NCBI RefSeq assembly: GCF_009912395.1
Contig: NZ_WNDO01000002.1
Coordinates: 186,001-250,000 of the forward strand
Direction of reading: 5' to 3'
DNA from: Luteibacter sp.
Lineage (GTDB): Bacteria > Pseudomonadota > Gammaproteobacteria > Xanthomonadales > Rhodanobacteraceae
DNA: 64,000 nucleotides
A program made the translations under genes and the position numbers. The notes beneath the pieces were generated by a model that was not told the origin of the DNA, did not search any database, and saw nothing but the letters and a program-made list of their open reading frames with translations. The first letter of the stretch is position 1; every line of letters begins with the position of its first letter. Shown here piece after piece: positions 1-64,000 of the stretch.

Positions 1-221
1 TCGATCTCGGCGACATAGGCGGCGATGGTCTGGTTGACGTCGTCGGAGACGATGGTCGAGTTGGCCAGCACCTGTTCGGCCAGGGTGCGTACGGCGGATT
101 CGACTTCCTCCTTGGCCCGGATGCTCTTGGGCTTGAACTCCTTGCTCAGCAGCGCGGCGAAGTCGTTCGATTCGGCGGTCTCGGCAACGGGGGCCTGGAC
201 GGCGGCTTGCTTGGTGGCCAT
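1..221 (-). CDS. tssC: Type VI secretion sheath large subunit TssC/VipB (3' part outside the window)
   Basis: TssC pairs with TssB to build the contractile cytoplasmic sheath of the type VI secretion system. Only about the first 73 residues are present; the gene runs off the left edge. The N-terminus carries the family block beginning LLSKEFKPKS, followed by a helical stretch with VRTLAEQVLA and the SDDVNQTIAAYVAEI segment seen at TssC starts. The ATG at 221 lies 4 bases after the tssB stop codon, and the GGAG at the end of tssB serves as its ribosome binding site, so the two are translationally coupled. Confidence 0.9.
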   Translation of the reverse strand, partial: MATKQAAVQAPVAETAESNDFAALLSKEFKPKSIRAKEEVESAVRTLAEQVLANSTIVSDDVNQTIAAYVAEI

Positions 222-225
222 CGGG

Positions 226-741
226 TTACTCCTGGGCGCCGGCGGCGTCGGGTTTGGGGGCGGAGACAAGGGCGGCGAGCAGCGCCGGGTCGCGGATCGC
301 CTGGGCGATCAGTTTTTCCGCGCTGGCCTTGCCATCCAGGTAGGTGCCGAGGTTGGCCAACTGGGTGCGTGCCTGGAGCAGTTGGGCCACCGCGTCGACC
401 TTGCTCGCGACAGCGGCGGGCGTGAAGTCGTCGAGGTTCTCGAAGGTGATGTCGATTTCAAGGCTCCCTTCGCCGGTCAGCGTGTTGGGAACCGAGTACG
501 CGACCCGGGGCTTCATCGCCTGCAGGCGGCTATCGAAGTTATCGACGTCGATCTCCAGCGCCTTGCGCTGCTCGACGGGGGGAAGCTCGTCGGCGTTGGC
601 ACCGGACAGGTCGGACAGGACGCCCATCACGAAAGGGATCTGCACTTTCTTCTGCGCGCCATACAACTCGACGTCGTACTCGATCTGCACGCGTGGAGCC
701 CGGTTCCGTGCAATGAACTTCTGACTGCTCTGCTTCGACAT
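226..741 (-). CDS. tssB: Type VI secretion sheath small subunit TssB/VipA
   Basis: This 171-residue protein is the small sheath subunit that interlocks with TssC; the sheath contracts to fire the Hcp tube. It shows the family pattern: N-terminal KFIARNRAPRVQIEYDVE, then a PFVMGVLSDLSG block, and a region with LEIDITFENLDDFTP. The length is normal for TssB. I chose the ATG at 741 because it has GGAG 8 bases upstream and gives the usual MSKQSSQKF start; the longer open frame to 837 is Arg/Ser-rich and lacks family similarity. It is the first gene of the visible operon, with tssC directly behind. Confidence 0.93.
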   Translation of the reverse strand: MSKQSSQKFIARNRAPRVQIEYDVELYGAQKKVQIPFVMGVLSDLSGANADELPPVEQRKALEIDVDNFDSRLQAMKPRVAYSVPNTLTGEGSLEIDITFENLDDFTPAAVASKVDAVAQLLQARTQLANLGTYLDGKASAEKLIAQAIRDPALLAALVSAPKPDAAGAQE

Positions 742-1285
742 CTGTGGTCTCCGATCAAAGGTGACTTGCCGCATGGAGGAACTCCTCGATGGGCGCGCAT
801 GGCCCTTTGCCGCCTTCGGGCATGACTCTCCCGTCACCCGCGTCGGCGTGGGTGTGGGTTCAGGCGGTCAAGGAAGGTACGCGCGATGTTTCGACGCGCT
901 GCCCCCGTGCAGGTCTTCGAACGAAGCGATGGTCCCGTTGCCGTTCGTCAACCTGGCGATGGCGCGAAAAGAGGCTAGCAGCGCAATTCCGGGCGATTCG
1001 GCAAATGTTACGAATTGGAACGTTCCAAAGTCGGAGCGGACGGAGGAGCCCCCGAGTCGGACGATCTTCACGAATCCTTGATGGATCCGCTGAAGGGGGT
1101 AATTGCATAAGTGCTGACGGATCAGGCAGATGACGCGAAATGCGATGCCGTTCCTTGTCGGGAGACCACGAGAAGGGCGACACGCGCGTGCGGTAGTTCA
1201 GAGGGCTCGGGAGGCGCGGGCGTCATCGCTTCGCGTTGGGTCGATGCCACACCGGGGAGCAGGGCGCGAGGATTTTCGATCGCCC
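742..1285. other. Gene-poor upstream region of the tssBC operon
   Basis: No convincing gene is seen here. The only frame without shadow-like composition is a minus-strand GTG frame at 868-1071 (67 codons, beginning MKIVRLGGSSVRSDFG), which has ordinary amino-acid composition but only a weak AAGGA upstream and no family I recognise; I give it about 0.25. Base composition is less GC-rich than the neighbours around 960-1080. This interval must hold the promoter for tssBC, but I cannot place it confidently. Confidence 0.4.
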
Positions 1286-1490
1286 ATAAAAAAACGCCGC
1301 CGGTGGACTCCTGTCCACCAGCGGCTTGTCCGGTGAGTCCATGACACGTGAAATGCGAGTTGCTCGCTCCTTTCACGTTTACGTCACGTCCCTCCGGTGA
1401 GGTGACTACCCTGTCACCTCATCAGGTCGATCGTCCCCACGATCGACCCGGGCTCGCCGTCTCTCGACGGCGGCTCCCCCACATCGATGA
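1286..1490 (-). ncRNA. Candidate structured small RNA with GGA-rich hairpins (Rsm/CsrB-like)
   Basis: Read on the minus strand, this stretch folds into five consecutive hairpins: stems 1457-1461/1466-1470 (extendable by 2 bp), 1425-1434/1439-1448 (perfect 10 bp, loop GGGG), 1399-1406/1413-1420 (8 bp, loop AGGGTA), 1346-1353/1371-1378 with inner 1355-1359/1363-1367 (GGA in the bulge), and a terminator stem whose loop is AGGA followed by seven U. Nine GGA triplets occur, three in ANGGA form. Exposed GGA in loops is the hallmark of RNAs that sequester RsmA/CsrA. It lies just 3' of the histidine kinase gene, so it could be an independent RNA or a processed 3' UTR. No clear promoter was found. Function is inferred. 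Confidence 0.5.
1288..1325 (-). terminator. Rho-independent terminator of the structured RNA / kinase transcript
   Basis: Minus-strand stem GCCGC + GGTGGAC paired with GTCCACC + GCGGC around the tetraloop AGGA, followed by G and seven T. The seven-base inner stem is perfect, with one mismatch before the outer five-base stem. Confidence 0.85.
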
Positions 1491-1509
1491 AAGAATCGTA
1501 ACGAAGCGT

Positions 1510-3129
1510 TCACTGTCCGGGTATTGGAAAATTTCCTATGTGGGTTCCGATACTTGTGCTGCGAAGCAACACGCGTAGGTGAAGTCCTACGGGCTCTGGG
1601 CGGATCCGGAAGAGGCCGCCGAGCGCCGTGACACGGTCGCTCATGCCCTGCAGCCCGCGTCCGCCACCGTCGGTCCGGACCGGCCGGGGCGTTGACGGTA
1701 AGCCTGCGCCGTCATCACGTATGTCAAGGACGGCAACGGGACCGCTGTCCCGGAGGCCGATCCTGAGGCGAAGGCGAAGTTCGCGGGCCCCGGAATGACG
1801 GACCACGTTCGTCGCGCTCTCCTGGACGATGCGGTAGAGGGCCGTCAGGGTGTCTTCGTCGAGCAGTCGCGGCTCGCCCCGCAGGTCGGTGATGTAGCTG
1901 ATGCCGGCGGCCGCGAGCATGTCGCGGATGGGGCCTTCGTCCAGGGCGCGGAGCAGGCCGAATTCGTCGAGTACCGAGGGGCGCAGGCTGTCCAGCATTT
2001 TGTGCAGGGCCCGTCGCATGTGGCCGAGGATGCCGTTGATGGAGCGGCCGATGTCGTCCAGGCCGGCGTCTCCCAAGCGGTTCTGGGCGAGCTTCAGGTG
2101 GGTCTGGATGGCGGTGAGGTTCTGGCCCAACTCGTCGTGCAGCTCGGAGGCCATGTGCCGGCGCAGGTTTTCCTCCGCCTGCAGGTTGCCTCGGGCCGCG
2201 TCCCGAAGCTGGCGGGCGAGCTGGTCGAGGCGCTGGTTGGCGGCGGCGAGATGGGTGTTCTGCTGGGCGACCCGCTCGCTGCTGCGCCGCAGGGCATCGG
2301 TGGCCGCGCCGAGCATGAGCGTGCCGGTGCCGGCCACGGCGAGGAACAGGTGGGCGGCGGCCGTGGGCGCGCCACGGCCGATCATGTCCTCGGTGACGTT
2401 AAGGCCCACGCTGGTGATGAGCATCGCCAGGCCGGCGCCACGCCAGCCATGGCGGAAGGCGAAGAACAGCACGGGCGCCAGGGAGAGCACGCGGGCGAAC
2501 TGCGGCTGGGGCGAGTACTCGGCCAGGGTGATGAGGATGGCCAGGGAGGGCAGCATTACCAACAAGCCATCGAGCAGCAGCTCGGCCATGGCCGCCTGGG
2601 TGGGACGCTCGCGGAACACCAGCACGAGCACCGGCACCACCAGCAGCACGCCGAGATAATTGCCCAGCAGGTCGCTGCCGAACGTGGTGCCGAGCATCTC
2701 GACCGGGGCGGCGGGATGCATGGTTGCCATCATGGCGGCATTGCCCACCGTGGCGACGGTGGCGGTGACCATGGCCGACAAGAGCAGGCGGGCGACGTCT
2801 TCCGGTGTGCTTAGGCTGGCGTGCAGATGGGCCCGGCGCAGCAGCCAGAGACAGGCGGCGACCATGAGCGGTTCGGGTACGTCACCCAGGACGAAGCCCG
2901 CGCCGGTGATGGGTAGTCCGCTTCGCCATTCGCAGTAGCCGCTCGCCGCGACCTCCGCCATCAGGATCCACAACCAGTTGCGGGTGGGTGCCAGCAGCAA
3001 TGCGCCGAAGCGAAGACCGAAGGGGATGACCCAGAAGGGTTGCTCGGTAGGCCAGACAAGGATCCACGCCAGGGCGTAGCCGATGGCGGAGAGCGGGCCG
3101 GCGAAACGATAGAGCGCGTGTAGTCGCAT
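1510..3129 (-). CDS. Membrane sensor histidine kinase, MASE1 type, HisKA_3 family
   Basis: This 539-residue protein looks like a sensor kinase: residues about 1-280 form a multi-pass MASE1-like membrane sensor, followed by a coiled linker (SERVAQQNTHLAAANQRLDQL) and a HisKA_3 dimerisation domain. The phosphoacceptor box is ELHDELGQ near residue 331. The ATPase domain has an N-box (ATNVVRHSGA) and a glycine box (GRGLQGMSDRV). It is divergent from a NarL-type regulator gene 86 bp away, so the pair probably forms one two-component system. A TAACAT hexamer lies 6 bases before the ATG, which suggests a leaderless transcript. The sensed signal is unknown. Confidence 0.88.
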   Translation of the reverse strand: MRLHALYRFAGPLSAIGYALAWILVWPTEQPFWVIPFGLRFGALLLAPTRNWLWILMAEVAASGYCEWRSGLPITGAGFVLGDVPEPLMVAACLWLLRRAHLHASLSTPEDVARLLLSAMVTATVATVGNAAMMATMHPAAPVEMLGTTFGSDLLGNYLGVLLVVPVLVLVFRERPTQAAMAELLLDGLLVMLPSLAILITLAEYSPQPQFARVLSLAPVLFFAFRHGWRGAGLAMLITSVGLNVTEDMIGRGAPTAAAHLFLAVAGTGTLMLGAATDALRRSSERVAQQNTHLAAANQRLDQLARQLRDAARGNLQAEENLRRHMASELHDELGQNLTAIQTHLKLAQNRLGDAGLDDIGRSINGILGHMRRALHKMLDSLRPSVLDEFGLLRALDEGPIRDMLAAAGISYITDLRGEPRLLDEDTLTALYRIVQESATNVVRHSGARELRLRLRIGLRDSGPVAVLDIRDDGAGLPSTPRPVRTDGGGRGLQGMSDRVTALGGLFRIRPEPVGLHLRVLLRSTSIGTHIGNFPIPGQ

Positions 3130-3215
3130 GGACGAATGTTACACGTCGGCTGGCCGTGTCCGTCCTCTGGCGAAAGTCGCGCGCATGTGTGGGCGTTGCC
3201 TGCTACATTCTGCGA
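3130..3215. promoter_or_regulatory. Divergent promoter region with apparently leaderless starts
   Basis: On the plus strand an extended -10 element TGCTACATT (3201-3209) ends 6 bases before the regulator ATG at 3216. On the minus strand TAACAT ends 6 bases before the kinase ATG at 3129. Both spacings would place transcription starts at or next to the start codons. Neither gene has a Shine-Dalgarno sequence. No clear -35 was recognised. Confidence 0.5.
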
Positions 3216-3845
3216 ATGCCAAGAATCGTCCTCGTAGATGACCACGCCATCGTCCGTGAAGGCTTCAAGCGCCTCATCGAGCTGGAACCCGACCTGGATG
3301 TCGTCGCCGAAGCCCGCAATGCCGATGAGGCGGTAGACGCCGTCACCCAACACCGTCCCGATCTCGTGGCGGTCGATCTTTCCCTGCCCGATGGCAGCGG
3401 CCTGCCGCTGATCGAGCACCTGGGCAGCATCTCCCCGGACATGCGCATCGTGGTGCTGAGCATGCACGACGGCGAGCCCTATGTGTCCGAGGCCCTGCGT
3501 CGTGGCGCGCGCGGTTACGTCACGAAAGGGGTGGCGCCGGAGGAACTGGTCGAGGCAGTTCGCGCGGTGCTGTCCGGTGAGCAGTATCTCAGCTCGGACC
3601 TTCGCGAACGCCGCCTGGCCCGGCCGTCGGCCGACCTCGACCCCATGAGCAAGCTGACCGCCCGCGAGCGCGAGGTGTTCCTGTTGCTGGCGGCCGGTCG
3701 TGCGCCCAAGCAGGTGGCCGCCGAGCTGGGGATCGGACAGAAGACGATCTACATCCACCGTGCTGCGGTGATGAACAAGCTCAACGCGGGGTCGGAACTG
3801 GATCTCTACCGCATGGCGCAAGAGCGCGGCCTCATCCGCTCTTGA
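3216..3845 (+). CDS. NarL/FixJ-family two-component response regulator
   Basis: This 209-residue protein begins with a receiver domain (VLVDDHAIVREG with the acidic pocket, phosphoacceptor D in LVAVDLSLPDGSG, switch residues VLSMHD and the lysine in YVTKG) and ends with a LuxR-type helix-turn-helix (LTAREREVFLLLAAGRAPKQVAAELGIGQKTIYIHRAAVMNKL). It should bind DNA after phosphorylation by the divergent kinase. I use the ATG at 3216 because it starts exactly at the receiver beta-strand MPRIVLVDD and follows an extended -10; the longer frame from 3156 would add 20 unrelated residues across the promoter. Confidence 0.9.
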   Translation: MPRIVLVDDHAIVREGFKRLIELEPDLDVVAEARNADEAVDAVTQHRPDLVAVDLSLPDGSGLPLIEHLGSISPDMRIVVLSMHDGEPYVSEALRRGARGYVTKGVAPEELVEAVRAVLSGEQYLSSDLRERRLARPSADLDPMSKLTAREREVFLLLAAGRAPKQVAAELGIGQKTIYIHRAAVMNKLNAGSELDLYRMAQERGLIRS

Positions 3846-3848
3846 TGG

Positions 3849-3918
3849 TGTAGGAGCGCGCTTGCGCGCGATGTCTGCCGTACCGCGAGCACCCATCGCG
3901 CGCAAGCGCGCTCCTACA
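3849..3918. repeat. Inverted REP pair (REPIN-like)
   Basis: TAGGAGCGCGCTTGCGCGCGA at 3851 is repeated in reverse complement ending at 3917, separated by about 22 bp. The same 21-25-bp unit recurs at 10744, 10930, 11804-11990, 13251 and 63129. It lies between the convergent regulator and recN genes and could act as a bidirectional transcript end. Confidence 0.85.
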
Positions 3919-3930
3919 TGTCGGGCGCGG

Positions 3931-5601
3931 TTAGCTTTGGGCGCGGTCCAGCATCTTCTTCGCGTGCGCGCGGGTTTCCTTCGTGATTTCCACGCCACCG
4001 AGCATGCGCGAGATTTCCTCGCGGCGACCGGCGGCGTCGAGCGCCTGGATGCGGGTGCGGGTGGCTTCGCCGTCGCTGGCCTTGGAGACCTGCAAGTGCG
4101 CATGACCCTGGGCCGCCACCTGGGGCAGGTGGGTGACGCAAAGCACCTGTACGCGCTCGCCGAGGGCGCGCAGCTTCTGGCCCACCACTTCGGCCACGGC
4201 GCCGCCGATGCCGGTGTCCACTTCGTCGAAGATCATGCAGCCGATGTTGTCGTTGCCCAGGGTGGCGACTTCGATGGCGAGGCTGATGCGTGCCAGTTCG
4301 CCACCGGAGGCAACCTTGCGTAGCGGGCGCGGCGGCTGGCCGGGGTTGGCGCTGACCAGCAGCTCGCAACGCTCGCGACCCTGCGGATCGGGATCGTCGC
4401 CCTCGACCGGCTCCAGCGAGACTTCCAGTCGTCCGCCGGACATGCCCAGCTCGCCCATCAGGGCGGCGACGGTGCTGCCCAGCCGCTTGGCGGCATCGAC
4501 GCGAGCGGCCGAGAGCAGCTTCGCGGCGTCGTTCCAGGCCGTGTGCAGGCGGTCGCGCTCGCGACCCAGCCGCTCCAGCGCGTCGCCGGCACCTTCGAGC
4601 TCAGCCAGCCGTTCGCGGACGTCGTCCGCCTTGGCGACGAGATCCTCGATGGGCAGGCGATAGCGGCGCGAGAGGTCGTGCAGATGGGTGAGGTGGGTGT
4701 CGACCTCGGAAAGGCGTTCGGGGTCCAGTTCCACGTCCTGCGCGTAGCGGCTCAGGCCGTCCACGGCTTCGCCCACCTGGATCTGGGCGCTGTCCAGCAG
4801 TTCCAGCGTGGGGGCGAGCGTGGCGTCCAGTTCCGCCAGGCGGGAGAGTTCGGCGTGGGCCCGCAGCAGGGCGCGACCGATGGCGAATTCGCTTTCGCCG
4901 TCGAGCAGCTCGACCACGCCATTGGCGCCTTCGGCGAGGCGGCCCGCGTTGGCAAGGCGGCGATGCAGGGCTTCGAGTTCCTCGAGCGCGGCGGGCGCGA
5001 GCGCCCAGCGGTCGAGGTCTTCCAGCTCGTGGCGGAGGAGGTCGATCTGTTGTTCGCGATCGTCGCCACCCGACAGCGTGCGGATGCGGGCGACCGCGTC
5101 GCGCCACGCCTTGGCGGTGTCGCGCACGGCGGCCAGGCGCTCGTCATTGCCAGCGTAGGCGTCGAGCAGTGTCATCTGGTGCTGGCGGGAGAGCAGGGCC
5201 TGGTGTTCGTGCTGGCCGTGGATCTCGACGATGAGCGCGGCCAGTGCCGACATCTGCGCCAGGCTGGCCGGGCGGCCGTTGATCCACCCGCGGGTGCCGC
5301 CTTCGGCGCGGATCACGCGGCGAAGCTGGCAGGTGTCGCCATCGTCGAGTTCCTCCTGGCGCAACCAGTCGGCCGCCTCGGGCAGGCCGCCCAGGTCGAA
5401 TTCGGCGGCGAGTTCGGCGCGATCGCTGCCGGCACGGACCATGCCGCTGTCGGCGCGGGCGCCTGCGAGGAGCATCAGCGCGTCCACGAGCAACGACTTG
5501 CCGGCGCCGGTCTCGCCGCTGACCACGGTGAGGCCGGGTCCGAAGGCGATCTCGGCTTCTTCGACGACGGCGAACTGACGGACGTAGAGCGAGGTGAGCA
5601 T
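3931..5601 (-). CDS. recN: DNA repair ATPase RecN
   Basis: RecN is an SMC-like ATPase that acts in recombinational repair of double-strand breaks. This 556-residue protein has the Walker A box GETGAGKS near residue 30, a long central coiled coil, the ABC signature ASGGELARISLAIE and a Walker B block MIFDEVDTGIGG. The length is typical. The ATG at 5601 starts MLTSLYVRQFAVVEEAEI, the standard RecN N-terminus; the frame continuing to 5730 is not conserved. It is divergent from hrcA, as in Xanthomonas genomes. Confidence 0.96.
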   Translation of the reverse strand: MLTSLYVRQFAVVEEAEIAFGPGLTVVSGETGAGKSLLVDALMLLAGARADSGMVRAGSDRAELAAEFDLGGLPEAADWLRQEELDDGDTCQLRRVIRAEGGTRGWINGRPASLAQMSALAALIVEIHGQHEHQALLSRQHQMTLLDAYAGNDERLAAVRDTAKAWRDAVARIRTLSGGDDREQQIDLLRHELEDLDRWALAPAALEELEALHRRLANAGRLAEGANGVVELLDGESEFAIGRALLRAHAELSRLAELDATLAPTLELLDSAQIQVGEAVDGLSRYAQDVELDPERLSEVDTHLTHLHDLSRRYRLPIEDLVAKADDVRERLAELEGAGDALERLGRERDRLHTAWNDAAKLLSAARVDAAKRLGSTVAALMGELGMSGGRLEVSLEPVEGDDPDPQGRERCELLVSANPGQPPRPLRKVASGGELARISLAIEVATLGNDNIGCMIFDEVDTGIGGAVAEVVGQKLRALGERVQVLCVTHLPQVAAQGHAHLQVSKASDGEATRTRIQALDAAGRREEISRMLGGVEITKETRAHAKKMLDRAQS

Positions 5602-5667
5602 GGGCACCGGAGGGCGGCGAAAGGAATCGCGGCGATTGTAGCCGGAGGCGTGTCGCAGAAGCCGAGA

Positions 5668-5697
5668 CTTGCAAGCTGGGCGCACAGACCTTATTGA
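5668..5697 (+). promoter_or_regulatory. Possible heat-shock promoter of hrcA
   Basis: CTTGCAA (5668-5674), a 14-bp spacer and CCTTATTGA (5689-5697) resemble the sigma-32 pattern CTTGAAA / CCCCATNT. The same bases also allow a sigma-70 reading, TTGCAA-N17-TATTGA. No CIRCE element (TTAGCACTC-N9-GAGTGCTAA) is visible near hrcA. Confidence 0.4.
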
Positions 5698-5738
5698 TAG
5701 CGCCTTCGCACCGATGAACTTCCGGCCCACCCACGCGC

Positions 5739-6797
5739 ATGAATCCGTTCCATGGACACGACATCGATGCCCGCGCGCGCCGGCTGCTACGGACCCTGAT
5801 ATCCCAGTATCTGTCGGACGGCGAGCCCGTGGGCTCGCGGACCCTGGCGAAGTCGTCCGGGCTGGAAGTGAGTCCGGCCACCATCCGCAACATCATGGCC
5901 GACCTCGAAGAAGCCGGCCTGGTGGCCTCGCCGCATACCTCGGCCGGGCGGGTGCCCACGCCGCGCGGCCTGCGGCTGTTCGTGGACAGCCTGCTCGAAC
6001 TCAAGCCGCTGCCGCGCGACGAGATGGCGCGCCTGCAGGGCGGCCTGCCGCCGCACCAGACGACCACGCGCGACCTGCTCGGCAACGTGTCCAACCTGCT
6101 TTCGGCGATGACCCACTTCGCGGGCGTGGTCACGGTGCCGCGACAGGGTGACTTTCCCTTGCGTCACATCGACTTCGTGAACCTGCCGGATGCCCGGGTG
6201 CTGGTCATCCTGGTGTTCTCGGACAACCAGGTGCAGAACCGCGTGGTCCAGCTGGCCCGTCCGCTGGAGAGCGGCGAGCTGGAGCAGGCCGCCAGCTACC
6301 TCAATGCCCAGTTCGCCGGTTTCCGCCTCGCCGATATCCGCGCCCACCTGGCGGCGGAGCTGCGCGAGGCCGGTGGCGAGCTGAACCGCACGCTGTCCGG
6401 CGTGGTGGAGCTGGCCACGGCTTCGTTCGGCGACCAGGACGCCGACGACGTGTTGGTCAGTGGCCAGACCAACCTGATGGGTTATTCCGAGCTGGCCGAC
6501 ATCGATCGGCTTCGCGACCTCTTCGACGCCTTCCAGCAGAAGCGCGACCTGCTTCAGCTCATGGAAATGTGCGTCAAAGCCCCGGGCGTACGCCTGTTCA
6601 TCGGCGAGGAGTCCGGTTTCTCGGCCCTCGACGGGTGCAGCATCGTCACCGCCACCTACGGCACGAAGGGCCGCATGCTGGGCGCGATCGGAGTTATTGG
6701 ACCGACGCGTATGGCATATGAGCGGGTCATTCCGGTGGTGCAGGCCACTGCCGGACTGCTCAGCGACGCCTTGAATCGCGCCGCGGCGACCTCATAA
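5739..6797 (+). CDS. hrcA: Heat-inducible transcription repressor HrcA
   Basis: HrcA represses chaperone operons by binding CIRCE operators. The 352-residue protein has the N-terminal winged-helix DNA-binding block (ARRLLRTLISQYLSDGEPVGSRTLAKSSGLEVSPATIRNIMADLE, split over residues about 10-55), the conserved TSAGRVPTPRGLRLFVDSLL segment, and the C-terminal GAF-like domain with FIGEESG and the closing LGAIGVIGPTRMAYERVIPVV. It begins the hrcA-grpE-dnaK-dnaJ cluster. As no CIRCE is visible in this window, its target is probably elsewhere, for example groESL. The ATG lacks a good Shine-Dalgarno, but the family N-terminus fits. Confidence 0.96.
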   Translation: MNPFHGHDIDARARRLLRTLISQYLSDGEPVGSRTLAKSSGLEVSPATIRNIMADLEEAGLVASPHTSAGRVPTPRGLRLFVDSLLELKPLPRDEMARLQGGLPPHQTTTRDLLGNVSNLLSAMTHFAGVVTVPRQGDFPLRHIDFVNLPDARVLVILVFSDNQVQNRVVQLARPLESGELEQAASYLNAQFAGFRLADIRAHLAAELREAGGELNRTLSGVVELATASFGDQDADDVLVSGQTNLMGYSELADIDRLRDLFDAFQQKRDLLQLMEMCVKAPGVRLFIGEESGFSALDGCSIVTATYGTKGRMLGAIGVIGPTRMAYERVIPVVQATAGLLSDALNRAAATS

Positions 6798-6883
6798 ACC
6801 GCCCCGGGAGGCGGGTTTACTATTTCCCGCGAATGTTCGGCCCCTCCGTGGGATGGGCCGGTTAGCTGACATTTGGAGACATC

Positions 6884-7417
6884 ATGCAGAACAACGATCC
6901 CCATGTGCCGGATCCGGCGCAGGAAAGCGGCGCCGACTACGGCGTGAACGCGGACCTCGACGCACTGACCGCCAAGCTGGCGGCCCTCGAATCCGACCTG
7001 TCCCAGGCGCGCGAGACGGTATTGCGCGAGCGGGCGGAGATCGAAAACCAGCGTCGTCGCCTCCAGCGCGATCTGGACCAGGCTCGCCGCTTCGCCAACG
7101 AGAAGCTGCTTGGCGAGCTGCTGCCGGTCTACGACGGCCTGGCCCTGGGCCTGTCGAACGAGAGCGCGGATGCGAAGACCCTGCGCGAAGGCCTCGAGCT
7201 GACGCTGAAGCAGCTGGAAAAGGTGACCCAGGCCAACGGCCTGACCCTGGTCGATCCGCTGCACCAGCCGTTCAACCCGGAACACCATCAGGCGATCAGC
7301 TCGGTCGAGTCGAACGAGCATGCGCCGAACACCGTCGTGGCCGTGGTCCAGAAGGGCTTCGTGCTGAACGATCGTCTGCTGCGTCCGGCGCTCGTCGCCG
7401 TGGTGCGCGACAACTGA
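6884..7417 (+). CDS. grpE: Nucleotide exchange factor GrpE
   Basis: GrpE drives ADP release from DnaK. The 177-residue product has a long N-terminal coiled coil (LTAKLAALESDLSQARETVLRERAEIENQRRR, residues about 27-60) and a C-terminal beta domain with FNPEHHQAISSVE and VVAVVQKGFVLNDRLLRPALVAV. GGAG lies 5 bases before the ATG. A hairpin of about 7 bp followed by three T (6796-6818) sits between hrcA and this gene and may attenuate transcription. Confidence 0.96.
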   Translation: MQNNDPHVPDPAQESGADYGVNADLDALTAKLAALESDLSQARETVLRERAEIENQRRRLQRDLDQARRFANEKLLGELLPVYDGLALGLSNESADAKTLREGLELTLKQLEKVTQANGLTLVDPLHQPFNPEHHQAISSVESNEHAPNTVVAVVQKGFVLNDRLLRPALVAVVRDN

Positions 7418-7470
7418 ACGAAAGCCCGCCGCATGTGCTTCATCGGCATGCGACGGGATCTCACAAGGCA

Positions 7471-7498
7471 TTGAATCGTTGGGGCGCAGCCCCACTTT
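7471..7498 (+). promoter_or_regulatory. Sigma-32-like promoter of dnaK
   Basis: TTGAAT (7471-7476) and CCCCACTTT (7490-7498) are separated by 13 bp, close to the sigma-32 consensus CTTGAAA-N(11-16)-CCCCATNT. The second box overlaps a short hairpin, GGGGC-GCA-GCCCC. It lies 52 bp before the dnaK start. Confidence 0.6.
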
Positions 7499-7549
7499 CA
7501 TCACAGCAGCGGCCGCGGGGGCCGCATTGAATTTCGGAGCAACTTCATC

Positions 7550-9475
7550 ATGGCCAAGATCATCGGCATCGACCTCGGTACCACCAACAGCTGCGTTGCA
7601 GTGATGGAAGGTACGACCGCGCGCGTCATCGAGAACGCCGAGGGCGATCGCACCACGCCGTCCATCGTCGCGTTCACCAAGGACAACGAAGTCCTGGTCG
7701 GCGCGCCGGCCAAGCGTCAGAGCGTCACCAACCCCAAGAACACCTTCTACGCGGTGAAGCGCCTCATCGGCCGCAAGTTCACCGACGCCGAAGTGCAGAA
7801 GGACCTCAAGCTCGTTCCTTACGGCATCGTCGCCCACGATAACGGCGACGCCTGGGTGCAGACCGCCGACGGCAAGAAGATGGCCCCGCAGGAGATCTCC
7901 TCGAAGGTCCTGATGAAGATGAAGAAGACCGCCGAGGACTTCCTCGGTGAGTCGGTGACCGAAGCGGTCATCACCGTCCCGGCCTACTTCAACGACAGCC
8001 AGCGCCAGGCGACCAAGGACGCCGGCAAGATCGCCGGCCTCGACGTCAAGCGCATCATCAACGAGCCGACGGCCGCCGCGCTGGCCTATGGCCTCGACAA
8101 GACCTCCACGGCCGATCGCAAAATCGCCGTGTACGATCTCGGCGGCGGCACCTTCGACGTGTCGATCATCGAGATCGCCAACGTCGACGGCGAGAAGCAG
8201 TTCGAAGTGCTGGCCACCAACGGCAACACCTTCCTGGGCGGCGAAGACTTCGACAACCGCGTCATCGACTACCTCGTGGAAGAGTTCAAGAAGGAGCAGG
8301 GCATCGACCTGCGCCAGGATCAGCTCGCCCTGCAGCGCCTGAAGGACGCCGCCGAGCGCGCGAAGATCGAACTCTCGTCGGCGCACCAGACCGACGTGAA
8401 CCTGCCGTACGTCACCGCCGACGCCTCGGGCCCGAAGCACCTGAACATCAAGCTGACCCGCGCCAAGCTGGAGTCGCTGGTGGAAGACCTGGTCAAGGGC
8501 ACCATCGAGCCGTGCCGCACCGCGCTCAACGACGCCGGCCTGCGCGTGTCGGACATCCACGAGGTGATCCTCGTCGGTGGCCAGACCCGCATGCCCAAGG
8601 TGCAGGAAGCGGTGAAGGACTTCTTCGGCAAGGAAGCGCGCAAGGACGTCAACCCGGACGAGGCCGTCGCCGTCGGCGCCGCCATCCAGGGTGGCGTGCT
8701 GGGCGGTTCGGTGAAGGACGTGCTGCTGCTCGACGTGACCCCGCTGTCGCTCGGTATCGAGACGATGGGTGGCGTGATGACCAAGCTCATCGAGAAGAAC
8801 ACCACGGTGCCGACCAAGGCCTCGCAGACCTTCTCCACCGCCGACGACAACCAGACGGCCGTGACCGTGCACGTGCTCCAGGGTGAGCGCGAGCGCGCCA
8901 ACGCCAACAAGTCGCTGGGCAAGTTCGACCTCTCGGGTATCCGTTCCGCGCCGCGCGGCACGCCGCAGATCGAAGTGACCTTCGACATCGACGCCAACGG
9001 CATCCTGCACGTGTCGGCGAAGGACAAGGACACCGGCAAGGAACAGAAGATCGAGATCAAGGCCGGCTCGGGCCTCTCGGACGAAGAGATCCAGCGCATG
9101 GTCGCGGACGCGGAAGCGAACCGCGAGGAAGACAAGAAGTTCCACGAACTGGTGCAGGTCCGCAACAAGGCCGACCAGCTCGTCCACGCGACCCGCAGCC
9201 AGCTCAAGGAGCACGGCGGCAAGATCCCGGCCGAGCAGCTGGCCACGATCGACGGCGCGGTGTCCGACCTTGAGAAGGTGAAGGACAGCGACGACAAGAT
9301 GGCCATCGAGTCGAAGATCGCCAACCTCGAGCAGGTCGCCCAGTCGCTCTACGCGGCGGCCCAGAACGGCGGCGCGTCGGACACGGCCCAGCAGTCGGCC
9401 CCGGGTGGCGGTTCCGCCCAGCCGGACGACGTGGTCGATGCCGAGTTCACCGAAGTCAAGGACGAAAAGAAGTAA
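7550..9475 (+). CDS. dnaK: Chaperone Hsp70, DnaK
   Basis: DnaK is the ATP-dependent Hsp70 chaperone. The 641-residue protein has phosphate-binding loops [10 protein letters not shown] (residue 5) and [10 protein letters not shown] (about 197), the adenosine motif VGGQTRMP, the interdomain linker region [14 protein letters not shown] (about 390) and the substrate-binding beta domain, closing with the conserved acidic tail [12 protein letters not shown]. The long open frame on the opposite strand over this gene (6656-9526) is a codon-bias shadow. Confidence 0.98.
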
Positions 9476-9599
9476 TTCGTCCTCGAAGGGTAGGGCGGCG
9501 CCGGTGGATGCCGGCGCCGTCACCAACGGTCAATCGGTTCGGACGCGCCGTGGCGAAAGCTGACGGCGCGTTTGTCCGTCCAGGGAAAGCAAGCGTGAC

Positions 9600-10733
9600 A
9601 TGAGCACCAAGCGCGACTACTACGAAATTCTCGGTGTGGAACGCACCGTTACCGAGGGTGACCTCAAGACCACTTTTCGTCGCGTCGCGATGAAGTACCA
9701 CCCCGACCGCAATCCGGACGATCCGGCGGCGATCGATAAATTCAAGGAAGCCAAGGAGGCCTACGACGTACTCTCCGACGCGCAGAAGCGCGCAGCGTAC
9801 GATCAGTACGGCCATGCCGCCTTCGAAGGCGGTGGCTTCGGTCGTGGCGGTGGCGCCGGTGGTTTCGGCGACGTCGGCGACATCTTCGGCGACATCTTTG
9901 GCGATATTTTCGGTGGCGGCGGCGGACGTCAGCGTGCGCGTCGCGGCGCCGACCTGCGCTACATGATGGACCTGGATCTCGAGGAAGCCGTGTTCGGCGT
10001 CGAGAAGAAGATCCAGATTCCCACCCAGGTGAACTGCCACCACTGCAATGGTTCGGGCTCGGAAGACGGTAAGGTTTCCAAGTGCTCCACCTGCGCCGGC
10101 CATGGCCGCGTGCGCATGCAGAACGGCATCTTCTCCATCCAGCAGGCGTGCCCCACCTGCCATGGTTCGGGGCAGAAGATCGACAAGCCCTGCAAGAAGT
10201 GCCATGGCGAGGGTCGCATCGAGGAAGAGCGCACGCTGTCGGTGCGCATCCCGGCGGGCGTCGACAACGGCGACCGTATTCGCCTCACGGGGCAGGGTGA
10301 AGCCGGTCCGGCCGGTTCGCCGGCGGGCGATCTCTACGTGGAAGTGCGCGTGCGCGAGCATGCGATCTTCCAGCGGGACGGTTCCGACCTCTACTGCGAG
10401 ATGCCCATCCGCTTCGCCCAGGCGGCGCTTGGCACGGACCTGATGGTGCCGACGCTGGAAGGCGAGGTCTCGGTGAACGTGCCGCCGGAGACACAGACCG
10501 GACACCAGTTCCGTCTGCGCGGTCGCGGCGTGAAGTCGGTGCGTGGCGGTCGCACGGGCGATCTCATCTGCACTGTGGTGGTGGAGACGCCGGTTCGCCT
10601 CACGAAGGAGCAGCGCGAACTGCTGCAGCAGCTGGAAGCGACCTTTGTCGGTGAAGAGGCCTCCAAGCACACGCCGCGCTCGAACAGCTTCATGGACGGC
10701 GTCAAGGACTTCTGGTCCCGCGTCACCTCCTAA
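9600..10733 (+). CDS. dnaJ: Co-chaperone Hsp40, DnaJ (type I)
   Basis: DnaJ delivers substrates to DnaK and stimulates its ATPase. In this 377-residue protein the J domain carries the HPD tripeptide in YHPDRNPDD (residue about 33). A Gly/Phe region follows (residues about 75-105) with three tandem GDIF units. The zinc-binding domain has four CxxCxGxG modules ([32 protein letters not shown]), then the C-terminal substrate domain. It lies 124 bp after dnaK; that gap contains a GGCGCCGG/CCGGCGCC hairpin that could lower downstream expression. Confidence 0.97.
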
Positions 10734-10743
10734 CTCCGTACCC

Positions 10744-10818
10744 GTGATCGCGCGCAAGCGCGCTCCTACACCGCCCGGCACCCCGGCTGTTGTTGTAGGA
10801 GCGCGCTTGCGCGCGACC
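10744..10818. repeat. REP pair, tail-to-tail
   Basis: A reverse-oriented REP unit (10745-10770, ending CTCCTACA) is followed by a forward unit (starting TGTAGGAGCG at 10794). The order is opposite to the pair at 3849, so the Ts of the two units face each other. Confidence 0.85.
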
Positions 10819-10928
10819 GTTCCGGAGTCGTGAATTGGGCGCCGGTGGGGCGGCATCCCATCGAGCGCACGGTTTACGGTTCACGCTTTGCAGCATGGCG
10901 CGTTATGCCCTGCGACTCACCTCTCCGC

Positions 10929-10955
10929 CCATCGCGCGCAAGCGCGCTCCTACAA
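10929..10955 (-). repeat. Single REP unit upstream of dapB
   Basis: One reverse-oriented copy of the same 25-bp palindromic unit (CATCGCGCGCAAGCGCGCT...) lies 56 bp before the dapB start. No partner is found within 100 bp. Confidence 0.8.
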
Positions 10956-11010
10956 AAGCCTGTGCAGCGGCATTACGATAGCCGTCCGAATTGAAGTGAA
11001 GGCTTTCCCC

Positions 11011-11805
11011 ATGACCCGCCCCATCCGTCTTGCCATCAGCGGCGCCTCCGGTCGCATGGGTCTCGCGCTGCTCAACCTGTTGCGCGAAGACGGACGTTTC
11101 GAACTGGTGCGGGCCATCGTTTCGACGAAATCCGTGCGCCTGGGCAAGGCGGTCTACGGTGACGTCTCGCCGTTGCGCTTCTCCGCCTGGAACGATGCGT
11201 CGGGCATCGACGTGGTGATCGACTTCAGTGGTCCCGAAGGTCTCGATCAGGCGCTCGATCACTGCGAGGCGAGCGGTGCGGCGCTGGTCACCGGTACCAC
11301 CGGCCTTTCCGTCGAACAGGAAGCCCGCCTGACCCGCGCCGCCGAGCGCATCGCCGTACTGCGTGCGGCCAACTTCAGCCTTGGCGTGGCCGTGCTCACG
11401 CGCCTGCTGCGCGAAGCGGCCGCGGCGCTGCCGGGCTGGGACCTCGACATCGTCGAGGCCCACCACAGCCGCAAGGAGGACGCCCCTTCGGGCACCGCGC
11501 TGGCACTGGGTCATGCGGCCGCCGCCGGGCGTGGCGCCACGCTGGAGGAGCTGGCCGTCTATTCCCGCGAGGGGCGTCCTGGCGCCCGCAAGGCCGGCAC
11601 CATCGGCTTCGCGGTCGTGCGCGGCGGTGACATCGTCGGCGAGCACCAGGCCTTGCTGATGGGGCAGGGCGAACGCGTCGAACTCGGTCACCGTGCCACC
11701 GATCGCTCGATCTTCGCCCGCGGCGCCCTCGAATCCGCCGCGTGGATCGCCGGCCGCGCCCCCGGCGCCTGGACCATCGAAGACGTGATCGCCGCCAAAG
11801 TGTAG
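11011..11805 (+). CDS. dapB: 4-hydroxy-tetrahydrodipicolinate reductase DapB
   Basis: DapB makes tetrahydrodipicolinate with NAD(P)H in the lysine/diaminopimelate pathway. The 264-residue protein has an N-terminal Rossmann motif GASGRMG (residue about 10), the DFSGPEG block, TGTTGLS, and the substrate loop DIVEAHHSRKEDAPSGTAL, which supplies the catalytic histidine and lysine. The ATG at 11011 begins MTRPIRLAISGASGRMG, with GAAGG upstream; the open frame continuing to 10888 runs through a REP unit and is not coding. Confidence 0.96.
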   Translation: MTRPIRLAISGASGRMGLALLNLLREDGRFELVRAIVSTKSVRLGKAVYGDVSPLRFSAWNDASGIDVVIDFSGPEGLDQALDHCEASGAALVTGTTGLSVEQEARLTRAAERIAVLRAANFSLGVAVLTRLLREAAAALPGWDLDIVEAHHSRKEDAPSGTALALGHAAAAGRGATLEELAVYSREGRPGARKAGTIGFAVVRGGDIVGEHQALLMGQGERVELGHRATDRSIFARGALESAAWIAGRAPGAWTIEDVIAAKV

Positions 11806-11990
11806 GAGCGCGCCTTGCGCGCGACCGGTACGGAGGTAAGTGAGTCGGCCGCTATCGCGGCCTGTAGGAGCGCGCTTGCGCGCGATCCCGGGGCAAGTCG
11901 CGCCACCTACAGCGCGTCGCGACTTTCAGGCCGCGCCAGCGGCTGACTCACTCGCTCCGGCCCATCGCGCGCAAGCGCGCTCCTACAGAC
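11804..11990. repeat. Compound 187-bp inverted REP/MITE-like element
   Basis: The interval starts and ends with inverted REP units (11804 and 11965-11990), has a third unit at 11862-11886, and contains longer inverted arms: AGTGAGTCGGCCGC...CGCGGCC on the left mirrors GGCCGCG...GCGGCTGACTCACT on the right. The whole block is thus nearly palindromic. It sits between dapB and the manganese riboswitch. No transposase is encoded nearby. Confidence 0.75.
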
Positions 11991-12019
11991 ATTGAAATCG
12001 TGTTAGCATCCGCCGCGAT

Positions 12020-12230
12020 GTCATTGGGGAGTAGCCATCCTCGTTCCCCCTGAGGAGTTCGCGTCAACAGACTTGGCGGCCTTGTGCCCCATGGCGCGAA
12101 CGGTAGCGATGCACCTGCGGTGCGTCGCCGGCCCGGCGAGACCTTTGGCCATCGACATGCTCACCCGGCCGGGCGAGCGGTGTCGTTGTGCCATCGGTTC
12201 TTCGCGCTCGCCCGGCCCGTGCCTTGAAAC
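12020..12230 (+). promoter_or_regulatory. yybP-ykoY manganese riboswitch and expression platform
   Basis: The leader holds the two conserved yybP-ykoY loops: TTGGGGAGTAGCC at 12024-12036 and GGCGAGACCTTTGGCC at 12134-12149. These form the Mn2+/Mg2+ binding site in this RNA class. The intervening arms (for example TTGGCGGCC and the GCGCGAACGG region) give the long legs of the fold. Downstream, GGCCGGGCGAGCG (12167-12179) can pair with CGCTCGCCCGGCC (12205-12217), ending 13 bases before the ATG, so the switch probably exposes or hides the start region. Mn2+ would be expected to turn the transporter gene on. Confidence 0.85.
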
Positions 12231-13238
12231 ATGCTGCTGACATGCTTCCTTTTCCTGGTTTCCGCCGGGGCTATCTATTTCGCCTGCGAATACTTCGTCA
12301 ACGGCGTCGAATGGTTCGGGCGCAAGCTCAACCTGGGCGCCACGGCCACCGGCACCGTGCTGGCCGCCTTCGGCACGGCACTTCCCGAAAGCGCGGTGAC
12401 CTTCGTCGCCGTGATGTTCGGCAAGACGCCCGAGGCCAAGGACATCGGCGTGGGTGCCGCGTTGGGCGGCCCGCTCGTGCTGGCCACCATCGCCTACGCG
12501 GTGGTCGGATTCGCTTTATATCTGGGCCGCAAGCGCTTGAATCGCCCCGATACCCGGGTGCGTGTCGACAACCAGCGCCTCGCCCGCGACCAATCCTGGT
12601 TCCTGGGAATCTTCGTCGTGAAGGTGGGCCTGGGCCTCGTCGCCTTCGCCTGGAAACCGTGGCTGGGCGTGCTGTTCCTGCTGGCCTACGGCCTGTATGT
12701 CTGGCGCGAGATGCGCGACGACACCAGCGCGCCGGAAGACGAGGAACTGGAGCCGCTGACCTTCCGCCCCCATGACGCCAACCCCTCGATGAACTGGGTG
12801 ATGTTGCAAACGGGCCTGGCCCTGGCCGTGATCGCCATCGCGTCGCGCACCTTCGTCTGGCAGCTCGAGGCATTCGGCGAGTTCTTCCATCTTTCCCCGC
12901 ACATCGTGGCCCTGGTGCTGAGCCCGGTGGCGACGGAGCTGCCGGAAACGGTCAATGCGCTGATCTGGGTGCGGCAGGGCAAGGAGCGGCTAGCACTGGC
13001 CAATATCTCGGGCGCGATGATGATCCAGGCGACCATTCCCAGTTCGCTGGCGCTCTTCGCGACGCCGTGGCTATTCGATACGCCGCTGATCGTGGCGGGT
13101 GTCGTCACCGCCGTGGCCGTGATCGCGCTGTGGGCGATGTTCCGCCGCGGCGCCGTGGAAGCCCGTTGGCTGATGCCGATCGGGCTGCTTTATGGCGTGT
13201 TCGCGGTGTTTGTGGGGTGGTATTTCGGGAGGGGGTGA
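12231..13238 (+). CDS. CaCA-superfamily cation antiporter, probable Mn2+/Ca2+ exporter
   Basis: This 335-residue membrane protein has two inverted halves, each with the cation-exchanger alpha-repeat: GTALPESAVTFVAVMFGK in the first and VATELPETVNALIWVRQGK in the second, both with the PE ion ligands. About ten hydrophobic segments are visible, with a cytoplasmic acidic loop (DDTSAPEDEELE) in the middle. The family exchanges Ca2+ or related cations for Na+ or H+. The yybP-ykoY leader suggests the physiological substrate is Mn2+; that is an inference. The start codon has no clear Shine-Dalgarno, in keeping with control through leader structure. Confidence 0.85.
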   Translation: MLLTCFLFLVSAGAIYFACEYFVNGVEWFGRKLNLGATATGTVLAAFGTALPESAVTFVAVMFGKTPEAKDIGVGAALGGPLVLATIAYAVVGFALYLGRKRLNRPDTRVRVDNQRLARDQSWFLGIFVVKVGLGLVAFAWKPWLGVLFLLAYGLYVWREMRDDTSAPEDEELEPLTFRPHDANPSMNWVMLQTGLALAVIAIASRTFVWQLEAFGEFFHLSPHIVALVLSPVATELPETVNALIWVRQGKERLALANISGAMMIQATIPSSLALFATPWLFDTPLIVAGVVTAVAVIALWAMFRRGAVEARWLMPIGLLYGVFAVFVGWYFGRG

Positions 13239-13250
13239 TTGCGCTTAGCC

Positions 13251-13316
13251 CGGTCGCGCGCAAGGCGCGCTCCTACACAAACCGACCTGTAGGAGCGCGC
13301 CTTGCGCGCGACCAGT
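13251..13316. repeat. REP pair, variant with CCTTG
   Basis: A tail-to-tail pair of REP units, GGTCGCGCGCAAGGCGCGCTCC... and ...TAGGAGCGCGCCTTGCGCGCGACC, carries the extra C/G also seen in the unit at 11804. It separates the convergent transporter and oxygenase genes. Confidence 0.8.
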
Positions 13317-13329
13317 TCGAAGCGACGCC

Positions 13330-14013
13330 TCAATCCCGATGCGACGCATTCCGATCGCGATCGGCACCCATCTGGCGATCGAGCTTGCCGAAAATCTTCT
13401 TGAACACCCGGGAGAACTTGCCGCGCTTGGTCTTGCGGTTCTTCTCTTCCTCGGAGGTGAGCCAGGCGACCTGGATCACCCGGCGCTCGCCCTCGTAGGG
13501 CAGGTGGCCGTGGAACGAGTTCTCGGCGCGGCGGAACACGGCGAATTCGCCGTACAGCGGCTTCAGCTCCGGCACCACGGTGTCGTCGATGTTGTCGATC
13601 GCGTTCAGGAAGCGCAGGCAGCCGTCGCTGGTGTCGGGCCACAGGGGATTCAGGTAGATCAGCGCCGTGGCGATCTTCGACTTGCTGTCCGTGTGGATCG
13701 TGCCGTGGCGGCGGTTGAGCAGGCGGCAGAGGGTGACCAGGGTGGGGTAGTTTTCCAGCCCCTGGATGCCCAGGTGGCGGCCGATGGCGGCCGAGAACTC
13801 CCGCGAGGTCATCTGCTGCACCAGCTCGTTCACGGACGGACCGCAGTCGCCGGCGTCGTAGGGAAAGAACCCTGCGCTGGAGTACTGAGGGAAATCTCGC
13901 TCCAGTTCGGAGCGCGCCTCGTCGGGCAGCTGGCCGTGGGCAATCATGAACGAGAACGGCTCGTGCCGGATGTCGGTATCGGGACGATCCAGTCGGGCGG
14001 GGTCGAGCAGCAT
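13330..14013 (-). CDS. 2OG-Fe(II) oxygenase-like protein
   Basis: This 227-residue cytoplasmic protein carries the iron-binding pattern of 2-oxoglutarate oxygenases: HTD within [18 protein letters not shown] (residue about 107), a distal histidine in [20 protein letters not shown], and an arginine in the same strand suited to bind 2-oxoglutarate. The C-terminus is basic and Lys/Arg rich ([19 protein letters not shown]). The substrate is unknown. It is convergent with the CaCA transporter and divergent from carA. Confidence 0.8.
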
Positions 14014-14230
14014 GGCGGGCGGTTCTCGGTTGATACCTCAAGCGGGATTGTATCGTGTCAGACCGCTGTTCCAGCGACAAATCGTGTACTCTCGTTCACG
14101 CTTCAAACGGTGGACAGAAAGGGCCTTCGGGCCTATCATTCGTACCCGCCCAACGATTCCTTATCCCCAAGGCCCACGAGCCGCTACACGCTGGCTTGCG
14201 GGCTTTGCTGCACCTGAAGGCGGCCATCCC

Positions 14231-15370
14231 ATGCGTACTCCTGCTCTGCTTGCTCTCGAAGACGGCAGCGTTTTTCACGGCCACGCGGTCGGTGCCCGCG
14301 GTGAAACCGTCGGTGAGGTGGTGTTCAACACCGCCATGACCGGTTATCAGGAAATCCTGACCGACCCGTCGTACAACCAGCAGATCGTCACCCTGACGTA
14401 CCCGCACATCGGCAACACCGGTACCAACGACGTCGACGTCGAAGCCGACCGCGTCCACGCGGCGGGCCTGATCGTCCGCGACGTTCCCCGCCTGGCGAGC
14501 AACTGGCGCAGCCAGGAATCCCTGCCGAGCTACCTCGAGCGCCACAACATCGTCGCCATCGCCGGCATCGACACGCGTCGCCTGACCCGCGTCCTGCGCG
14601 AGAAGGGCGCGCTCAACGGCTGCATCGTGGCCGGCGACGCCATCGACGCCGACGCCGCCGTGGCCAAGGCCAAGGGTTTCCCGGGCCTCAACGGCATGGA
14701 CCTGGCCAAGGTGGTCAGCACCGCGCAGACCTACCAGTGGTCGGAAGGCGTCTACGACCTCGACAAGCAGGCGTTCTACAACGCACCGAAGAAGTTCCGC
14801 GTGGTCGCCTACGACTTCGGCGTGAAGCGCAACATCCTGCGCCTGCTCGCCGGTCGCGGCGTCGACATCACCGTGGTTCCGGCGCAGACGCCGGCCGCCG
14901 ACGTGCTCGCCATGAACCCGGACGGCGTGTTCCTCGCCAACGGCCCGGGCGACCCGGCCGCCTGCGACTACGCGATCGAGGCGACCAAGCAGATCCTCGA
15001 CACCAAGATCCCGACGTTCGGCATCTGCCTCGGCCACCAGATCATGGCCCTCGCCATCGGCGCGAAGACGCTGAAGATGAAGTTCGGCCACCACGGCGCG
15101 AACCATCCGGTGAAGGACCACGACACCGGCCGCGTGCTGATCAGCTCGCAGAACCACGGTTTCGCGGTGGATCCGGCGACGCTGCCGGCCAACGTACGCG
15201 TCACCCATACCTCGCTGTTCGACGGCTCGCTCCAGGGCTTTGCCCTGACCGACCGCCCGGCGTTCTGCTTCCAGGGCCACCCGGAAGCCAGCCCGGGCCC
15301 GGAAGACGTCGGCTATCTGTTCGACACGTTCATCGCCGCGATGGAAGCGCACAAGGCGAAGCAGGCGTAA
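14231..15370 (+). CDS. carA: Carbamoyl-phosphate synthase small (glutaminase) chain CarA
   Basis: CarA hydrolyses glutamine and channels ammonia to CarB for carbamoyl phosphate, used for arginine and pyrimidines. The 379-residue protein has the N-terminal domain ([27 protein letters not shown]) and a class I glutamine amidotransferase domain with nucleophile loop GICLGHQ and the His/Glu pair in [12 protein letters not shown]. The ATG at 14231 gives the normal N-terminus; the frame extending back to 13946 crosses the divergent promoter region. The 217-bp leader (14014-14230) contains a GGCC-TTC-GGGCC hairpin and a longer imperfect stem, possibly regulatory. Confidence 0.97.
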
Positions 15371-15421
15371 CACGCCGCACGCCCGCACCTTCCATCCAGC
15401 CTTCGATTAGCGAGACATACC

Positions 15422-18645
<3,224 letters not shown>

Positions 18646-18649
<4 letters not shown>

Positions 18650-19128
18650 GCAGCACACGTCCACCCATGACCCAGAAGGGCGCAGACCGCCTGCGCACCG
18701 AGCTTGAGCACCTCAAGGGCCCGAAGCGCCAGGCGATCATCGCCGCGGTCGCCGAGGCTCGTGCTCATGGCGATCTGAAGGAGAACGCCGAGTACCACGC
18801 CGCACGCGAGGAACACGGCTTCAACGAAGGTCGCATCGCCGAGTTGGAGGCCGCGCTGTCGAACTCCGAGGTCATCGACACCGAGCGTCTTGCGGTCGGT
18901 TCGCGCATCGTGTTTGGTGCGATCGTCGAACTGGTGGACCTGGACTCCGAGGCCGAAGTCACCTACCAGATCGTGGGCGACGTGGAAGCGGACATCAAGA
19001 AGAACCTGATCGCGGTGTCCTCGCCGATCGCGCGTGCGCTGATCGGCAAGAGCGAAGGCGACGAGTTCGACTTCACGGCGCCGAACGGCGTGAAGAGCTA
19101 CGAGATCAAGGGCGTGCGGTACAGCTGA
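18646..19128 (+). CDS. greA: Transcription elongation factor GreA
   Basis: GreA rescues backtracked RNA polymerase by stimulating transcript cleavage. The 160-residue protein has the N-terminal antiparallel coiled coil with its acidic tip (residues about 20-80, including [23 protein letters not shown]) and the C-terminal FKBP-like domain ([18 protein letters not shown]). The ATG at 18646 overlaps the carB stop (ATGA) with AAGGAG 8 bases upstream; an internal ATG at 18667 is a possible alternative. carA-carB-greA form one operon closed by a strong terminator. Confidence 0.96.
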
Positions 19129-19154
19129 TTCCGCCGCGTCGCCTGGTGACTGAA

Positions 19155-19182
19155 AACGCCCCCTTGAGGGGCGTTTTTTTTG
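19155..19182 (+). terminator. Rho-independent terminator after greA
   Basis: Perfect stem AACGCCCC / GGGGCGTT around the loop CTTGA, running into eight further T. It ends the carAB-greA transcript 26 bp after the greA stop. Confidence 0.95.
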
Positions 19183-19648
19183 CGGCGACAGCGTGTCGCG
19201 ATAACCGCGGACCGAGGCACTGGATTCCCGCGTTCGCGGGAATGACGGTAGGTGGGTGGTCGCAAGCGGGGGGGTAACCTCCGTCGTTCTTGCTCAGGCA
19301 ACGGCTATAGCTGGACCAAGCGGTGTGACACGCCATTCGCGATAACCCCAGGCTTCGCCGTAGGCACCGGCCTGCGCCGGTGCGACGTGCCCCGTCGTAC
19401 CGGCGCAGGCCGGTACCCACCGCATCGGTTCACCCGCAACGCGATAACGCTTCTTCGGATCGTGTGCGGGCAACGCATTCGCCCGCTCGTCGCTCCCGCG
19501 AAAGCAGGGGCCTAGCGCGGTGAGCCCGGGCGAAGCGAAACGCCGGGACCGTGCTTTTCCGACCCTCGCAGACATTGGGGCGACCTACTGGAAATCGGCA
19601 GTCAGGCGTTTAAGATGCAGGCGGGGCAACCAATCTGCGGGGGTGGGT
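19183..19648. repeat. 466-bp intergenic region with palindromic repeats
   Basis: No gene seen. The region holds ATTCCCGCG-TT-CGCGGGAAT (about 19224-19243) and an imperfect inverted pair built on GGTACCGGCCTGCGCCGG-type sequence (about 19360-19430: CACCGGCCTGCGCCGGTGCGACG against CGTACCGGCGCAGGCCGGTA). These families differ from the TAGGAGCG REP units. TTTAAGAT at 19608-19615, 34 bp before the permease ATG, is a possible -10. Confidence 0.6.
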
Positions 19649-21289
19649 ATGGGCGCTGGACGGGTGGACGGACATGTCGCTGGGCCGCTGGCTCGCGAAC
19701 GCACGATCGCGGGACCATCCTTCAATCGCTGGTTGGTACCACCTGCCGCGTTGGCCATTCATCTCTGCATCGGCATGGCCTACGGCTTCTCGGTCTTCTG
19801 GCTGCCCATGACCAAGCTGGTGCCAGGCGCGGACGCCGCGACCTGCGCCGCGCAAGGCTTCCTCGACCAGCTCACCACGACCATGTGCAACTGGACGGTG
19901 CCCTCGGTCAACCACGTCTTTGAGACCTTCATCGCCATGCTGGGCCTGGCGGCCGCGATCTGGGGCGGCTGGCTGGAGCATGCGGGCCCGCGCAAGGCCG
20001 GTTTCATCGCTGCCTGCTGCTGGGGCGGCGGCCTCGTGATCGGCGGCATCGGCATGGCGATCCATCAGCTCTGGCTGGTCTACCTCGGTTGCGGCCTGCT
20101 GGGAGGCATAGGGCAGGGCCTGGGCTACATCACGCCGGTCTCCACCCTGATCAAGTGGTTTCCCGACCGGCGCGGACTCGCCACGGGCTTCGCCATCATG
20201 GGCTACGGCGGCGGCGCCATGATCGGCGCGCCGATCGCCGTGAAGCTCATGGACGTGTTCCGTCAGGGCGAAGTGGCTGGCGTTGCGGCGACCCTCGCCA
20301 CGATGGGTGTCCTGTACTTCGTGGTCATGTCGCTGGGCGCCTTCGGCTTCCGCGTGCCGCCAGCGGGATGGAAGCCGATCGGTTGGCAGCCGGACACGCA
20401 TACCAAGGCGGCGCCGATGGTGACGCGAGGGCATGTGCACCTCGACCAGGCCTGGAAAACACCGCAGTTCTGGCTCATCTGGGGCGTGCTTTGCATGAAC
20501 GTCACGGCGGGTATCGGCGTGATCTCGATGGCGAGCCCGATGCTGCAGGATGTCTTCGGCGGTCGCTTGCTGGGCGTGGACCCGACTACCGAGCTAAGCG
20601 TCGCCCAGAAAGCGGCGATCGCCGCCGCGGCCGCCGGCCTGGTGGGCCTGGTCAGCCTGTTCAACAGCGTCGGTCGCCTGTTCTGGGCATCGGCCTCCGA
20701 CATCCTGGGGCGTAAGTTCACCTACGTCATCTTCTTCGTCCTCGGCATCTCGCTCTACTGCCTCTTGCCCAGCCTTGGTCACTACGGCATGGCGGCACTG
20801 TTCGTGATCACCGTTTGCGTGATCCTGTCGATGTACGGCGGCGGCTTCGCCACCGTGCCCGCGTATCTGGCGGATATCTTCGGGACCCAGATGGTCGGTG
20901 CCATCCACGGACGCCTGCTCACGGCCTGGTCGGTGGCGGGTGTTATCGGACCGGTCTTGATCGCCAGCATTCGCGAATCGCAGCTTGGCGCCGGCGTGGC
21001 GAAGAACCTCGTCTATGACCGCACGCTCTACATCCTCGCGGGCCTGCTGCTGGTCGGACTGATCTGCAACCTGCTGGTGCGTCCCGTGGATCCGCGCCAT
21101 CACATGAGTGAGGAGCGGCTGCGCAAGGAGCGCTCGCTGCAGCACGAGGCGCAAGCCTCCGAGGCCGCGCTGGCCGCCGCCGCGCGCGGACCGTTCGGCG
21201 CGCTCGGACTCGTTGCGTGGCTCGCGGTGGGCATACCTTTCCTGATCGGTGTCTGGATCGCCTTGCAGAAGGCCGCCGCGCTGCTATAA
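19649..21289 (+). CDS. Major facilitator permease, oxalate/formate antiporter (OFA) type
   Basis: This 546-residue integral membrane protein has about 12 transmembrane helices. OFA-like features are the first helix AIHLCIGMAYGFSVFWLPMTK, the GGIGQGLGYITPVSTLIKWFPDRRGLATG loop between helices 4 and 5, and SVGRLFWASASDILGRK in the second half. Family members move small carboxylates; the substrate here is unknown. Between helices 1 and 2 it has an insertion with two cysteines. I start at the ATG at 19649, preceded by GGGGGTGGGT; the frame to 19520 is an alternative. Its stop is 33 bp before the SonM-like gene, so the two may be cotranscribed. Confidence 0.85.
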   Translation: MGAGRVDGHVAGPLARERTIAGPSFNRWLVPPAALAIHLCIGMAYGFSVFWLPMTKLVPGADAATCAAQGFLDQLTTTMCNWTVPSVNHVFETFIAMLGLAAAIWGGWLEHAGPRKAGFIAACCWGGGLVIGGIGMAIHQLWLVYLGCGLLGGIGQGLGYITPVSTLIKWFPDRRGLATGFAIMGYGGGAMIGAPIAVKLMDVFRQGEVAGVAATLATMGVLYFVVMSLGAFGFRVPPAGWKPIGWQPDTHTKAAPMVTRGHVHLDQAWKTPQFWLIWGVLCMNVTAGIGVISMASPMLQDVFGGRLLGVDPTTELSVAQKAAIAAAAAGLVGLVSLFNSVGRLFWASASDILGRKFTYVIFFVLGISLYCLLPSLGHYGMAALFVITVCVILSMYGGGFATVPAYLADIFGTQMVGAIHGRLLTAWSVAGVIGPVLIASIRESQLGAGVAKNLVYDRTLYILAGLLLVGLICNLLVRPVDPRHHMSEERLRKERSLQHEAQASEAALAAAARGPFGALGLVAWLAVGIPFLIGVWIALQKAAALL

Positions 21290-21322
21290 CGGACATCGAT
21301 GGTAGGGGGAGAGGGTGCTTCG

Positions 21323-22111
21323 GTGGGGGGAAGTCTGGTCTGTGCGGGTGTCGGCATGACACTCGGTTCGCATCTGACACCGCTGGCGCGCAGCGAAATC
21401 GAGGGTGCGGACGTCATTTTCGTGGCGGTATCCGACGCCATGGTCGAACGCTGGGTCGCGTCGATGCATCCGGACGTGCGCAGCCTTCAGCCGCTCTATG
21501 CCGAAGGCAAGCCGCGCACGGAAACCTATGCGCACATGGTGGACGCCATCCTTGCGGAGGTGAGGGCGGGGCGGCGGGTCTGTGCCGTGTTCTACGGTCA
21601 TCCGGGCATCTTCGTGTCCGCTTCCCATGCGTGTATCCGCCAGGCGCTCGCCGAGGGCTATTCGGCGCACATGGAGCCAGGCATTTCCGCATCGGACTGC
21701 CTGTATGCCGACCTGGGCATCGATCCGGGCGGTGTCGGTTGCCAGCACTACGAAGCCACGCAGTTCCTGCTGCATGAGCGGCGCATCGATGCCGCCGCCT
21801 GGCTCATCCTGTGGCAGGTCGGGTTGGTGGGCGATCTGAGCCTGGGGCGGCGGGAGACCGGTGCGGCGTACCGACAGGTCCTGGTGGATGTGTTGTGCCG
21901 TGACTTTCCCGAAGGGCATGAGGTCATCCTGTATCGGGCTCCGATCCTGCCGTTGGAGGGGCCGCATATCGTCCGTGTGCCGCTCCATGCGCTGCCTGCG
22001 GCGGACTTCGGCACGGGCTACACCCTCGCCGTGCCGCCCTGCGCCAGCCTGCGGGTAGCCCCGGACATTCTCGCCCGCTTGCGGGCCCTTTCGTTTGACG
22101 CAGACGCTTGA
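21323..22111 (+). CDS. SonM-like peptide backbone alpha-N-methyltransferase (split borosin)
   Basis: The 262-residue protein belongs to the tetrapyrrole-methylase fold and matches, motif by motif, the borosin enzyme SonM of Shewanella as I recall it: GGSLVCAGVGMTLG at the start, QPLYAEGKPRTETYAHMVDAIL, the cofactor strand RRVCAVFYGHPGIFV, then EGYSAHMEPGISASDCLYADLGIDPG, with H/E/ATQFLL following and LLLWQ-like LILWQVGLVGD. Such enzymes use SAM to methylate backbone amides of a separate precursor peptide. The GTG at 21323 has GGGGGAGAGG 8 bases upstream and gives the SonM-like N-terminus; the ATG at 21299 is less likely. It lies 145 bp before the precursor gene. Confidence 0.87.
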   Translation: MGGSLVCAGVGMTLGSHLTPLARSEIEGADVIFVAVSDAMVERWVASMHPDVRSLQPLYAEGKPRTETYAHMVDAILAEVRAGRRVCAVFYGHPGIFVSASHACIRQALAEGYSAHMEPGISASDCLYADLGIDPGGVGCQHYEATQFLLHERRIDAAAWLILWQVGLVGDLSLGRRETGAAYRQVLVDVLCRDFPEGHEVILYRAPILPLEGPHIVRVPLHALPAADFGTGYTLAVPPCASLRVAPDILARLRALSFDADA

Positions 22112-22256
22112 TCGGCTTCACATTCCTGGGGTCCCGGCCAGAAGGCCTACTACTCCAGGGCGTCGCGCAAGCGATATCATCGACTTGCGATCGTCCTCGA
22201 GGGGAGGTGCGACGTGCGGTTGGGCGCCGGGTCGCTGTCGTCCGGGGGTGTCGGGT

Positions 22257-22529
22257 ATGGGCGATGTCATCGAGTTTCTGGCCCGCGTCGGTCGTGACGC
22301 GTCGCTACGCCGTGCGCGCGGCGATGGGTATGACGAAGCATTGGAGCGTGCTGGATTCGATCCGTCTACGACACGGGCACTCAAGGCCCGCGATGGCGAC
22401 ACCCTGCGGGTGTTGATGGGACACGGCGTCTACTTCGATGTAAGCGGCCACTTGGTCTGCAAAATCGGGCCTCTTGATTTGCGAAGCGCTGGAAGGCGCG
22501 GGACGGCCACTTTAACGGCCCTTTATTAG
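22257..22529 (+). CDS. Borosin precursor peptide, SonA-like, interrupted by the prophage (chimeric 3' end)
   Basis: As read today it is 90 residues. Residues 1-55 form a helical binding domain like SonA: FLARVGRDASL, then ALERAGFDPSTTRALKARDG and DTLRVLMG, which matches the NHLP/LigA-like leader fold. Native sequence ends at D61: the Mu-like prophage begins at 22439, so residues 62-90 (VSGHLVCKIG... TLTALY) are read from phage DNA. The original 3' part is found at 61229-61327 and rejoins in frame. GGGGG lies just before the ATG. The chimera probably lacks the natural core, though it could still bind the methyltransferase. Confidence 0.8.
   Translation: MGDVIEFLARVGRDASLRRARGDGYDEALERAGFDPSTTRALKARDGDTLRVLMGHGVYFDVSGHLVCKIGPLDLRSAGRRGTATLTALY
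22434..22438. repeat. Target-site duplication, left copy
   Basis: TTCGA directly before the prophage TG end. The identical pentamer follows the CA end at 61229-61233. Five-base duplications are the rule for Mu-family transposition. Confidence 0.8.
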
Positions 22530-22550
22530 CGGCTCAAAGCGCGGTTAAAG
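22510..22550 (+). repeat. Candidate transposase-binding sites near the left (late) prophage end
   Basis: Two adjacent sites, CTTTAACGGCCCTTTATTAG (22510) and CTCAAAGCGCGGTTAAAG (22533), share the pattern CTTYRAAYGSCSTTTAA with sites on the minus strand at 60607-60630 and 60991-61011. They lie 71-111 bp inside the prophage end, where Mu has its R sites. Confidence 0.35.
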
Positions 22551-22592
22551 ACCCCGCCCAGGCGGAAAAAGCGACGCGGAAGGGGCAGACAG

Positions 22593-22621
22593 GAAAAGAC
22601 CTCCCAGCAGTCGGAGAGGCC
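22593..22621 (-). terminator. Terminator at the end of the prophage late operon
   Basis: Minus-strand GGCCTCTCC ... GGGAGGTC stem followed by TTTTCC. It lies just downstream of the lipoprotein gene. The stem has a mismatch or wobble pair, so strength is uncertain. Confidence 0.55.
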
Positions 22622-22641
22622 TCCCTGGCTGCCCTTGGATA

Positions 22642-22983
22642 TCACCTGGCGCGAACGGAGGTAGGGCCGCTGGTCGTCTGAAAGCGCTCCAGCTTGCCGT
22701 CAGGCCCGAACTCCATAGCCAGCCCTTCACTACCACTATCTCCGTTCCCCGTGAACCCATTAATGCGGGACTTCACATGGACGTAAATCAGCCCGACTTC
22801 ACCGTTCGAATGGCGCCGAACCTGGGATGGCTCGCCAAACCAAGCCTTCGCTTCTTCGATCGTTGTGACCCCGACCTTCAGGCGGGCCTGTGCAGCCGGA
22901 TCAATGGCATGGCCGGTCTCGACGGTGGCGCACGCCGAGAGTCCGAGCATCAACGCCGCTATCAAGAATCGCGAATGTCGCAT
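22642..22983 (-). CDS. Small lipoprotein at the prophage edge (possible moron)
   Basis: The 113-residue product starts with a lipoprotein signal peptide (MRHSRFLIAALMLGLSAC; lipobox LSAC, Cys18). The mature part, KVGVTTIEEAKAWFGEPSQV ... GLAMEFGPDGKLE, resembles the BamE/SmpA-type fold. It lies between the tail-tip gene and the prophage end, outside the structural gene order, with a 165-bp leader and its own terminator. It may be a lysogeny-expressed accessory gene that alters the host envelope; that role is inferred from position only. Confidence 0.7.
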   Translation of the reverse strand: MRHSRFLIAALMLGLSACATVETGHAIDPAAQARLKVGVTTIEEAKAWFGEPSQVRRHSNGEVGLIYVHVKSRINGFTGNGDSGSEGLAMEFGPDGKLERFQTTSGPTSVRAR

Positions 22984-23148
22984 AGCTCACCCTGTGTGAT
23001 TTCATCCGTGGGACGGCAGCATAGCCGAGGTTGAGCAGGGCCGCTCCGGCCATCGCCGCCGTCCGCCCCCCATAAAACCAGTCCCGCCGGCTCGGCCTGG
23101 ACGTCCCAGCTAGGGCCGGGCTGCGTCAACAGCCCGGTGCCCCGATTA

Positions 23149-26100
23149 CTAGAGCGTCGTCGAGAACCGGTAGGCGGTACCCACGGTCCAGGGCAGCGAC
23201 ACGCCGCTGAAAGGCTTGTAATCCGTCCACGCCTGGTTGTCGTCGGACCACTGCACCACGAAGTCGACCGGCGCGCGATCGGTGTTATCAGGCGTGTGGG
23301 GCTGTGCATACAGCCACAGCTCGGCGGGCACGAACCTGGTGCCAGCCAAGAGGTCGACCGACAACCACCACGGCCCAGTGGTCGACATGCCGCCATCCGC
23401 GAACGTAAAGGCGTTGGAACCGACGCCGCTGGTGTCATGCCACACGTAAGACGCGCCCTGCAGCGGATTGGATGCGGCGTAGGGCTTGTCACCACGGGTC
23501 ATCGCAGCATCTTCGGCCTCGCCGGCCTGCAACAGAAGGCCCGCCGCACCCAGCGCGAAGTACCGCTGTCCCATGTTGCCGATCTTGGTGACGTACAAAC
23601 GCCAATAGCGGTGACCGTCCTTGCAGAATGCACGTCGCTCACCCAGGCTCCAGGACGCGATGCCTGACGTCGAGACCAGGTCGGTCCATTGATCACCGTC
23701 GTCACTCCACTGCACCCGGAGCGCAGCCGGCGCTTCGTCGGCGCCGCCTTCGCGCGGCGCTGTGATCGCCACGCCCTGCACATCCGGTTTGACGCCCTCG
23801 CCGAAGTCGTACTGCACCCATTGCGGCGCGGACTTGCCCGAGGCCCATTTGCCTGACCCTGATCCGTCGAACGCCTTGTCGGCGCCGTAGCCAGAGAGTG
23901 CCGCGCTGGCCGTGGGCGTGCCGCCCAGCGCAACGATCGGGGCGTTCCTGGCGCCAAGAAATTCGACCTGCGCCAGGCTGACGTTGGCGCCGGCGGTCGC
24001 TTCGACCATCACTCGCCAATACCGGTGGCCGGTCTGGGGAGGCGCGGTCAACTGTGCGAGTCCAGTCAGTACGCGATCCGACAGTGCGGCCGCATGCAGC
24101 GAGAACCACATCACGCTGGCGTCGATACCATCGGTCGTGCCGCTGCCGCCGATCTGGATGCCATTGGGTGCCACGGATACAGGTCCCGACACCGCCACCG
24201 ACGAGACCTTGACGTTGTCCACGAGCAACGACAGATCGTTACCTGCCCGCCGCAACACGATCAGCCGCGCCTGGGCGTCCATCACCGATACGGCGGTCGA
24301 CACGTCGTTGTAAGACGTCGACGGCGTGCTGACACGGCCTACCAGGTGGCCGTCGCTCTTCTGGGCCTGGAGCAGATAGGTCGCCAGGCCGTTGCTGGCC
24401 GCGACGAACTTCGCGATCAGCTTGGGATAGTTACCGGTGTCCGCGCCTGGCGCCGCGATCGACGCGCCAATGATGAGCGTGAAGTCACCCGTCAAGTCCT
24501 GCCACGCGCCATACGGGATGGTCAGCGCGCCACCAGGCAAGCGCACCGAGCGGGCACCGCCAGCGAAGAGGCTAGGCGCTGCCAGCTGGGCATTCGCCGG
24601 ATAGGCACCATGCCGCTCGTAGCCGCTGATATCGGACGCGACGCTGCCCTCTGGGTCGTTGCAGGGGATGAATACAAGGGGCGACTGCGACAGGACCGCC
24701 TGCTCATACGGCGTAAGCGCTGGACGGGCCGCATTGAACCGCCGCGCTTCTGCCGCGCCCCAGCCGGTCTGGCCCTTGACGCTGATGACGTCGGTCCATC
24801 GTTGCGCATCGTCGCTGACCTGCAAGACGAAGTCCCGCACGGCGGCGTCGGCCAGGTCACCACCGCTGTACTGGCCGACGATCTCGATGCCGTACACGGG
24901 CGTCGACACACCGAAGTCCCATTGCAGCCAATGCGGCGGGGCCACGGGCTGGGCTGTCCACTTCTTGCCAAGGTCCGTGCCGAAGGCATTGGCGGCGGGG
25001 TTCTGGGTGTTCGCGGTGCTGTCGGCGGACGCTCGTGCGTCGGCGTCCGCTGGAGACGTAAGGCTGTTGCCGGCGACATCCAGGAACCGGAGCTTGCAGA
25101 TGGAGGTGTACTGATCGCCGTTGTTTGCGAGCACCAGCACGCGCCAATAGCGGCCGATCGAGGCCGTGGACGAGGCGATGCTTATCGTGTCGGCGAGCGT
25201 CACCACCTGGTCCGATCCATCGGTCACCGAGATCACAAACGAGGCCTGCGACTCCGCCGTGGGTGTCCCGGAGAGGCGTCCGGTATCCACATCCAGTGTG
25301 AGGCCGGCCGGCAGCTGCCCGGACGCAATCGACCAGCGATAGGGGGCAACGCCACCGGCCGCCGTGTAGCGGTAGCTGTAGGCGTAGCCCACTCGACCGC
25401 TCGGCGCGCGGCCGGTGACGTGGAGGACGGCGACGTAAACGAACGAAGTGGTCGCCACCTGCATGCACGACAACCCGTCACGCACCGATACCACTTCGAC
25501 CCGCGCCGGGCCATTGGTCGCCAGGTTCGCCGAATAGCTTGCACCGGCAATGCCTTCACGCGTGTGCACCAAGATGCTGCCGAGGTAGGTGCGTACGGTG
25601 TAGGTCGTGCCAGGCTCGGGGCCGATCGATGGCTGCGTCGCGTCGACGAGCTGATCCCGCTGCGCCTTGCGGTCACGGTGCGACCAACTCAGGTCGATGG
25701 GACCGATCACCTGAAGCACGGAGCGTTGGCCGCCTACCTTGAGGTCCGCTGGCGGATACGGCCGTGCCTGGCGGCGTGCCAGCGTCAGCGACGCGATTGG
25801 CGCCAGGGCCTCATCCAGCTCGCCCTGGCCCGTGCGGGTCAGCAGCTTGGCCTGGATGGTTTCGCCAGCCAGGTACTCGGTCGCGTCCGCGCCGGTAAAG
25901 AAGTCCGTAAACCAGACCCGCGCATTGGCGTTGTGCGCGGCGGGCAACGTATCGCCACAACCGCGAGCCAGTGTGACCGCGCCCGTGGTGGCGTCGATGG
26001 CGTCCACTCGCAACACCTCGTCATCGATGAGCGCCTCGGTACCGACCGCGACCTGATCCAGATCGCGGGTTGAGGTCAGCACGGCGACGATGGGTTCCAC

Positions 26101-27585
26101 CGACGCCGGCACGATGGCCGGCAACAGCCCGGTGGGGGCGAAATCGCCCGAACCCTGTTCGACAAAGGCGCCGTTGTCGCCCACGCGCGTGGTGAGGGTG
26201 TAGTTGTAGGCCACCCCGCTGGCCCGGACGCCCAGGCTGCCGACGTGGCCGCTGTTGGCGCTTAGCGCGGCGAGGTCGGCATCGCGCAGCGTGCCGGCCA
26301 GGTCGCGGTAGCTGGCCTCGACCAGACGCTGCGCAGGCACTGGCTGCGGACGAGTGTCCGGCTCGACCCACTGCGTTGGCTGATCGCCGACGTAGCTCTG
26401 CGTCGGCATCGCGTTCACGTCTGTGGTGTAGCTGACGATGATCGCGTTGTCGCTCCAGGTGCCGCGCTCGATCTCGAGCACACGAATCGGCAACCGGACC
26501 AGGTTCAGCTCTTTCCAGCTGAAGGCGACCACGTCGCCCTTGATGAGGTCGATCTCCTGCAGCTGGCCATTAACCACCGCCAGCATCGGCGCGGGCAGCT
26601 TGAGCTTGCCGCGCGCCGGCAGGCTACTGACCGCGTTCAGTTCGCGCATCGCGACCTGGATAGCGAGCGCAGACGACCACAGGCCAGGGTAGTTGAGCGG
26701 CTTGTCGATCGTCTGGCCCTGCGCTCGGATATTGGCCGGGTTGGTCACCGTCCTCGACTCGTCCTTGTCGGTGTCGGCGTTGTGATACGTCATCGTGATC
26801 GAGTTGACGGCGCCGTAGATCGTGGACTGCTCGTGGCTGGTCAGCTCCAGGATGTTGCTTTCGTCGAGCAGTGGCAGGGCCGTGGCGTCGTAGCCACCGC
26901 GATAGAGGCGGAGGAACTGCTTGCCGGTGCGTGGGTCGTAGGACATCTCCCCGCCGACGTGGTTGCAAATCTCATTCACCATGCCGTTGAGCACATCGCG
27001 GCGGGTCCACTTAAGCACCAGACCCAAGCCCTCATTCTTCAAAATGACCGCCGCTTCGCGCATGCGGTCCAGATCCAGCACCGCTGCGTCCTGACCCATG
27101 CCAGTCACCGGATCGGTGTACATGCGATAGATGTAGTGCGCGGGATTCATGCCCTTGTCGATGCGGCACAGATCGGGTTCCCACACCGGCGTGCGCCACC
27201 CCTTCAGCCAGCGGCCGACCCTAAAACTCAGCGGCTTGATGTAAGGATTCATGGCGCCGACGATGCCGTCGAAGACCAGGGTTAACAGACCGCGATAGGC
27301 CGGCTGCGGCGCCCCCAAGAGGCCGACCAGCTCGGGCGGGGGCGCCTGGTCCGGCTCGCCCATGTAGATCGCCAGGCGGCCATTGACGCCGCCCTCTTTC
27401 TTCTCGCCGCCGTACAGGTTGCTGGCGTTGATACGGACGGCCTGGCTCGTCGTCACCTCACCCGTCCACGCCGTGCGGCCGCCGCCCTTGATCTCGTAAA
27501 TCCCGTCGACCGGCCCATAACAGACGCCGAAATGCTCGGTCATCCAGTACCAGTAGCCGATGGTCGGCTTGCTGCTCTTACCCAC
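23149..27585 (-). CDS. Phage tail-tip/host-specificity protein with discoidin and LamG-like modules
   Basis: At 1478 residues this is the receptor-facing tail protein. Residues about 1-600 look like a GpJ-type hub with Phage-tail_3-like sequence. Next comes a putative Ig module (YRWSIASGQLPAGLTLDVDTG), a discoidin-like domain (YWRVLVLANNGDQ ... LQWDFGVSTPVYGIEIVGQYSGG), a LamG/concanavalin-like domain (LVFIPCNDPEGS ... GDFTLIIGASI), then two more discoidin-like modules (YWRVMVEATAGAN ... VQYDFGEG; YWRLYVTKIGNMG ... VVQWSDDNQAWTDY). Such modules bind glycans. The start is GTG with GGAGGTGAGCT just upstream, overlapping the preceding gene by 8 bp. Confidence 0.85.
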   Translation of the reverse strand: MGKSSKPTIGYWYWMTEHFGVCYGPVDGIYEIKGGGRTAWTGEVTTSQAVRINASNLYGGEKKEGGVNGRLAIYMGEPDQAPPPELVGLLGAPQPAYRGLLTLVFDGIVGAMNPYIKPLSFRVGRWLKGWRTPVWEPDLCRIDKGMNPAHYIYRMYTDPVTGMGQDAAVLDLDRMREAAVILKNEGLGLVLKWTRRDVLNGMVNEICNHVGGEMSYDPRTGKQFLRLYRGGYDATALPLLDESNILELTSHEQSTIYGAVNSITMTYHNADTDKDESRTVTNPANIRAQGQTIDKPLNYPGLWSSALAIQVAMRELNAVSSLPARGKLKLPAPMLAVVNGQLQEIDLIKGDVVAFSWKELNLVRLPIRVLEIERGTWSDNAIIVSYTTDVNAMPTQSYVGDQPTQWVEPDTRPQPVPAQRLVEASYRDLAGTLRDADLAALSANSGHVGSLGVRASGVAYNYTLTTRVGDNGAFVEQGSGDFAPTGLLPAIVPASVEPIVAVLTSTRDLDQVAVGTEALIDDEVLRVDAIDATTGAVTLARGCGDTLPAAHNANARVWFTDFFTGADATEYLAGETIQAKLLTRTGQGELDEALAPIASLTLARRQARPYPPADLKVGGQRSVLQVIGPIDLSWSHRDRKAQRDQLVDATQPSIGPEPGTTYTVRTYLGSILVHTREGIAGASYSANLATNGPARVEVVSVRDGLSCMQVATTSFVYVAVLHVTGRAPSGRVGYAYSYRYTAAGGVAPYRWSIASGQLPAGLTLDVDTGRLSGTPTAESQASFVISVTDGSDQVVTLADTISIASSTASIGRYWRVLVLANNGDQYTSICKLRFLDVAGNSLTSPADADARASADSTANTQNPAANAFGTDLGKKWTAQPVAPPHWLQWDFGVSTPVYGIEIVGQYSGGDLADAAVRDFVLQVSDDAQRWTDVISVKGQTGWGAAEARRFNAARPALTPYEQAVLSQSPLVFIPCNDPEGSVASDISGYERHGAYPANAQLAAPSLFAGGARSVRLPGGALTIPYGAWQDLTGDFTLIIGASIAAPGADTGNYPKLIAKFVAASNGLATYLLQAQKSDGHLVGRVSTPSTSYNDVSTAVSVMDAQARLIVLRRAGNDLSLLVDNVKVSSVAVSGPVSVAPNGIQIGGSGTTDGIDASVMWFSLHAAALSDRVLTGLAQLTAPPQTGHRYWRVMVEATAGANVSLAQVEFLGARNAPIVALGGTPTASAALSGYGADKAFDGSGSGKWASGKSAPQWVQYDFGEGVKPDVQGVAITAPREGGADEAPAALRVQWSDDGDQWTDLVSTSGIASWSLGERRAFCKDGHRYWRLYVTKIGNMGQRYFALGAAGLLLQAGEAEDAAMTRGDKPYAASNPLQGASYVWHDTSGVGSNAFTFADGGMSTTGPWWLSVDLLAGTRFVPAELWLYAQPHTPDNTDRAPVDFVVQWSDDNQAWTDYKPFSGVSLPWTVGTAYRFSTTL

Positions 27586-27802
27586 AGCTCACCTCCGCAT
27601 CCGCGCGTGCGATCGCGGCGACGCGCTGCGCGTAGGCGTCGTCAATCGCCTCGAGTTGCTCAATCGGCAGCCCTTCGTCCAGAAACGCCTGCAGGTCGAT
27701 GCCATGCTGCTCGCACCAACCGCGAATACCCGGGGCACACAGCACCCCGGGGCCGCCCAGCTTGGCCTGACGCGCGTGCGCGACGGTGACGCGGATGGTC
27801 AT
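27578..27802 (-). CDS. Small phage tail-region protein, unknown function
   Basis: A 74-residue frame starting MTIRVTVAHARQAKLGGPGV and containing GIRGWCEQHGIDLQAFLDEGLPIEQLEAIDDAYAQRVAAIA. Its ATG overlaps the upstream stop (ATGA) and its end overlaps the tail-tip start, so it is translated within the operon. Similar small proteins often precede the tail-tip gene in B3-like phages; I cannot assign a function. Confidence 0.75.
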   Translation of the reverse strand: MTIRVTVAHARQAKLGGPGVLCAPGIRGWCEQHGIDLQAFLDEGLPIEQLEAIDDAYAQRVAAIARADAEVSCG

Positions 27803-28029
27803 TTGCCCCCCTTGGCCTTGATCGGTGTGGTGCGCAGGTTGCCGTACCACAGCATGTTGCTGTTCGGGATCCAGGCCATACCGCCAACGTCGGTGATTTC
27901 TACACCATCCTCCACGCCAGGCATGTCGCTGAAATCCTCCAATGACGGCGGCTTGGCGTTCTTCGGCCTGGGCGCCATCGCGATGGACAAAACGGTGACG
28001 AGGATGAGAAGGACCCAATAGACCCACAT
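27799..28029 (-). CDS. Small phage protein with one N-terminal membrane segment
   Basis: This 76-residue protein has a single hydrophobic helix (WVYWVLLILVTVLSIAMAP, residues 2-20) followed by a soluble acidic part with EDFSDMPGVEDGVEITDVGG and a basic tail, KAKGGK. It is in the tail-assembly cluster between the BR0599-like gene and the 74-residue gene. Function unknown. Confidence 0.75.
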   Translation of the reverse strand: MWVYWVLLILVTVLSIAMAPRPKNAKPPSLEDFSDMPGVEDGVEITDVGGMAWIPNSNMLWYGNLRTTPIKAKGGK

Positions 28030-28041
28030 ATTCGTATTGCC

Positions 28042-28839
28042 TCAGTAGATTGGCTCGTTGCCGTAGGGATTCTTGGTGGGCTTGTTGAGCTGGCCGCCGT
28101 AGTTGGGGCTGTTGCCGAAAGTGGTGTCGCAAGTGGCCATCGTGTGGTCGCAGCCCGGGTAGCTGGCGACCACCGTGCCCGTGGCCAGCAACGCCGGCGT
28201 CAGCAGGGTGAGCGAGGTGCCTTTGTGCTCGGTGATGAAACGCCGTTCCTGGCCGCCGTTGGGCGTCGTCCAGACCAGCTCGCCGGCGGTGAACCAGCCG
28301 TCGGGCTTGCTTCCAAAGGCGGCCGCCGTGACCACGCGGCCGGCGACGTCGATGATCGTGGCGTCGATGCGGAACCGTTCCAGATCGACGTTGCACTCGC
28401 CCAGGCCGGCGCTGCCCAGCACGCGATCGCATTGCTTGGTCCAGCGCCGGTTGAGGCCGTTGGTCGACAGCAGCGCGGTCGGCGGCAGGCAATGGATCAT
28501 GGTGATGCCTTTGGGCTTGAACTGGACGCTGCCGATCGCGCCCTGCCAACGGATCTCCACTGCCTCGGCGCCTTTGCGCCGACGGTAGAGCAGCAGGTGG
28601 ACGTGGCCCATCGGCGAGGTGCCGCGAAACTGATCCAGCACCGGCAACGCCGTGGGCACGTCCAGATCCAGCGTGTTGCGCCCCGCGTCGGTGCTTTCGC
28701 TCAGCTTGCCGCGCTTGATCGGCGCCGACTGATAGGCCACGCCGCCGTAGACGATCGGCGTGCTGTCGGAGGTGTAGCCCCAGATCTGCGGGCCTCGGGC
28801 GAAGTGGTACCACTCGCTGTAGCGGGAAAACAGGCTCAT
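28042..28839 (-). CDS. Phage tail protein, BR0599/DUF2163 family
   Basis: The 265-residue protein belongs to a family found at the tail tip of B3/D3112-like phages. Conserved-looking parts are RGPQIWGYTSDSTPIVYGG at the N-terminus, a central WTKQCDRVLGSAGLGECNVDLE with paired cysteines, and the C-terminal PGCDHTMATCDTTFGNSPNYGG, which has the CDHxxxxC cluster typical of the family. It probably helps build the tail baseplate hub. Confidence 0.8.
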   Translation of the reverse strand: MSLFSRYSEWYHFARGPQIWGYTSDSTPIVYGGVAYQSAPIKRGKLSESTDAGRNTLDLDVPTALPVLDQFRGTSPMGHVHLLLYRRRKGAEAVEIRWQGAIGSVQFKPKGITMIHCLPPTALLSTNGLNRRWTKQCDRVLGSAGLGECNVDLERFRIDATIIDVAGRVVTAAAFGSKPDGWFTAGELVWTTPNGGQERRFITEHKGTSLTLLTPALLATGTVVASYPGCDHTMATCDTTFGNSPNYGGQLNKPTKNPYGNEPIY

Positions 28840-30546
28840 TTACGGTTCCTCGCGCGGCACGGCGGCAAACGTGGCCGCCGCCTTGGCCGTGCCTTCGATG
28901 TCGTGGGTGTGCTGGATCTCGACGACGTCGCTGCTCAAGGTCGCCAGCATCATCCAGCTGACTTGGCGTACCCGACGCCGGTCGATCGCCACGCCGAACG
29001 GCGTATCGATCGCCAACTGCTCGGTGCCGTCGACGGCCTCGCTCCAGGCGGTGACGCGGCGGTAGTACACCGTGCCGTCGACCAGCTCCAGGCGCAGGTG
29101 ACGCCGTCCGGGGCCACCCTGCAGATACCGCGTGTAACCCACCCAGCGCACCGTCAACGCGGTCGAGGTGGCGAGCACATCGGTGGTCAGGGTGAGATCG
29201 TCGGCCCAGCTCGGCACCCAGACCGCCTGCGCCCGCCCAGCGAGCCAGTACAGCAAGCTGCGGTGCGCGGTGCGTCGAGTGATGCCGTTGACCACCCAAT
29301 CCTGCCGCTGGGTCATCCACGGCAGCTTCGTGGTGTCGTAGAGCAATGGCGTGCTGGCATCGTTGTCGATCCACGTCATCTGGCGGCCGTAGCCGGCCGG
29401 GCGATCGCCAGTTTCGTTGGGCCGGTCCTCGAGCACGGGATATCCCAGGTAGCGCGCCGTTGGCGCGATAGCTGGCCAATCGCAGGGGGCCGCCGCCTGA
29501 AAGCGCACGCGGGCAGCGCTGATCGTACTGGTGTGCCGCGACAACGACGGGGCTTCGGTGAGCTGGGCGGGGCGGCACGGATACAGGCGACTGGCGACGG
29601 GCCACTCGCGCTGCGTAGGGTGCTTCAAGACGATGCCTTGCGCGGTGACCTCGGCTACCTCGATCACCTCGTACTCGGATGGGCTTGCCCAGATTGCCGC
29701 CAGACCGTCGATGACGTAATCGCGGCCGGTGGTGTCCACTGCGATCACGCTCGTGTCGGCCGGCACCACCTGGCGCAGCCAGTGCAGATCCGTCCACACC
29801 GGCAGCGCCCAGGTGCGTGCCGTCCAGGCGTAGAGCGCGGCCTCGAGGATCTGGCGTCCCGCATCGTCGCCAATTACCGAGAACTCCCACTGCCGGCGCG
29901 GGGTCTCACGGCAAGCCAGGCGTGTTTGCGTGCCGTCGTAGGCGGTTTGCACGTCGTTCAACCAGGACAGCGTTTCGGTGATGCCATCGGACCAATCCGG
30001 CGGAATCATCCACGCGATCAGGCGCACTCCAACGACGGAGGCGACTGGCACCTCGCCATCATCGAAGGTGTAACGCAACCGCGCGTTGATGGTCGGAGGG
30101 CCGTTAGGGCCGACCGCCACCGTCCAGGTCCGCGACTGCAAAGGCGCGAACGCGATTGGCAACGCTGAGGGCGCGGCGATGTCGATGCCGTCCGCGTTCT
30201 GCGCGTCGACCTGGCGCAAGGTCAGCGGCCGATCGCGCCAGGCATTCCACACGTAGAGCGAACGGGTTTGCGTGGTAGCCAGGTTGCCCACGTCCAGCAC
30301 CGCCGGCGCCACGTGGACGCGGTCGTAGTAATCGGTCAGGTAGTGCGACACCGGGACCGAGGTCAGCGCGCGCGGCGCCGCCGAGACCGGCAGCTGCGAG
30401 GTCACGGTGGTCGGCGACGGCGTCGGCAAGGACGACTCGTGCGGCGGCCAGTAGTCGGTGGCAAAGCCATGCATCGCCGGCGACAGCGCTGGATTGAGCA
30501 AGCCGCCTTGAAGGGCTTGCGGCAGGATGGCGGTTAGCGCGGCCAT
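28840..30546 (-). CDS. Large phage tail-tip protein, function unknown
   Basis: This 568-residue soluble protein has no domain I recognise with certainty. It begins with a Pro/Ser/Thr-rich segment and continues with beta-rich sequence containing many aromatic residues (RDRPLTLRQVDAQNADG, WTVAVGPNGPPTINARLRYTF, VVGVRLIAWMIPPDWSDGITETLSWL). Its position directly upstream of the BR0599-like gene matches a conserved structural gene of B3-like phages. Likely a baseplate/hub component. Confidence 0.7.
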   Translation of the reverse strand: MAALTAILPQALQGGLLNPALSPAMHGFATDYWPPHESSLPTPSPTTVTSQLPVSAAPRALTSVPVSHYLTDYYDRVHVAPAVLDVGNLATTQTRSLYVWNAWRDRPLTLRQVDAQNADGIDIAAPSALPIAFAPLQSRTWTVAVGPNGPPTINARLRYTFDDGEVPVASVVGVRLIAWMIPPDWSDGITETLSWLNDVQTAYDGTQTRLACRETPRRQWEFSVIGDDAGRQILEAALYAWTARTWALPVWTDLHWLRQVVPADTSVIAVDTTGRDYVIDGLAAIWASPSEYEVIEVAEVTAQGIVLKHPTQREWPVASRLYPCRPAQLTEAPSLSRHTSTISAARVRFQAAAPCDWPAIAPTARYLGYPVLEDRPNETGDRPAGYGRQMTWIDNDASTPLLYDTTKLPWMTQRQDWVVNGITRRTAHRSLLYWLAGRAQAVWVPSWADDLTLTTDVLATSTALTVRWVGYTRYLQGGPGRRHLRLELVDGTVYYRRVTAWSEAVDGTEQLAIDTPFGVAIDRRRVRQVSWMMLATLSSDVVEIQHTHDIEGTAKAAATFAAVPREEP

Positions 30547-30549
30547 CGC

Positions 30550-31458
30550 TTACGGACCGTCGTACCGAATCATCCAGCCGAAGGTGCCGGTGTCCTGTGC
30601 ACTGTTGGACTGGTCGGCCGAGCTGGCGTTCTTGCGGAAGAACGGGAACACCTTCCAGCGGTCCGGACCCAGGGTGATGATCTGGCCCGGCGTGTAGTTC
30701 GTGATGCGCATGTACCGGGCGTTTTTCAGATCCGCCACCATCGCCACCTTGGTTTCGGGCAACTGACGATACGGCTGGATTGGGATCGGCACGGTCTCAC
30801 CGTTCCATACGTTCGGCTGGCGAGTGATCAACGTGTCGATCGGGTTGACCGCGTTGGGCGCGACCCAGGCGTCGCCCACATCGATGAACGACGGCCGGCG
30901 CCAGTCCTGTTCGTTGGCGTAGTTCTGCCAGAACAAACCGGCCGGGGTGAACCACGTGCCCGTGCTGCCGTCGTTGGAAAAATCCGCCCCGGCATCGCGG
31001 ACGCCGATGGTCGTGCCCCGGGGCGGACCAGGCGCCGGGTTGTCACCGACCGCGCCGGTGTTACCACCGGCCCATGCACCGCCTCGGGTGCCCGTGGAGG
31101 TGGCGACGCCGAAGGCCAGCCACAGGTAGCAGTCCACGGCGTAGTTGATGACGGCGTACACCTCGATCGGATCATCGAAATAGAACAGCTCATAGGTCAC
31201 CGGCCAGACCAGGCCGACGTTGCCGATCTCGCGGATGTAGGCCTTGTTCGGGCTAGGGTTCAGCAACTTCCCCTTATCTGGATCGACGCTGCGACCCAGG
31301 CGCAGGGTCAGCGCCGCCCCCTCGACGGCCAGCAGGGCGTTGCACGCGCCCTTGCTGAGGGTCGCGCCGGTCAGCGTCCAGCCCTTGGCGGTGAGCGTGT
31401 TGACGATCGCCGAGCGGATGCTCGCCATGTCGTTGACAATGCCCGTGGTGTACGGCAT
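30550..31458 (-). CDS. Phage tail protein, function unknown
   Basis: A 302-residue protein. The N-terminal half (MASIRSAIVNTLTAKGWTLTGATLSKGACNALL split over residues 11-43) looks like an alpha/beta module; the middle has glycine-rich loops, the C-terminus an aromatic-rich region (WKVFPFFRKN ... FGWMIRYDG). It overlaps its upstream neighbour by 1 base. N-terminal resemblance to the next gene's product is weak, so a paralogous pair is only a possibility. Confidence 0.7.
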   Translation of the reverse strand: MPYTTGIVNDMASIRSAIVNTLTAKGWTLTGATLSKGACNALLAVEGAALTLRLGRSVDPDKGKLLNPSPNKAYIREIGNVGLVWPVTYELFYFDDPIEVYAVINYAVDCYLWLAFGVATSTGTRGGAWAGGNTGAVGDNPAPGPPRGTTIGVRDAGADFSNDGSTGTWFTPAGLFWQNYANEQDWRRPSFIDVGDAWVAPNAVNPIDTLITRQPNVWNGETVPIPIQPYRQLPETKVAMVADLKNARYMRITNYTPGQIITLGPDRWKVFPFFRKNASSADQSNSAQDTGTFGWMIRYDGP

Positions 31459-32318
31459 CAGGCGAGCCTCAGGAGCATGTAGTCATTGAAACCGTTGCGC
31501 GTGCCGTCCTGCAGGACGACGTAGGTGTCGCCGTTGATCACGGTGGTGTTCTCGGTGGCGTTGTCGTAGCCGCTGATGGCGTGGATGCCGTCCAGCGTGC
31601 CGTAGATGTTGGGACCGGCGTCATTGAGGCTCACCGCAAGCGGCACGTACGTGCCGTTGTTGTCGCGGATCTGGTTGGTGGTCGTGAGATACAGGTTGTT
31701 CCACGGCCAGCAGTCCACATTCCGCCAGCTGCCGTCGACAAAGCGGATCGCAAACCCCGGGCGCGTGCCCTTGTAGGGCATCGATAGCGAGGGATCGCTG
31801 AAGCGGATCGGCTGCGGCCCCTTGAACAGACCGCCCACGCAGATCGGGTATGGGTACTGGTCAGGCCGTGCCTGTGGGAAGAAGTAGCCGCCGTAGCCGG
31901 GCACGTACACCGGTGTGCCGACCTTTAGGCCGAACGTGACGCGCTGAGCGTTGGCGACCAGCCAGTAATCGATGCGGCGGTTATGCGCCGGCACGCCCAT
32001 CTCGTTGTAGCCGGGCTGCGCATCGAACGCGTTGCCGGCGACGTAACCGGTGAATGCCGCGCAGGTGAGGTTGTAATAGTCGGCATTGACGTTCTGGTAC
32101 GTCCGAAAGCCGCAGTAGATCTGCTGATCGCCCGACAGGCCAGAGCCGCGCAGGATCAGCTCGCGCATCACGGTGTTATCGGTATACGGACCGGGGTTGC
32201 GATAGCGCAGCGTCTCCCAGCCATTGGCCTCCGCGAGGGCCTTGATCTCGAGCAGCATCTGCCAGTGCGCGATGCCCTCGCTGCCGGTGTTGTCGACAAA
32301 CCCTACCTTGAATGCCAC
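31458..32318 (-). CDS. Phage distal tail protein, function unknown
   Basis: The 286-residue protein starts MAFKVGFVDNTGSEGIAHWQMLLEIKALAEANGWETLRY, typical of a family of phage tail proteins that lies just behind the tape measure gene in Mu-like siphoviruses. It is aromatic- and Asn-rich (YLTTTNQIRDNNGTYVPL), as expected of an extracellular beta-structured protein. Its start lies 4 bases after the tape-measure stop. Confidence 0.72.
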   Translation of the reverse strand: MAFKVGFVDNTGSEGIAHWQMLLEIKALAEANGWETLRYRNPGPYTDNTVMRELILRGSGLSGDQQIYCGFRTYQNVNADYYNLTCAAFTGYVAGNAFDAQPGYNEMGVPAHNRRIDYWLVANAQRVTFGLKVGTPVYVPGYGGYFFPQARPDQYPYPICVGGLFKGPQPIRFSDPSLSMPYKGTRPGFAIRFVDGSWRNVDCWPWNNLYLTTTNQIRDNNGTYVPLAVSLNDAGPNIYGTLDGIHAISGYDNATENTTVINGDTYVVLQDGTRNGFNDYMLLRLA

Positions 32319-32322
32319 CGGC

Positions 32323-35300
32323 TTAACCTCCGATTCGCTGTTTGATGGTCGCGCCGTTGCGCGAAATGAGGTTCAAGAACACAGCCTCGCCGTCCGCACT
32401 GTCCAGGTAGTCGCCGAACAGCGCGGGATCGACCTGGTTGACTGCGCGGAACGAGATCTGCGGCACGCCGCCGGCCAGGGCCGGGGCATTGAAGCGAGGC
32501 AGCGACGGCGAGGGCAAACGCGACGGGGCCGGCACGCCGGACAGACCGCTCACCAGGCCGCCGTTGGCATAGCCCCGCATGGCCCAGCGATCGATCGCAT
32601 CCATACCCTGGGTGTGGAAGTCACGCATGAAGGCCAACGCTCCGGGCTGGGCCAACCGGAAGGCCGGCTGCACGTACTCGCCGGCATGCACCACGCCGGC
32701 GACGTCGTACTTGCCGCCTGGCCCGGTGAAACCGCCTTCCGCAAAGAGAGAGGCGCTCTTGGCCGTGTTGGCGATCAGTAAGGTAGTGGCCGCCGCCTGC
32801 AACGCCGCAGCGTTCACGCCGATCGCCACGGCCGCCGCACCGACCGCCCCACCGGCGACGGCGAGCTTGGCCGCACCCTGACCGACGTCGTTGGTCTGAT
32901 CGCCGCCACCGGCGAGCGACTTCAGGCCGTTGATCGCCTGTGTCGCGATCGCGCGCGCGGCGACCTGAGCAAGGCTCGCCGTGACCGTCGTGGCCAGATT
33001 GCGGAACGCCTGACCCACCGTCATCGTTCGGTTGGCCAAGCCTTCCAACGACTGCTCCAGGCCCGAGGTCAGACCGCTATCGAAGGCGGCCTTCGCGTCA
33101 TTGGTCTGCAGCTTCAGCCGGGCCACTTCGGCTTCGACGTTGCGCAGCGCTTCGACGTCGCGCGGATTGCCGCTGACGTCGGTCAGCTCGCGATACTTCG
33201 GAATCAGGCCGTCGAGCGCATTACCGGTAGCCAGGTGCAGATCGAGAATCCGCTGCCGCGCGGTGTATTCGCTGATGAGTCCGGCAGCCTGCTCCGCCTG
33301 GATGTTCTGTTCCTGACGCGACTGGTCGGCCAGGATGGCCTGCACCTGCTGCTGCAACGCCTGCAGCTGCGACTGCGCCTCGCTGACGTTGATGAGCTTC
33401 TTGACCAGGGCGACGCCAGCGGTATCGCTACGACGCTCCAGGTCGGCCAGCAGGTCACCGTATTGCGCCTGGAATTGCAGCTTCGCTGCACCGGCCTGAT
33501 CACCGGTGGCCTGCATAAGACCGATCTGCACTTTCTGCTGCTGGTCCGCCAACGCCTTGTCGCGCGCCGTGGCCGCCAGTTCCTGAATCTTAGACACCTG
33601 CTCCTGGACCTGCGCGATGTCACCACCGGCCTTGATCGCTTTGCCGCCGGCCGCGCTGGCATCGATCATCGCCTTGGTGTACTTGTCCCAAATCGCAGTG
33701 ACCGGACCCAGCGCCGTATTGCCCAAGCCGAGAATCTGTTCTTGCAGCTGCTTTTGCGCCTCGGCCAGGGCGTTGGAGGTGTCCTTGACCTTCGGGTCGG
33801 CGTAGCGTTTGTTGATCTCGGTACGGATGCGGTCCCAGCCGGGGCCTTGCGGCTCATCGGCCACTGGACCGTTGAAGTTCACCCCGTCGGGCAGCTTGCC
33901 GCCCGCCAGGTGCGTGTTGTAAAGCGCGGTGGCGGCCTTGTTGAGCGCGTTTTGCCGCTCCACGGCCTTATCCAGACTGCCAACCAAGGCATCGATGTAG
34001 GCGGCGCCTTCATTGCCTTCGGACTGAACCCGGTTGCGCACGCGTTCGGCCGCCGCCGCGTTATCGGAGGCGGCTTGCAGGTTCTTGAGCGACCCGACCT
34101 GCTGGTCGATGTAAGCGATGGCCGCCTGTTGGCCCTTGAAGGCCTTGCCATCGACGTACTGGTATCCGTTGGGATGGACGTCATCGGACTGGATTTCGTT
34201 GCGCTTGCCTTCGTAGTACGACAGCTGTGCCGCGTTGTCGGTACGGCCTAGATTTTTAAGCTTCTCCCAATAGTCCTGTACCGCTGTGGATACCGAGCGC
34301 CATGCACGCTCGATCGTGCCCAGGTTCTCCACGTCGCGTTGCCGGCGCTGTTCAAGTGCATTGGCCAGGGTACGCTGTGCCAACGCGGCCGCTTCGCTTT
34401 CCTGACCTTGCCGTTGGAGCACAGCGATCTGCTGATACGTGGTCGTTTGCAGGAAGTGGTACTGCTTATCCAGCTCCTGAATCGCGCGCACCGGGTCCTC
34501 CTGTAAGCGGACGATATGCTGCACGGCCTGATCGATGCTTTGATCGGTCAACTGCGCCATGGCAACAGCCGCACGCGCCGCATCGCCCAGGCTATCGGCG
34601 CCGACGCGTCCGGAGGCGGCCAGCTGGGTGACGGCCGAACGTGCGGTCGAGAATGAGCCGCTGGTCGCGCCCAAGGTGCCGATGAGCGATTGCAGGTTGG
34701 CCGAGGACGTACTGGCGTAGTTTCCCGTCGCCTCGATCGCGCGATTGAGTTCGTGCTCTTCGGTGTACCCCTTGACGACGGCCGCGACCAACATGCCCAC
34801 GGCCGCCACGCCCAGCGCGATGCCAGCGCCCATCGGCGTGAACGCGGCGCCGATCAAGCCTGTCGCGTTGGCCAAGGTCAACGCGGATTGTTCGAATCGA
34901 CCCCACTGGCCGGTCGCGATGTCCTTGGCGAGCAAGCCCATCTCACGACGCGCCATGGACGAGTTGAGCGACAGCTTGTGCGCAGACTCCGCCGGCCCTT
35001 CCAGGGCGTCGCGCTTGTCCTGGATGCCCACCATGGCCTTGGCGAACTGGTCGGCGCTGATGGCCCCGCTGCGCTGCGCGGCTTCGAGTTTTCCCTGATC
35101 AGCATTGAGCCGCTCCAACGCGGTTTGCGCCGGCGCATACCGCGCGAGCAACTGATCCATTTCGGCGCGCAGGCGCTGTTGCTGCTGGACAAGAGAGACC
35201 GTGCCCTGGGCGTATTCGTCTTCGGTGATCGCGCCACGCTCAAGCGCGGTATCGAGCGTTGCCTGGCGGCTGGCTACATCGGCCAGCGAAGCGGCCTGGG

Positions 35301-36108
35301 TTTCCAAAATCGCCTGCGCCCGACTGGCTTCGGCCATGAACTCGACCACTGCATCGCGCTGCCGCTGATACTGCGCGGCCGAAGCGGCCCGCGCGGCAGC
35401 ATCGCGCTGCGTGGCCTGCTCGCTGGTCTGAGAGGCCGATGCCGCACGCGTTGACGCAGCCACGGCGTCATCGAGCGCGCGTTGCTGCGCGACGCTCGCG
35501 GCCACCATGTCACGAATACGTACCGCCGCCTGCGCTTCGCTTTCACCCTGTGCCTGGAGCGCCGCTGACGTCGCCTTGGCCGAGGCCGCCGCACCCTGTT
35601 CGCCGGAGGCCTTCTCGCGCGCGGCGGCGGCCGCATCACGGCGCTGTGATGCGACCTGACTCTCGGCCTGGCCGAGGGCCTGCGCTGACGAGGCGGCAGT
35701 CTTCGACGCGGAGGCGGCGGCCTGTTCGGCGGCCGCCTGCTCGCGGGTAGTCGCCACCACGCCCTCGGCCTGAGCGGCCACGGCGGTCTCGGCGGTAGCG
35801 AGCTGCTGAACGCTTTGCGCCGCGTCCTGGCTCGCCCTGGCGACCTGCTCGGTGGCTGCGGCCGCTTCGCCCGAGTGACTCGCGGTGGCGGCCAATCGCT
35901 GATCCATGCTTTGCAGCACCTGGACCATTTGGCTAACGCTGACCAGCAACGCATCCATGCGCTGGCCAGCGCGGCCGACGGCGGTGCCCGTGGTGTCCGC
36001 CTGCTGGGCGGTACCACTTAGCGAACCCTGCAACTTCTCCACCCCGGCCGCCGCCGAGGCCAGGTCGGCCTTAATGCGTAGCGCGATGTCGAGCGTGCGA
36101 TCGGTCAC
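32323..36108 (-). CDS. Tail tape measure protein
   Basis: At 1261 residues, this sets tail length. Residues about 1-330 are almost pure Ala/Gln/Ser-rich coiled coil (many QATLDTAL and AAAASAxA heptads). A tape-measure domain with DAARAAVAMAQLTDQSIDQAVQHIVRLQEDPVRAIQEL follows, then further coiled coils, a hydrophobic segment (GIALGVAAVGMLVAAVV at about 430), and a C-terminal FAEGGFTGPGGKYDVAGVVHAGEYV motif found at the end of many tape measures. It is preceded by the frameshifted chaperone gene, as in lambda. Confidence 0.93.
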   Translation of the reverse strand: MTDRTLDIALRIKADLASAAAGVEKLQGSLSGTAQQADTTGTAVGRAGQRMDALLVSVSQMVQVLQSMDQRLAATASHSGEAAAATEQVARASQDAAQSVQQLATAETAVAAQAEGVVATTREQAAAEQAAASASKTAASSAQALGQAESQVASQRRDAAAAAREKASGEQGAAASAKATSAALQAQGESEAQAAVRIRDMVAASVAQQRALDDAVAASTRAASASQTSEQATQRDAAARAASAAQYQRQRDAVVEFMAEASRAQAILETQAASLADVASRQATLDTALERGAITEDEYAQGTVSLVQQQQRLRAEMDQLLARYAPAQTALERLNADQGKLEAAQRSGAISADQFAKAMVGIQDKRDALEGPAESAHKLSLNSSMARREMGLLAKDIATGQWGRFEQSALTLANATGLIGAAFTPMGAGIALGVAAVGMLVAAVVKGYTEEHELNRAIEATGNYASTSSANLQSLIGTLGATSGSFSTARSAVTQLAASGRVGADSLGDAARAAVAMAQLTDQSIDQAVQHIVRLQEDPVRAIQELDKQYHFLQTTTYQQIAVLQRQGQESEAAALAQRTLANALEQRRQRDVENLGTIERAWRSVSTAVQDYWEKLKNLGRTDNAAQLSYYEGKRNEIQSDDVHPNGYQYVDGKAFKGQQAAIAYIDQQVGSLKNLQAASDNAAAAERVRNRVQSEGNEGAAYIDALVGSLDKAVERQNALNKAATALYNTHLAGGKLPDGVNFNGPVADEPQGPGWDRIRTEINKRYADPKVKDTSNALAEAQKQLQEQILGLGNTALGPVTAIWDKYTKAMIDASAAGGKAIKAGGDIAQVQEQVSKIQELAATARDKALADQQQKVQIGLMQATGDQAGAAKLQFQAQYGDLLADLERRSDTAGVALVKKLINVSEAQSQLQALQQQVQAILADQSRQEQNIQAEQAAGLISEYTARQRILDLHLATGNALDGLIPKYRELTDVSGNPRDVEALRNVEAEVARLKLQTNDAKAAFDSGLTSGLEQSLEGLANRTMTVGQAFRNLATTVTASLAQVAARAIATQAINGLKSLAGGGDQTNDVGQGAAKLAVAGGAVGAAAVAIGVNAAALQAAATTLLIANTAKSASLFAEGGFTGPGGKYDVAGVVHAGEYVQPAFRLAQPGALAFMRDFHTQGMDAIDRWAMRGYANGGLVSGLSGVPAPSRLPSPSLPRFNAPALAGGVPQISFRAVNQVDPALFGDYLDSADGEAVFLNLISRNGATIKQRIGG

Positions 36109-36132
36109 AGGGCATTCCGGCGAAAGGGTGGA

Positions 36133-36423
36133 TTAACGAAGGCGGCGAAGCGTGTTGACGAAGCGGGTCATGGCCTCGAAGCCTTCCTTGCTTTGCGATC
36201 CGGCGAAGGCCATCGTGGCGGTCTCCACCAGGTCCGCGCGCTGGCGAGCGCGACGCACCTGCGCGCGCTCATAGAACAAAATCAGTTGGTGCTCGGTGTA
36301 GCGACCGAGTCGCTCGACGGGTCCGTACCCTGCGTCGATGAGAGCGTCGTAGACGTCGGCCCAGCGCTGGGCATCGCGTCCCGTGCGCTGCGTTCCTGCC
36401 ACCGCCGAACGACTTGCCGAAGA
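36133..36423 (-). CDS. -1 frame extension of the tail assembly chaperone (GT-type)
   Basis: This frame (96 residues after the shift) has normal protein composition (GRDAQRWADVYDALIDAGYGPVERLGRYTEHQLILFYERAQ split over its first half) and lacks its own Shine-Dalgarno. It is reached by a -1 slip on T TTT TTT at 36429-36423 from the upstream frame, giving a 226-residue fusion. This mirrors lambda gpG-T, where the fused T domain contacts the tape measure, encoded next here. Confidence 0.75.
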   Translation of the reverse strand, partial: SSASRSAVAGTQRTGRDAQRWADVYDALIDAGYGPVERLGRYTEHQLILFYERAQVRRARQRADLVETATMAFAGSQSKEGFEAMTRFVNTLRRLR

Positions 36424-36812
36424 AAAAAAGGGCCGCACACTGTCCACCAGGCTTGGACCAGGTCGTCGCCGTCACGGTCGTTCAGCGCCGCCACCCACGC
36501 CGGATCGCGATCCACACTGACTGCGATCGCTTGGCGCATCAGGTCCACATGGGTACCCAGCACGTCGTAGACGTCTTCGGCCAGCGGCTTGGTGACGATC
36601 AAGGTGCACAAGTCGGCGATCAGTGGCGCGACCACCGGGCGCAGGCGCATGCCTTCGATGAAACCGTATTCACGAACCGTGATCGACTCCCCGGCGATGG
36701 GCAGGGTGATGTCGGGATGGAGGACGCTCAGATCGTCCTGGCCCACGGCCGCTTCGGGTGCGGCAGACGCGACAGCGGCGGCGATGTCACTGGGATCGAC
36801 TTTACGGGCCAT
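36282..36812 (-). CDS. Tail assembly chaperone, frame-0 product (G-type)
   Basis: The 176-residue protein lies between the tail tube and tape measure genes, the standard place for the tail chaperone. It begins MARKVDPSDIAAAVASAAPEAAVGQDDLSVLHP and includes a helical block with LRPVVAPLIADLCTLIV and RDPAWVAALNDRDGDDLVQAWWTV. After residue 130 the frame-0 tail becomes Ser/Thr rich and looks unconstrained, as expected beyond a frameshift site. Confidence 0.8.
   Translation of the reverse strand: MARKVDPSDIAAAVASAAPEAAVGQDDLSVLHPDITLPIAGESITVREYGFIEGMRLRPVVAPLIADLCTLIVTKPLAEDVYDVLGTHVDLMRQAIAVSVDRDPAWVAALNDRDGDDLVQAWWTVCGPFFLRQVVRRWQERSARDAMPSAGPTSTTLSSTQGTDPSSDSVATPSTN
36423..36429 (-). promoter_or_regulatory. 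Programmed -1 ribosomal frameshift site
   Basis: On the minus strand, codons CCT TTT TTT give the in-frame heptamer T TTT TTT (X XXY YYZ). The -1 frame is open to 36133. The position, in the chaperone gene just ahead of the tape measure, matches the conserved G/GT frameshift of long-tailed phages. Confidence 0.8.
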
Positions 36813-37018
36813 GGTGCGAGACTCCTTGGGGCGGGCATGGGTGATGCCAGCGAAGACGAAAGGCGAGAAGGTGTTGGACGGTCTCGCGACGAATAGATCG
36901 CGGCGCGGGATAGGCCGGCGTCATCGGGATGCAACATGTCGCCGGGGCCAGGAAAAGCACATCGCGGGCCGAATGACGGTCCGCGATATGGCGTGGACGC
37001 GGCGCGCGCGACATGGAC

Positions 37019-37777
37019 TCACGCGACCTTGGGTAGCTCCGCCCGCCAATAGCCGCCGTACTCGGCCTTGCTGGCGTTGACCACGTCCAGCAGCAGGGAG
37101 CCGGAGAGCTTCAGCAGGCCGTGGCTGTCTTGGATAAGGCCGATGTCGCTGACCGGATCGAACTGCATGCGGTACATCTGCGCACGCATCCGCGAGTTGT
37201 CGATCGTGTTGATGCCGTCGAATACGCCGTATTTCTCGATGGACGGGATCGTGAAGGCCGCCACGTTGGTGCTTGCGCCGTACGCGTAGTTGCCCAGGAA
37301 CGGCTGCTTGAAGCCATCCACCTTCAGGATCTTGACCAGGCTGGCTTCCGGCGAGTCGATCACATAGTCCTGGTTCAGGACCAGCGGCTTGGGCTGCGCG
37401 TCGGTGCTGTCGGTCAACGCGAGCGTGCTCAGATCACGATGGTCGAGCATGAAGGTATCGCCGGCGAGCGCGGGGGGCAGCTTCTCGGCCGTCACCGTGC
37501 CGGCCGGCACATCGATCACGGTACCGGCGAGCGCCAGGGCCAGCGTCTTGGCGTCGAAGTAGCGCAGGCTCAGCTCGAAGGTCGCCTTGAGCGCCTTGCG
37601 CATGCTCGACGCCGTGCCGCGATTGCCCGTGTAGTTCTCACTGATTTCGTCCTTGTCCTGCGAGAACTTCAGGGTCAGGTCGGGCGCATCGCCTGCCCAC
37701 GCCAGCGCGCCGGGACGGCCGGTGAGCAGACGGTCGGCCAGCATGACCCTGCCCTGGAGCGAGTAGTAAGTGCTCAT
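37019..37777 (-). CDS. Major tail tube protein
   Basis: This 252-residue protein is the first large tail gene after the head-tail connectors and precedes the chaperone, so it is the probable tube subunit. The sequence is beta-rich: MSTYYSLQGRVMLADR, LTLKFSQDKDEISENYTGNRG, FELSLRYFDAKTLALALAG, and a C-terminal MYRMQFDPVSDIGLIQDSHG. There is no sheath gene next to it, supporting a non-contractile tail. The 206-bp gap after it contains a strong hairpin (36961-36987). Confidence 0.8.
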   Translation of the reverse strand: MSTYYSLQGRVMLADRLLTGRPGALAWAGDAPDLTLKFSQDKDEISENYTGNRGTASSMRKALKATFELSLRYFDAKTLALALAGTVIDVPAGTVTAEKLPPALAGDTFMLDHRDLSTLALTDSTDAQPKPLVLNQDYVIDSPEASLVKILKVDGFKQPFLGNYAYGASTNVAAFTIPSIEKYGVFDGINTIDNSRMRAQMYRMQFDPVSDIGLIQDSHGLLKLSGSLLLDVVNASKAEYGGYWRAELPKVA

Positions 37778-37962
37778 GCCAGATTCTCCGTGATGGCGGG
37801 CATCTTCGGCGCCGCCGACTTGCCGCCGGCGCCGTCAAGTACCGGATCGATGACCTGCATCTCGGCCAGCCACGCCGCCTGCGACGCGTTGACCTCGATC
37901 TCGTCGCCGGCGACGTAGGCGACGCCGTTGTGGGTGTGGGGAGCTTTCAATTTGACTTTCAT
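37774..37962 (-). CDS. Small phage protein (DUF7210-like)
   Basis: The 62-residue product reads MKVKLKAPHTHNGVAYVAGDEIEV with NASQAAWLAEMQVIDP behind it, a short beta-barrel-like pattern seen in small head-tail proteins of Mu-like phages. The ATG at 37962 lies 8 bp after the gp37-like gene, and the end overlaps the tail tube start (ATGA). The open frame extending to 38292 is a shadow. Confidence 0.75.
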   Translation of the reverse strand: MKVKLKAPHTHNGVAYVAGDEIEVNASQAAWLAEMQVIDPVLDGAGGKSAAPKMPAITENLA

Positions 37963-37969
37963 GACGTCC

Positions 37970-38449
37970 TCAAGCGGAGAGGTGAATGGTGGTGGACCAC
38001 ACGTCGCACCAAAGCGCGGTGGCGTTGTCGTACTGCAACAACTCGCCTTGGCGAAGTTGCAGCGGCCGGGCACCGGCAATGGGAGGTACCCAACCCAGCA
38101 GGCGGGCGCGCACGCTGCCCAGAAGTAACTCGAACTCCCCACTGAGCTGCGCGCCGCCCTGTTCGCGGTAATTGCGCGCGGCGATGACCACGCCAATCGT
38201 GACCGTGCCGGACTGGACACTGGTGACCTGTTGTCCTGGTAGTCCAAACGAGGGTGGTTGCGGATCGAACTGCTCGCGGGCAAGCAACACAAACGCGCTG
38301 GGTGTCACGAAATCACGGAGGTTCTTCACGGCCGCGTAGTCGGCCGCCATGCCAATCTCACGCAAGCGGCTGTCGGGGCCGACGTCCTGCAGCTCGCTTT
38401 CCCGAAGTCGCTCCACCACGACGTTGACATCGAACGGTGCGGTGCTCAT
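37970..38449 (-). CDS. Mu gp37-like protein (DUF1834)
   Basis: This 159-residue protein resembles the Mu gp37 family of connector-region proteins: VNVVVERLRESELQDVGPDSRL at the N-terminus, a DFVTPSAFVLLAREQFDP strand pair in the middle and RLLGWVPPI near the end. It follows the gp36 homologue with a 4-base overlap, as in Mu. Likely a tail terminator or completion protein. Confidence 0.82.
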   Translation of the reverse strand: MSTAPFDVNVVVERLRESELQDVGPDSRLREIGMAADYAAVKNLRDFVTPSAFVLLAREQFDPQPPSFGLPGQQVTSVQSGTVTIGVVIAARNYREQGGAQLSGEFELLLGSVRARLLGWVPPIAGARPLQLRQGELLQYDNATALWCDVWSTTIHLSA

Positions 38450-38976
38450 CGGAAATGTCGCATCTGAGCGCGATCGAACACCCGTTCATCGTCTTTGAAA
38501 CGCACGTCGAGCAGCTGCGGATCGGTCAGGACCGGATCGTCCAAGCCCAGGCTAAACTTGCCATCAGCCGTCAGCTGCAGGAATTTGAGCGCGTCCTTGT
38601 AGTCGCGCACGATCGGATCGTCGGTTTCCGACGCGCTGCGATCGCCGTGCAACTGATAGCGCGTGATGGCCCGCGCCCACACGGTGACGACGCTGGGCAC
38701 CTTCGGTAGCGGCAACGGGCGCGTACGGGCCAGAAAGCCGTCGATGATGCCTTGCGCCCCCTGGATCGCTTCCATGATGCGTGCAAGGGCCTCGTCAGCC
38801 GTGGCTAGCTGCGCGACCGTCCATGCCGAGCGATCGGAGCCACGCAAGGTCGCGTCCATCAGCGCGTCGGGCACGATGGCATCCCGGGTGCGCGTGGCGA
38901 CCTGCGCTAATTCGCGCGCGCCAGGCTTCTCGGCCAACTGGGCGGGCGTCACGTACAAGGCAGTATCCATCGACAT
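38446..38976 (-). CDS. Mu gp36-like protein (DUF1320)
   Basis: The 176-residue protein matches the DUF1320 pattern of head-tail connectors: an N-terminal YVTPAQLAEKPGARELAQVA, a helical AQGIIDGFLARTRPLP, and the signature VVTVWARAITRYQLHGDR. Such proteins close the head portal vertex. It overlaps both neighbours by 1-4 bases. Confidence 0.85.
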   Translation of the reverse strand: MSMDTALYVTPAQLAEKPGARELAQVATRTRDAIVPDALMDATLRGSDRSAWTVAQLATADEALARIMEAIQGAQGIIDGFLARTRPLPLPKVPSVVTVWARAITRYQLHGDRSASETDDPIVRDYKDALKFLQLTADGKFSLGLDDPVLTDPQLLDVRFKDDERVFDRAQMRHFR

Positions 38977-39473
38977 TACTGGGCACGCTCGGTGGTCGAT
39001 GCGTCCCGCGCCGCGCGGGCGGCAGCACGCCGCTGCGCGCGCGTGAGAACGGGAGCATCCGTGGCGGTCGCGGGCGGCGCATCCGGGTGCTGCTCGTCCT
39101 GGCCGGTGCTGCTTTGGTCGTCGATAGCGCCATCTACCCGATCGTCGCCGCTCGTCTTGAGCGACGAGGGATCACCGGAAACCACACCGCTCGCATCGCC
39201 GGCCGGTTGAGTGGTCCCGGTGGCTGCGTCGATACGATGATCCTCCAGAGTCCCGTAGGGAGCTGCCGACCGATCGCCGACCGTGAGTTCACCTTCGTTC
39301 TGTCGGTCGGCGAGCGCTACTGGCACACCGATCAGACCGGGATCGTCTTCGATGGCGCGCTGTTGCTCGGTCGTCAAGGTCGATAGATCCAGTGTCACCC
39401 CGTGACGAGTGAACTCGATCCCCGCGCGGCGAAGCGACTTGCCGCGCGATCGGTAAAGGATAAGGGTGGACAT
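38976..39473 (-). CDS. Mu gp35-like protein with FluMu N-terminal domain
   Basis: The 165-residue product starts MSTLILYRSRGKSLRRAGIE, the FluMu_N type domain, then continues as a low-complexity Asp/Ser/Thr/Ala linker and a basic helix (RAQRRAAARAARDAS). I chose the ATG at 39473 because AGGA lies 6 bases upstream; an ATG 6 bases earlier is possible. Function unknown. Confidence 0.78.
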   Translation of the reverse strand: MSTLILYRSRGKSLRRAGIEFTRHGVTLDLSTLTTEQQRAIEDDPGLIGVPVALADRQNEGELTVGDRSAAPYGTLEDHRIDAATGTTQPAGDASGVVSGDPSSLKTSGDDRVDGAIDDQSSTGQDEQHPDAPPATATDAPVLTRAQRRAAARAARDASTTERAQ

Positions 39474-39543
39474 GGTCATTCCTGACGGGTGAAAGGCCGA
39501 CGAGGCTGCGTACAGCGGCATCGCCGGTTGGGCAGCGGCCGGG

Positions 39544-40443
39544 TTAGACGATCCAGGGCGAGTCCAGGACCTGGACCATGCCCTTCAAGACGTTCTCCGC
39601 GCCGTTGGCCAGCGTGGTCGCATTGACCAGCTTCGCGGCCGCAAACTTCAGTCCCGGACGAACCACCAACAGCGTCGGCCGGATCGCCAGCGTCCGACCG
39701 TTATCTCCCTTACGCTCGGCCATGGCCGTATAGGCCGCGATGAGGTTTTCTTCGGTCAGCGGCTTGCGGCTTCCGTAGGCCATCTGCCAGAAGCCATACC
39801 CCACGTTGCGACGCGCATCCACGCCGTAGACGTATTCGCTACGGAAGAAGACGTTGTCGTCGTTCTCGTTGGTCTTGGCAACGAACTGCGGGTCCTTGCG
39901 GTTCTGGAAGATGATCGGCTTGAGCGCACGACTGGTGTCGAGCAGATACCACGCAGAGCCCGCGCCACCATTGTCATCCCAGTTGGATTGGGACTGCGCC
40001 ATGCCATCGGGGCCGATGACCGGGTGATCGGTGTCGAAGAAGTACTGGCCGTCGTAGCACAGCGACGTGTTGCCGTTCTTGAGCAGGCCGAAGCACATCT
40101 CGTCCGGCTGAGCATTCACGGAACGGCCCATTTCCTGGAACATCGGCTGGAAGACGCCGTACTGGTCATCTTCGATGGCGGTGCGCGGGACACCGATGGT
40201 CAGCTCATACGGCTTGTTCTTAATGGTGTAGCCGTGCTCCTTCACGCCGTTGATGACGCGATCACCGATCCATTCGCGCATGCCGGGGAAGTTACCCAAC
40301 CATGCATACTCTTCCGAGCCGGTACTGGACGACACCGTCGTGGCGATCTGAGCGTATTGCGACTCGGCCATGCCGAGACCGCCGCGAAACGCTGCGTTGA
40401 ACGCGGTGTAGAGCGTACGCAGGTTGGTAGCATTGATGAACAT
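39544..40443 (-). CDS. Major head (capsid) protein, Mu gpT-like
   Basis: This 299-residue protein is the likely capsid subunit. It has the gpT family features: LRTLYTAFNAAFRGGLG near the N-terminus, then YAWLGNFPGMREWIGDRVI, the YTIKNKPYELTIGVPRTAIEDD stretch, FFDTDHPVIG and NFRR/YGVDARRNVGYGFWQMAYGS further on. The length matches gpT (about 300). It follows the protease/scaffold gene and the small decoration-like gene. Confidence 0.92.
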   Translation of the reverse strand: MFINATNLRTLYTAFNAAFRGGLGMAESQYAQIATTVSSSTGSEEYAWLGNFPGMREWIGDRVINGVKEHGYTIKNKPYELTIGVPRTAIEDDQYGVFQPMFQEMGRSVNAQPDEMCFGLLKNGNTSLCYDGQYFFDTDHPVIGPDGMAQSQSNWDDNGGAGSAWYLLDTSRALKPIIFQNRKDPQFVAKTNENDDNVFFRSEYVYGVDARRNVGYGFWQMAYGSRKPLTEENLIAAYTAMAERKGDNGRTLAIRPTLLVVRPGLKFAAAKLVNATTLANGAENVLKGMVQVLDSPWIV

Positions 40444-40496
40444 GTCGGGGTCCTATAGCGATGGACTACGCCATCGCGTGAGCGAGGTGGGTGGGT

Positions 40497-40898
40497 TTAA
40501 CCGACCAGGACCCAGACGCCCGTGGCGTCCACGTCGATGATCTTGCCGGCGACCTTTCGGACGCCCGTGTTGTCGGTCTTGGCGACGGTCTGGTCATCGA
40601 CCACATATGCGGTGCCATGGATGTCGGCGCGGGCGATCTGGTCACCGGCCAGGCTGTTGGCGAACAGAAAGCAGCCGCGCCGTGCTTCTACGATCTGCAC
40701 GCCGTCACCCAGGACGGTCGACTCAGCGACACCGACGGCATCGCCGGACGCGGCGGTGCCGGCGGGCACCGCATTGCCGCCAGCGGTGAGCAGGGCGACC
40801 AGCGTGCCGGCAAACACGGTGTTACCGGCGTTGACGGGATGCCCCACGCTCTCGGCGTTGCGGCGTTTGGTGTTGCGACCTTCGGTGGCGGCGGTCAT
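40497..40898 (-). CDS. Small head protein, possible decoration protein
   Basis: A 133-residue Gly/Ala/Val-rich protein with beta-strand character (GNTVFAGTLVALLTAGGNAVPAGTA, GVQIVEARRGCFLFANS, ATGVWVLVG). Capsid-cement proteins have this composition and lie between protease/scaffold and major capsid genes in many phages. The assignment rests on position and composition. Confidence 0.6.
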   Translation of the reverse strand: MTAATEGRNTKRRNAESVGHPVNAGNTVFAGTLVALLTAGGNAVPAGTAASGDAVGVAESTVLGDGVQIVEARRGCFLFANSLAGDQIARADIHGTAYVVDDQTVAKTDNTGVRKVAGKIIDVDATGVWVLVG

Positions 40899-40929
40899 AG
40901 AACAGTCCTGGTCAAGGGATGGAAGCGCG

Positions 40930-42078
40930 TCAGGCCGGACGGGCCGCGATGAAGTCCTTGGGATCGGTCCCCAAGGCCGTGCACACCGCCAGTTCGTCGG
41001 CGGTGAGGCCGTGTTCGTTTTGCGTCACGCGCTGGTCGCCGCGCGTCTGCGTGCGGGTCAGCGCAGCGATGGGTACGGCCTTTTCCAGGTACGCGCTAAG
41101 CGAGGCCAAATTGGACTTGCCCAGGTCGCGGGCCCAACCTTCCTGGGCCGGCAGCAGACGACCATCGGCCAGACCGGCCTTGACCAGTTCGTCGACGTCC
41201 TTGTCGACCTGGCGGGCGGTCAGCGCCGCGACGGTGTTCTTCAGATCCTCCACCACGGCCACAGAGACGAACTTGCTCGGGTCCGGGGTGTGGGCCGAGT
41301 CGGCGCGCTGTTTGAGTGAGCTGCAGGCGGCGACCAGATCGTCGGTGGCGCCGATGCCCAGCGCGGCGCGCGCCTTCTCCAGGTCGGCCGGCACGGCCGC
41401 CTTCAGGCGGGCGGTGAGGGCCGCGAGGGCATCCACCTCGGGCGTGGATTCGGGCAGGCCGAGGGCGGCCAGGAGGGCTTTGAGAAGCGGATTCATGAGG
41501 TCGTCCTCAGTGGTAAGTCCGAAAGTGGCGGCGGCCTGGCGAGCCAGCGGCTCCATGCCGTGAATCGCCGGGTCGTTGGTGATGGCAGCCATCCGGATGT
41601 CGAGCACCTCGCCCGACACCGGGTCATAGGTGAACACCGGGCTGACGTACTGGTACTCGAGGCCGTCGATGAGCTGCTGGGCCCGTGCCGTCATGTCGGC
41701 CACGCCGTAGAGGCCCTGGCCGTCCACCCATTCCAGGGATTTGATCCAGCCAGCGGCCGGCGCCGGCTGACCGTTTTCTTCCTTGTTTAGGGTCTGATGC
41801 TCGTAGTCGAGCACCGCGGGGTTCTTCCGCGCGGCGAAGCGGGCGATGACACGCTGCGCGATGGTGCCGTCGATGACCCACTGGCCGGAGGCGGGCAAGT
41901 CGGTACGCCCATCGGAGGGCTTGAAGGGGCCACCCGGGGTGAGCTGGATGCGGCGAGGGCCATCACCGGCTTGCGCATCGACCTTGGATACCCACGCAGC
42001 GATCGCAACGCGGGGGACGCGGCCGGCCGAGCAGGCGGCCAGGGCGGCAATGCGGGGTTGGGAGCGAAGGCGAGGCAT
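40930..42078 (-). CDS. Prohead protease/scaffold, Mu gpI-like
   Basis: The 382-residue protein resembles Mu gpI: an N-terminal protease domain (residues about 50-190, with VLDYEHQTLNKEENGQPAPAAGWIKSLEW, ATNDPAIHG-like AAITNDPAIHGMEPL) and a C-terminal helical scaffold (ALTARLKAAVPADLEKARAALG onward). In Mu the internal Z start makes a scaffold-only form; here an internal ATG (MNPLLKALLAALG) could do the same. I start at MPRLRSQPRI (42078), ahead of which a non-coding gap lies. Confidence 0.88.
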   Translation of the reverse strand: MPRLRSQPRIAALAACSAGRVPRVAIAAWVSKVDAQAGDGPRRIQLTPGGPFKPSDGRTDLPASGQWVIDGTIAQRVIARFAARKNPAVLDYEHQTLNKEENGQPAPAAGWIKSLEWVDGQGLYGVADMTARAQQLIDGLEYQYVSPVFTYDPVSGEVLDIRMAAITNDPAIHGMEPLARQAAATFGLTTEDDLMNPLLKALLAALGLPESTPEVDALAALTARLKAAVPADLEKARAALGIGATDDLVAACSSLKQRADSAHTPDPSKFVSVAVVEDLKNTVAALTARQVDKDVDELVKAGLADGRLLPAQEGWARDLGKSNLASLSAYLEKAVPIAALTRTQTRGDQRVTQNEHGLTADELAVCTALGTDPKDFIAARPA

Positions 42079-42324
42079 GGCGCCATGGTGGCGATCGCCC
42101 GATGGCGACCAGGAACGAAGCCCTTCGCCCCATATCACGTCGATTCGATGCCGCCTCGACGCCGGTGATCCCAGCGCATTTTTACCCTACGCCTGTCCTT
42201 ACGGTGGCAGCAAGGGGCGTGGCACCCGTTTGACACCCTTTAAACCCCGTTTAAAAACGTCGAGGGGGTGGTTGTCCGGACCCTTGCCGCCCCCCGGGGG
42301 TCTCCACGCGCCTTACGGCGCGTT
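42079..42324. other. Central non-coding gap between gpG and gpI genes (possible gyrase site)
   Basis: This is the longest gap within the late operon and lies about 245-490 bp from the exact prophage midpoint (41,834). In Mu the strong gyrase site sits in the same place, between G and I. The gap holds TTTTAAACGGGGTTTAAAGG on the minus strand (42236-42256) and a hairpin ACGCGCC/GGCGCGT with a T run that points rightward, opposite to the operon. Confidence 0.45.
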
Positions 42325-42915
42325 TTAGGTGGAGGCGTTCGGGAAGTCCTGGGTGAGGTGGTCGAGGGTGAGCTGGACGATCTCCGCCTCGTCTTCGGCG
42401 TCCACGCCCAGCCAGGGGCGTGCGGGGATCGTCACGGTATGCTCGGGCACGGTCGCCGCCTGGACGAAATTGGCCTTACGCCGGTTGACGAACTGCGGCG
42501 ACACCTCGCCGTCCTTGTGGTGGAAGTAGAGCGAGGTCGGGCGAGCCGCGTGGGTGACGTCGCCACCGAACTGCTGGAGAGCGCCGTAGGGCGCATTCGT
42601 GCCGTGATAGAGCGTGTCGCCCTCGACCTGGCTGCTCAACTGATCGCCGAGCATGTGGTTGTCGAAGCGCAGCATCGCTACGCCCGGCCGCACTTTCGCC
42701 TTGGCCTTCGCATACCGTGGCTTCAAGGGCGCCCAGGGGATGCCGTCGGGCGACACCTGGCGAGCCGCTCGCGCTGGTGTGGCGCGCATGAGGTACTCGC
42801 CAATGTCCTGGAGCAGCAGCGTCTGACCCTCGGGGGCCAGCTGGCGGGCGAGCGAGGCCAGGGCATCGATTGCCTGCTGTGCCTGGAGGTCCAGGGTGAA
42901 ATGGGCACCGGCCAT
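42325..42915 (-). CDS. Phage virion morphogenesis protein, Mu gpG-like
   Basis: The 196-residue product matches the Mu gpG family: LLLQDIGEYLMRATPARAARQVSPDGIPWAPLKPRYAKAKAKVRPG is the conserved block (residues about 35-80), then LRFDNHMLGDQLSS and a C-terminal IPARPWLGVDAEDEAEI. It may act in head completion or as a tail component. Its ATG overlaps the gpF stop. Confidence 0.9.
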   Translation of the reverse strand: MAGAHFTLDLQAQQAIDALASLARQLAPEGQTLLLQDIGEYLMRATPARAARQVSPDGIPWAPLKPRYAKAKAKVRPGVAMLRFDNHMLGDQLSSQVEGDTLYHGTNAPYGALQQFGGDVTHAARPTSLYFHHKDGEVSPQFVNRRKANFVQAATVPEHTVTIPARPWLGVDAEDEAEIVQLTLDHLTQDFPNAST

Positions 42916-44147
42916 CAGTTGAGGGTTCCCTTCAGGAGGATAAGCCGCCCGGCCGCCATGGCCTCACGTAGCGAGGTCAGGTCGGCGTCGGTCACGTTAT
43001 CGAGAACGATGCCGCCATCGACGGCCATGTTGACGGTCAGCGGGCTCCCGTCGGCCTGCGCGCCGCCCACGTAGAGCAGCCGGGCGTCTGCGCCGGCGAG
43101 CAACACGGCCTGCGGATCGCGCAGGATCGCCGAGGCCTGGACCAGCTTGCTGACCTGTGCCGGCGCGGCGCTCGCCAATGCGTGACCCAGGCGTTCGGCC
43201 GTGGCCTCCAGCGTGGCCACGGCCGGCCGGATCTCGTGGCTGGCCAGCGCGCGGACCAGGTCTGGGGTCAAGGCGCCGATCGTGCGTGAGGGTTGGTCCG
43301 GGGAGCGACCCGTAACGACGTCATCGACCAGGCGCTGCAAGCCGCGATCGAGCGACGCCTGCGCACGCGGCAAGGCCAGTGGCTCGGCCAAGGCCTGCGC
43401 GGCCGCCTGCGTGGGCAGCGCCTGTGCTTTGCTGGCTAGGTTTTGTACCTGGGAGTCGAAGGCGGCGCGTCCGGGCGCATAGCCGAAACCGGGATCTACA
43501 CCAGCCGGAGTGTCCACGATCATCGGTGCCGGGCCTCGCTGACCCACCACGGTTGGCTGCATATCGTCCGGCGGCGGTTGATCGGGCCCCTCCTTGCCCA
43601 GGCGCTTTAAGTCACGCAGGTTCAACGCCTGGATCGTGCATTGGCAACCCCAGCCGTTGGGCGGGAAGTGCCGCATCCACCACGGGTGGTTCGCCGGGAG
43701 CACCAAACCATTCCACGCCAGGTGCATCGGGCGTGGGTGCTGCACGCTGTCGCTGTGCACGTACCGCCAGAACGGACGCACCTTGACCAGGGCCTGCAGC
43801 TGCGACCACCGGCCGGCCGCGTAGGAGGTGCGCAGGTTGGTCTCGTAGATGACCCGCGATCGCCAGTTCCGACCGCCGGTGTAGTCCCAGCCGTAGCGTG
43901 CGACGATGGTGTCGAAGTCCTTGCGGAACTCGGCCAGCGTCGTCCCCTGCGCGATCGCCTTGTCGACCGCCGCGCGCATATCGGCCAGCAGGTCGATCCG
44001 GTTGGCGCCGGCCACCATGAACGACTGGTCATGGGCCTCTTCCCACACGTCCGTCCATCGATCGGTGAGCACGTTCTTCTTGGCGCGGAAGAACGCGATC
44101 TGCTCCTTGAACGGGAGCGAGCCGTAGGCGACCGAACCGTCAGCCAC
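42915..44147 (-). CDS. Head morphogenesis protein, Mu gpF-like
   Basis: A 410-residue minor head protein with the Phage_Mu_F core: YGWDYTGGRNWRSRVIYETNLRTSYAAGRWSQL, then the WRYVHSDSVQHPRPMHLAWNGLVLP and NGWGCQCTIQALN segments, whose cysteines and histidines are conserved in this family. A second, Ala-rich domain follows. The start is GTG at 44147 and overlaps the preceding small gene by 8 bases. Confidence 0.92.
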   Translation of the reverse strand: MADGSVAYGSLPFKEQIAFFRAKKNVLTDRWTDVWEEAHDQSFMVAGANRIDLLADMRAAVDKAIAQGTTLAEFRKDFDTIVARYGWDYTGGRNWRSRVIYETNLRTSYAAGRWSQLQALVKVRPFWRYVHSDSVQHPRPMHLAWNGLVLPANHPWWMRHFPPNGWGCQCTIQALNLRDLKRLGKEGPDQPPPDDMQPTVVGQRGPAPMIVDTPAGVDPGFGYAPGRAAFDSQVQNLASKAQALPTQAAAQALAEPLALPRAQASLDRGLQRLVDDVVTGRSPDQPSRTIGALTPDLVRALASHEIRPAVATLEATAERLGHALASAAPAQVSKLVQASAILRDPQAVLLAGADARLLYVGGAQADGSPLTVNMAVDGGIVLDNVTDADLTSLREAMAAGRLILLKGTLN

Positions 44148-44310
44148 GCCCGCTCCACGGCGCGACGGCCAGGTACAGGGCCTGGAGCTGGTCGAAGGTC
44201 AGCGTGACCTCCAGCTGCGCGCCGAACGACACGATGAGATCATGGGCGGTGACCTCGATGACCTCCACGGCGGTCAACTCATCGGCGGACAGGTCGGCCT
44301 GGAGCAGCAC
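44140..44310 (-). CDS. Small phage protein between portal and gpF (56 residues)
   Basis: A short frame starting at the GTG at 44310 (sharing its G with the portal TAG stop) and ending inside the gpF start. The product begins MLLQADLSADELTAVEVIEV and ends ALYLAVAPWSGRG. Composition is normal, it fills the portal-gpF gap exactly, and both ends overlap neighbours, which supports real coding. Function unknown. Confidence 0.7.
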   Translation of the reverse strand: MLLQADLSADELTAVEVIEVTAHDLIVSFGAQLEVTLTFDQLQALYLAVAPWSGRG

Positions 44311-45896
44311 TACACGCTCCCCGCTTCGCGCAGGATCTCATAGCGCCCGGCCAGCGCGGCCGCCGCCAGGCCTTCGCGCATGGCCTGTGTGTAATCCTCC
44401 AGCGTCATGTCCGGCACCAGGGCCATGAGCTGGTCGCGCAGCTCGGCCAACGACGTCGCGGCCGCCGCCGCCGCGCGGATCTGCTCGAGCCAGCCGTCCA
44501 GCGCGGGCGAGACCGCCGTGGCTAGCTGATTGACCATGCGCGCCGGCGGATCCTGCGGACCGGTCGGGCGAACGGAAGATGCTGATGCCTGCGCGTGCAC
44601 GAGGTCGGTGATCGGCGAGGGCGGCGTGACCGCCTTAGGCGGGGCGACCAGAAGATCGGTTTCGTCCGCCTCCGGCTCGGGTATGCCGACGCGCTCCTGC
44701 GCCCATTGACGCGACACACGAAAGCCCATGCCGACCAGGGTCGGCAACGATTCGGCCATCGCTGCCAGATCGTCCGGCTCTTCGGTGATGAACTTGAAGC
44801 GGGGGCAACGACGCAGGTCGGTGGCCAGCCCGTTAAGCACAGCGATGGGATAGATCAGGTCGTGCCATATGGTGGCGGCCACCTGGCGCGCATCGCCATC
44901 ACGCAGATCCTTGCGAACCTCGTTGTGGACCTTACCCAGCGCGTTGGTGCTGCTTTTGCCATCGGCCTGGCTGGTTAGCGTACCGCCCAGGATGACCTTC
45001 GATTGCGTGCGTTCGCACCAGTCGATCATAGCCTTGAAGGCGTCCGGATCGCCCGTGGCGGCGTCCTTGAAATCCAGTTCCATGCCGTTGGGAATGATGC
45101 CGGCGGCGTTGTGCCCTACTTCGGCCAGCGCGCGCAGCAAGGTCAGCTTGTCCTGCTGACTGGAACCGGGCGGGTACTTGCCGATGCGGATGGGGATGCC
45201 GTAAATCTCCAAGAACTCGGCCAGGTCGGCCACGGAGTAGTTCTTGAACAGGTACGGCCAGGCCAACACCCGATACATGGACGAGCGCGCCAGGTAGCCG
45301 GACTTCGCCCGATGCGTGTGGGTGATCCAGCCGAAGGGTTGCAGCGGCTCGCCCTCGGGCGTGCCATCGCGAAGACGCAGTTCCTCGCGATAGCCACGAT
45401 GGATCATGAACCAGCTTTGTGGGCGGTGGGTGACCGACGCCGGAATCCAGGTGGCGCCAACCTGGGCCCATTCGATTTCCAGACATGCGTACCCCTTACC
45501 GATCGCGTCGGTGACGTCGAAGATCAGCTCTTCGATATCAGGAATCTCCGCGATCAGTTCCTTGAGCGTCTTAGCGGCCGCCTTCTCGGCCGCGCTCGGA
45601 TTGGGCGGCGGCACGATGTCCCACTCCAGCTGCTTGATCGCGCCTCGGCGCTTCAACATCTCGCTGGCCAGGTGGCCGTCTTTTTCCTCCATGTCTTCGA
45701 ACAACTCGGCCTGCCCGACCAGGTTGCCCTGCTCGGCCATTTCGAGAATGCCGGCCAAACGCGAGGGCGTAAGGCCTCGGCTGGGGTGGCCTTGCCATTC
45801 GTTGCGCAACTGACCGGTACGGCTGGTTTGCGGCTGGGCGAGGTCCGCCTTGGCGATCGGCTCGCCGTTGGGGCCGAGGATGGTTGGCGTCACCAT
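44310..45896 (-). CDS. Portal protein, Mu gp29-like (DUF935)
   Basis: The 528-residue protein forms the DNA entry portal. DUF935 features include QAELFEDMEEKDGHLASEMLKRRGAIKQLEWDIVPP near residues 55-100, the YACLEIEWAQVGATWIPASVTHRPQSWFMI block and GIPIRIGKYPPGSSQQDKLTLLRAL in the centre, then SKVILGGTLTSQADGKSS. It follows the large terminase with an overlapping start. Confidence 0.93.
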   Translation of the reverse strand: MVTPTILGPNGEPIAKADLAQPQTSRTGQLRNEWQGHPSRGLTPSRLAGILEMAEQGNLVGQAELFEDMEEKDGHLASEMLKRRGAIKQLEWDIVPPPNPSAAEKAAAKTLKELIAEIPDIEELIFDVTDAIGKGYACLEIEWAQVGATWIPASVTHRPQSWFMIHRGYREELRLRDGTPEGEPLQPFGWITHTHRAKSGYLARSSMYRVLAWPYLFKNYSVADLAEFLEIYGIPIRIGKYPPGSSQQDKLTLLRALAEVGHNAAGIIPNGMELDFKDAATGDPDAFKAMIDWCERTQSKVILGGTLTSQADGKSSTNALGKVHNEVRKDLRDGDARQVAATIWHDLIYPIAVLNGLATDLRRCPRFKFITEEPDDLAAMAESLPTLVGMGFRVSRQWAQERVGIPEPEADETDLLVAPPKAVTPPSPITDLVHAQASASSVRPTGPQDPPARMVNQLATAVSPALDGWLEQIRAAAAAATSLAELRDQLMALVPDMTLEDYTQAMREGLAAAALAGRYEILREAGSV

Positions 45897-47488
45897 GCTT
45901 TATGTTCCGGTAGGGCCAGGTCGTCCTGCTCATCCGCGCGATCGCTCAGACGGTAGGCGGTGACATTGTCGAAGCCGCGAGGATGGCGCGGCAGGGAATC
46001 GAACGCGATCGGCGCGCCCGGATGACGGCTGGCGTAGTGCATCAGCGCGATGGAGATGGCCGCATCGCCGTGGCGCTTGGCGCCATCCTTGTCGTCCGCA
46101 CGTTGCTGAGGCAACCGTGCGACACCGCCGATCAACTTCAACATCCGAAGATCCGAGGCGACGTACACGTCGCGGGGCAGCGCGATCATGTCGTCCTGGA
46201 AAGCCGCCTTCAGCGGCGGCATGTGCTCGCGATACCAGCTCTCGCTGGCCATGATCAACTCGACGCGGTCGTAGCCGTACTTCTGCGCGAGGAACTTGGC
46301 CACGGCGTTACCGTTACCACGCGCATCCACGGCGGCCTTGACGAAGTTCGGCAAGCGATCGCACAGGAAGAACAGGATTTGCTCTTGCTGCCGGTGCGGC
46401 ATGTTGCGCAGCTCCAACATGAAGGGCACGCGTCGGCGCAGGTTCTGTTCGATCTGCCCCGGCGTGATCACGGTGAGGTCACCCGTGCGGCCAAAGTCCT
46501 GGCCCAAGACGCTTTGCAGCGCCGGGTCCAGCACGGCAAGTAGCGACGCAACCTCTTCCTCCAACCACTGTTGGATGACCGCATAGCGCAGCGCATCGGG
46601 TTCGCGCTCGAAGCCGGGCGGGCACGCATAACGCAGCACCGGCGCATCGAACATGCGCGCTTCGATCAACGTGCCGGTCAGCCACGCGCCGGAACCTTGC
46701 GAGGGCACGACGTCCAGCTCTTCCTCGGCCGCGTCGGCGTAGGTCTTACGAATCGTCGCTTTCCACGCCGCCTCAGTTTCAGGCGACCAGGCCAAACCCG
46801 AGCGCAAGCAGACGCGCCGGTAGAGCCCCTGGGTGCATGCATCCTCGAAGGTGATCCGGTGGATGCTTCCTGATCGTTTCCCCGAGCGAATATCCTCAAT
46901 CAACTGGTTGAACGGATTGTCCACGCCGTCGTGGGTGGAAATGATGCGGACCTTGCCGCCCCACATGAGCAACGCGATGGCGGCCTTAAGCAACTCATCG
47001 AGCGCGCCATGGAAGGCCGCTTCGTCAATGACGACGACACCCTGCTTACCGCGCAGGTTGGCCGGGCGGCTGGACAGGGCGACGATACGAAATCCCGAAG
47101 CGAAACGGATGGTGTAGGTCTTGATCGCTTTCTCGTCTTTGCCATCGGCGAACAGCTCTTGACCTTCTTCGATCGCCTCGCTGACCTGGCCGAAGATGCG
47201 GGCCCACATGGCGCAGGCTTCGATGTACTCGATGGCCATATCCATGTTGTAGCCGATGTAGTAGACGTTCATCCCACCGGCGGCCCGGTCCGCGCCGGCG
47301 ATCAGCACGTTGTCGCCGGCTTCGGCCCAGGTCAGGCCGGTGCGCCGGCTCTTCTCTGCCACTTTCAAATCGGCCGTGTCGGCCACCCAAGCCTGCTGAT
47401 ACGGCAGAAACGCCGCCGGCACGTCAGCGGCGGCGGTATTGGGAAGCGCCTGGCGCAGTGCGCCGGTGAGCGTGCCTGACGGGTTCAC
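45890..47488 (-). CDS. Large terminase subunit, Mu gp28-like
   Basis: The packaging motor ATPase/nuclease, 532 residues. The ATPase half has KSRRTGLTWAEA (adenine/Walker A-like, near residue 45) and a Walker B GVVVIDEAAFHG (about 150) with coupling motif IISTHDG. The nuclease half starts VLGQDFGRTGDLTVI (about 330), with an acidic AAVDARGNG later. The start codon is GTG at 47488, overlapping the small terminase stop (GTGA). Confidence 0.94.
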   Translation of the reverse strand: MNPSGTLTGALRQALPNTAAADVPAAFLPYQQAWVADTADLKVAEKSRRTGLTWAEAGDNVLIAGADRAAGGMNVYYIGYNMDMAIEYIEACAMWARIFGQVSEAIEEGQELFADGKDEKAIKTYTIRFASGFRIVALSSRPANLRGKQGVVVIDEAAFHGALDELLKAAIALLMWGGKVRIISTHDGVDNPFNQLIEDIRSGKRSGSIHRITFEDACTQGLYRRVCLRSGLAWSPETEAAWKATIRKTYADAAEEELDVVPSQGSGAWLTGTLIEARMFDAPVLRYACPPGFEREPDALRYAVIQQWLEEEVASLLAVLDPALQSVLGQDFGRTGDLTVITPGQIEQNLRRRVPFMLELRNMPHRQQEQILFFLCDRLPNFVKAAVDARGNGNAVAKFLAQKYGYDRVELIMASESWYREHMPPLKAAFQDDMIALPRDVYVASDLRMLKLIGGVARLPQQRADDKDGAKRHGDAAISIALMHYASRHPGAPIAFDSLPRHPRGFDNVTAYRLSDRADEQDDLALPEHKAW

Positions 47489-48039
47489 GTGGGAATGCCC
47501 AGGATCTGCTTGCGAATCAGCGACACGGTATCGGACGAGATGCCATTGGTATGAGCCACCGCCTTCAACGCCTCAGCCTGCTCGGCCTGCAGCTGCTCGC
47601 GGGCGATGCGGGCAATCTCCTGACGTTCGGCCAGACTCATCTTGCGGGCCTCCATCACCGAGCGCGCGCCGCGAGCGAGCTGCGTGATGTCCTTGATCGA
47701 CAGCGGGTTCTCGGCATTGGTCGCTTTCAACGCCGCATCCGCCGCCAGCGTGGTTACCGCCTGCACCAACAGCTGGCCCGCGCGATCGTTGGGATCCTCG
47801 CCCAGCTCGGCCACCAGGGCGGTGCCTGCCGCCTGGATGTCGCGCATGCGTCCGGCCAGCTCGGTGAACTGCTGGGAGTAGCGACCGACGGCGCTACGGC
47901 TGGGCAGCGCGGAGTCAGGAAACGTCGCGCGCACCTGGACGATGATTTCATCCAGGGTATGGCGATCCTCGCGTAACAGACGCTCGAGGAAGGCGCGCTG
48001 CTCGGCGGGTAGCCGCTTGATAGAGGACGGGCGCGCCAT
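47485..48039 (-). CDS. Small terminase-like protein, Mu gp27 (DUF3486)
   Basis: The 184-residue protein has the DUF3486 layout: an N-terminal DNA-binding part (MARPSSIKRLPAEQRAFLERLLREDRHTLDEIIVQV split over residues 1-36) with FPDSALPSRSAVGRYSQQ, then long helices and a C-terminal basic coil. It precedes the large terminase, as in Mu, and probably recognises phage DNA. Confidence 0.9.
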   Translation of the reverse strand: MARPSSIKRLPAEQRAFLERLLREDRHTLDEIIVQVRATFPDSALPSRSAVGRYSQQFTELAGRMRDIQAAGTALVAELGEDPNDRAGQLLVQAVTTLAADAALKATNAENPLSIKDITQLARGARSVMEARKMSLAERQEIARIAREQLQAEQAEALKAVAHTNGISSDTVSLIRKQILGIPT

Positions 48040-48042
48040 GGC

Positions 48043-48348
48043 TCAACGCGCCGTCGGTCGCGAGACGCCGGGGACGGTGGATAGGCCGCCCACGACATCG
48101 CTACCGCGCCCTGTGAGCGCGGCGATACGCAGGCCCGGGGCTTCGGGCACGTCGTCCAGCACGACCAGCCCTTGCTCCTTGAGCCAGCACAGGTCGGTGG
48201 CGACGTCGTCGCGGGTCGCGTGCACGGCCAGGTGATGCAGGCCGGCATGCAACACCGAGCTGTTCATGCGATAGCCCGGCTGCTCGGCCAGAAGGCGGAG
48301 CATGACCAGGCGGCGGTCCTCGCGGATCTTGTCGGCGAAGGTTTTCAT
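48043..48348 (-). CDS. Phage protein, Mu gp26-like (VpaChn25_0724 family)
   Basis: A 101-residue winged-helix-like protein: MKTFADKIREDRRLVMLRLL, GYRMNSSVLHAGLHHLAVHATRDDV and LCWLKEQGLVVLDDV are the family blocks. It lies between the DUF2730-like gene and the small terminase gene, the Mu order. Its role is not established. Confidence 0.85.
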   Translation of the reverse strand: MKTFADKIREDRRLVMLRLLAEQPGYRMNSSVLHAGLHHLAVHATRDDVATDLCWLKEQGLVVLDDVPEAPGLRIAALTGRGSDVVGGLSTVPGVSRPTAR

Positions 48349-48650
48349 CAGCGGTCCTTATCGAGCAAATGCTCTTGAATGGTGCGTAGCAGTTGGGTCA
48401 CGGTGGCCGTCTGGCCGGTCAGCTCGGCGGTGTTCTCCGCCAGCTCGCTGATGCTTTCGTGCACGCGGCGCAGGTCGCCATGCGTGGGCAGGTTGTCTAC
48501 CCGCGCTTCAAGGCGCGTCAGACGCCGCTCGACATCGTGGGTATCCACATGCACTTCCGGCCGACGGTTCACCCGCAGACCCACCACGACGACGGCGAAC
48601 AGGATCACCACCAGCAGCGTCAAGGCGGCGATCGCCAGTGGCTCGTTCAC
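48348..48650 (-). CDS. Membrane-anchored coiled-coil phage protein (DUF2730-like)
   Basis: The 100-residue product has one N-terminal membrane helix (AIAALTLLVVILFAVVVVGL, residues about 6-25) and a coiled-coil tail (VERRLTRLEARVDNLPTHGDL, ELAENTAELTGQTATVTQLL). I start at the GTG at 48650: GGAGGTGGCT precedes it and it overlaps the upstream stop (GTGA). Mu gp25 has the same layout. Confidence 0.82.
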   Translation of the reverse strand: MNEPLAIAALTLLVVILFAVVVVGLRVNRRPEVHVDTHDVERRLTRLEARVDNLPTHGDLRRVHESISELAENTAELTGQTATVTQLLRTIQEHLLDKDR

Positions 48651-48886
48651 AGCCACCTCCGCTGCGCGCGTTCGGCGTCGTGCGCGCAACTGGCGCAGCG
48701 CGAGGTCCGCCCACCCAGCACACGCAGGCGGGCAGCCTCGATGACCGCACCGCAATCGATGCATAGACCCGTGGCTGAGGGCGCGTCCTTCGCGGCTTCC
48801 TGAGCGATACGCCACTGAGCATGCTGGAGCGCTAGGTCGCGATCGCGGGCTTCGGCCTCCTGGCCACGGTCGACATCATCACTCAC
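48647..48886 (-). CDS. TraR/DksA-type zinc finger protein
   Basis: A 79-residue protein ending in a C4 zinc finger (CIDCG ... CASC, cysteines at about 42, 45, 66 and 69) after an N-terminal helix with acidic residues (MSDDVDRGQEAEARDRD). Such small phage proteins bind the RNA polymerase secondary channel like TraR, shifting promoter use without ppGpp. It overlaps both neighbours by 4 bases. Confidence 0.88.
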   Translation of the reverse strand: MSDDVDRGQEAEARDRDLALQHAQWRIAQEAAKDAPSATGLCIDCGAVIEAARLRVLGGRTSRCASCAHDAERAQRRWL

Positions 48887-49182
48887 CGGGCGTTGCTCCG
48901 TGGGGGTTTGGCGGGTACGCCCGCTTCCAAGCCGCAGTCGACAAGAACGCGGCGAACTTCATCGGCGAGGGCGTTGAGCACACGCGCGTGCGTCTCGGCC
49001 TGGATCGCGGCACGCCCGGCTACTTGCCGGGAGAGGTCGCGCTGCTCGAGGCCGCGCGTGCGCCATTGCTTGATAAGCCCATCGAGCCGGCGAAAGACGA
49101 CCACCACGGTGTCGTCGTTGGCGTGGACGCTGACGCGGCTCCACGCGTCACCCGAGCGACGGTGCTTCGATCCAGATTGCAT
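48883..49182 (-). CDS. Phage protein of unknown function
   Basis: A 99-residue protein starting MQSGSKHRRSGDAWSRVSVH, with a strand DDTVVVVFRRLDGLIKQW and a helix EQRDLSRQVAGRAAIQAETHARVLNALADEVRRVL split over residues 44-78. AAGGGG lies before the ATG at 49182; an ATG at 49203 is an alternative. Its first half overlaps the out-of-frame 3' end of the Rz1-like frame. Confidence 0.65.
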   Translation of the reverse strand: MQSGSKHRRSGDAWSRVSVHANDDTVVVVFRRLDGLIKQWRTRGLEQRDLSRQVAGRAAIQAETHARVLNALADEVRRVLVDCGLEAGVPAKPPRSNAR

Positions 49183-49451
49183 TGCCTTAGCACCCCTTTC
49201 CATTGATCGATTTGCAGCAGGCCGTCCAGCGCACAGACGGCCGGCTCACCGTCGCGCTGACATCGCGCGTCCGGCGGCTCGGGTTCGGGCAGCGGATCGG
49301 TGAGACGCCGATCGACGGCGACATACACGGGTTTAGGCACTTCAACGATCGCCTCCGGTCGCGGGGTCACCGGTCGGGCGACCCCACAAGCTGTCAGAGA
49401 CGACAGGACACACAGGCAAGCGAGCCAGTTCGGCACACTCCGGTGATGCAT
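49020..49451 (-). CDS. Rz1-like outer-membrane spanin lipoprotein
   Basis: Signal peptide with lipobox (LACLCVLSSLTAC, Cys22), then a proline-rich stretch (RPVTPRPEAIVEVPKPVYV) and LPEPEPPDARCQRDGEPAVCALDGLLQID. The start lies inside the Rz-like gene in another frame, the classic Rz/Rz1 arrangement. Rz1 would pair with Rz to fuse the membranes at lysis. After residue about 95 the sequence is Ser/Ala-rich and overlaps the next gene, so the true end may differ from the first stop codon, or the overlap is genuine. Confidence 0.72.
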   Translation of the reverse strand: MHHRSVPNWLACLCVLSSLTACGVARPVTPRPEAIVEVPKPVYVAVDRRLTDPLPEPEPPDARCQRDGEPAVCALDGLLQIDQWKGVLRQCNLDRSTVARVTRGAASASTPTTTPWWSSFAGSMGLSSNGARAASSSATSPGK

Positions 49452-49779
49452 GGGCGCGATTCCTCAGCAGGGTTTGTGCTGCGCGTTCGGCGGCTTGCGC
49501 ACGAGCCGTCGCGGCGTCGCGATGGGCCAACGCTTCGGTAGCGGCACGCTGGGCCGCGTCCAACTCGTCGGCCTGGCGATCCAGGCGACGACGCAGCTCC
49601 GTGAGCGTGGCACGCGCCGCGTCGCGGTCGCTGGTGGCGTCGGCTTCGGCTTTGACCGACGCTTCGATACGCGCTTGCGCGTGATGCGTGGCGCGCAGCT
49701 CGCCGACAAAGAACCCCATCAACACCAAGGCGATCGCAGCCCCGATGGCGATGGCGATATTGCGTCCTCCGGTCATCAT
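49342..49779 (-). CDS. Rz-like inner-membrane spanin
   Basis: The 145-residue protein has one N-terminal membrane helix (NIAIAIGAAIALVLMGFFVG, residues about 7-26) followed by a periplasmic coiled coil (SDRDAARATLTELRRRLDRQADELDAAQRAA and on, residues about 48-110), and a Cys-containing tail. This is the i-spanin layout. The ATG at 49779 overlaps the endolysin stop. Confidence 0.82.
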   Translation of the reverse strand: MMTGGRNIAIAIGAAIALVLMGFFVGELRATHHAQARIEASVKAEADATSDRDAARATLTELRRRLDRQADELDAAQRAATEALAHRDAATARAQAAERAAQTLLRNRAHASPECAELARLPVCPVVSDSLWGRPTGDPATGGDR

Positions 49780-50492
49780 GGGCAGGCCTTCCGGCCAGAC
49801 CAGCCGGCGGCCAGATAGGCTGGTTCCAGCACGCCCAGGATACGCCGCACGTAACCACGATTCTCCGTCCATGCCGCCATCGATCGCGTGCGCATCGTCG
49901 CCACCTGGCCGGGCCATACATCCGGCCGAAGACCCTTCGCGCGCGCGACGGCCTGCTCTTTACGCAGTTGCTTCTCGCCGCCGTTGTACGCCGACAAGGC
50001 GAATGACCAGGTGTCGCATTCGCCGTGCCCGGGATTGCGATTCACCAGCCACGCGTCATACACGGCGGCGGCCAACGCCGCTTGCTGCGCGTCCCACGGA
50101 TCGAACGTGCCGAGCTTGTCGGGAAACTGCGTGGCGATCCATCGCGAGGTAGACGGCATGAACTGCGCGAGGCCCTCGGCACCGACGGACGAGTGCGCCT
50201 TGGCGTTCCAGCTGGATTCTTGATGGATCTGCGCGGCCAGGCGGGCGGTGGAGCCTTCCACACCCCATTCTTCGGCCACCGCCTGTTCGACCCACCGTCG
50301 ATACATCGCGCTGGCATCGGGGATGGCGGGCGCCTGCGTGGCGTGGACCGGCGCCACGCTGAGCACGACCAACCCGATCGCACACAGCAAGGCGCCCGGC
50401 CACAGCGCACGACGGTAGCCGAGCTGGTCTAGATGGCTGACCCGCTGCATCCATAGGACGCCGCCGAGCGCTAGCACGAGGCCGTAGATCAC
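49776..50492 (-). CDS. Endolysin, SLT-type lytic transglycosylase
   Basis: The 238-residue enzyme cleaves peptidoglycan during phage release. Two N-terminal hydrophobic segments (MIYGLVLALGGVLWM, ALLCAIGLVVLSVAPVHA) suggest membrane anchoring or SAR-type export. The transglycosylase domain has the catalytic Glu in AAQIHQESSWNAKAHSSVGAEGLAQFMPST and the LSAYNGG motif near the end. It overlaps the holin gene. Confidence 0.9.
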   Translation of the reverse strand: MIYGLVLALGGVLWMQRVSHLDQLGYRRALWPGALLCAIGLVVLSVAPVHATQAPAIPDASAMYRRWVEQAVAEEWGVEGSTARLAAQIHQESSWNAKAHSSVGAEGLAQFMPSTSRWIATQFPDKLGTFDPWDAQQAALAAAVYDAWLVNRNPGHGECDTWSFALSAYNGGEKQLRKEQAVARAKGLRPDVWPGQVATMRTRSMAAWTENRGYVRRILGVLEPAYLAAGWSGRKACP

Positions 50493-50812
50493 GGCATCAA
50501 ACCGGCGGCGATGATCGCGGCCGCCATCAGCGTCGCGCGGCGGGTCTGCGCCATGGAACGCTCGATGCCATCCAGGCCGGCCGGCGCGTCCTTGGGCGAC
50601 GCGGCGCGATCGAAGCCAAAGCCCAGCACGGCCGCCAACGACAGCTTACTGACGATCCACAGGTAGGATCCGAACTTGGCCGGGTTGAGGAAGCACGCAA
50701 TGATCACGAGTAGCAGCAGCGACAGCAGCGCCCACAAGGCCATCAGGCCCGCTTCGTTGATGCGCTCGGCCACGCGCCGATAAAGGTCGAGCAAACGAGT
50801 GTTCAGTTGCAT
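50489..50812 (-). CDS. Putative holin
   Basis: A 107-residue membrane protein with a strong helix ALLSLLLLVIIACFLNPAKF (about 28-47) and two weaker ones (LWIVSKLSLAAVLGFGF, TLMAAAIIAAGLM). Position directly before the endolysin supports a holin role. It starts the lysis operon. Confidence 0.78.
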   Translation of the reverse strand: MQLNTRLLDLYRRVAERINEAGLMALWALLSLLLLVIIACFLNPAKFGSYLWIVSKLSLAAVLGFGFDRAASPKDAPAGLDGIERSMAQTRRATLMAAAIIAAGLMP

Positions 50813-50937
50813 GGAATGCCCCTTGGCATGAAAAGGACCCGCCGATGCAACGACGGGTGGCTGAGCCGGTGAGCTCGTGTGAGAGCAGCATGCCCAAGGG
50901 GGGGAAAGCGTCAGGAGCGAAATGCGTCGCCCTAACG
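50813..50937 (-). promoter_or_regulatory. Leader and presumed late promoter region
   Basis: This short gap separates the Mor terminator from the holin start and is where a Mor- or C-activated late promoter would be expected. An ATGCC-CCTT-GGCAT palindrome lies at 50815-50832, next to the holin start codon. I could not identify -10/-35 boxes. Confidence 0.35.
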
Positions 50938-50966
50938 AAAACGCCCCGCATGAGGCGGGGCGTTGA
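50938..50966 (-). terminator. Terminator after mor
   Basis: Minus-strand stem CGCCCCGC(C)/(T)GCGGGGCG with loop CTCAT, then TTTTCG. It ends the early/middle transcript 33 bp beyond the mor stop, so late genes need their own promoter. Confidence 0.75.
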
Positions 50967-50998
50967 GGGCGATACGATGACGCGGATGGCGCGGCGGA

Positions 50999-51418
50999 TC
51001 AACTACTGCCAGCAGGGCCGAACAAATCCGGCTGCAAACGGCGGACGTAAATAGCCCGCTGCTCAGCGGCGATGGTCTCGATGCGGCGCGTGGTGAGCTG
51101 GTAGCGCCGGGCCAGCTCTTCGCGATTGCGCCCGTTGTATTCCAGGAAGATCCGTCGATCCCGCACTGCAGCGCGCAGGCGCTCACCGGTCGGCAGATAG
51201 ATCTGCTTGCCACCCAAGTGCTGGCTAATGGCCAGGACCACCGACTGTGCCGCGTCCAACGCGGTGGCGTCGGACTGGCCACGACGCACGAAGGTGGCGC
51301 GCAGCACGTCGACCAGCTCGGCCAGCGTGGTCGGCCAGCGATCCTCCGGCAGCGTCATCGTGACTTTGCTCGGATCGATCGGCGCGTCTTGGAACATGTC
51401 GATGGATTCGCTGGTCAT
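50999..51418 (-). CDS. mor: Mor-type transcription activator (middle/late regulator)
   Basis: The 139-residue protein resembles Mu Mor/C: a dimerisation part (WPTTLAELVDVLRATFVRRGQSD ... LDAAQSVVLAISQHLGGKQIYLPTGERL split over residues about 30-85) and a C-terminal helix-turn-helix (RIFLEYNGRNREELARRYQLTTRRIETIAAEQ). It activates phage operons. The ATG at 51418 has GGAGGA 5 bases upstream. Confidence 0.88.
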   Translation of the reverse strand: MTSESIDMFQDAPIDPSKVTMTLPEDRWPTTLAELVDVLRATFVRRGQSDATALDAAQSVVLAISQHLGGKQIYLPTGERLRAAVRDRRIFLEYNGRNREELARRYQLTTRRIETIAAEQRAIYVRRLQPDLFGPAGSS

Positions 51419-51450
51419 GGATTCCTCCACTGCGCGGTGTCTATGCCGTC

Positions 51451-51723
51451 TCAGTGCGTTCTTGTCTGTGTAGGATCGGCAACGCGGGCGTTGCGCACCT
51501 GGTCAGCTAGCGATGCCCATATCAACATGGCGTCATCGAGGCCAAGCTCACCCAGCGCGCCGCCGAGCACCAATCCGAGAACCATGGCAACGAACACGGC
51601 CGTGCAGTCGGCCTCGCCGTGGTAACGCTCGCCCATGATCCGGACGGCCTCGAGGCCCAAGCGGGTACCTTCCGCTTTGGCTTCGTCGAAACGTGCCTGC
51701 TGAATCCCCAGCGAACTCGTCAT
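51451..51723 (-). CDS. Phage protein of unknown function
   Basis: A 90-residue protein with a helical N-terminus (IQQARFDEAKAEGTRLGLEAVRIMGERYHGEADC) and a hydrophobic, glycine-rich stretch (FVAMVLGLVLGGALGELGL) that may be a membrane helix. It overlaps the GemA-like gene stop and precedes mor. Confidence 0.65.
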   Translation of the reverse strand: MTSSLGIQQARFDEAKAEGTRLGLEAVRIMGERYHGEADCTAVFVAMVLGLVLGGALGELGLDDAMLIWASLADQVRNARVADPTQTRTH

Positions 51724-52175
51724 GCCTTCCTCCCGCGCCGCTGCTGGTCGTAAGACAGTGCGGCGACCAGACGATGTATTTGGTCAGGGTTAAGCCATTC
51801 CACCCGTTCCACCTTGAACATCTTGCGCGCGATGCCGTGCGCGTACTCCCACGTTCGGCTCGCCTCAGCTAGCATGGCGCTGATCTTGCCGATCATCGGC
51901 GCGATGTCTGCTCGCGGGCTGTCTGGCGTATCAGGCATCTCGGCGTGGGCGCGGCGCCGCGCCGTATCACCGCTGAGGCGGCGAAGCTCATCCAGCACCT
52001 TCTGGCGTCCTTTACCGTCCAGATCGGCCGAACTGGTGACGCCCGACACGCGCGACAGGAGCGCGACGTAGGTCTCACGGTCCAGGCCGAGTTGCTTGTT
52101 TGCCAGCACGTGGATGGCGGCGAGCTGGGCGGTCCGACGCTGCGCTGCGCCGGTTACTTGTATCGTCTTACGCAT
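51720..52175 (-). CDS. GemA / Mu gp16-like regulatory protein (DUF1018)
   Basis: The 151-residue product matches the DUF1018 family: LAAIHVLANKQLGLDRETYVALLSRVSGVTSSADLDGKGRQKVLDELRR (split over residues about 18-65) and the C-terminal YAHGIARKMFKVERVEWLNPDQIHRLVAAL. In Mu, GemA affects host gene expression and DNA modulation. The ATG at 52175 starts MRKTIQVTG and overlaps the preceding gene by 8 bases. Confidence 0.88.
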   Translation of the reverse strand: MRKTIQVTGAAQRRTAQLAAIHVLANKQLGLDRETYVALLSRVSGVTSSADLDGKGRQKVLDELRRLSGDTARRRAHAEMPDTPDSPRADIAPMIGKISAMLAEASRTWEYAHGIARKMFKVERVEWLNPDQIHRLVAALSYDQQRRGRKA

Positions 52176-52704
52176 GATCCGTCTCTGCAGCGGCCGAAGG
52201 GCCGACATTCGTATCGCCGGGATTGCCGGCATCGTTCTTCGCGCGGTGGAGATGGGTGACCACGAGCGACGCGCTGTTACCATCCTCGGCCATCTCCTGG
52301 TGGGCCATAGTGAACGACCGCGCATCGTCATCCATGCGCTCGATCCGGCTGTTGTGCTTGGTGAAGTGCCTTCGCAAGGCCGTGATAGAGGGCCACGCGC
52401 AGTCGTAGGTCGTGAACGTGTGCTCCTTCACGAAACGGGCGCAGACGCGCTTTCCGTGGGCACGCAGCTGCTTGTCTGTGATCCTCGGTTTCTTAACCTC
52501 GGGCCGCATGAATCGACGGCGGATGTCGCAGTCGTTGAGCAGATAGTCGCGCTTCACCTCACCATTGACGTAAACCCAAATCTCCATACGCATCTTCCGC
52601 CGCCCGACGACGAGCTGGACGGTGTAGGTGTCGCACTCCAGCGTGACCATAGCGCCCGGAAAGGACAGGCGCTGCTCGATATCCTTCCACTGTTCGCGAT
52701 TCAT
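52168..52704 (-). CDS. Phage early-region protein, function unknown
   Basis: A 178-residue protein with a beta-rich N-terminal half (MVTLECDTYTVQLVVGRRKMRMEIWVYVNGEVKRDYL split over residues 19-55) and a basic, histidine-containing middle (KPRITDKQLRAHGKRVCARFVKEHTFTTYDCAWPSI). It overlaps its neighbours by a few bases at both ends. No recognised domain. Confidence 0.68.
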   Translation of the reverse strand: MNREQWKDIEQRLSFPGAMVTLECDTYTVQLVVGRRKMRMEIWVYVNGEVKRDYLLNDCDIRRRFMRPEVKKPRITDKQLRAHGKRVCARFVKEHTFTTYDCAWPSITALRRHFTKHNSRIERMDDDARSFTMAHQEMAEDGNSASLVVTHLHRAKNDAGNPGDTNVGPSAAAETDHA

Positions 52705-53228
52705 GCCGCACCCCCGTTCTGTGTGGCGGCGAGCTTCGGTGCAGCAAGAATGCTATCGATCACGGCGTCGAGCTCAGGGCCATACACGGGAGCACGGTCG
52801 AAGCTGTCGACGTTTACGCCGTTGATGACCCACGGTGTGGGGTTTTCACCATCCTCATGGAAAACAGCTGCGTCACGGAGCCAGCGATAGCGTGCCGCGT
52901 CCTTGGCGTCGTCATCCCTCGGCTGGGCGGCTACCGGCGCGGCGGGGGTGGCAGAAATCATCCGATCCCAGAGAGCTTGCTCGCGGCGGCCGGTCTGATC
53001 CTGCGTTCCGGCGGCCACTGCCGCATCCATCATCAGCCTGTCCGGCTTGACCGGTACGAGCTTCCATCCATCAGGCACGGACACCAACGTCCCCTTGGCC
53101 TCTCGCACGGTGAGCTGTCGAATATCCGCGATGATCGAAGCGAGCTCTTCCGGCCTGGGTTCGTCACGGGTGATGCGGCCATGCTTGGCGAAGCAGTAAG
53201 CGACACGTTCCAGCGTCATGGTGTTCAT
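52701..53228 (-). CDS. Phage early-region protein, function unknown
   Basis: The 175-residue protein has a helical N-terminal half (LERVAYCFAKHGRITRD), a VSVPDGWKLVPVKP motif common in small phage DUF551-like proteins, and DDDAKDAARYRWLRD, a pattern frequent in phage proteins that precede nucleic-acid enzymes. Function not known. Confidence 0.68.
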   Translation of the reverse strand: MNTMTLERVAYCFAKHGRITRDEPRPEELASIIADIRQLTVREAKGTLVSVPDGWKLVPVKPDRLMMDAAVAAGTQDQTGRREQALWDRMISATPAAPVAAQPRDDDAKDAARYRWLRDAAVFHEDGENPTPWVINGVNVDSFDRAPVYGPELDAVIDSILAAPKLAATQNGGAA

Positions 53229-53707
53229 GCGGGTTCTCCCAGGCTTTCCGTCCGTGCCGTGATCGCCGCCGCCTGGCGCAACGCACCGGCGAGTTGCGGC
53301 GGGACTACGGCAGCCGCAGGTTCCTCCGCAAAGGCGTACACGACACCGGGCACGGTATCGGTCTCACTACCGCTGATGAGGAACTGGCTGAGATTGGTCG
53401 CGCGACGCCAGCCGTAGAAGACGGAGGGTTCCGTCTCACCGGGTACGATGGCGCTGAGCAGCACATCGACGAGAGGCTCGGGCTGCGCCGCGGTGACGGG
53501 CTTCCATTCCAGTGCCCCGCGCTTGTTCGGCTCGTAATGGACGTCGTCGGCCGGATGGTAAAGCCGGGTGACCGTGTCACCGTCGATACGAACGCGCAGG
53601 AGCGCGCCGGTCGCACCTGCAATGACAGCGCGCTTTCCGTGGACGACGACGCGGCGGCCACGATGGGCTGGCACTCCGTATTGCTGACGAATGTAGGCCA
53701 GGCTCAC
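53225..53707 (-). CDS. Phage early-region protein, function unknown
   Basis: A 160-residue protein. I use the GTG at 53707, whose GTGA overlaps the upstream stop, giving the start MSLAYIRQQYGVPAHRGRRVVV. It continues with small beta-sheet sequence (RAVIAGATGALLRVRIDGDTVTRLYHPADDVHYEP) of a type seen in phage accessory genes, then an Ala-rich tail. Function unknown. Confidence 0.68.
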   Translation of the reverse strand: MSLAYIRQQYGVPAHRGRRVVVHGKRAVIAGATGALLRVRIDGDTVTRLYHPADDVHYEPNKRGALEWKPVTAAQPEPLVDVLLSAIVPGETEPSVFYGWRRATNLSQFLISGSETDTVPGVVYAFAEEPAAAVVPPQLAGALRQAAAITARTESLGEPA

Positions 53708-53919
53708 GGCGTTTTCTCCTGTGCAAAGGTGGTGGCGAGCGGCTCCGGCAGCCACTCCCGGTGGCCGTCATCGAGGAAGCACCATTTCACGGCGGGGCCA
53801 GCGGCAGACTGGAGTCCTTTCACCGCCTCGCGAATGGCGGGGGCGCGGTGCGACGCAAATGTGAGCACGTTGCGCCAGGCGCCCGCCGTGTTCACCTGCA
53901 GCGTGATCATGCGGTTCAT
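53704..53919 (-). CDS. Small phage protein, function unknown
   Basis: A 71-residue protein beginning MNRMITLQVNTAGAWRNVLTF, with helix APAIREAVKGLQSAAG and WCFLDDGHREWLPEPL. The ATG at 53919 overlaps the preceding stop (ATGA). No family recognised. Confidence 0.65.
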   Translation of the reverse strand: MNRMITLQVNTAGAWRNVLTFASHRAPAIREAVKGLQSAAGPAVKWCFLDDGHREWLPEPLATTFAQEKTP

Positions 53920-54191
53920 GCCGCCTTTCCCCACACGGTGATGCCCGGCCAGTCGCGCTTGCTCAGCCAGTGCAGGTGAGTGATCAGCGCGTCCAGCTTG
54001 GCTTCCTGGTCTTCGGCTTCCGGCACGCCCGGCACCAGGAGCGTTGTGTTGTCGTAGGCCAGGCGGGCAGTCGCGGCAATATGTTCACGCAGCGGCAGCT
54101 CGGGACCGCTGGCAATCGCGATTGCTCCATGGGGCACCTTCGTCCCGAAGTAAATCACTCCATTGGCATAGCAATAGGCGATCATGGTCAT
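53916..54191 (-). CDS. Small phage protein, function unknown
   Basis: A 91-residue protein starting MTMIAYCYANGVIYFGTKVP, with GAIAIASGPELPLREHIAATARLAY and a C-terminal LDALITHLHWLSKRDWPGITVWG. An ATG two codons further in is equally possible, with GGGGG 8 bases before it. No function assigned. Confidence 0.65.
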   Translation of the reverse strand: MTMIAYCYANGVIYFGTKVPHGAIAIASGPELPLREHIAATARLAYDNTTLLVPGVPEAEDQEAKLDALITHLHWLSKRDWPGITVWGKAA

Positions 54192-54802
54192 ACCCCCGCG
54201 AAGTCGAGGCTGAGGTGCTGGTAATCACCGTGTTCGTCGCGCCGCTGGAAGCGCACGTAGCTCTTGCTGCCGATCACCTGGACCGCATCGGCAATGGCCT
54301 GCATGGCGCGCTGCCAGCGCTCGTCAGTAATGTCCAGCCGGCGCAGGGTCAGGATCGAGCCAGTGCGGAGCTTGCCCGTTGCATCGACCCGGAACGCGTC
54401 CTGGATCAGCGTAGCGATCTGCGGACGGGCACCCACCGTCCACTCCGCCAGGCACTCGTCAATAAGCGCCTTGGCCGCCTGCAGCCGCTCGTCAAACTGG
54501 ATCGACTCGGCGATAGCGCGAAGCACGCGGATCTCGCCGTCGAAGCTCAGCAGGGTGACGTTGCCCTTGCGGCCGCCCAGCGACACACCGTACTGCTCGG
54601 CGGACATCTGAACGAAGGTATCGATCGTCTCCATCGCTTTGCGCTTGAAAGCGGCGAGCTGCGCCTGCGCCTGCTCGGCTTCGGCGAACAGCTCGCGCAC
54701 GAGTTCGTCGCGCAGGCGGTCGATCGCCTTGATCTTGCTCACGGGCACCAGGCGCCCCTGGGCATCGCGACGGTGGCCGGCGGGAAGGGTCGTGTCATGC
54801 AT
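54188..54802 (-). CDS. Phage protein, DUF3164 family
   Basis: The 204-residue product shows the DUF3164 pattern of Mu-like early regions: MHDTTLPAGHRRDAQGRLVP at the start, then KAIDRLRDELVRELFAEAEQAQAQL, FKRKAMETIDTFVQMSAEQYGVSLGGRKGNVTLLSFDG (split over residues about 55-92) and a C-terminal YVRFQRRDEHGDYQHLSLDFA. Its biochemical role is unknown. It overlaps the preceding gene by 8 bases. Confidence 0.88.
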   Translation of the reverse strand: MHDTTLPAGHRRDAQGRLVPVSKIKAIDRLRDELVRELFAEAEQAQAQLAAFKRKAMETIDTFVQMSAEQYGVSLGGRKGNVTLLSFDGEIRVLRAIAESIQFDERLQAAKALIDECLAEWTVGARPQIATLIQDAFRVDATGKLRTGSILTLRRLDITDERWQRAMQAIADAVQVIGSKSYVRFQRRDEHGDYQHLSLDFAGV

Positions 54803-55355
54803 GGTGGGAATCCTCGTGCGCGGCCTGTGCGGCGGCGTGGTAAATGGCATGGGTGGTGTCGCGCATGGCTTCGCCGACGCAGGGCGGCAGCTCGTCGTCA
54901 TCAACGGTCGTAGGCACCTTCACGGCCTGCCAATACGGTGCCCGGCCTTCGCCGTGCGTCACCCGTCCAGCCGCCTGCAGGCAGCTCAGGAGGTTGCGTA
55001 CCTGGTCCTTGGTGAAGTCCCCGCTGGCGGCCACGATCATCGCGACGGTCATGGCGCGATCGCCCAGCACGGCAAGGATGCGGTCCTGCTTGGGCGACGC
55101 CCTGACGATCCGCTTGCGCGGCGCAGGCCGGCTCACGCGGCAGGCCTGCGGAATGACGTCATCGAGCAGAGTGTAGCGCAGCTCGCCCGGGCCGACATGG
55201 TGACGTGCGGCACGACGGCGGCGGATCAGATCGCGCACGACGTTGGTCGCTTCGGCCTGGGAACAGCCGACGCCGTCGGCGATCGCGGCGAGAGATTGCG
55301 CCTCGCCGACGCGATGCAGGTAGACCAGGATCTGGCGTTCGATGGACGCTTCCAC
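54795..55355 (-). CDS. Phage winged-helix DNA-binding protein
   Basis: The 186-residue protein appears to contain two winged-helix repeats: ERQILVYLHRVGEAQSLAAIADGVGCSQAEATNVVRDLIRRR (residues about 6-47) and RILAVLGDRAMTVAMIVAASGDFTKDQVRNLLSCLQAAGRV (about 91-132), separated by a basic linker. It probably binds DNA in the early phase. The target is unknown. Confidence 0.7.
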   Translation of the reverse strand: MEASIERQILVYLHRVGEAQSLAAIADGVGCSQAEATNVVRDLIRRRRAARHHVGPGELRYTLLDDVIPQACRVSRPAPRKRIVRASPKQDRILAVLGDRAMTVAMIVAASGDFTKDQVRNLLSCLQAAGRVTHGEGRAPYWQAVKVPTTVDDDELPPCVGEAMRDTTHAIYHAAAQAAHEDSHHA

Positions 55356-55357
55356 GG

Positions 55358-55678
55358 TCAGGCCCTCACTGATGCCGGGCGCAGGTCATAGCGCTCCACC
55401 CACTGCACCTGGCAACCCAGGCAACGGGTAACCATTACGCGCTCCTGGTAGGGGCCATTGACGCGCTGCACGCTGCGCACGCCGGTGAGGCGACCCTTCG
55501 GCGGCTCCACGTCGATGCAGACGTTGTGGTGGCGTACGGTGACCTGGGTGACGGTGCAGCCCAGGGCGTGCAGGTGGTAGATGCAGGCCTGGGCCTTCTT
55601 TACTCCCAGCAGCGTTTCCTCGCTGTGCTTGGCGAGGCGCATGGTGATGGCATGGCGAACACGTTCGAGCGTTTTCAT
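55358..55678 (-). CDS. Phage early-region protein with Cys pair, function unknown
   Basis: A 106-residue protein, start MKTLERVRHAITMRLAKHSEE at the ATG at 55678. The sequence includes a beta segment CTVTQVTVRHHNVCIDVEPP, then RVMVTRCLGCQVQWVERYDLR with a CLGC pair that could bind metal. No family recognised. Confidence 0.66.
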   Translation of the reverse strand: MKTLERVRHAITMRLAKHSEETLLGVKKAQACIYHLHALGCTVTQVTVRHHNVCIDVEPPKGRLTGVRSVQRVNGPYQERVMVTRCLGCQVQWVERYDLRPASVRA

Positions 55679-55719
55679 GGCGTTCTCTCCTGGACGGCGC
55701 GATGGGCGCCGGATCATGG

Positions 55720-56028
55720 TCAGTCGTCGGGATACGGGCCGGCCTTACCGTTCTTCGCGTCTTCGGCCATCAGACGCAGGCGTTCGGCGTTGGCGAGGTC
55801 GACCACGCTGCGGATGGGCAGCGTGATCAGCTCGTTCGCGGACGGGAAATAGACCGCCAGCAAGGGATGATCGACGGGCAGGCGAATGACCTCGGCAAAC
55901 GCCCCTTCGTTTGGACCGGCAATTGATCGGTTAGTCGTGGATGTGCCGCCTAACAGGCAACCAAGCGTCGTTCCACCGCGTGCGATCAGATGGGCCGCTT
56001 CGCCCGAGAAATACTGCATGGCTTTCAT
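55720..56028 (-). CDS. Phage early-region protein, function unknown
   Basis: The 102-residue product starts MKAMQYFSGEAAHLIARGG at 56028, overlapping the B-protein stop (ATGA), and has LPVDHPLLAVYFPSANELITLPIRSVVDLANAERLRLMAED in its second half. It follows the transposition genes as in other B3-like phages. Function unknown. Confidence 0.66.
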   Translation of the reverse strand: MKAMQYFSGEAAHLIARGGTTLGCLLGGTSTTNRSIAGPNEGAFAEVIRLPVDHPLLAVYFPSANELITLPIRSVVDLANAERLRLMAEDAKNGKAGPYPDD

Positions 56029-56990
56029 CGTGCACCCTCCATCAGCTCGTTGATCGCGGCACGGACGTCCTCGCAGCAAATGGGCCGGCCACCATCAGCG
56101 GCGGCATGCATGCTGGCGAGGCGCAGCGTTTTGGTGAGGCGGCGCAGATGGCCGCCTTCGCGGGCCACAGCAACCAGGGCGGCACGACATTTGATGTCAT
56201 CGACGCCCCAGGCCTTGATGATCTCGGTCACGTCCTGCTCGCTGCTGGCTGCGAGGCGCAGCTTCTTGCCAACGCGGCTGTAGAGGCGGTCGAGCTGCTG
56301 GGCATTGCGACCGCCGGCCATGCGGGCGAAGACGCCGTCGTTTCCCACCAGGGCGACGCCAATCTCGGTGGCGTCGTGGATGCTGCGAATCTCGTCCAGC
56401 GCCGCCACGGAGAGGTGCTGGGCTTCGTCGATGATCAGCAGGCCACGCGTGTCGCGGACGCGCTTGGCGATCGCCCGAGACATACGGCGCGCACCGCCGC
56501 CGGGCGTGAGACTGAGGGCGTCGCAAATCTCTTCCAGGGCAGTCACAACACCGGCCGTGCTCGGCGCCATGGTGGCGATCCAGACGTTGGGCATCTGCTC
56601 GCGGAACTGCACGCACGCGCTGCTCTTGCCAAGGCCGGCGCCGCCGTAGATCACCGCGATGTCGCTGGCAATCTTGGCGTAACTGAGTGCGCCCAATACC
56701 CGCATGGCGGTCTGCGTGGGCACGAAGCTCGGCGCTTCGGGCATCTGGCTGCTCGACTCGCGGCGGTGCGTATCGGCCTCGATCCAGATGCGCAGCTTGA
56801 CCTCGACGCCCTCGTTGTCGCCGGCGTACTTGCCGTTGAGCCACTGGTTCAGGGTGGTCGGGCTGATGCCGACCTCTTTGGCGAGGGTGGCCTGGCTCAG
56901 GCGGCGGTCGCCAGCGAGCAGGTTGCGGAACTGCTCGCGCAGTGCAGCATCACCCTGATAGATTTGGGTCACGGTAGCGGTGTCATTCAT
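56025..56990 (-). CDS. MuB-like AAA+ ATPase, transposition target selector
   Basis: B proteins polymerise on target DNA and stimulate transposase. The 321-residue protein has an N-terminal Cro-like helix-turn-helix (LSQATLAKEVGISPTTLNQWLNGKYAGDN, residues about 31-59) as MuB does, Walker A GGAGLGKSSA (about 115), Walker B LLIIDEAQHLS (about 184) and an Arg-finger-like region (LDRLYSRVGKKLRLA). It is the next gene after the transposase. Confidence 0.92.
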   Translation of the reverse strand: MNDTATVTQIYQGDAALREQFRNLLAGDRRLSQATLAKEVGISPTTLNQWLNGKYAGDNEGVEVKLRIWIEADTHRRESSSQMPEAPSFVPTQTAMRVLGALSYAKIASDIAVIYGGAGLGKSSACVQFREQMPNVWIATMAPSTAGVVTALEEICDALSLTPGGGARRMSRAIAKRVRDTRGLLIIDEAQHLSVAALDEIRSIHDATEIGVALVGNDGVFARMAGGRNAQQLDRLYSRVGKKLRLAASSEQDVTEIIKAWGVDDIKCRAALVAVAREGGHLRRLTKTLRLASMHAAADGGRPICCEDVRAAINELMEGAR

Positions 56991-57062
56991 GCTCTTTCCT
57001 TCGGGAGTGGTGGATGGGTTGTTGCCTAGTCGCGACGGTGTTGGCCCACCGTCGCGGCGCCT

Positions 57063-59012
57063 TTAGAAGCTGTTTTCTTTCTGTCGTTTGGCCTGTTCGA
57101 ACATCAGAAGATCGAGTTTCGTGGGACCGTTCGTTCCCGTAGCCGCAGGCTGTTCCTGGGACGCCGCCGGCTTCTTGCCATGCAGGCCGAAGACGGGCGC
57201 GATGACCGCCGCGTCCGGCGACCTGGGCGGTTCCATCGAAGGGATCTGCGCCGCGACTTCAGCCGCATCCATGAGGCGCTCGGCCGCGAGCATGTCCTTG
57301 GCGGCGCGCTTGTACTGTTTCCTGCCTCGGGCGTGCTCACGTGCCGCGTTTACGTCGGCGAAGCCAACATTCGCCACGCACTGCGCCTCGGCAATGTAGG
57401 AGCCGTCCAGGGCATAGACGTGGGCGCTCCCCTGTAGGTGGTACGGATCGACGCGCAGGACCACCTTGCGACCCGCGTATTCGCTGAGCGCCTCGGTCCA
57501 GTAGCGGTTGCCGGCGAGACGCACACTTCCATCGATAGAGCTGGCAGTGACTGCCTCGGTGGCAAGCAGGAGCAGGCGTAGCTGCTCTTCGCTGACCTTG
57601 CGAACCGTGATCTGCTGGAAGCTGTCGGTGAACACCTGGTCGAAGCTGCGGCCAGCGCAGACCTTCGTACGGCGCCCGAGGCGAGCGTTATGCGCATGGA
57701 TCTCTGACGTCACCACGCTCTCAAAATCGGCCCACGCGATCACGCGGCTGCCATAGTTGGCAGGCTTGTTCGTCGGGTTGTTGCCCACGTAGGCGCCGGA
57801 GAACGCTGGGTGCTTTGCAATGGCCTCGCAGAGGTCGCGCCACATGCGCTCGATCGGCTTGGCCTGACCGTGGTAGGGCGTGACCCAGTGCACATTGGTC
57901 GCACCGACCAGCGACGTGATGAGGCCCGTCGGATCATCTTCACGCACCTTGAAGCGGTAGCGATTTGGCGTGCCGCCTGTCATCCACTTGCTGGCAAACG
58001 CACGGCCGTTGTCGAGCCACACAGCGCCCGGGACGCCGTAGCCACGGCACATGTCGCCAAAGCTAAGCCTGACCATATCGCTGTTTTCGTGGTCGCCCAG
58101 GCGCCACGCGAGCAGCTTGCCCGAGTAAAGATCTTGCCATCCAAGGATGCATGGACGGCCTTCGGTACCATCCGGAAAACGGACGCGGAGATCCCAGCGA
58201 TGTCCGTCCGCGTTGACCGCGTCCAGCGCCCTGAACATCGTGCGGTCGCGCTCCTGGGCGGGGAACGAGCGCATGAGCGCCTCATCGCCCTGGCGGGCGA
58301 GAGTGATGACAGCGCGCGGCAGTTCGCGCTTGATCCGGCGCTGCAGGGTCTTCAGGCTCGGCAAGGCCCACGCCTTGCCTAGGCTGATGCGCTTGAGACG
58401 CTCGTAGCAGCTGCTTGCCGTCGGCGCCTCGAGCCGGAGGTAGTCCGCCTTGAACAGCTGCCATGCTTCCGGATCGATCTGGGCGGTGTCGATGCGCCCG
58501 GAGTAGTGGGGCAACAGTAGCGCCAGATGATCGGCCGGGGCAGCATGGGCGATAGCCTTCTGCCAACGCGCGATGTTGGGCGCGCTGCAGCCCTTGCCGC
58601 CGGCCTCGGCCAGGCGCCGTGCCACGTGCTCGCGCGCAACCATTAGCGGCGTCCCGTTGCGGCACAGGGCGTCGACCGTTTCGATGGCTTGGAGGCGCAT
58701 GGCCGCCACGTCCCTGAGCTTCTTCTTCGCACGCTCAAAGCGATGCCAGGCAGACGCGATGGCGTCGCTGGACGGCGCTGCCGGCGTGATGCGATCGATC
58801 GCGGGGCGACTGCGCAGCAGGATGGCTGCCTGCGCGGCCGCGGGAAGGCTGCTGAATGCGTATTCCCAGCCTTTGCCATGCTCGCGATCACGGCGAGACC
58901 AGGCGTCGCGCTCGGCACGCATGTGTATTCCTCGTTCCGTACCCGGAAGGCCCGGCAGGCCGGCCAGGTCGGCTACGCAAAACCACTTTTCGTAGACCGA
59001 ACCGTCAGCCAT
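57063..59012 (-). CDS. MuA-like DDE transposase
   Basis: The 649-residue transposase cuts and joins the prophage ends. Domains: N-terminal Mu-type DNA-binding region (KWFCVADLAGLPGLPGTERG, with WSRRDREHGKGWEY), an end-binding helix region, and the RNase H-like catalytic core with Asp in AVNADGHRWDLRVRFPDG (about 270), Asp in AVWLDNGRAFASKW (about 335) and Glu in GQAKPIERMWRDLCEAI (about 385); then the Mu C-terminal beta domain and B-binding tail. The ATG at 59012 shares its A with the upstream stop; an overlapping TTG at 59015 is unlikely. Confidence 0.95.
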   Translation of the reverse strand: MADGSVYEKWFCVADLAGLPGLPGTERGIHMRAERDAWSRRDREHGKGWEYAFSSLPAAAQAAILLRSRPAIDRITPAAPSSDAIASAWHRFERAKKKLRDVAAMRLQAIETVDALCRNGTPLMVAREHVARRLAEAGGKGCSAPNIARWQKAIAHAAPADHLALLLPHYSGRIDTAQIDPEAWQLFKADYLRLEAPTASSCYERLKRISLGKAWALPSLKTLQRRIKRELPRAVITLARQGDEALMRSFPAQERDRTMFRALDAVNADGHRWDLRVRFPDGTEGRPCILGWQDLYSGKLLAWRLGDHENSDMVRLSFGDMCRGYGVPGAVWLDNGRAFASKWMTGGTPNRYRFKVREDDPTGLITSLVGATNVHWVTPYHGQAKPIERMWRDLCEAIAKHPAFSGAYVGNNPTNKPANYGSRVIAWADFESVVTSEIHAHNARLGRRTKVCAGRSFDQVFTDSFQQITVRKVSEEQLRLLLLATEAVTASSIDGSVRLAGNRYWTEALSEYAGRKVVLRVDPYHLQGSAHVYALDGSYIAEAQCVANVGFADVNAAREHARGRKQYKRAAKDMLAAERLMDAAEVAAQIPSMEPPRSPDAAVIAPVFGLHGKKPAASQEQPAATGTNGPTKLDLLMFEQAKRQKENSF

Positions 59013-59467
59013 CAACCCATCCTCTTCCGAATGGCGGCGAGCTCGCGCAGCCGCGCGTCAGCGGTAGCCCGCTCACGGATGGCCCTTCCGATTTCGGCAT
59101 CCAGAGTGTCGGCGCCCACGAGCAGACGTCCGCCGCGCATATGGGCGTGCCAGTTACCCAGGGTCGTGCTTTGGCAGATCGTTTCGAGAACGGGTGCGAG
59201 CCAGAGCGGCAGATTGAAAGCATCGCGGGCCGGCGCGGTGTAACCGTCGAGCATGCTTTTGGAGACGTCCTTGCCGGTCAGGCGGCTTGCTTCGGCCGCG
59301 ATGGCGTGGCGGTCGAGGCCGAGGCGTGCCGCGTCCTCAAACATGGTCGACGCGAGTTCACTTACCAGGGGGCGATAATCCATGGTTCCCGGCACGGGTT
59401 TGGGCGGCTGGGGAATTTCGAAGAGGTCGCCGGTGTACAGGCAGGGTTTCTCGATGCGGCGCCTCAT
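59012..59467 (-). CDS. Phage early-region protein preceding the transposase
   Basis: A 151-residue protein, start MRRRIEKPCLYTGDLFEIPQ at 59467 with GGAGG upstream and a 4-base overlap with the preceding stop. The middle has EDAARLGLDRHAIAAEASRLTGKDVSKSMLDGYTAPARD, which has the look of a helix-turn-helix followed by WLAPVLETICQSTTLGNWHAH. Function unknown; a DNA-binding regulator is possible. Confidence 0.72.
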   Translation of the reverse strand: MRRRIEKPCLYTGDLFEIPQPPKPVPGTMDYRPLVSELASTMFEDAARLGLDRHAIAAEASRLTGKDVSKSMLDGYTAPARDAFNLPLWLAPVLETICQSTTLGNWHAHMRGGRLLVGADTLDAEIGRAIRERATADARLRELAAIRKRMG

Positions 59468-59652
59468 ACGGAGGCCTCCGAGGGGTGTGCGGTCCCACAC
59501 GCGAGGTTCGTCATCACGCGCTTAGGCGTGACCGCCGCGACGCGGCAAAGCGGCTCCCGCACTGCCGAGCTTTTCGCGCGAGAGGACGCGAGGCACTGTC
59601 CGGCTGATCCTCGCCCTGTGGCCCGGGCCAGGCTGTCGTAGAGGGACGGCAT
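59464..59652 (-). CDS. Small phage early protein (62 residues)
   Basis: It fills the gap between ner and the next gene: its ATG lies 5 bases after the ner stop and its TGA overlaps the next ATG. Sequence starts MPSLYDSLARATGRGSAGQC and includes VREPLCRVAAVTPKRVMTNLA. Tight coupling on both sides supports real translation. No function known. Confidence 0.6.
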   Translation of the reverse strand: MPSLYDSLARATGRGSAGQCLASSRAKSSAVREPLCRVAAVTPKRVMTNLACGTAHPSEASV

Positions 59653-59657
59653 GTCTA

Positions 59658-60005
59658 TTAACCCCTGCCGTTCCGCAGATTGTCTTGGGCCACCGAGGTG
59701 GTAGCCTTGACCACGCGCAGATCTGGCCGCATGGGCTTAGGCCCGCGCGTCCGGTTAGGCGTGCCATCGGAGTTGTAGCGGCTCGGCCAGATGACCTGGG
59801 GTTGCACGCCCAGGGCGGCCGCGATGATTGCTTCGCCTTTCGGCGATGGTGAGCCGAGCGCCTTGGACAGCGAGCTTCGCTGATTGTACCCGTTCTCAAG
59901 CGCCAACTGCTGCAGCGACCAGCCCTTCTTTCGGAGGGCGGCGATGACATCAGCGCGATGCCAGTCCCCCGTGGCTGGCTTTTTTTGAGCGGTTGGGAGT
60001 GACAT
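59658..60005 (-). CDS. ner: Ner-like DNA-binding protein (Nlp family)
   Basis: Ner shuts down early transcription in Mu-like phages. The 115-residue protein shows the family's helix-turn-helix: DWHRADVIAALRKKGWSLQQLALENGYNQRSSLSKALGSPSPKGEAIIAAALGVQPQVIWPSRY (residues about 14-77, given here in outline), then a basic tail. The ATG at 60005 starts MSLPTAQKKPATG. It is the first gene of the early operon, divergent from the repressor. Confidence 0.93.
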   Translation of the reverse strand: MSLPTAQKKPATGDWHRADVIAALRKKGWSLQQLALENGYNQRSSLSKALGSPSPKGEAIIAAALGVQPQVIWPSRYNSDGTPNRTRGPKPMRPDLRVVKATTSVAQDNLRNGRG

Positions 60006-60037
60006 GTTTGACCCTATCGGTTGGCGGTATCTACGAC

Positions 60038-60113
60038 GCAAATAGTACGCACTTCTGCGGCATCGTCAAGCAGAAGTTCTATTTCCGATTGGGTTGATCG
60101 CCGCACATTTGCG
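60038..60113. promoter_or_regulatory. Early promoter and operator between ner and repressor genes
   Basis: Minus strand: -35 TTGACG (60069-60064), 16-bp spacer, -10 TACTAT (60047-60042), about 37 bp before the ner ATG. Two inverted repeats overlap it: ACTTCTGC (60051-60058) with GCAGAAGT (60070-60077), centred over the promoter spacer, and CGCAAAT (60038-60044) with ATTTGCG (60107-60113), covering the -10. These are probable repressor and Ner operators. Confidence 0.7.
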
Positions 60114-60134
60114 TAAACGGAGTGATTCCTTTCT

Positions 60135-60617
60135 ATGACAAAGAGTTACGGCAAATCGGAAGCCGCAAGCGCGCCGGAAGGCGACGTTCCGATTCGCCTT
60201 ATGGGAATCGGAACGCGCATAGCGACGCTGGCTGATGCTGTGGGTACTAGAAAAACTGCGGCAGCCTGCATGGGTGTGTCCGCAGATTCGCTTCAGCGTT
60301 ACATCCGGGAGGAGAACATGCCGCCCTTCGACGTGGCCGTGCGGCTGTGCGTGGCCGCCAAAGCGCGCCTGGACTGGCTGGCGACGGGTGAGGGGGACGT
60401 CTTCGTGGATCAGGTGCCGTTAGGAGGCTTCCCTGATTCGCAGGTTCTGAGACACGACGAACTCAGGATGGCTCTGGAGCTTGCTGGTGAAACACTGGCT
60501 GGCAGGGTGCTGCCACCTGAAAAGCATGCTCAGTTGGTGATGTTGATCTATGAACTGCTGCAGGAAGGGCTTCCCGAGGCCAAAATCCTGCATTTTGCCC
60601 ACCGCGCCGCCACTTAA
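60135..60617 (+). CDS. Phage repressor, helix-turn-helix (CI-like)
   Basis: The 160-residue protein is divergent from the early operon and starts with a helix-turn-helix region: RIATLADAVGTRKTAAACMGVSADSLQRYIREENMPPFDVAVRLC (residues about 27-71), then LDWLATGEGDVF, a signature of phage repressors of this family. The C-terminal half is helical, likely for oligomerisation. GGAG lies 11 bases before the ATG. It should maintain lysogeny by binding the operators next to its start. Confidence 0.88.
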   Translation: MTKSYGKSEAASAPEGDVPIRLMGIGTRIATLADAVGTRKTAAACMGVSADSLQRYIREENMPPFDVAVRLCVAAKARLDWLATGEGDVFVDQVPLGGFPDSQVLRHDELRMALELAGETLAGRVLPPEKHAQLVMLIYELLQEGLPEAKILHFAHRAAT

Positions 60618-60630
60618 AGGGCATTCAAAG
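60607..60630 (-). repeat. Candidate transposase-binding site, right side (inner)
   Basis: Minus-strand CTTTGAATGCCCTTTAAGTG resembles the sites at 22510 and 60991. It overlaps the repressor stop codon and lies about 600 bp inside the prophage end, farther than Mu L3. Confidence 0.25.
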
Positions 60631-60675
60631 CGGCCGCTCACACGGAGGAATGCCCGCCTACCACAGGGGGTAGAA

Positions 60676-60990
60676 GTGATTGAGGCACGAGTGACGACGA
60701 TACGGCGCCTTCTAACTGAGGCCAAGCGCTGCGAAGGATCCGGGCCCCGGCTGCACCGGAACGGTCCGATCGGGACAGTAAAGAGGAAGCACCTCATCCA
60801 GGAGGCAAAGCTGCTGGCGTCGCGATACAGCCTCGGCGACAGGCTGGACGAAATGGTTTATGCAGCGGGTTGCGAGGCGTTGACGGGCCTGAACCTCGAT
60901 GAGCTGGAGGTCGTTGTCTCGAAACTGAGGGGCCTGGGTGCGCGGCTCGACGTGGGCTGCGATCCGCCGGAGTTGCCGCCCGCTCGGTAG
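60676..60990 (+). CDS. Phage protein cotranscribed with the repressor, function unknown
   Basis: A 104-residue protein from the GTG at 60676 (AGGGGG 5 bases upstream): MIEARVTTIRRLLTEAKRCEG, a basic segment, then KRKHLIQEAKLLASRYSLGDRLDEMVYAAGCEALTGLNLDELEVVVSKLRGLG split over residues about 39-92. It is mostly helical. It lies 58 bp after the repressor on the same strand and is the last phage gene on this side. Confidence 0.68.
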   Translation: MIEARVTTIRRLLTEAKRCEGSGPRLHRNGPIGTVKRKHLIQEAKLLASRYSLGDRLDEMVYAAGCEALTGLNLDELEVVVSKLRGLGARLDVGCDPPELPPAR

Positions 60991-61228
60991 ACGATTAAAC
61001 GCCATTTGAAGGCGAGTAGAAGCCGGTGGCAGGACCGGCTTCATTTTGCGGATCAAGTGTCTTGATAGCATCGATCAGGCCGGATCGCGCTCACTTTGCA
61101 GACTCAATAAAAGTAGCTTTGCCGGGCGCTCTGATGCGCCGCAACCCGCTCCGCGCTTGAGTTCGTCCCGATCTGTCCCGCTATTTCCGGGCTGATCCCA
61201 TATTCATCAACCTATAAGTCCCCCCACA
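60991..61228. other. Non-coding prophage end (left, early end)
   Basis: The 238 bp between the last phage gene and the CA terminus hold a site CTTCAAATGGCGTTTAATCG on the minus strand (60991-61011), an inverted repeat AGCCGGT-GGCAGG-ACCGGCT (61020-61042) and the terminus CCCCCCACA. TATAAG at 61213-61218 could act as an outward-facing -10 toward the diguanylate cyclase gene; no matching -35 was seen. Confidence 0.55.
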
Positions 61229-61233
61229 TTCGA
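61229..61233. repeat. Target-site duplication, right copy
   Basis: TTCGA directly after the prophage CA end, identical to 22434-22438. Confidence 0.8.
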
Positions 61234-61280
61234 TACACAGATGGGAGAGGAGTCGCCATCCGAGGACGAGGAGTCAGGGA

Positions 61281-63119
<1,839 letters not shown>

Positions 63120-63128
63120 GCCTCGCTC

Positions 63129-63200
63129 TTGTAGGAGCGCGCTTGCGCGCGATGGGTGCTCGCGGCGACCTTGATCGCGCGCAAGCGCGCTCCTACAACA
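63129..63200. repeat. Inverted REP pair
   Basis: A head-to-head pair of the 21-25-bp REP units with a spacer (GGGTGCTCGCGG...) like the pair at 3849, located between the cyclase gene and the bidirectional terminator. Confidence 0.85.
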
Positions 63201-63206
63201 GCGGGC

Positions 63207-63237
63207 ATAAAAAAAGGCCGCTTTCGCGGCCTTTCTT
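63207..63237. terminator. Bidirectional terminator
   Basis: GGCCGC-TTTC-GCGGCC is followed by TTTCTT on the plus strand and by seven T after one unpaired base on the minus strand. It serves both the cyclase gene and rpmJ. Confidence 0.88.
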
Positions 63238-63258
63238 ATCAACCCATCGCAGCTGAAA

Positions 63259-63384
63259 TTAGCGCTGACGAGCCTTGAAACGCGGGTTGCTCTTGCAGAT
63301 CACGAACACTTTGCCGCGACGGCGCACGACTTTGCAGTCACGGTGACGCGACTTCGCGGACTTCAAAGAGGAAAGCACCTTCAC
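63259..63384 (-). CDS. rpmJ: 50S ribosomal protein L36 (long, YkgO-like form)
   Basis: The 41-residue protein begins [20 protein letters not shown] and ends with [14 protein letters not shown]. It starts with GTG at 63384, 6 bases after AGGAG. The zinc-binding cysteines of the C+ type are incomplete (only two Cys), typical of the C-minus/alternative L36 of Xanthomonadales. The surrounding frame to 63447 is not coding. Confidence 0.93.
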
Positions 63385-63472
63385 GGCCAGCTCCTGAGAT
63401 ATTGCAGACAAGGAAAAACGAAATTGTAGCGATCCGTGGAGGATCACGCAACCCCCGGGATTGATTCGTCTT

Positions 63473-64000
63473 TCATGAGGTGCCGAGAGCGCTCCGCGCT
63501 TCGCGCACCGTGCGCAGGAAGCTTTCCAGCACGGGGGACGTATTGTCCACGCGACTGGCGACCGCGAGCAACAGGTAGGCCTCCGGGTCGTCCAGGCCGG
63601 CGAAGGTGATGCCTTCCAGTCTCACGGCGCGCAGGGACGCGGGTACCAGGGCGATGCCCAGGCCAGCCGCCACCAGGGGAAGCAGCGACGGAATCTGCTG
63701 GGCCTCCTGGCGGACATTGGGACGGAAGCGGGCCTTGTCGGCGAGCAGGGTCAGGCGATCGATCAGCGTGGCAGCCTGGCTGCGTGGCGGGGCGACGAAA
63801 CGCTCTGCCGCCAGTTCCTCCATGTGTAGCGATTCGCGCCCCGACAGGCGGTGGCGCGCGGGCAGGGCGACCACCAGGGGCTCGTGGTCGATCACCTCGA
63901 CGTTGAGCTGCCGGGCGTTGGCGATGCCCTCGGGATGGGCGCGCAGCAGGCCCAGGTCGATCTGGCCGCTGAGGATGGCGTCGTACTGAGCCTTGGTGGG
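63473..64000 (-). CDS. LysR-type transcriptional regulator, C-terminal effector domain (5' part outside the window)
   Basis: The frame is open to the right edge (35 further codons beyond 63895), so only the effector-binding domain is visible, about 175 residues. LysR features: [74 protein letters not shown] and a closing [14 protein letters not shown]. The helix-turn-helix would lie outside the window. Target genes and ligand are unknown. Confidence 0.9.

Follow-up and report, generated by a model that had tools for sequence, protein, structure and literature searches.

We find that the window, a stretch of 64,000 nucleotides from a Luteibacter sp. contig, carries a three-gene split-borosin cassette that is conserved in relatives and consists of a methyltransferase, a precursor with a borosin-binding domain and a TPR-GGDEF diguanylate cyclase. 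The precursor is interrupted within its core by a Mu-like prophage; the borosin locus is thus broken in this strain, and the peptide pathway is probably off. The explanation that we regard as best, and to which we would give roughly an even chance, is that the methylated peptide would be the signal for the cyclase in a three-gene cassette that the prophage has broken here. The tight pairing of precursors with one membrane cyclase family offers a concrete, testable role for split borosins and, if the explanation is true, joins backbone N-methylation to c-di-GMP signalling.

The methyltransferase gene (21323-22111, forward strand) lies in a frame open from ATG 21299 to 22111, in which GTG 21323 appears by eye to be a better start than ATG 21299. 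The stop codon of an upstream permease at 21289 is located 33 bp before this GTG. In a PDB sequence search, SonM (7ltc) was the best match of the methyltransferase (E 1.2e-65, residues 11-261 aligned), as the initial annotation had proposed, followed by fungal fused borosin enzymes (E 8.6e-46 to 2.8e-40), with a precorrin-2 methyltransferase trailing far behind (E 4.8e-4). Equivalents of Y58, R67, Y71 and Y93, the active-site residues of SonM probed by mutation (PMC8429565, text seen in part), are present in 54 of 54 aligned borosin methyltransferases. Based on the SonM match, these residues and the dN/dS given below, the gene is predicted to encode a SonM-type peptide backbone alpha-N-methyltransferase. 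The Pfam match was to PF00590 TP_methylase (E 1.2e-17), and three proteins of the window genome match this family, namely the window methyltransferase and two others which we take to be CysG-like and RsmI-like. No further borosin methyltransferase was found in the window genome, the single match being the window's own. In a tree of 54 borosin methyltransferases and the CysG-like and RsmI-like proteins, the window enzyme falls inside the borosin set, which includes a Shewanella SonM-like protein, and has the L. anthropi protein as its sister (support 100/99), while a split with support 100/100 separates the 54 borosin sequences from the CysG-like and RsmI-like proteins, which lie on very long branches. 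The grouping with CobA/CysG or RsmI that would have overturned the initial annotation is thus not what the tree gives, and on this split and the PDB ranking such an identity was rejected.

The precursor ORF begins at ATG 22257, and residues 1-60 (22257-22436, forward strand) make up the borosin-binding domain. Used alone, the small ORF had no Pfam match, and as a single sequence in a PDB search it returned repeat-protein and other chance matches, with SonA absent. A PDB profile search with 20 relatives, the window precursor included, matched SonA at E 9.5e-10, which confirms the proposed SonA-like precursor with its N-terminal binding domain; enzyme and precursor are likewise separate genes as claimed, with ORFs at 21323 and 22257. 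The model of the L. anthropi orthologue (mean pLDDT 70.4 over all 99 residues) has five predicted helices in residues 2-53, the number reported for the SonA binding domain (PMC8429565, text seen in part). All six Foldseek matches of the binding-domain model were SonA chains, at non-significant E values of 2.0 to 8.4. A second binding-domain gene was not found in the window genome up to E 10, the one match being the window's own. In Luteibacter anthropi the orthologue is uninterrupted (L049, the same place as L031), and its core follows the binding domain in the same frame, containing YFETQMG and ending in an acidic tail; in the window strain the core is interrupted by the prophage.

A profile of the binding domain, made from 12 Luteibacter sequences, identified 81 binding-domain ORFs, spread over 49 of the 58 sequences examined (57 fetched loci and the window). 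With these and the SonA profile match, a chance small ORF was rejected as the identity of the precursor. The nine sequences where the profile had no match comprise seven from Lysobacterales or Kangiella, for which it may be too narrow, and two from Luteibacter (L067 and L069). Inspected by eye, the precursors have no obvious signal peptide. Their core sequences vary widely between clades, long acidic tails stand behind many of them, and the core types (YFxTQM, FYxIQL, PQxSQ, EHMSQTG and PFR-rich) track tree clades by eye. Tandem binding-domain ORFs behind one methyltransferase were observed in L063, with 12 (6844-10434; one of them a partial match of 21.7 bits), and in L064, with seven (6843-9102), all such locus coordinates being given with the locus turned so that the methyltransferase is on the forward strand. 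Precursors with repeated core-like units (e.g. FSAALM, FQATQM, TGTQM and VFAA) were seen in L051 (6822-7133), L055 (6827-7129), L053 (6938-7273) and L040 (7516-7800), which suggests that these may carry several cores per precursor.

The initial annotation gave the locus as 21323..22438. These coordinates are right, and 22438 is the last host base before the prophage, with the core resuming at 61229. The prophage (22439-61228; 38,790 bp), delimited by comparison of its ends and of the target-site duplication and by its Pfam genes, begins with TG and ends with CA. It is flanked by a left copy of TTCGA within the core (22434-22438) and by a right copy (61229-61233), the latter opening the severed rest of the precursor (61229-61327, forward strand), which holds the core from TQMG onwards, the acidic tail and its own stop codon at 61325-61327, and matches the intact orthologue (L002/L049/L031). 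A 5-bp target duplication and TG..CA ends are the pattern of Mu. A sixth base, T, is also common to both junctions and was counted as the first phage base, so the duplication could also be read as 6 bp. Besides these ends, the element shares with Mu-kind transposable phages a Mu transposase (57063-59015; DDE_2, E 1.4e-48), a MuB-like protein (56025-56990; E 2e-20) and, by domain matches, GemA (51720-52331), a Mu portal (44310-45896) and Mu protease I (40930-42138), all encoded on the reverse strand. At the level of DNA it is little like the phages searched: 45 records matched a 20-kb stretch, and the best among the matches listed covers 3% at 70% identity. A large phage protein (23149-27585, reverse strand) has discoidin-like F5/F8 type C and Ig-like domain matches and may be a tail protein that binds the host.

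The host sequence is collinear with the L. anthropi orthologue up to 22438 and again past the prophage (BLAST block from 61254), and bases 61229-61253 read as the same codons as in that orthologue. With both junctions inside one contig, the duplication and these collinear flanks, an assembly join was rejected as the cause of the interruption. The broken precursor reads through the phage end (22439-22529, forward strand), where the first phage base completes codon 61 (Asp) and is followed by 29 phage-encoded residues and a stop at 22529, giving a chimera of 90 aa. The binding domain, the enzyme and the cyclase show no decay relative to L. anthropi (dN/dS 0.27, 0.15 and 0.065, respectively); these values, obtained at synonymous distances of 0.56-0.88, average over the whole time since the two lineages parted and do not date the insertion. 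The prophage separates the cyclase from the upstream part of its operon. A phage repressor-like gene (60135-60617, forward strand; phrog_2328 transcriptional repressor, E 2.8e-7) is directed toward the cyclase, and a crude, low-power pattern scan of the forward strand from 60135 to 61281 found no terminator-like site between the two, so that lysogenic read-through into the cyclase is possible. The window also presents a clean case of a transposable phage whose insertion has hit the core of a borosin precursor, the only one found in the strain.

The GGDEF cyclase that had been noted downstream is indeed there, beyond the prophage, at 61281-63119 (forward strand), contiguous with the far part of the precursor core. 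Its start codon lies inside the 3' end of the precursor, with an overlap of 47 bases, and an ATG occupies the corresponding position in the L. anthropi gene. Pfam identified the GGDEF domain (E 7.8e-36) and TPR_19 below its cut-off, and a profile of the sensor matches TPR proteins in the PDB, the best being an engineered TPR (5.3e-12). The model of the cyclase (mean pLDDT 86.1, pTM 0.58) opens with an N-terminal helix of low confidence and continues with paired helices up to residue 333 or so; a single helix spanning residues 336-435, which should carry the membrane crossing, then leads to the GGDEF domain. In a fold search with this model, all 50 matches listed were diguanylate cyclases and GGDEF proteins. 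The N termini of the cyclases resemble signal peptides or signal anchors by eye, and from these and the model the TPR sensor domain is predicted to be periplasmic. Cys 200, Cys 230 and the letters GGEEF are invariant in 54 of 54 cyclases aligned, and the paired cysteines of the sensor would fit a periplasmic disulfide. Twenty places in the window genome match the cyclase, and only the window locus does so over the sensor.

A cyclase homologue, aligned from about residue 58 through the GGDEF domain, is located downstream of the methyltransferase gene at 54 of the 57 loci or, with L031 and L049 counted as one, in 53 of 56 distinct places, including loci from Shewanella, Kangiella, Steroidobacter, Lysobacter and Dyella. 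At the other three (L069, L081 and L083) no cyclase was found within reach of the methyltransferase. When ORFs of at least 70 aa within 6 kb of the methyltransferase loci were sorted into families, those not overlapping the three cassette genes reached at most 9 of the 57 loci, and within this range neither an exporter nor a protease nor an immunity gene recurred. The GGDEF cyclase is a recurrent third member of the cassette, not a chance neighbour. The farthest-upstream possible cyclase start falls at -1 to +30 nt of the precursor stop in 26 of the 46 loci with both genes, a later possible start falls within -50 to +30 nt in 13 more, and the gap exceeds 1 kb in five. Distances between methyltransferases correlate with those between cyclases (Spearman 0.86 over 54 cassettes and 0.86 over 37 Luteibacter cassettes, neither value being reached in any of 500 permutations); nearest neighbours by methyltransferase and by sensor distance agree in only 18 of 37 cassettes. 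Between paralogous cassettes within one genome (15 pairs), the methyltransferases are 56-70% identical and the sensors 29-46%. Two borosin methyltransferase genes were present in each of the loci L034 (6001-6768 and 9122-9907), L087 (6004-6765 and 7230-7997) and L047 (6001-6798 and 4031-3285).

The initial annotation spoke of one borosin locus in this lineage, little described. The system turns out to be common, with a methyltransferase relative in 23 of 23 Luteibacter genomes and in 94 of 147 genomes (18 of 26 genera) of a family sample. The sensor, counted at E ≤ 0.001, was found in 92 of the 147, all among the 94 with the methyltransferase, and in none of the 53 others; since the genomes are related, these presence counts are not independent. 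Among the 92, the match in G124 is weak (3.5e-4), and the two genomes with a methyltransferase and no sensor are G114 and G143. Genera g9 and g17 each contain genomes with both genes and genomes with neither. In one genus, methyltransferase matches lie inside open frames of 829-893 aa (G124:C13:16343-17077, G143:C7:221376-222119 and G114:C25:33170-33919); these may be fused borosins, and the genomes in question have either no sensor match or a weak one.

In a wider class sample, the methyltransferase was identified in 11 of 369 genomes, two of the matches being weak, and a strong sensor match in at least four (G000, G035, G445 and G505; 3e-16 or better, that of G505 over positions 76-343 of 349). 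All four have the methyltransferase close by on the same contig, with the prophage between in the window genome. In total 68 of the 369 genomes match the sensor at E ≤ 0.001, those beyond the four by partial TPR-like matches at 1e-9 or weaker. The seven other genomes with a methyltransferase match have no strong sensor match, an absence that is soft, as is the sensor count a lower bound, because the best few candidates per genome were scored. The pairing of methyltransferase and cyclase may thus cover only part of the borosins.

Several precursor-cyclase pairs in Luteibacter stand without a local methyltransferase. In 9 of the 12 Luteibacter genomes of the family sample there are more sensor than methyltransferase matches, a comparison in which the per-genome sensor numbers may include partial matches. 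Eighteen high-scoring sensor loci away from any methyltransferase were fetched, and within the 9.6-13 kb taken for each no methyltransferase was present. A binding-domain precursor lies beside the cyclase in 13 of these 18 chosen loci, and none was found in the other five. Of the ten with the sensor closest to that of the window, nine have a precursor and seven show carB and/or greA, which are neighbours of the window locus too.

Split borosins are already known, and the window locus is a broken member with a prophage-split precursor; with its core interrupted, it is filed as a member by descent, not a working one. Type IV split borosins are characterised by backbone alpha-N-methylation of the core and by a dimer of enzyme-precursor heterodimers. 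SonM/SonA from Shewanella oneidensis is a type IV split borosin, in which the methyltransferase docks via the binding domain and methylates the backbone of the core from N to C (PMC8429565, text seen in part). The window locus is like SonM/SonA in having a separate methyltransferase and precursor, a five-helix binding domain (in the orthologue model) and the four active-site residues, and a cyclase of this kind is also present in the Shewanella relative L046, where it may start 6 nt after the precursor. It differs from SonM/SonA in its core (YFETQMG with an acidic tail in the orthologue), in the prophage that interrupts this core, and in the many precursor-cyclase pairs without a local methyltransferase in Luteibacter. 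In the scheme of borosin types 0-XI, the precursor fits Class 3, a separate precursor with binding domain and core; types V-X are there credited to Imani 2022 and Cho 2022, and Lee 2024 is also cited (PMC11395268, text seen in part). The legend of Figure 1 in the same excerpted source lists a GGDEF domain among the drawn parts, and the portion of its text available gives no function for it (PMC11395268). The association of borosins with GGDEF may for this reason be partly known, and an earlier description of the link is possible. The available portions of PMC8429565, PMC11395268 and PMC11285071 give no biological role for bacterial split borosins, and in the borosin literature, as far as its accessible text extends, we found no earlier account of a phage insertion, of methyltransferase-less precursor-cyclase pairs or of a presence/absence comparison. 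Our literature searches returned nothing on borosins with Luteibacter, and SO1480 was absent from what was found on the locus tags SO1478-SO1480.

The fused borosins OphMA and dbOphMA contain a methyltransferase homologous to the window enzyme, the listed fused enzymes matching at E 8.6e-46 to 2.8e-40; their core is fused to the enzyme, whereas in the window it is on a separate precursor. The sensor also resembles RRNPP-type peptide sensors (Rap) in its TPR domain, its profile matching RapF weakly (E 1.5e-4), below many other TPR proteins. RRNPP sensors work in the cytoplasm on DNA or response regulators, whereas the window sensor is predicted to be periplasmic and is joined to a GGDEF domain.

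We favour the reading in which the peptide is a signal, at close to an even chance or slightly under it, because precursor-cyclase pairs are kept without the enzyme gene. According to this reading, the methyltransferase would dock on the binding domain and methylate backbone amides in the short core behind it, and a protease would free the core. The core would reach the periplasm, for which the MFS permease may provide the route in this sublineage; there the periplasmic TPR domain of the cyclase encoded by the next gene would read the peptide and change c-di-GMP. N-methylation might render the signal protease-resistant and membrane-permeant. The window strain would make no proper core from the split gene, which would leave its methyltransferase without an intact substrate and its cyclase cut off from the peptide. 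More tentatively, and somewhat short of an even chance, the split borosins of this clade may constitute peptide signalling as a whole: a backbone-N-methylated RiPP pheromone would be read by a dedicated periplasmic TPR-GGDEF receptor, one methyltransferase could serve several private precursor-receptor pairs per cell, and the phage insertion would have silenced this strain's own channel. Against a signalling role, linkage of the genes would be just as likely for a cyclase that does no more than control production, TPR domains have binding partners of many kinds, and no protease or dedicated exporter is conserved.

A rather unlikely but serious alternative is that the product is an ordinary RiPP natural product (an antibiotic, a metallophore or similar) and that the cyclase responds to a different cue, for instance a nutrient or the state of the envelope, and turns on production via c-di-GMP. 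The same linkage data fit, biosynthetic clusters commonly have their own regulators, and the cores differ widely between clades. The recurrent unit, however, is enzyme, precursor and cyclase only, unaccompanied by any recurring gene for an exporter, a protease or immunity within 6 kb, and precursor and cyclase occur together in those 13 of the 18 methyltransferase-less loci, an arrangement more in keeping with a ligand and its receptor than with a regulator of synthesis. Less probable still is that the cyclase has the binding-domain protein, or the unmodified form of it, as a regulatory subunit, with methylation as a protein switch and not a step to a small product. The small, helical precursors with genes set against the cyclase gene and the long acidic tails of many would agree with this, but the signal-peptide-like N termini of the sensor (by eye) and its invariant cysteine pair point to the periplasm, and the precursors have no obvious signal peptide (by eye). 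It appears very improbable that in the window strain the enzyme still binds and methylates the chimera, in which 29 phage-encoded residues follow the binding domain, to give a new peptide, while the repressor transcript reads into the cyclase; the frame is open to the stop at 22529 and the repressor-like gene points at the cyclase on a strand with no terminator-like site found, but the phage-encoded tail is unlike the cores of relatives, the terminator scan has low power and expression is a supposition. A CobA/CysG- or RsmI-kind methyltransferase beside a chance small ORF would belong to the same fold superfamily (PF00590) and can be set aside: the tree and the match of the precursor profile to SonA refute it, and the SonM match in the PDB, the active-site residues in 54 of 54 enzymes and the 81 ORFs with a binding domain (49 of 58 sequences) speak against it.

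The gene upstream of the cassette (19649-21289, forward strand, starting at ATG 19649) encodes an MFS permease (Pfam MFS_1, E 5.4e-34); the initial annotation called it an OFA permease, a label that we retain as presumptive. The permease is a possible exporter; its homologues were found in 5 of the 57 methyltransferase loci (4 of 56 distinct places), and full-length homologues in 5 of the 18 methyltransferase-less sensor loci. An RNA element close to the two genes was rejected: the four Rfam matches in 19000-23200 are far below gathering scores and all lie upstream of 19424. Finally, a dispersed palindromic repeat was observed in the window at 63175-63202, 13250-13323, 10748-10824 and 11801-11831, and recurs beside the orthologous locus in L049.
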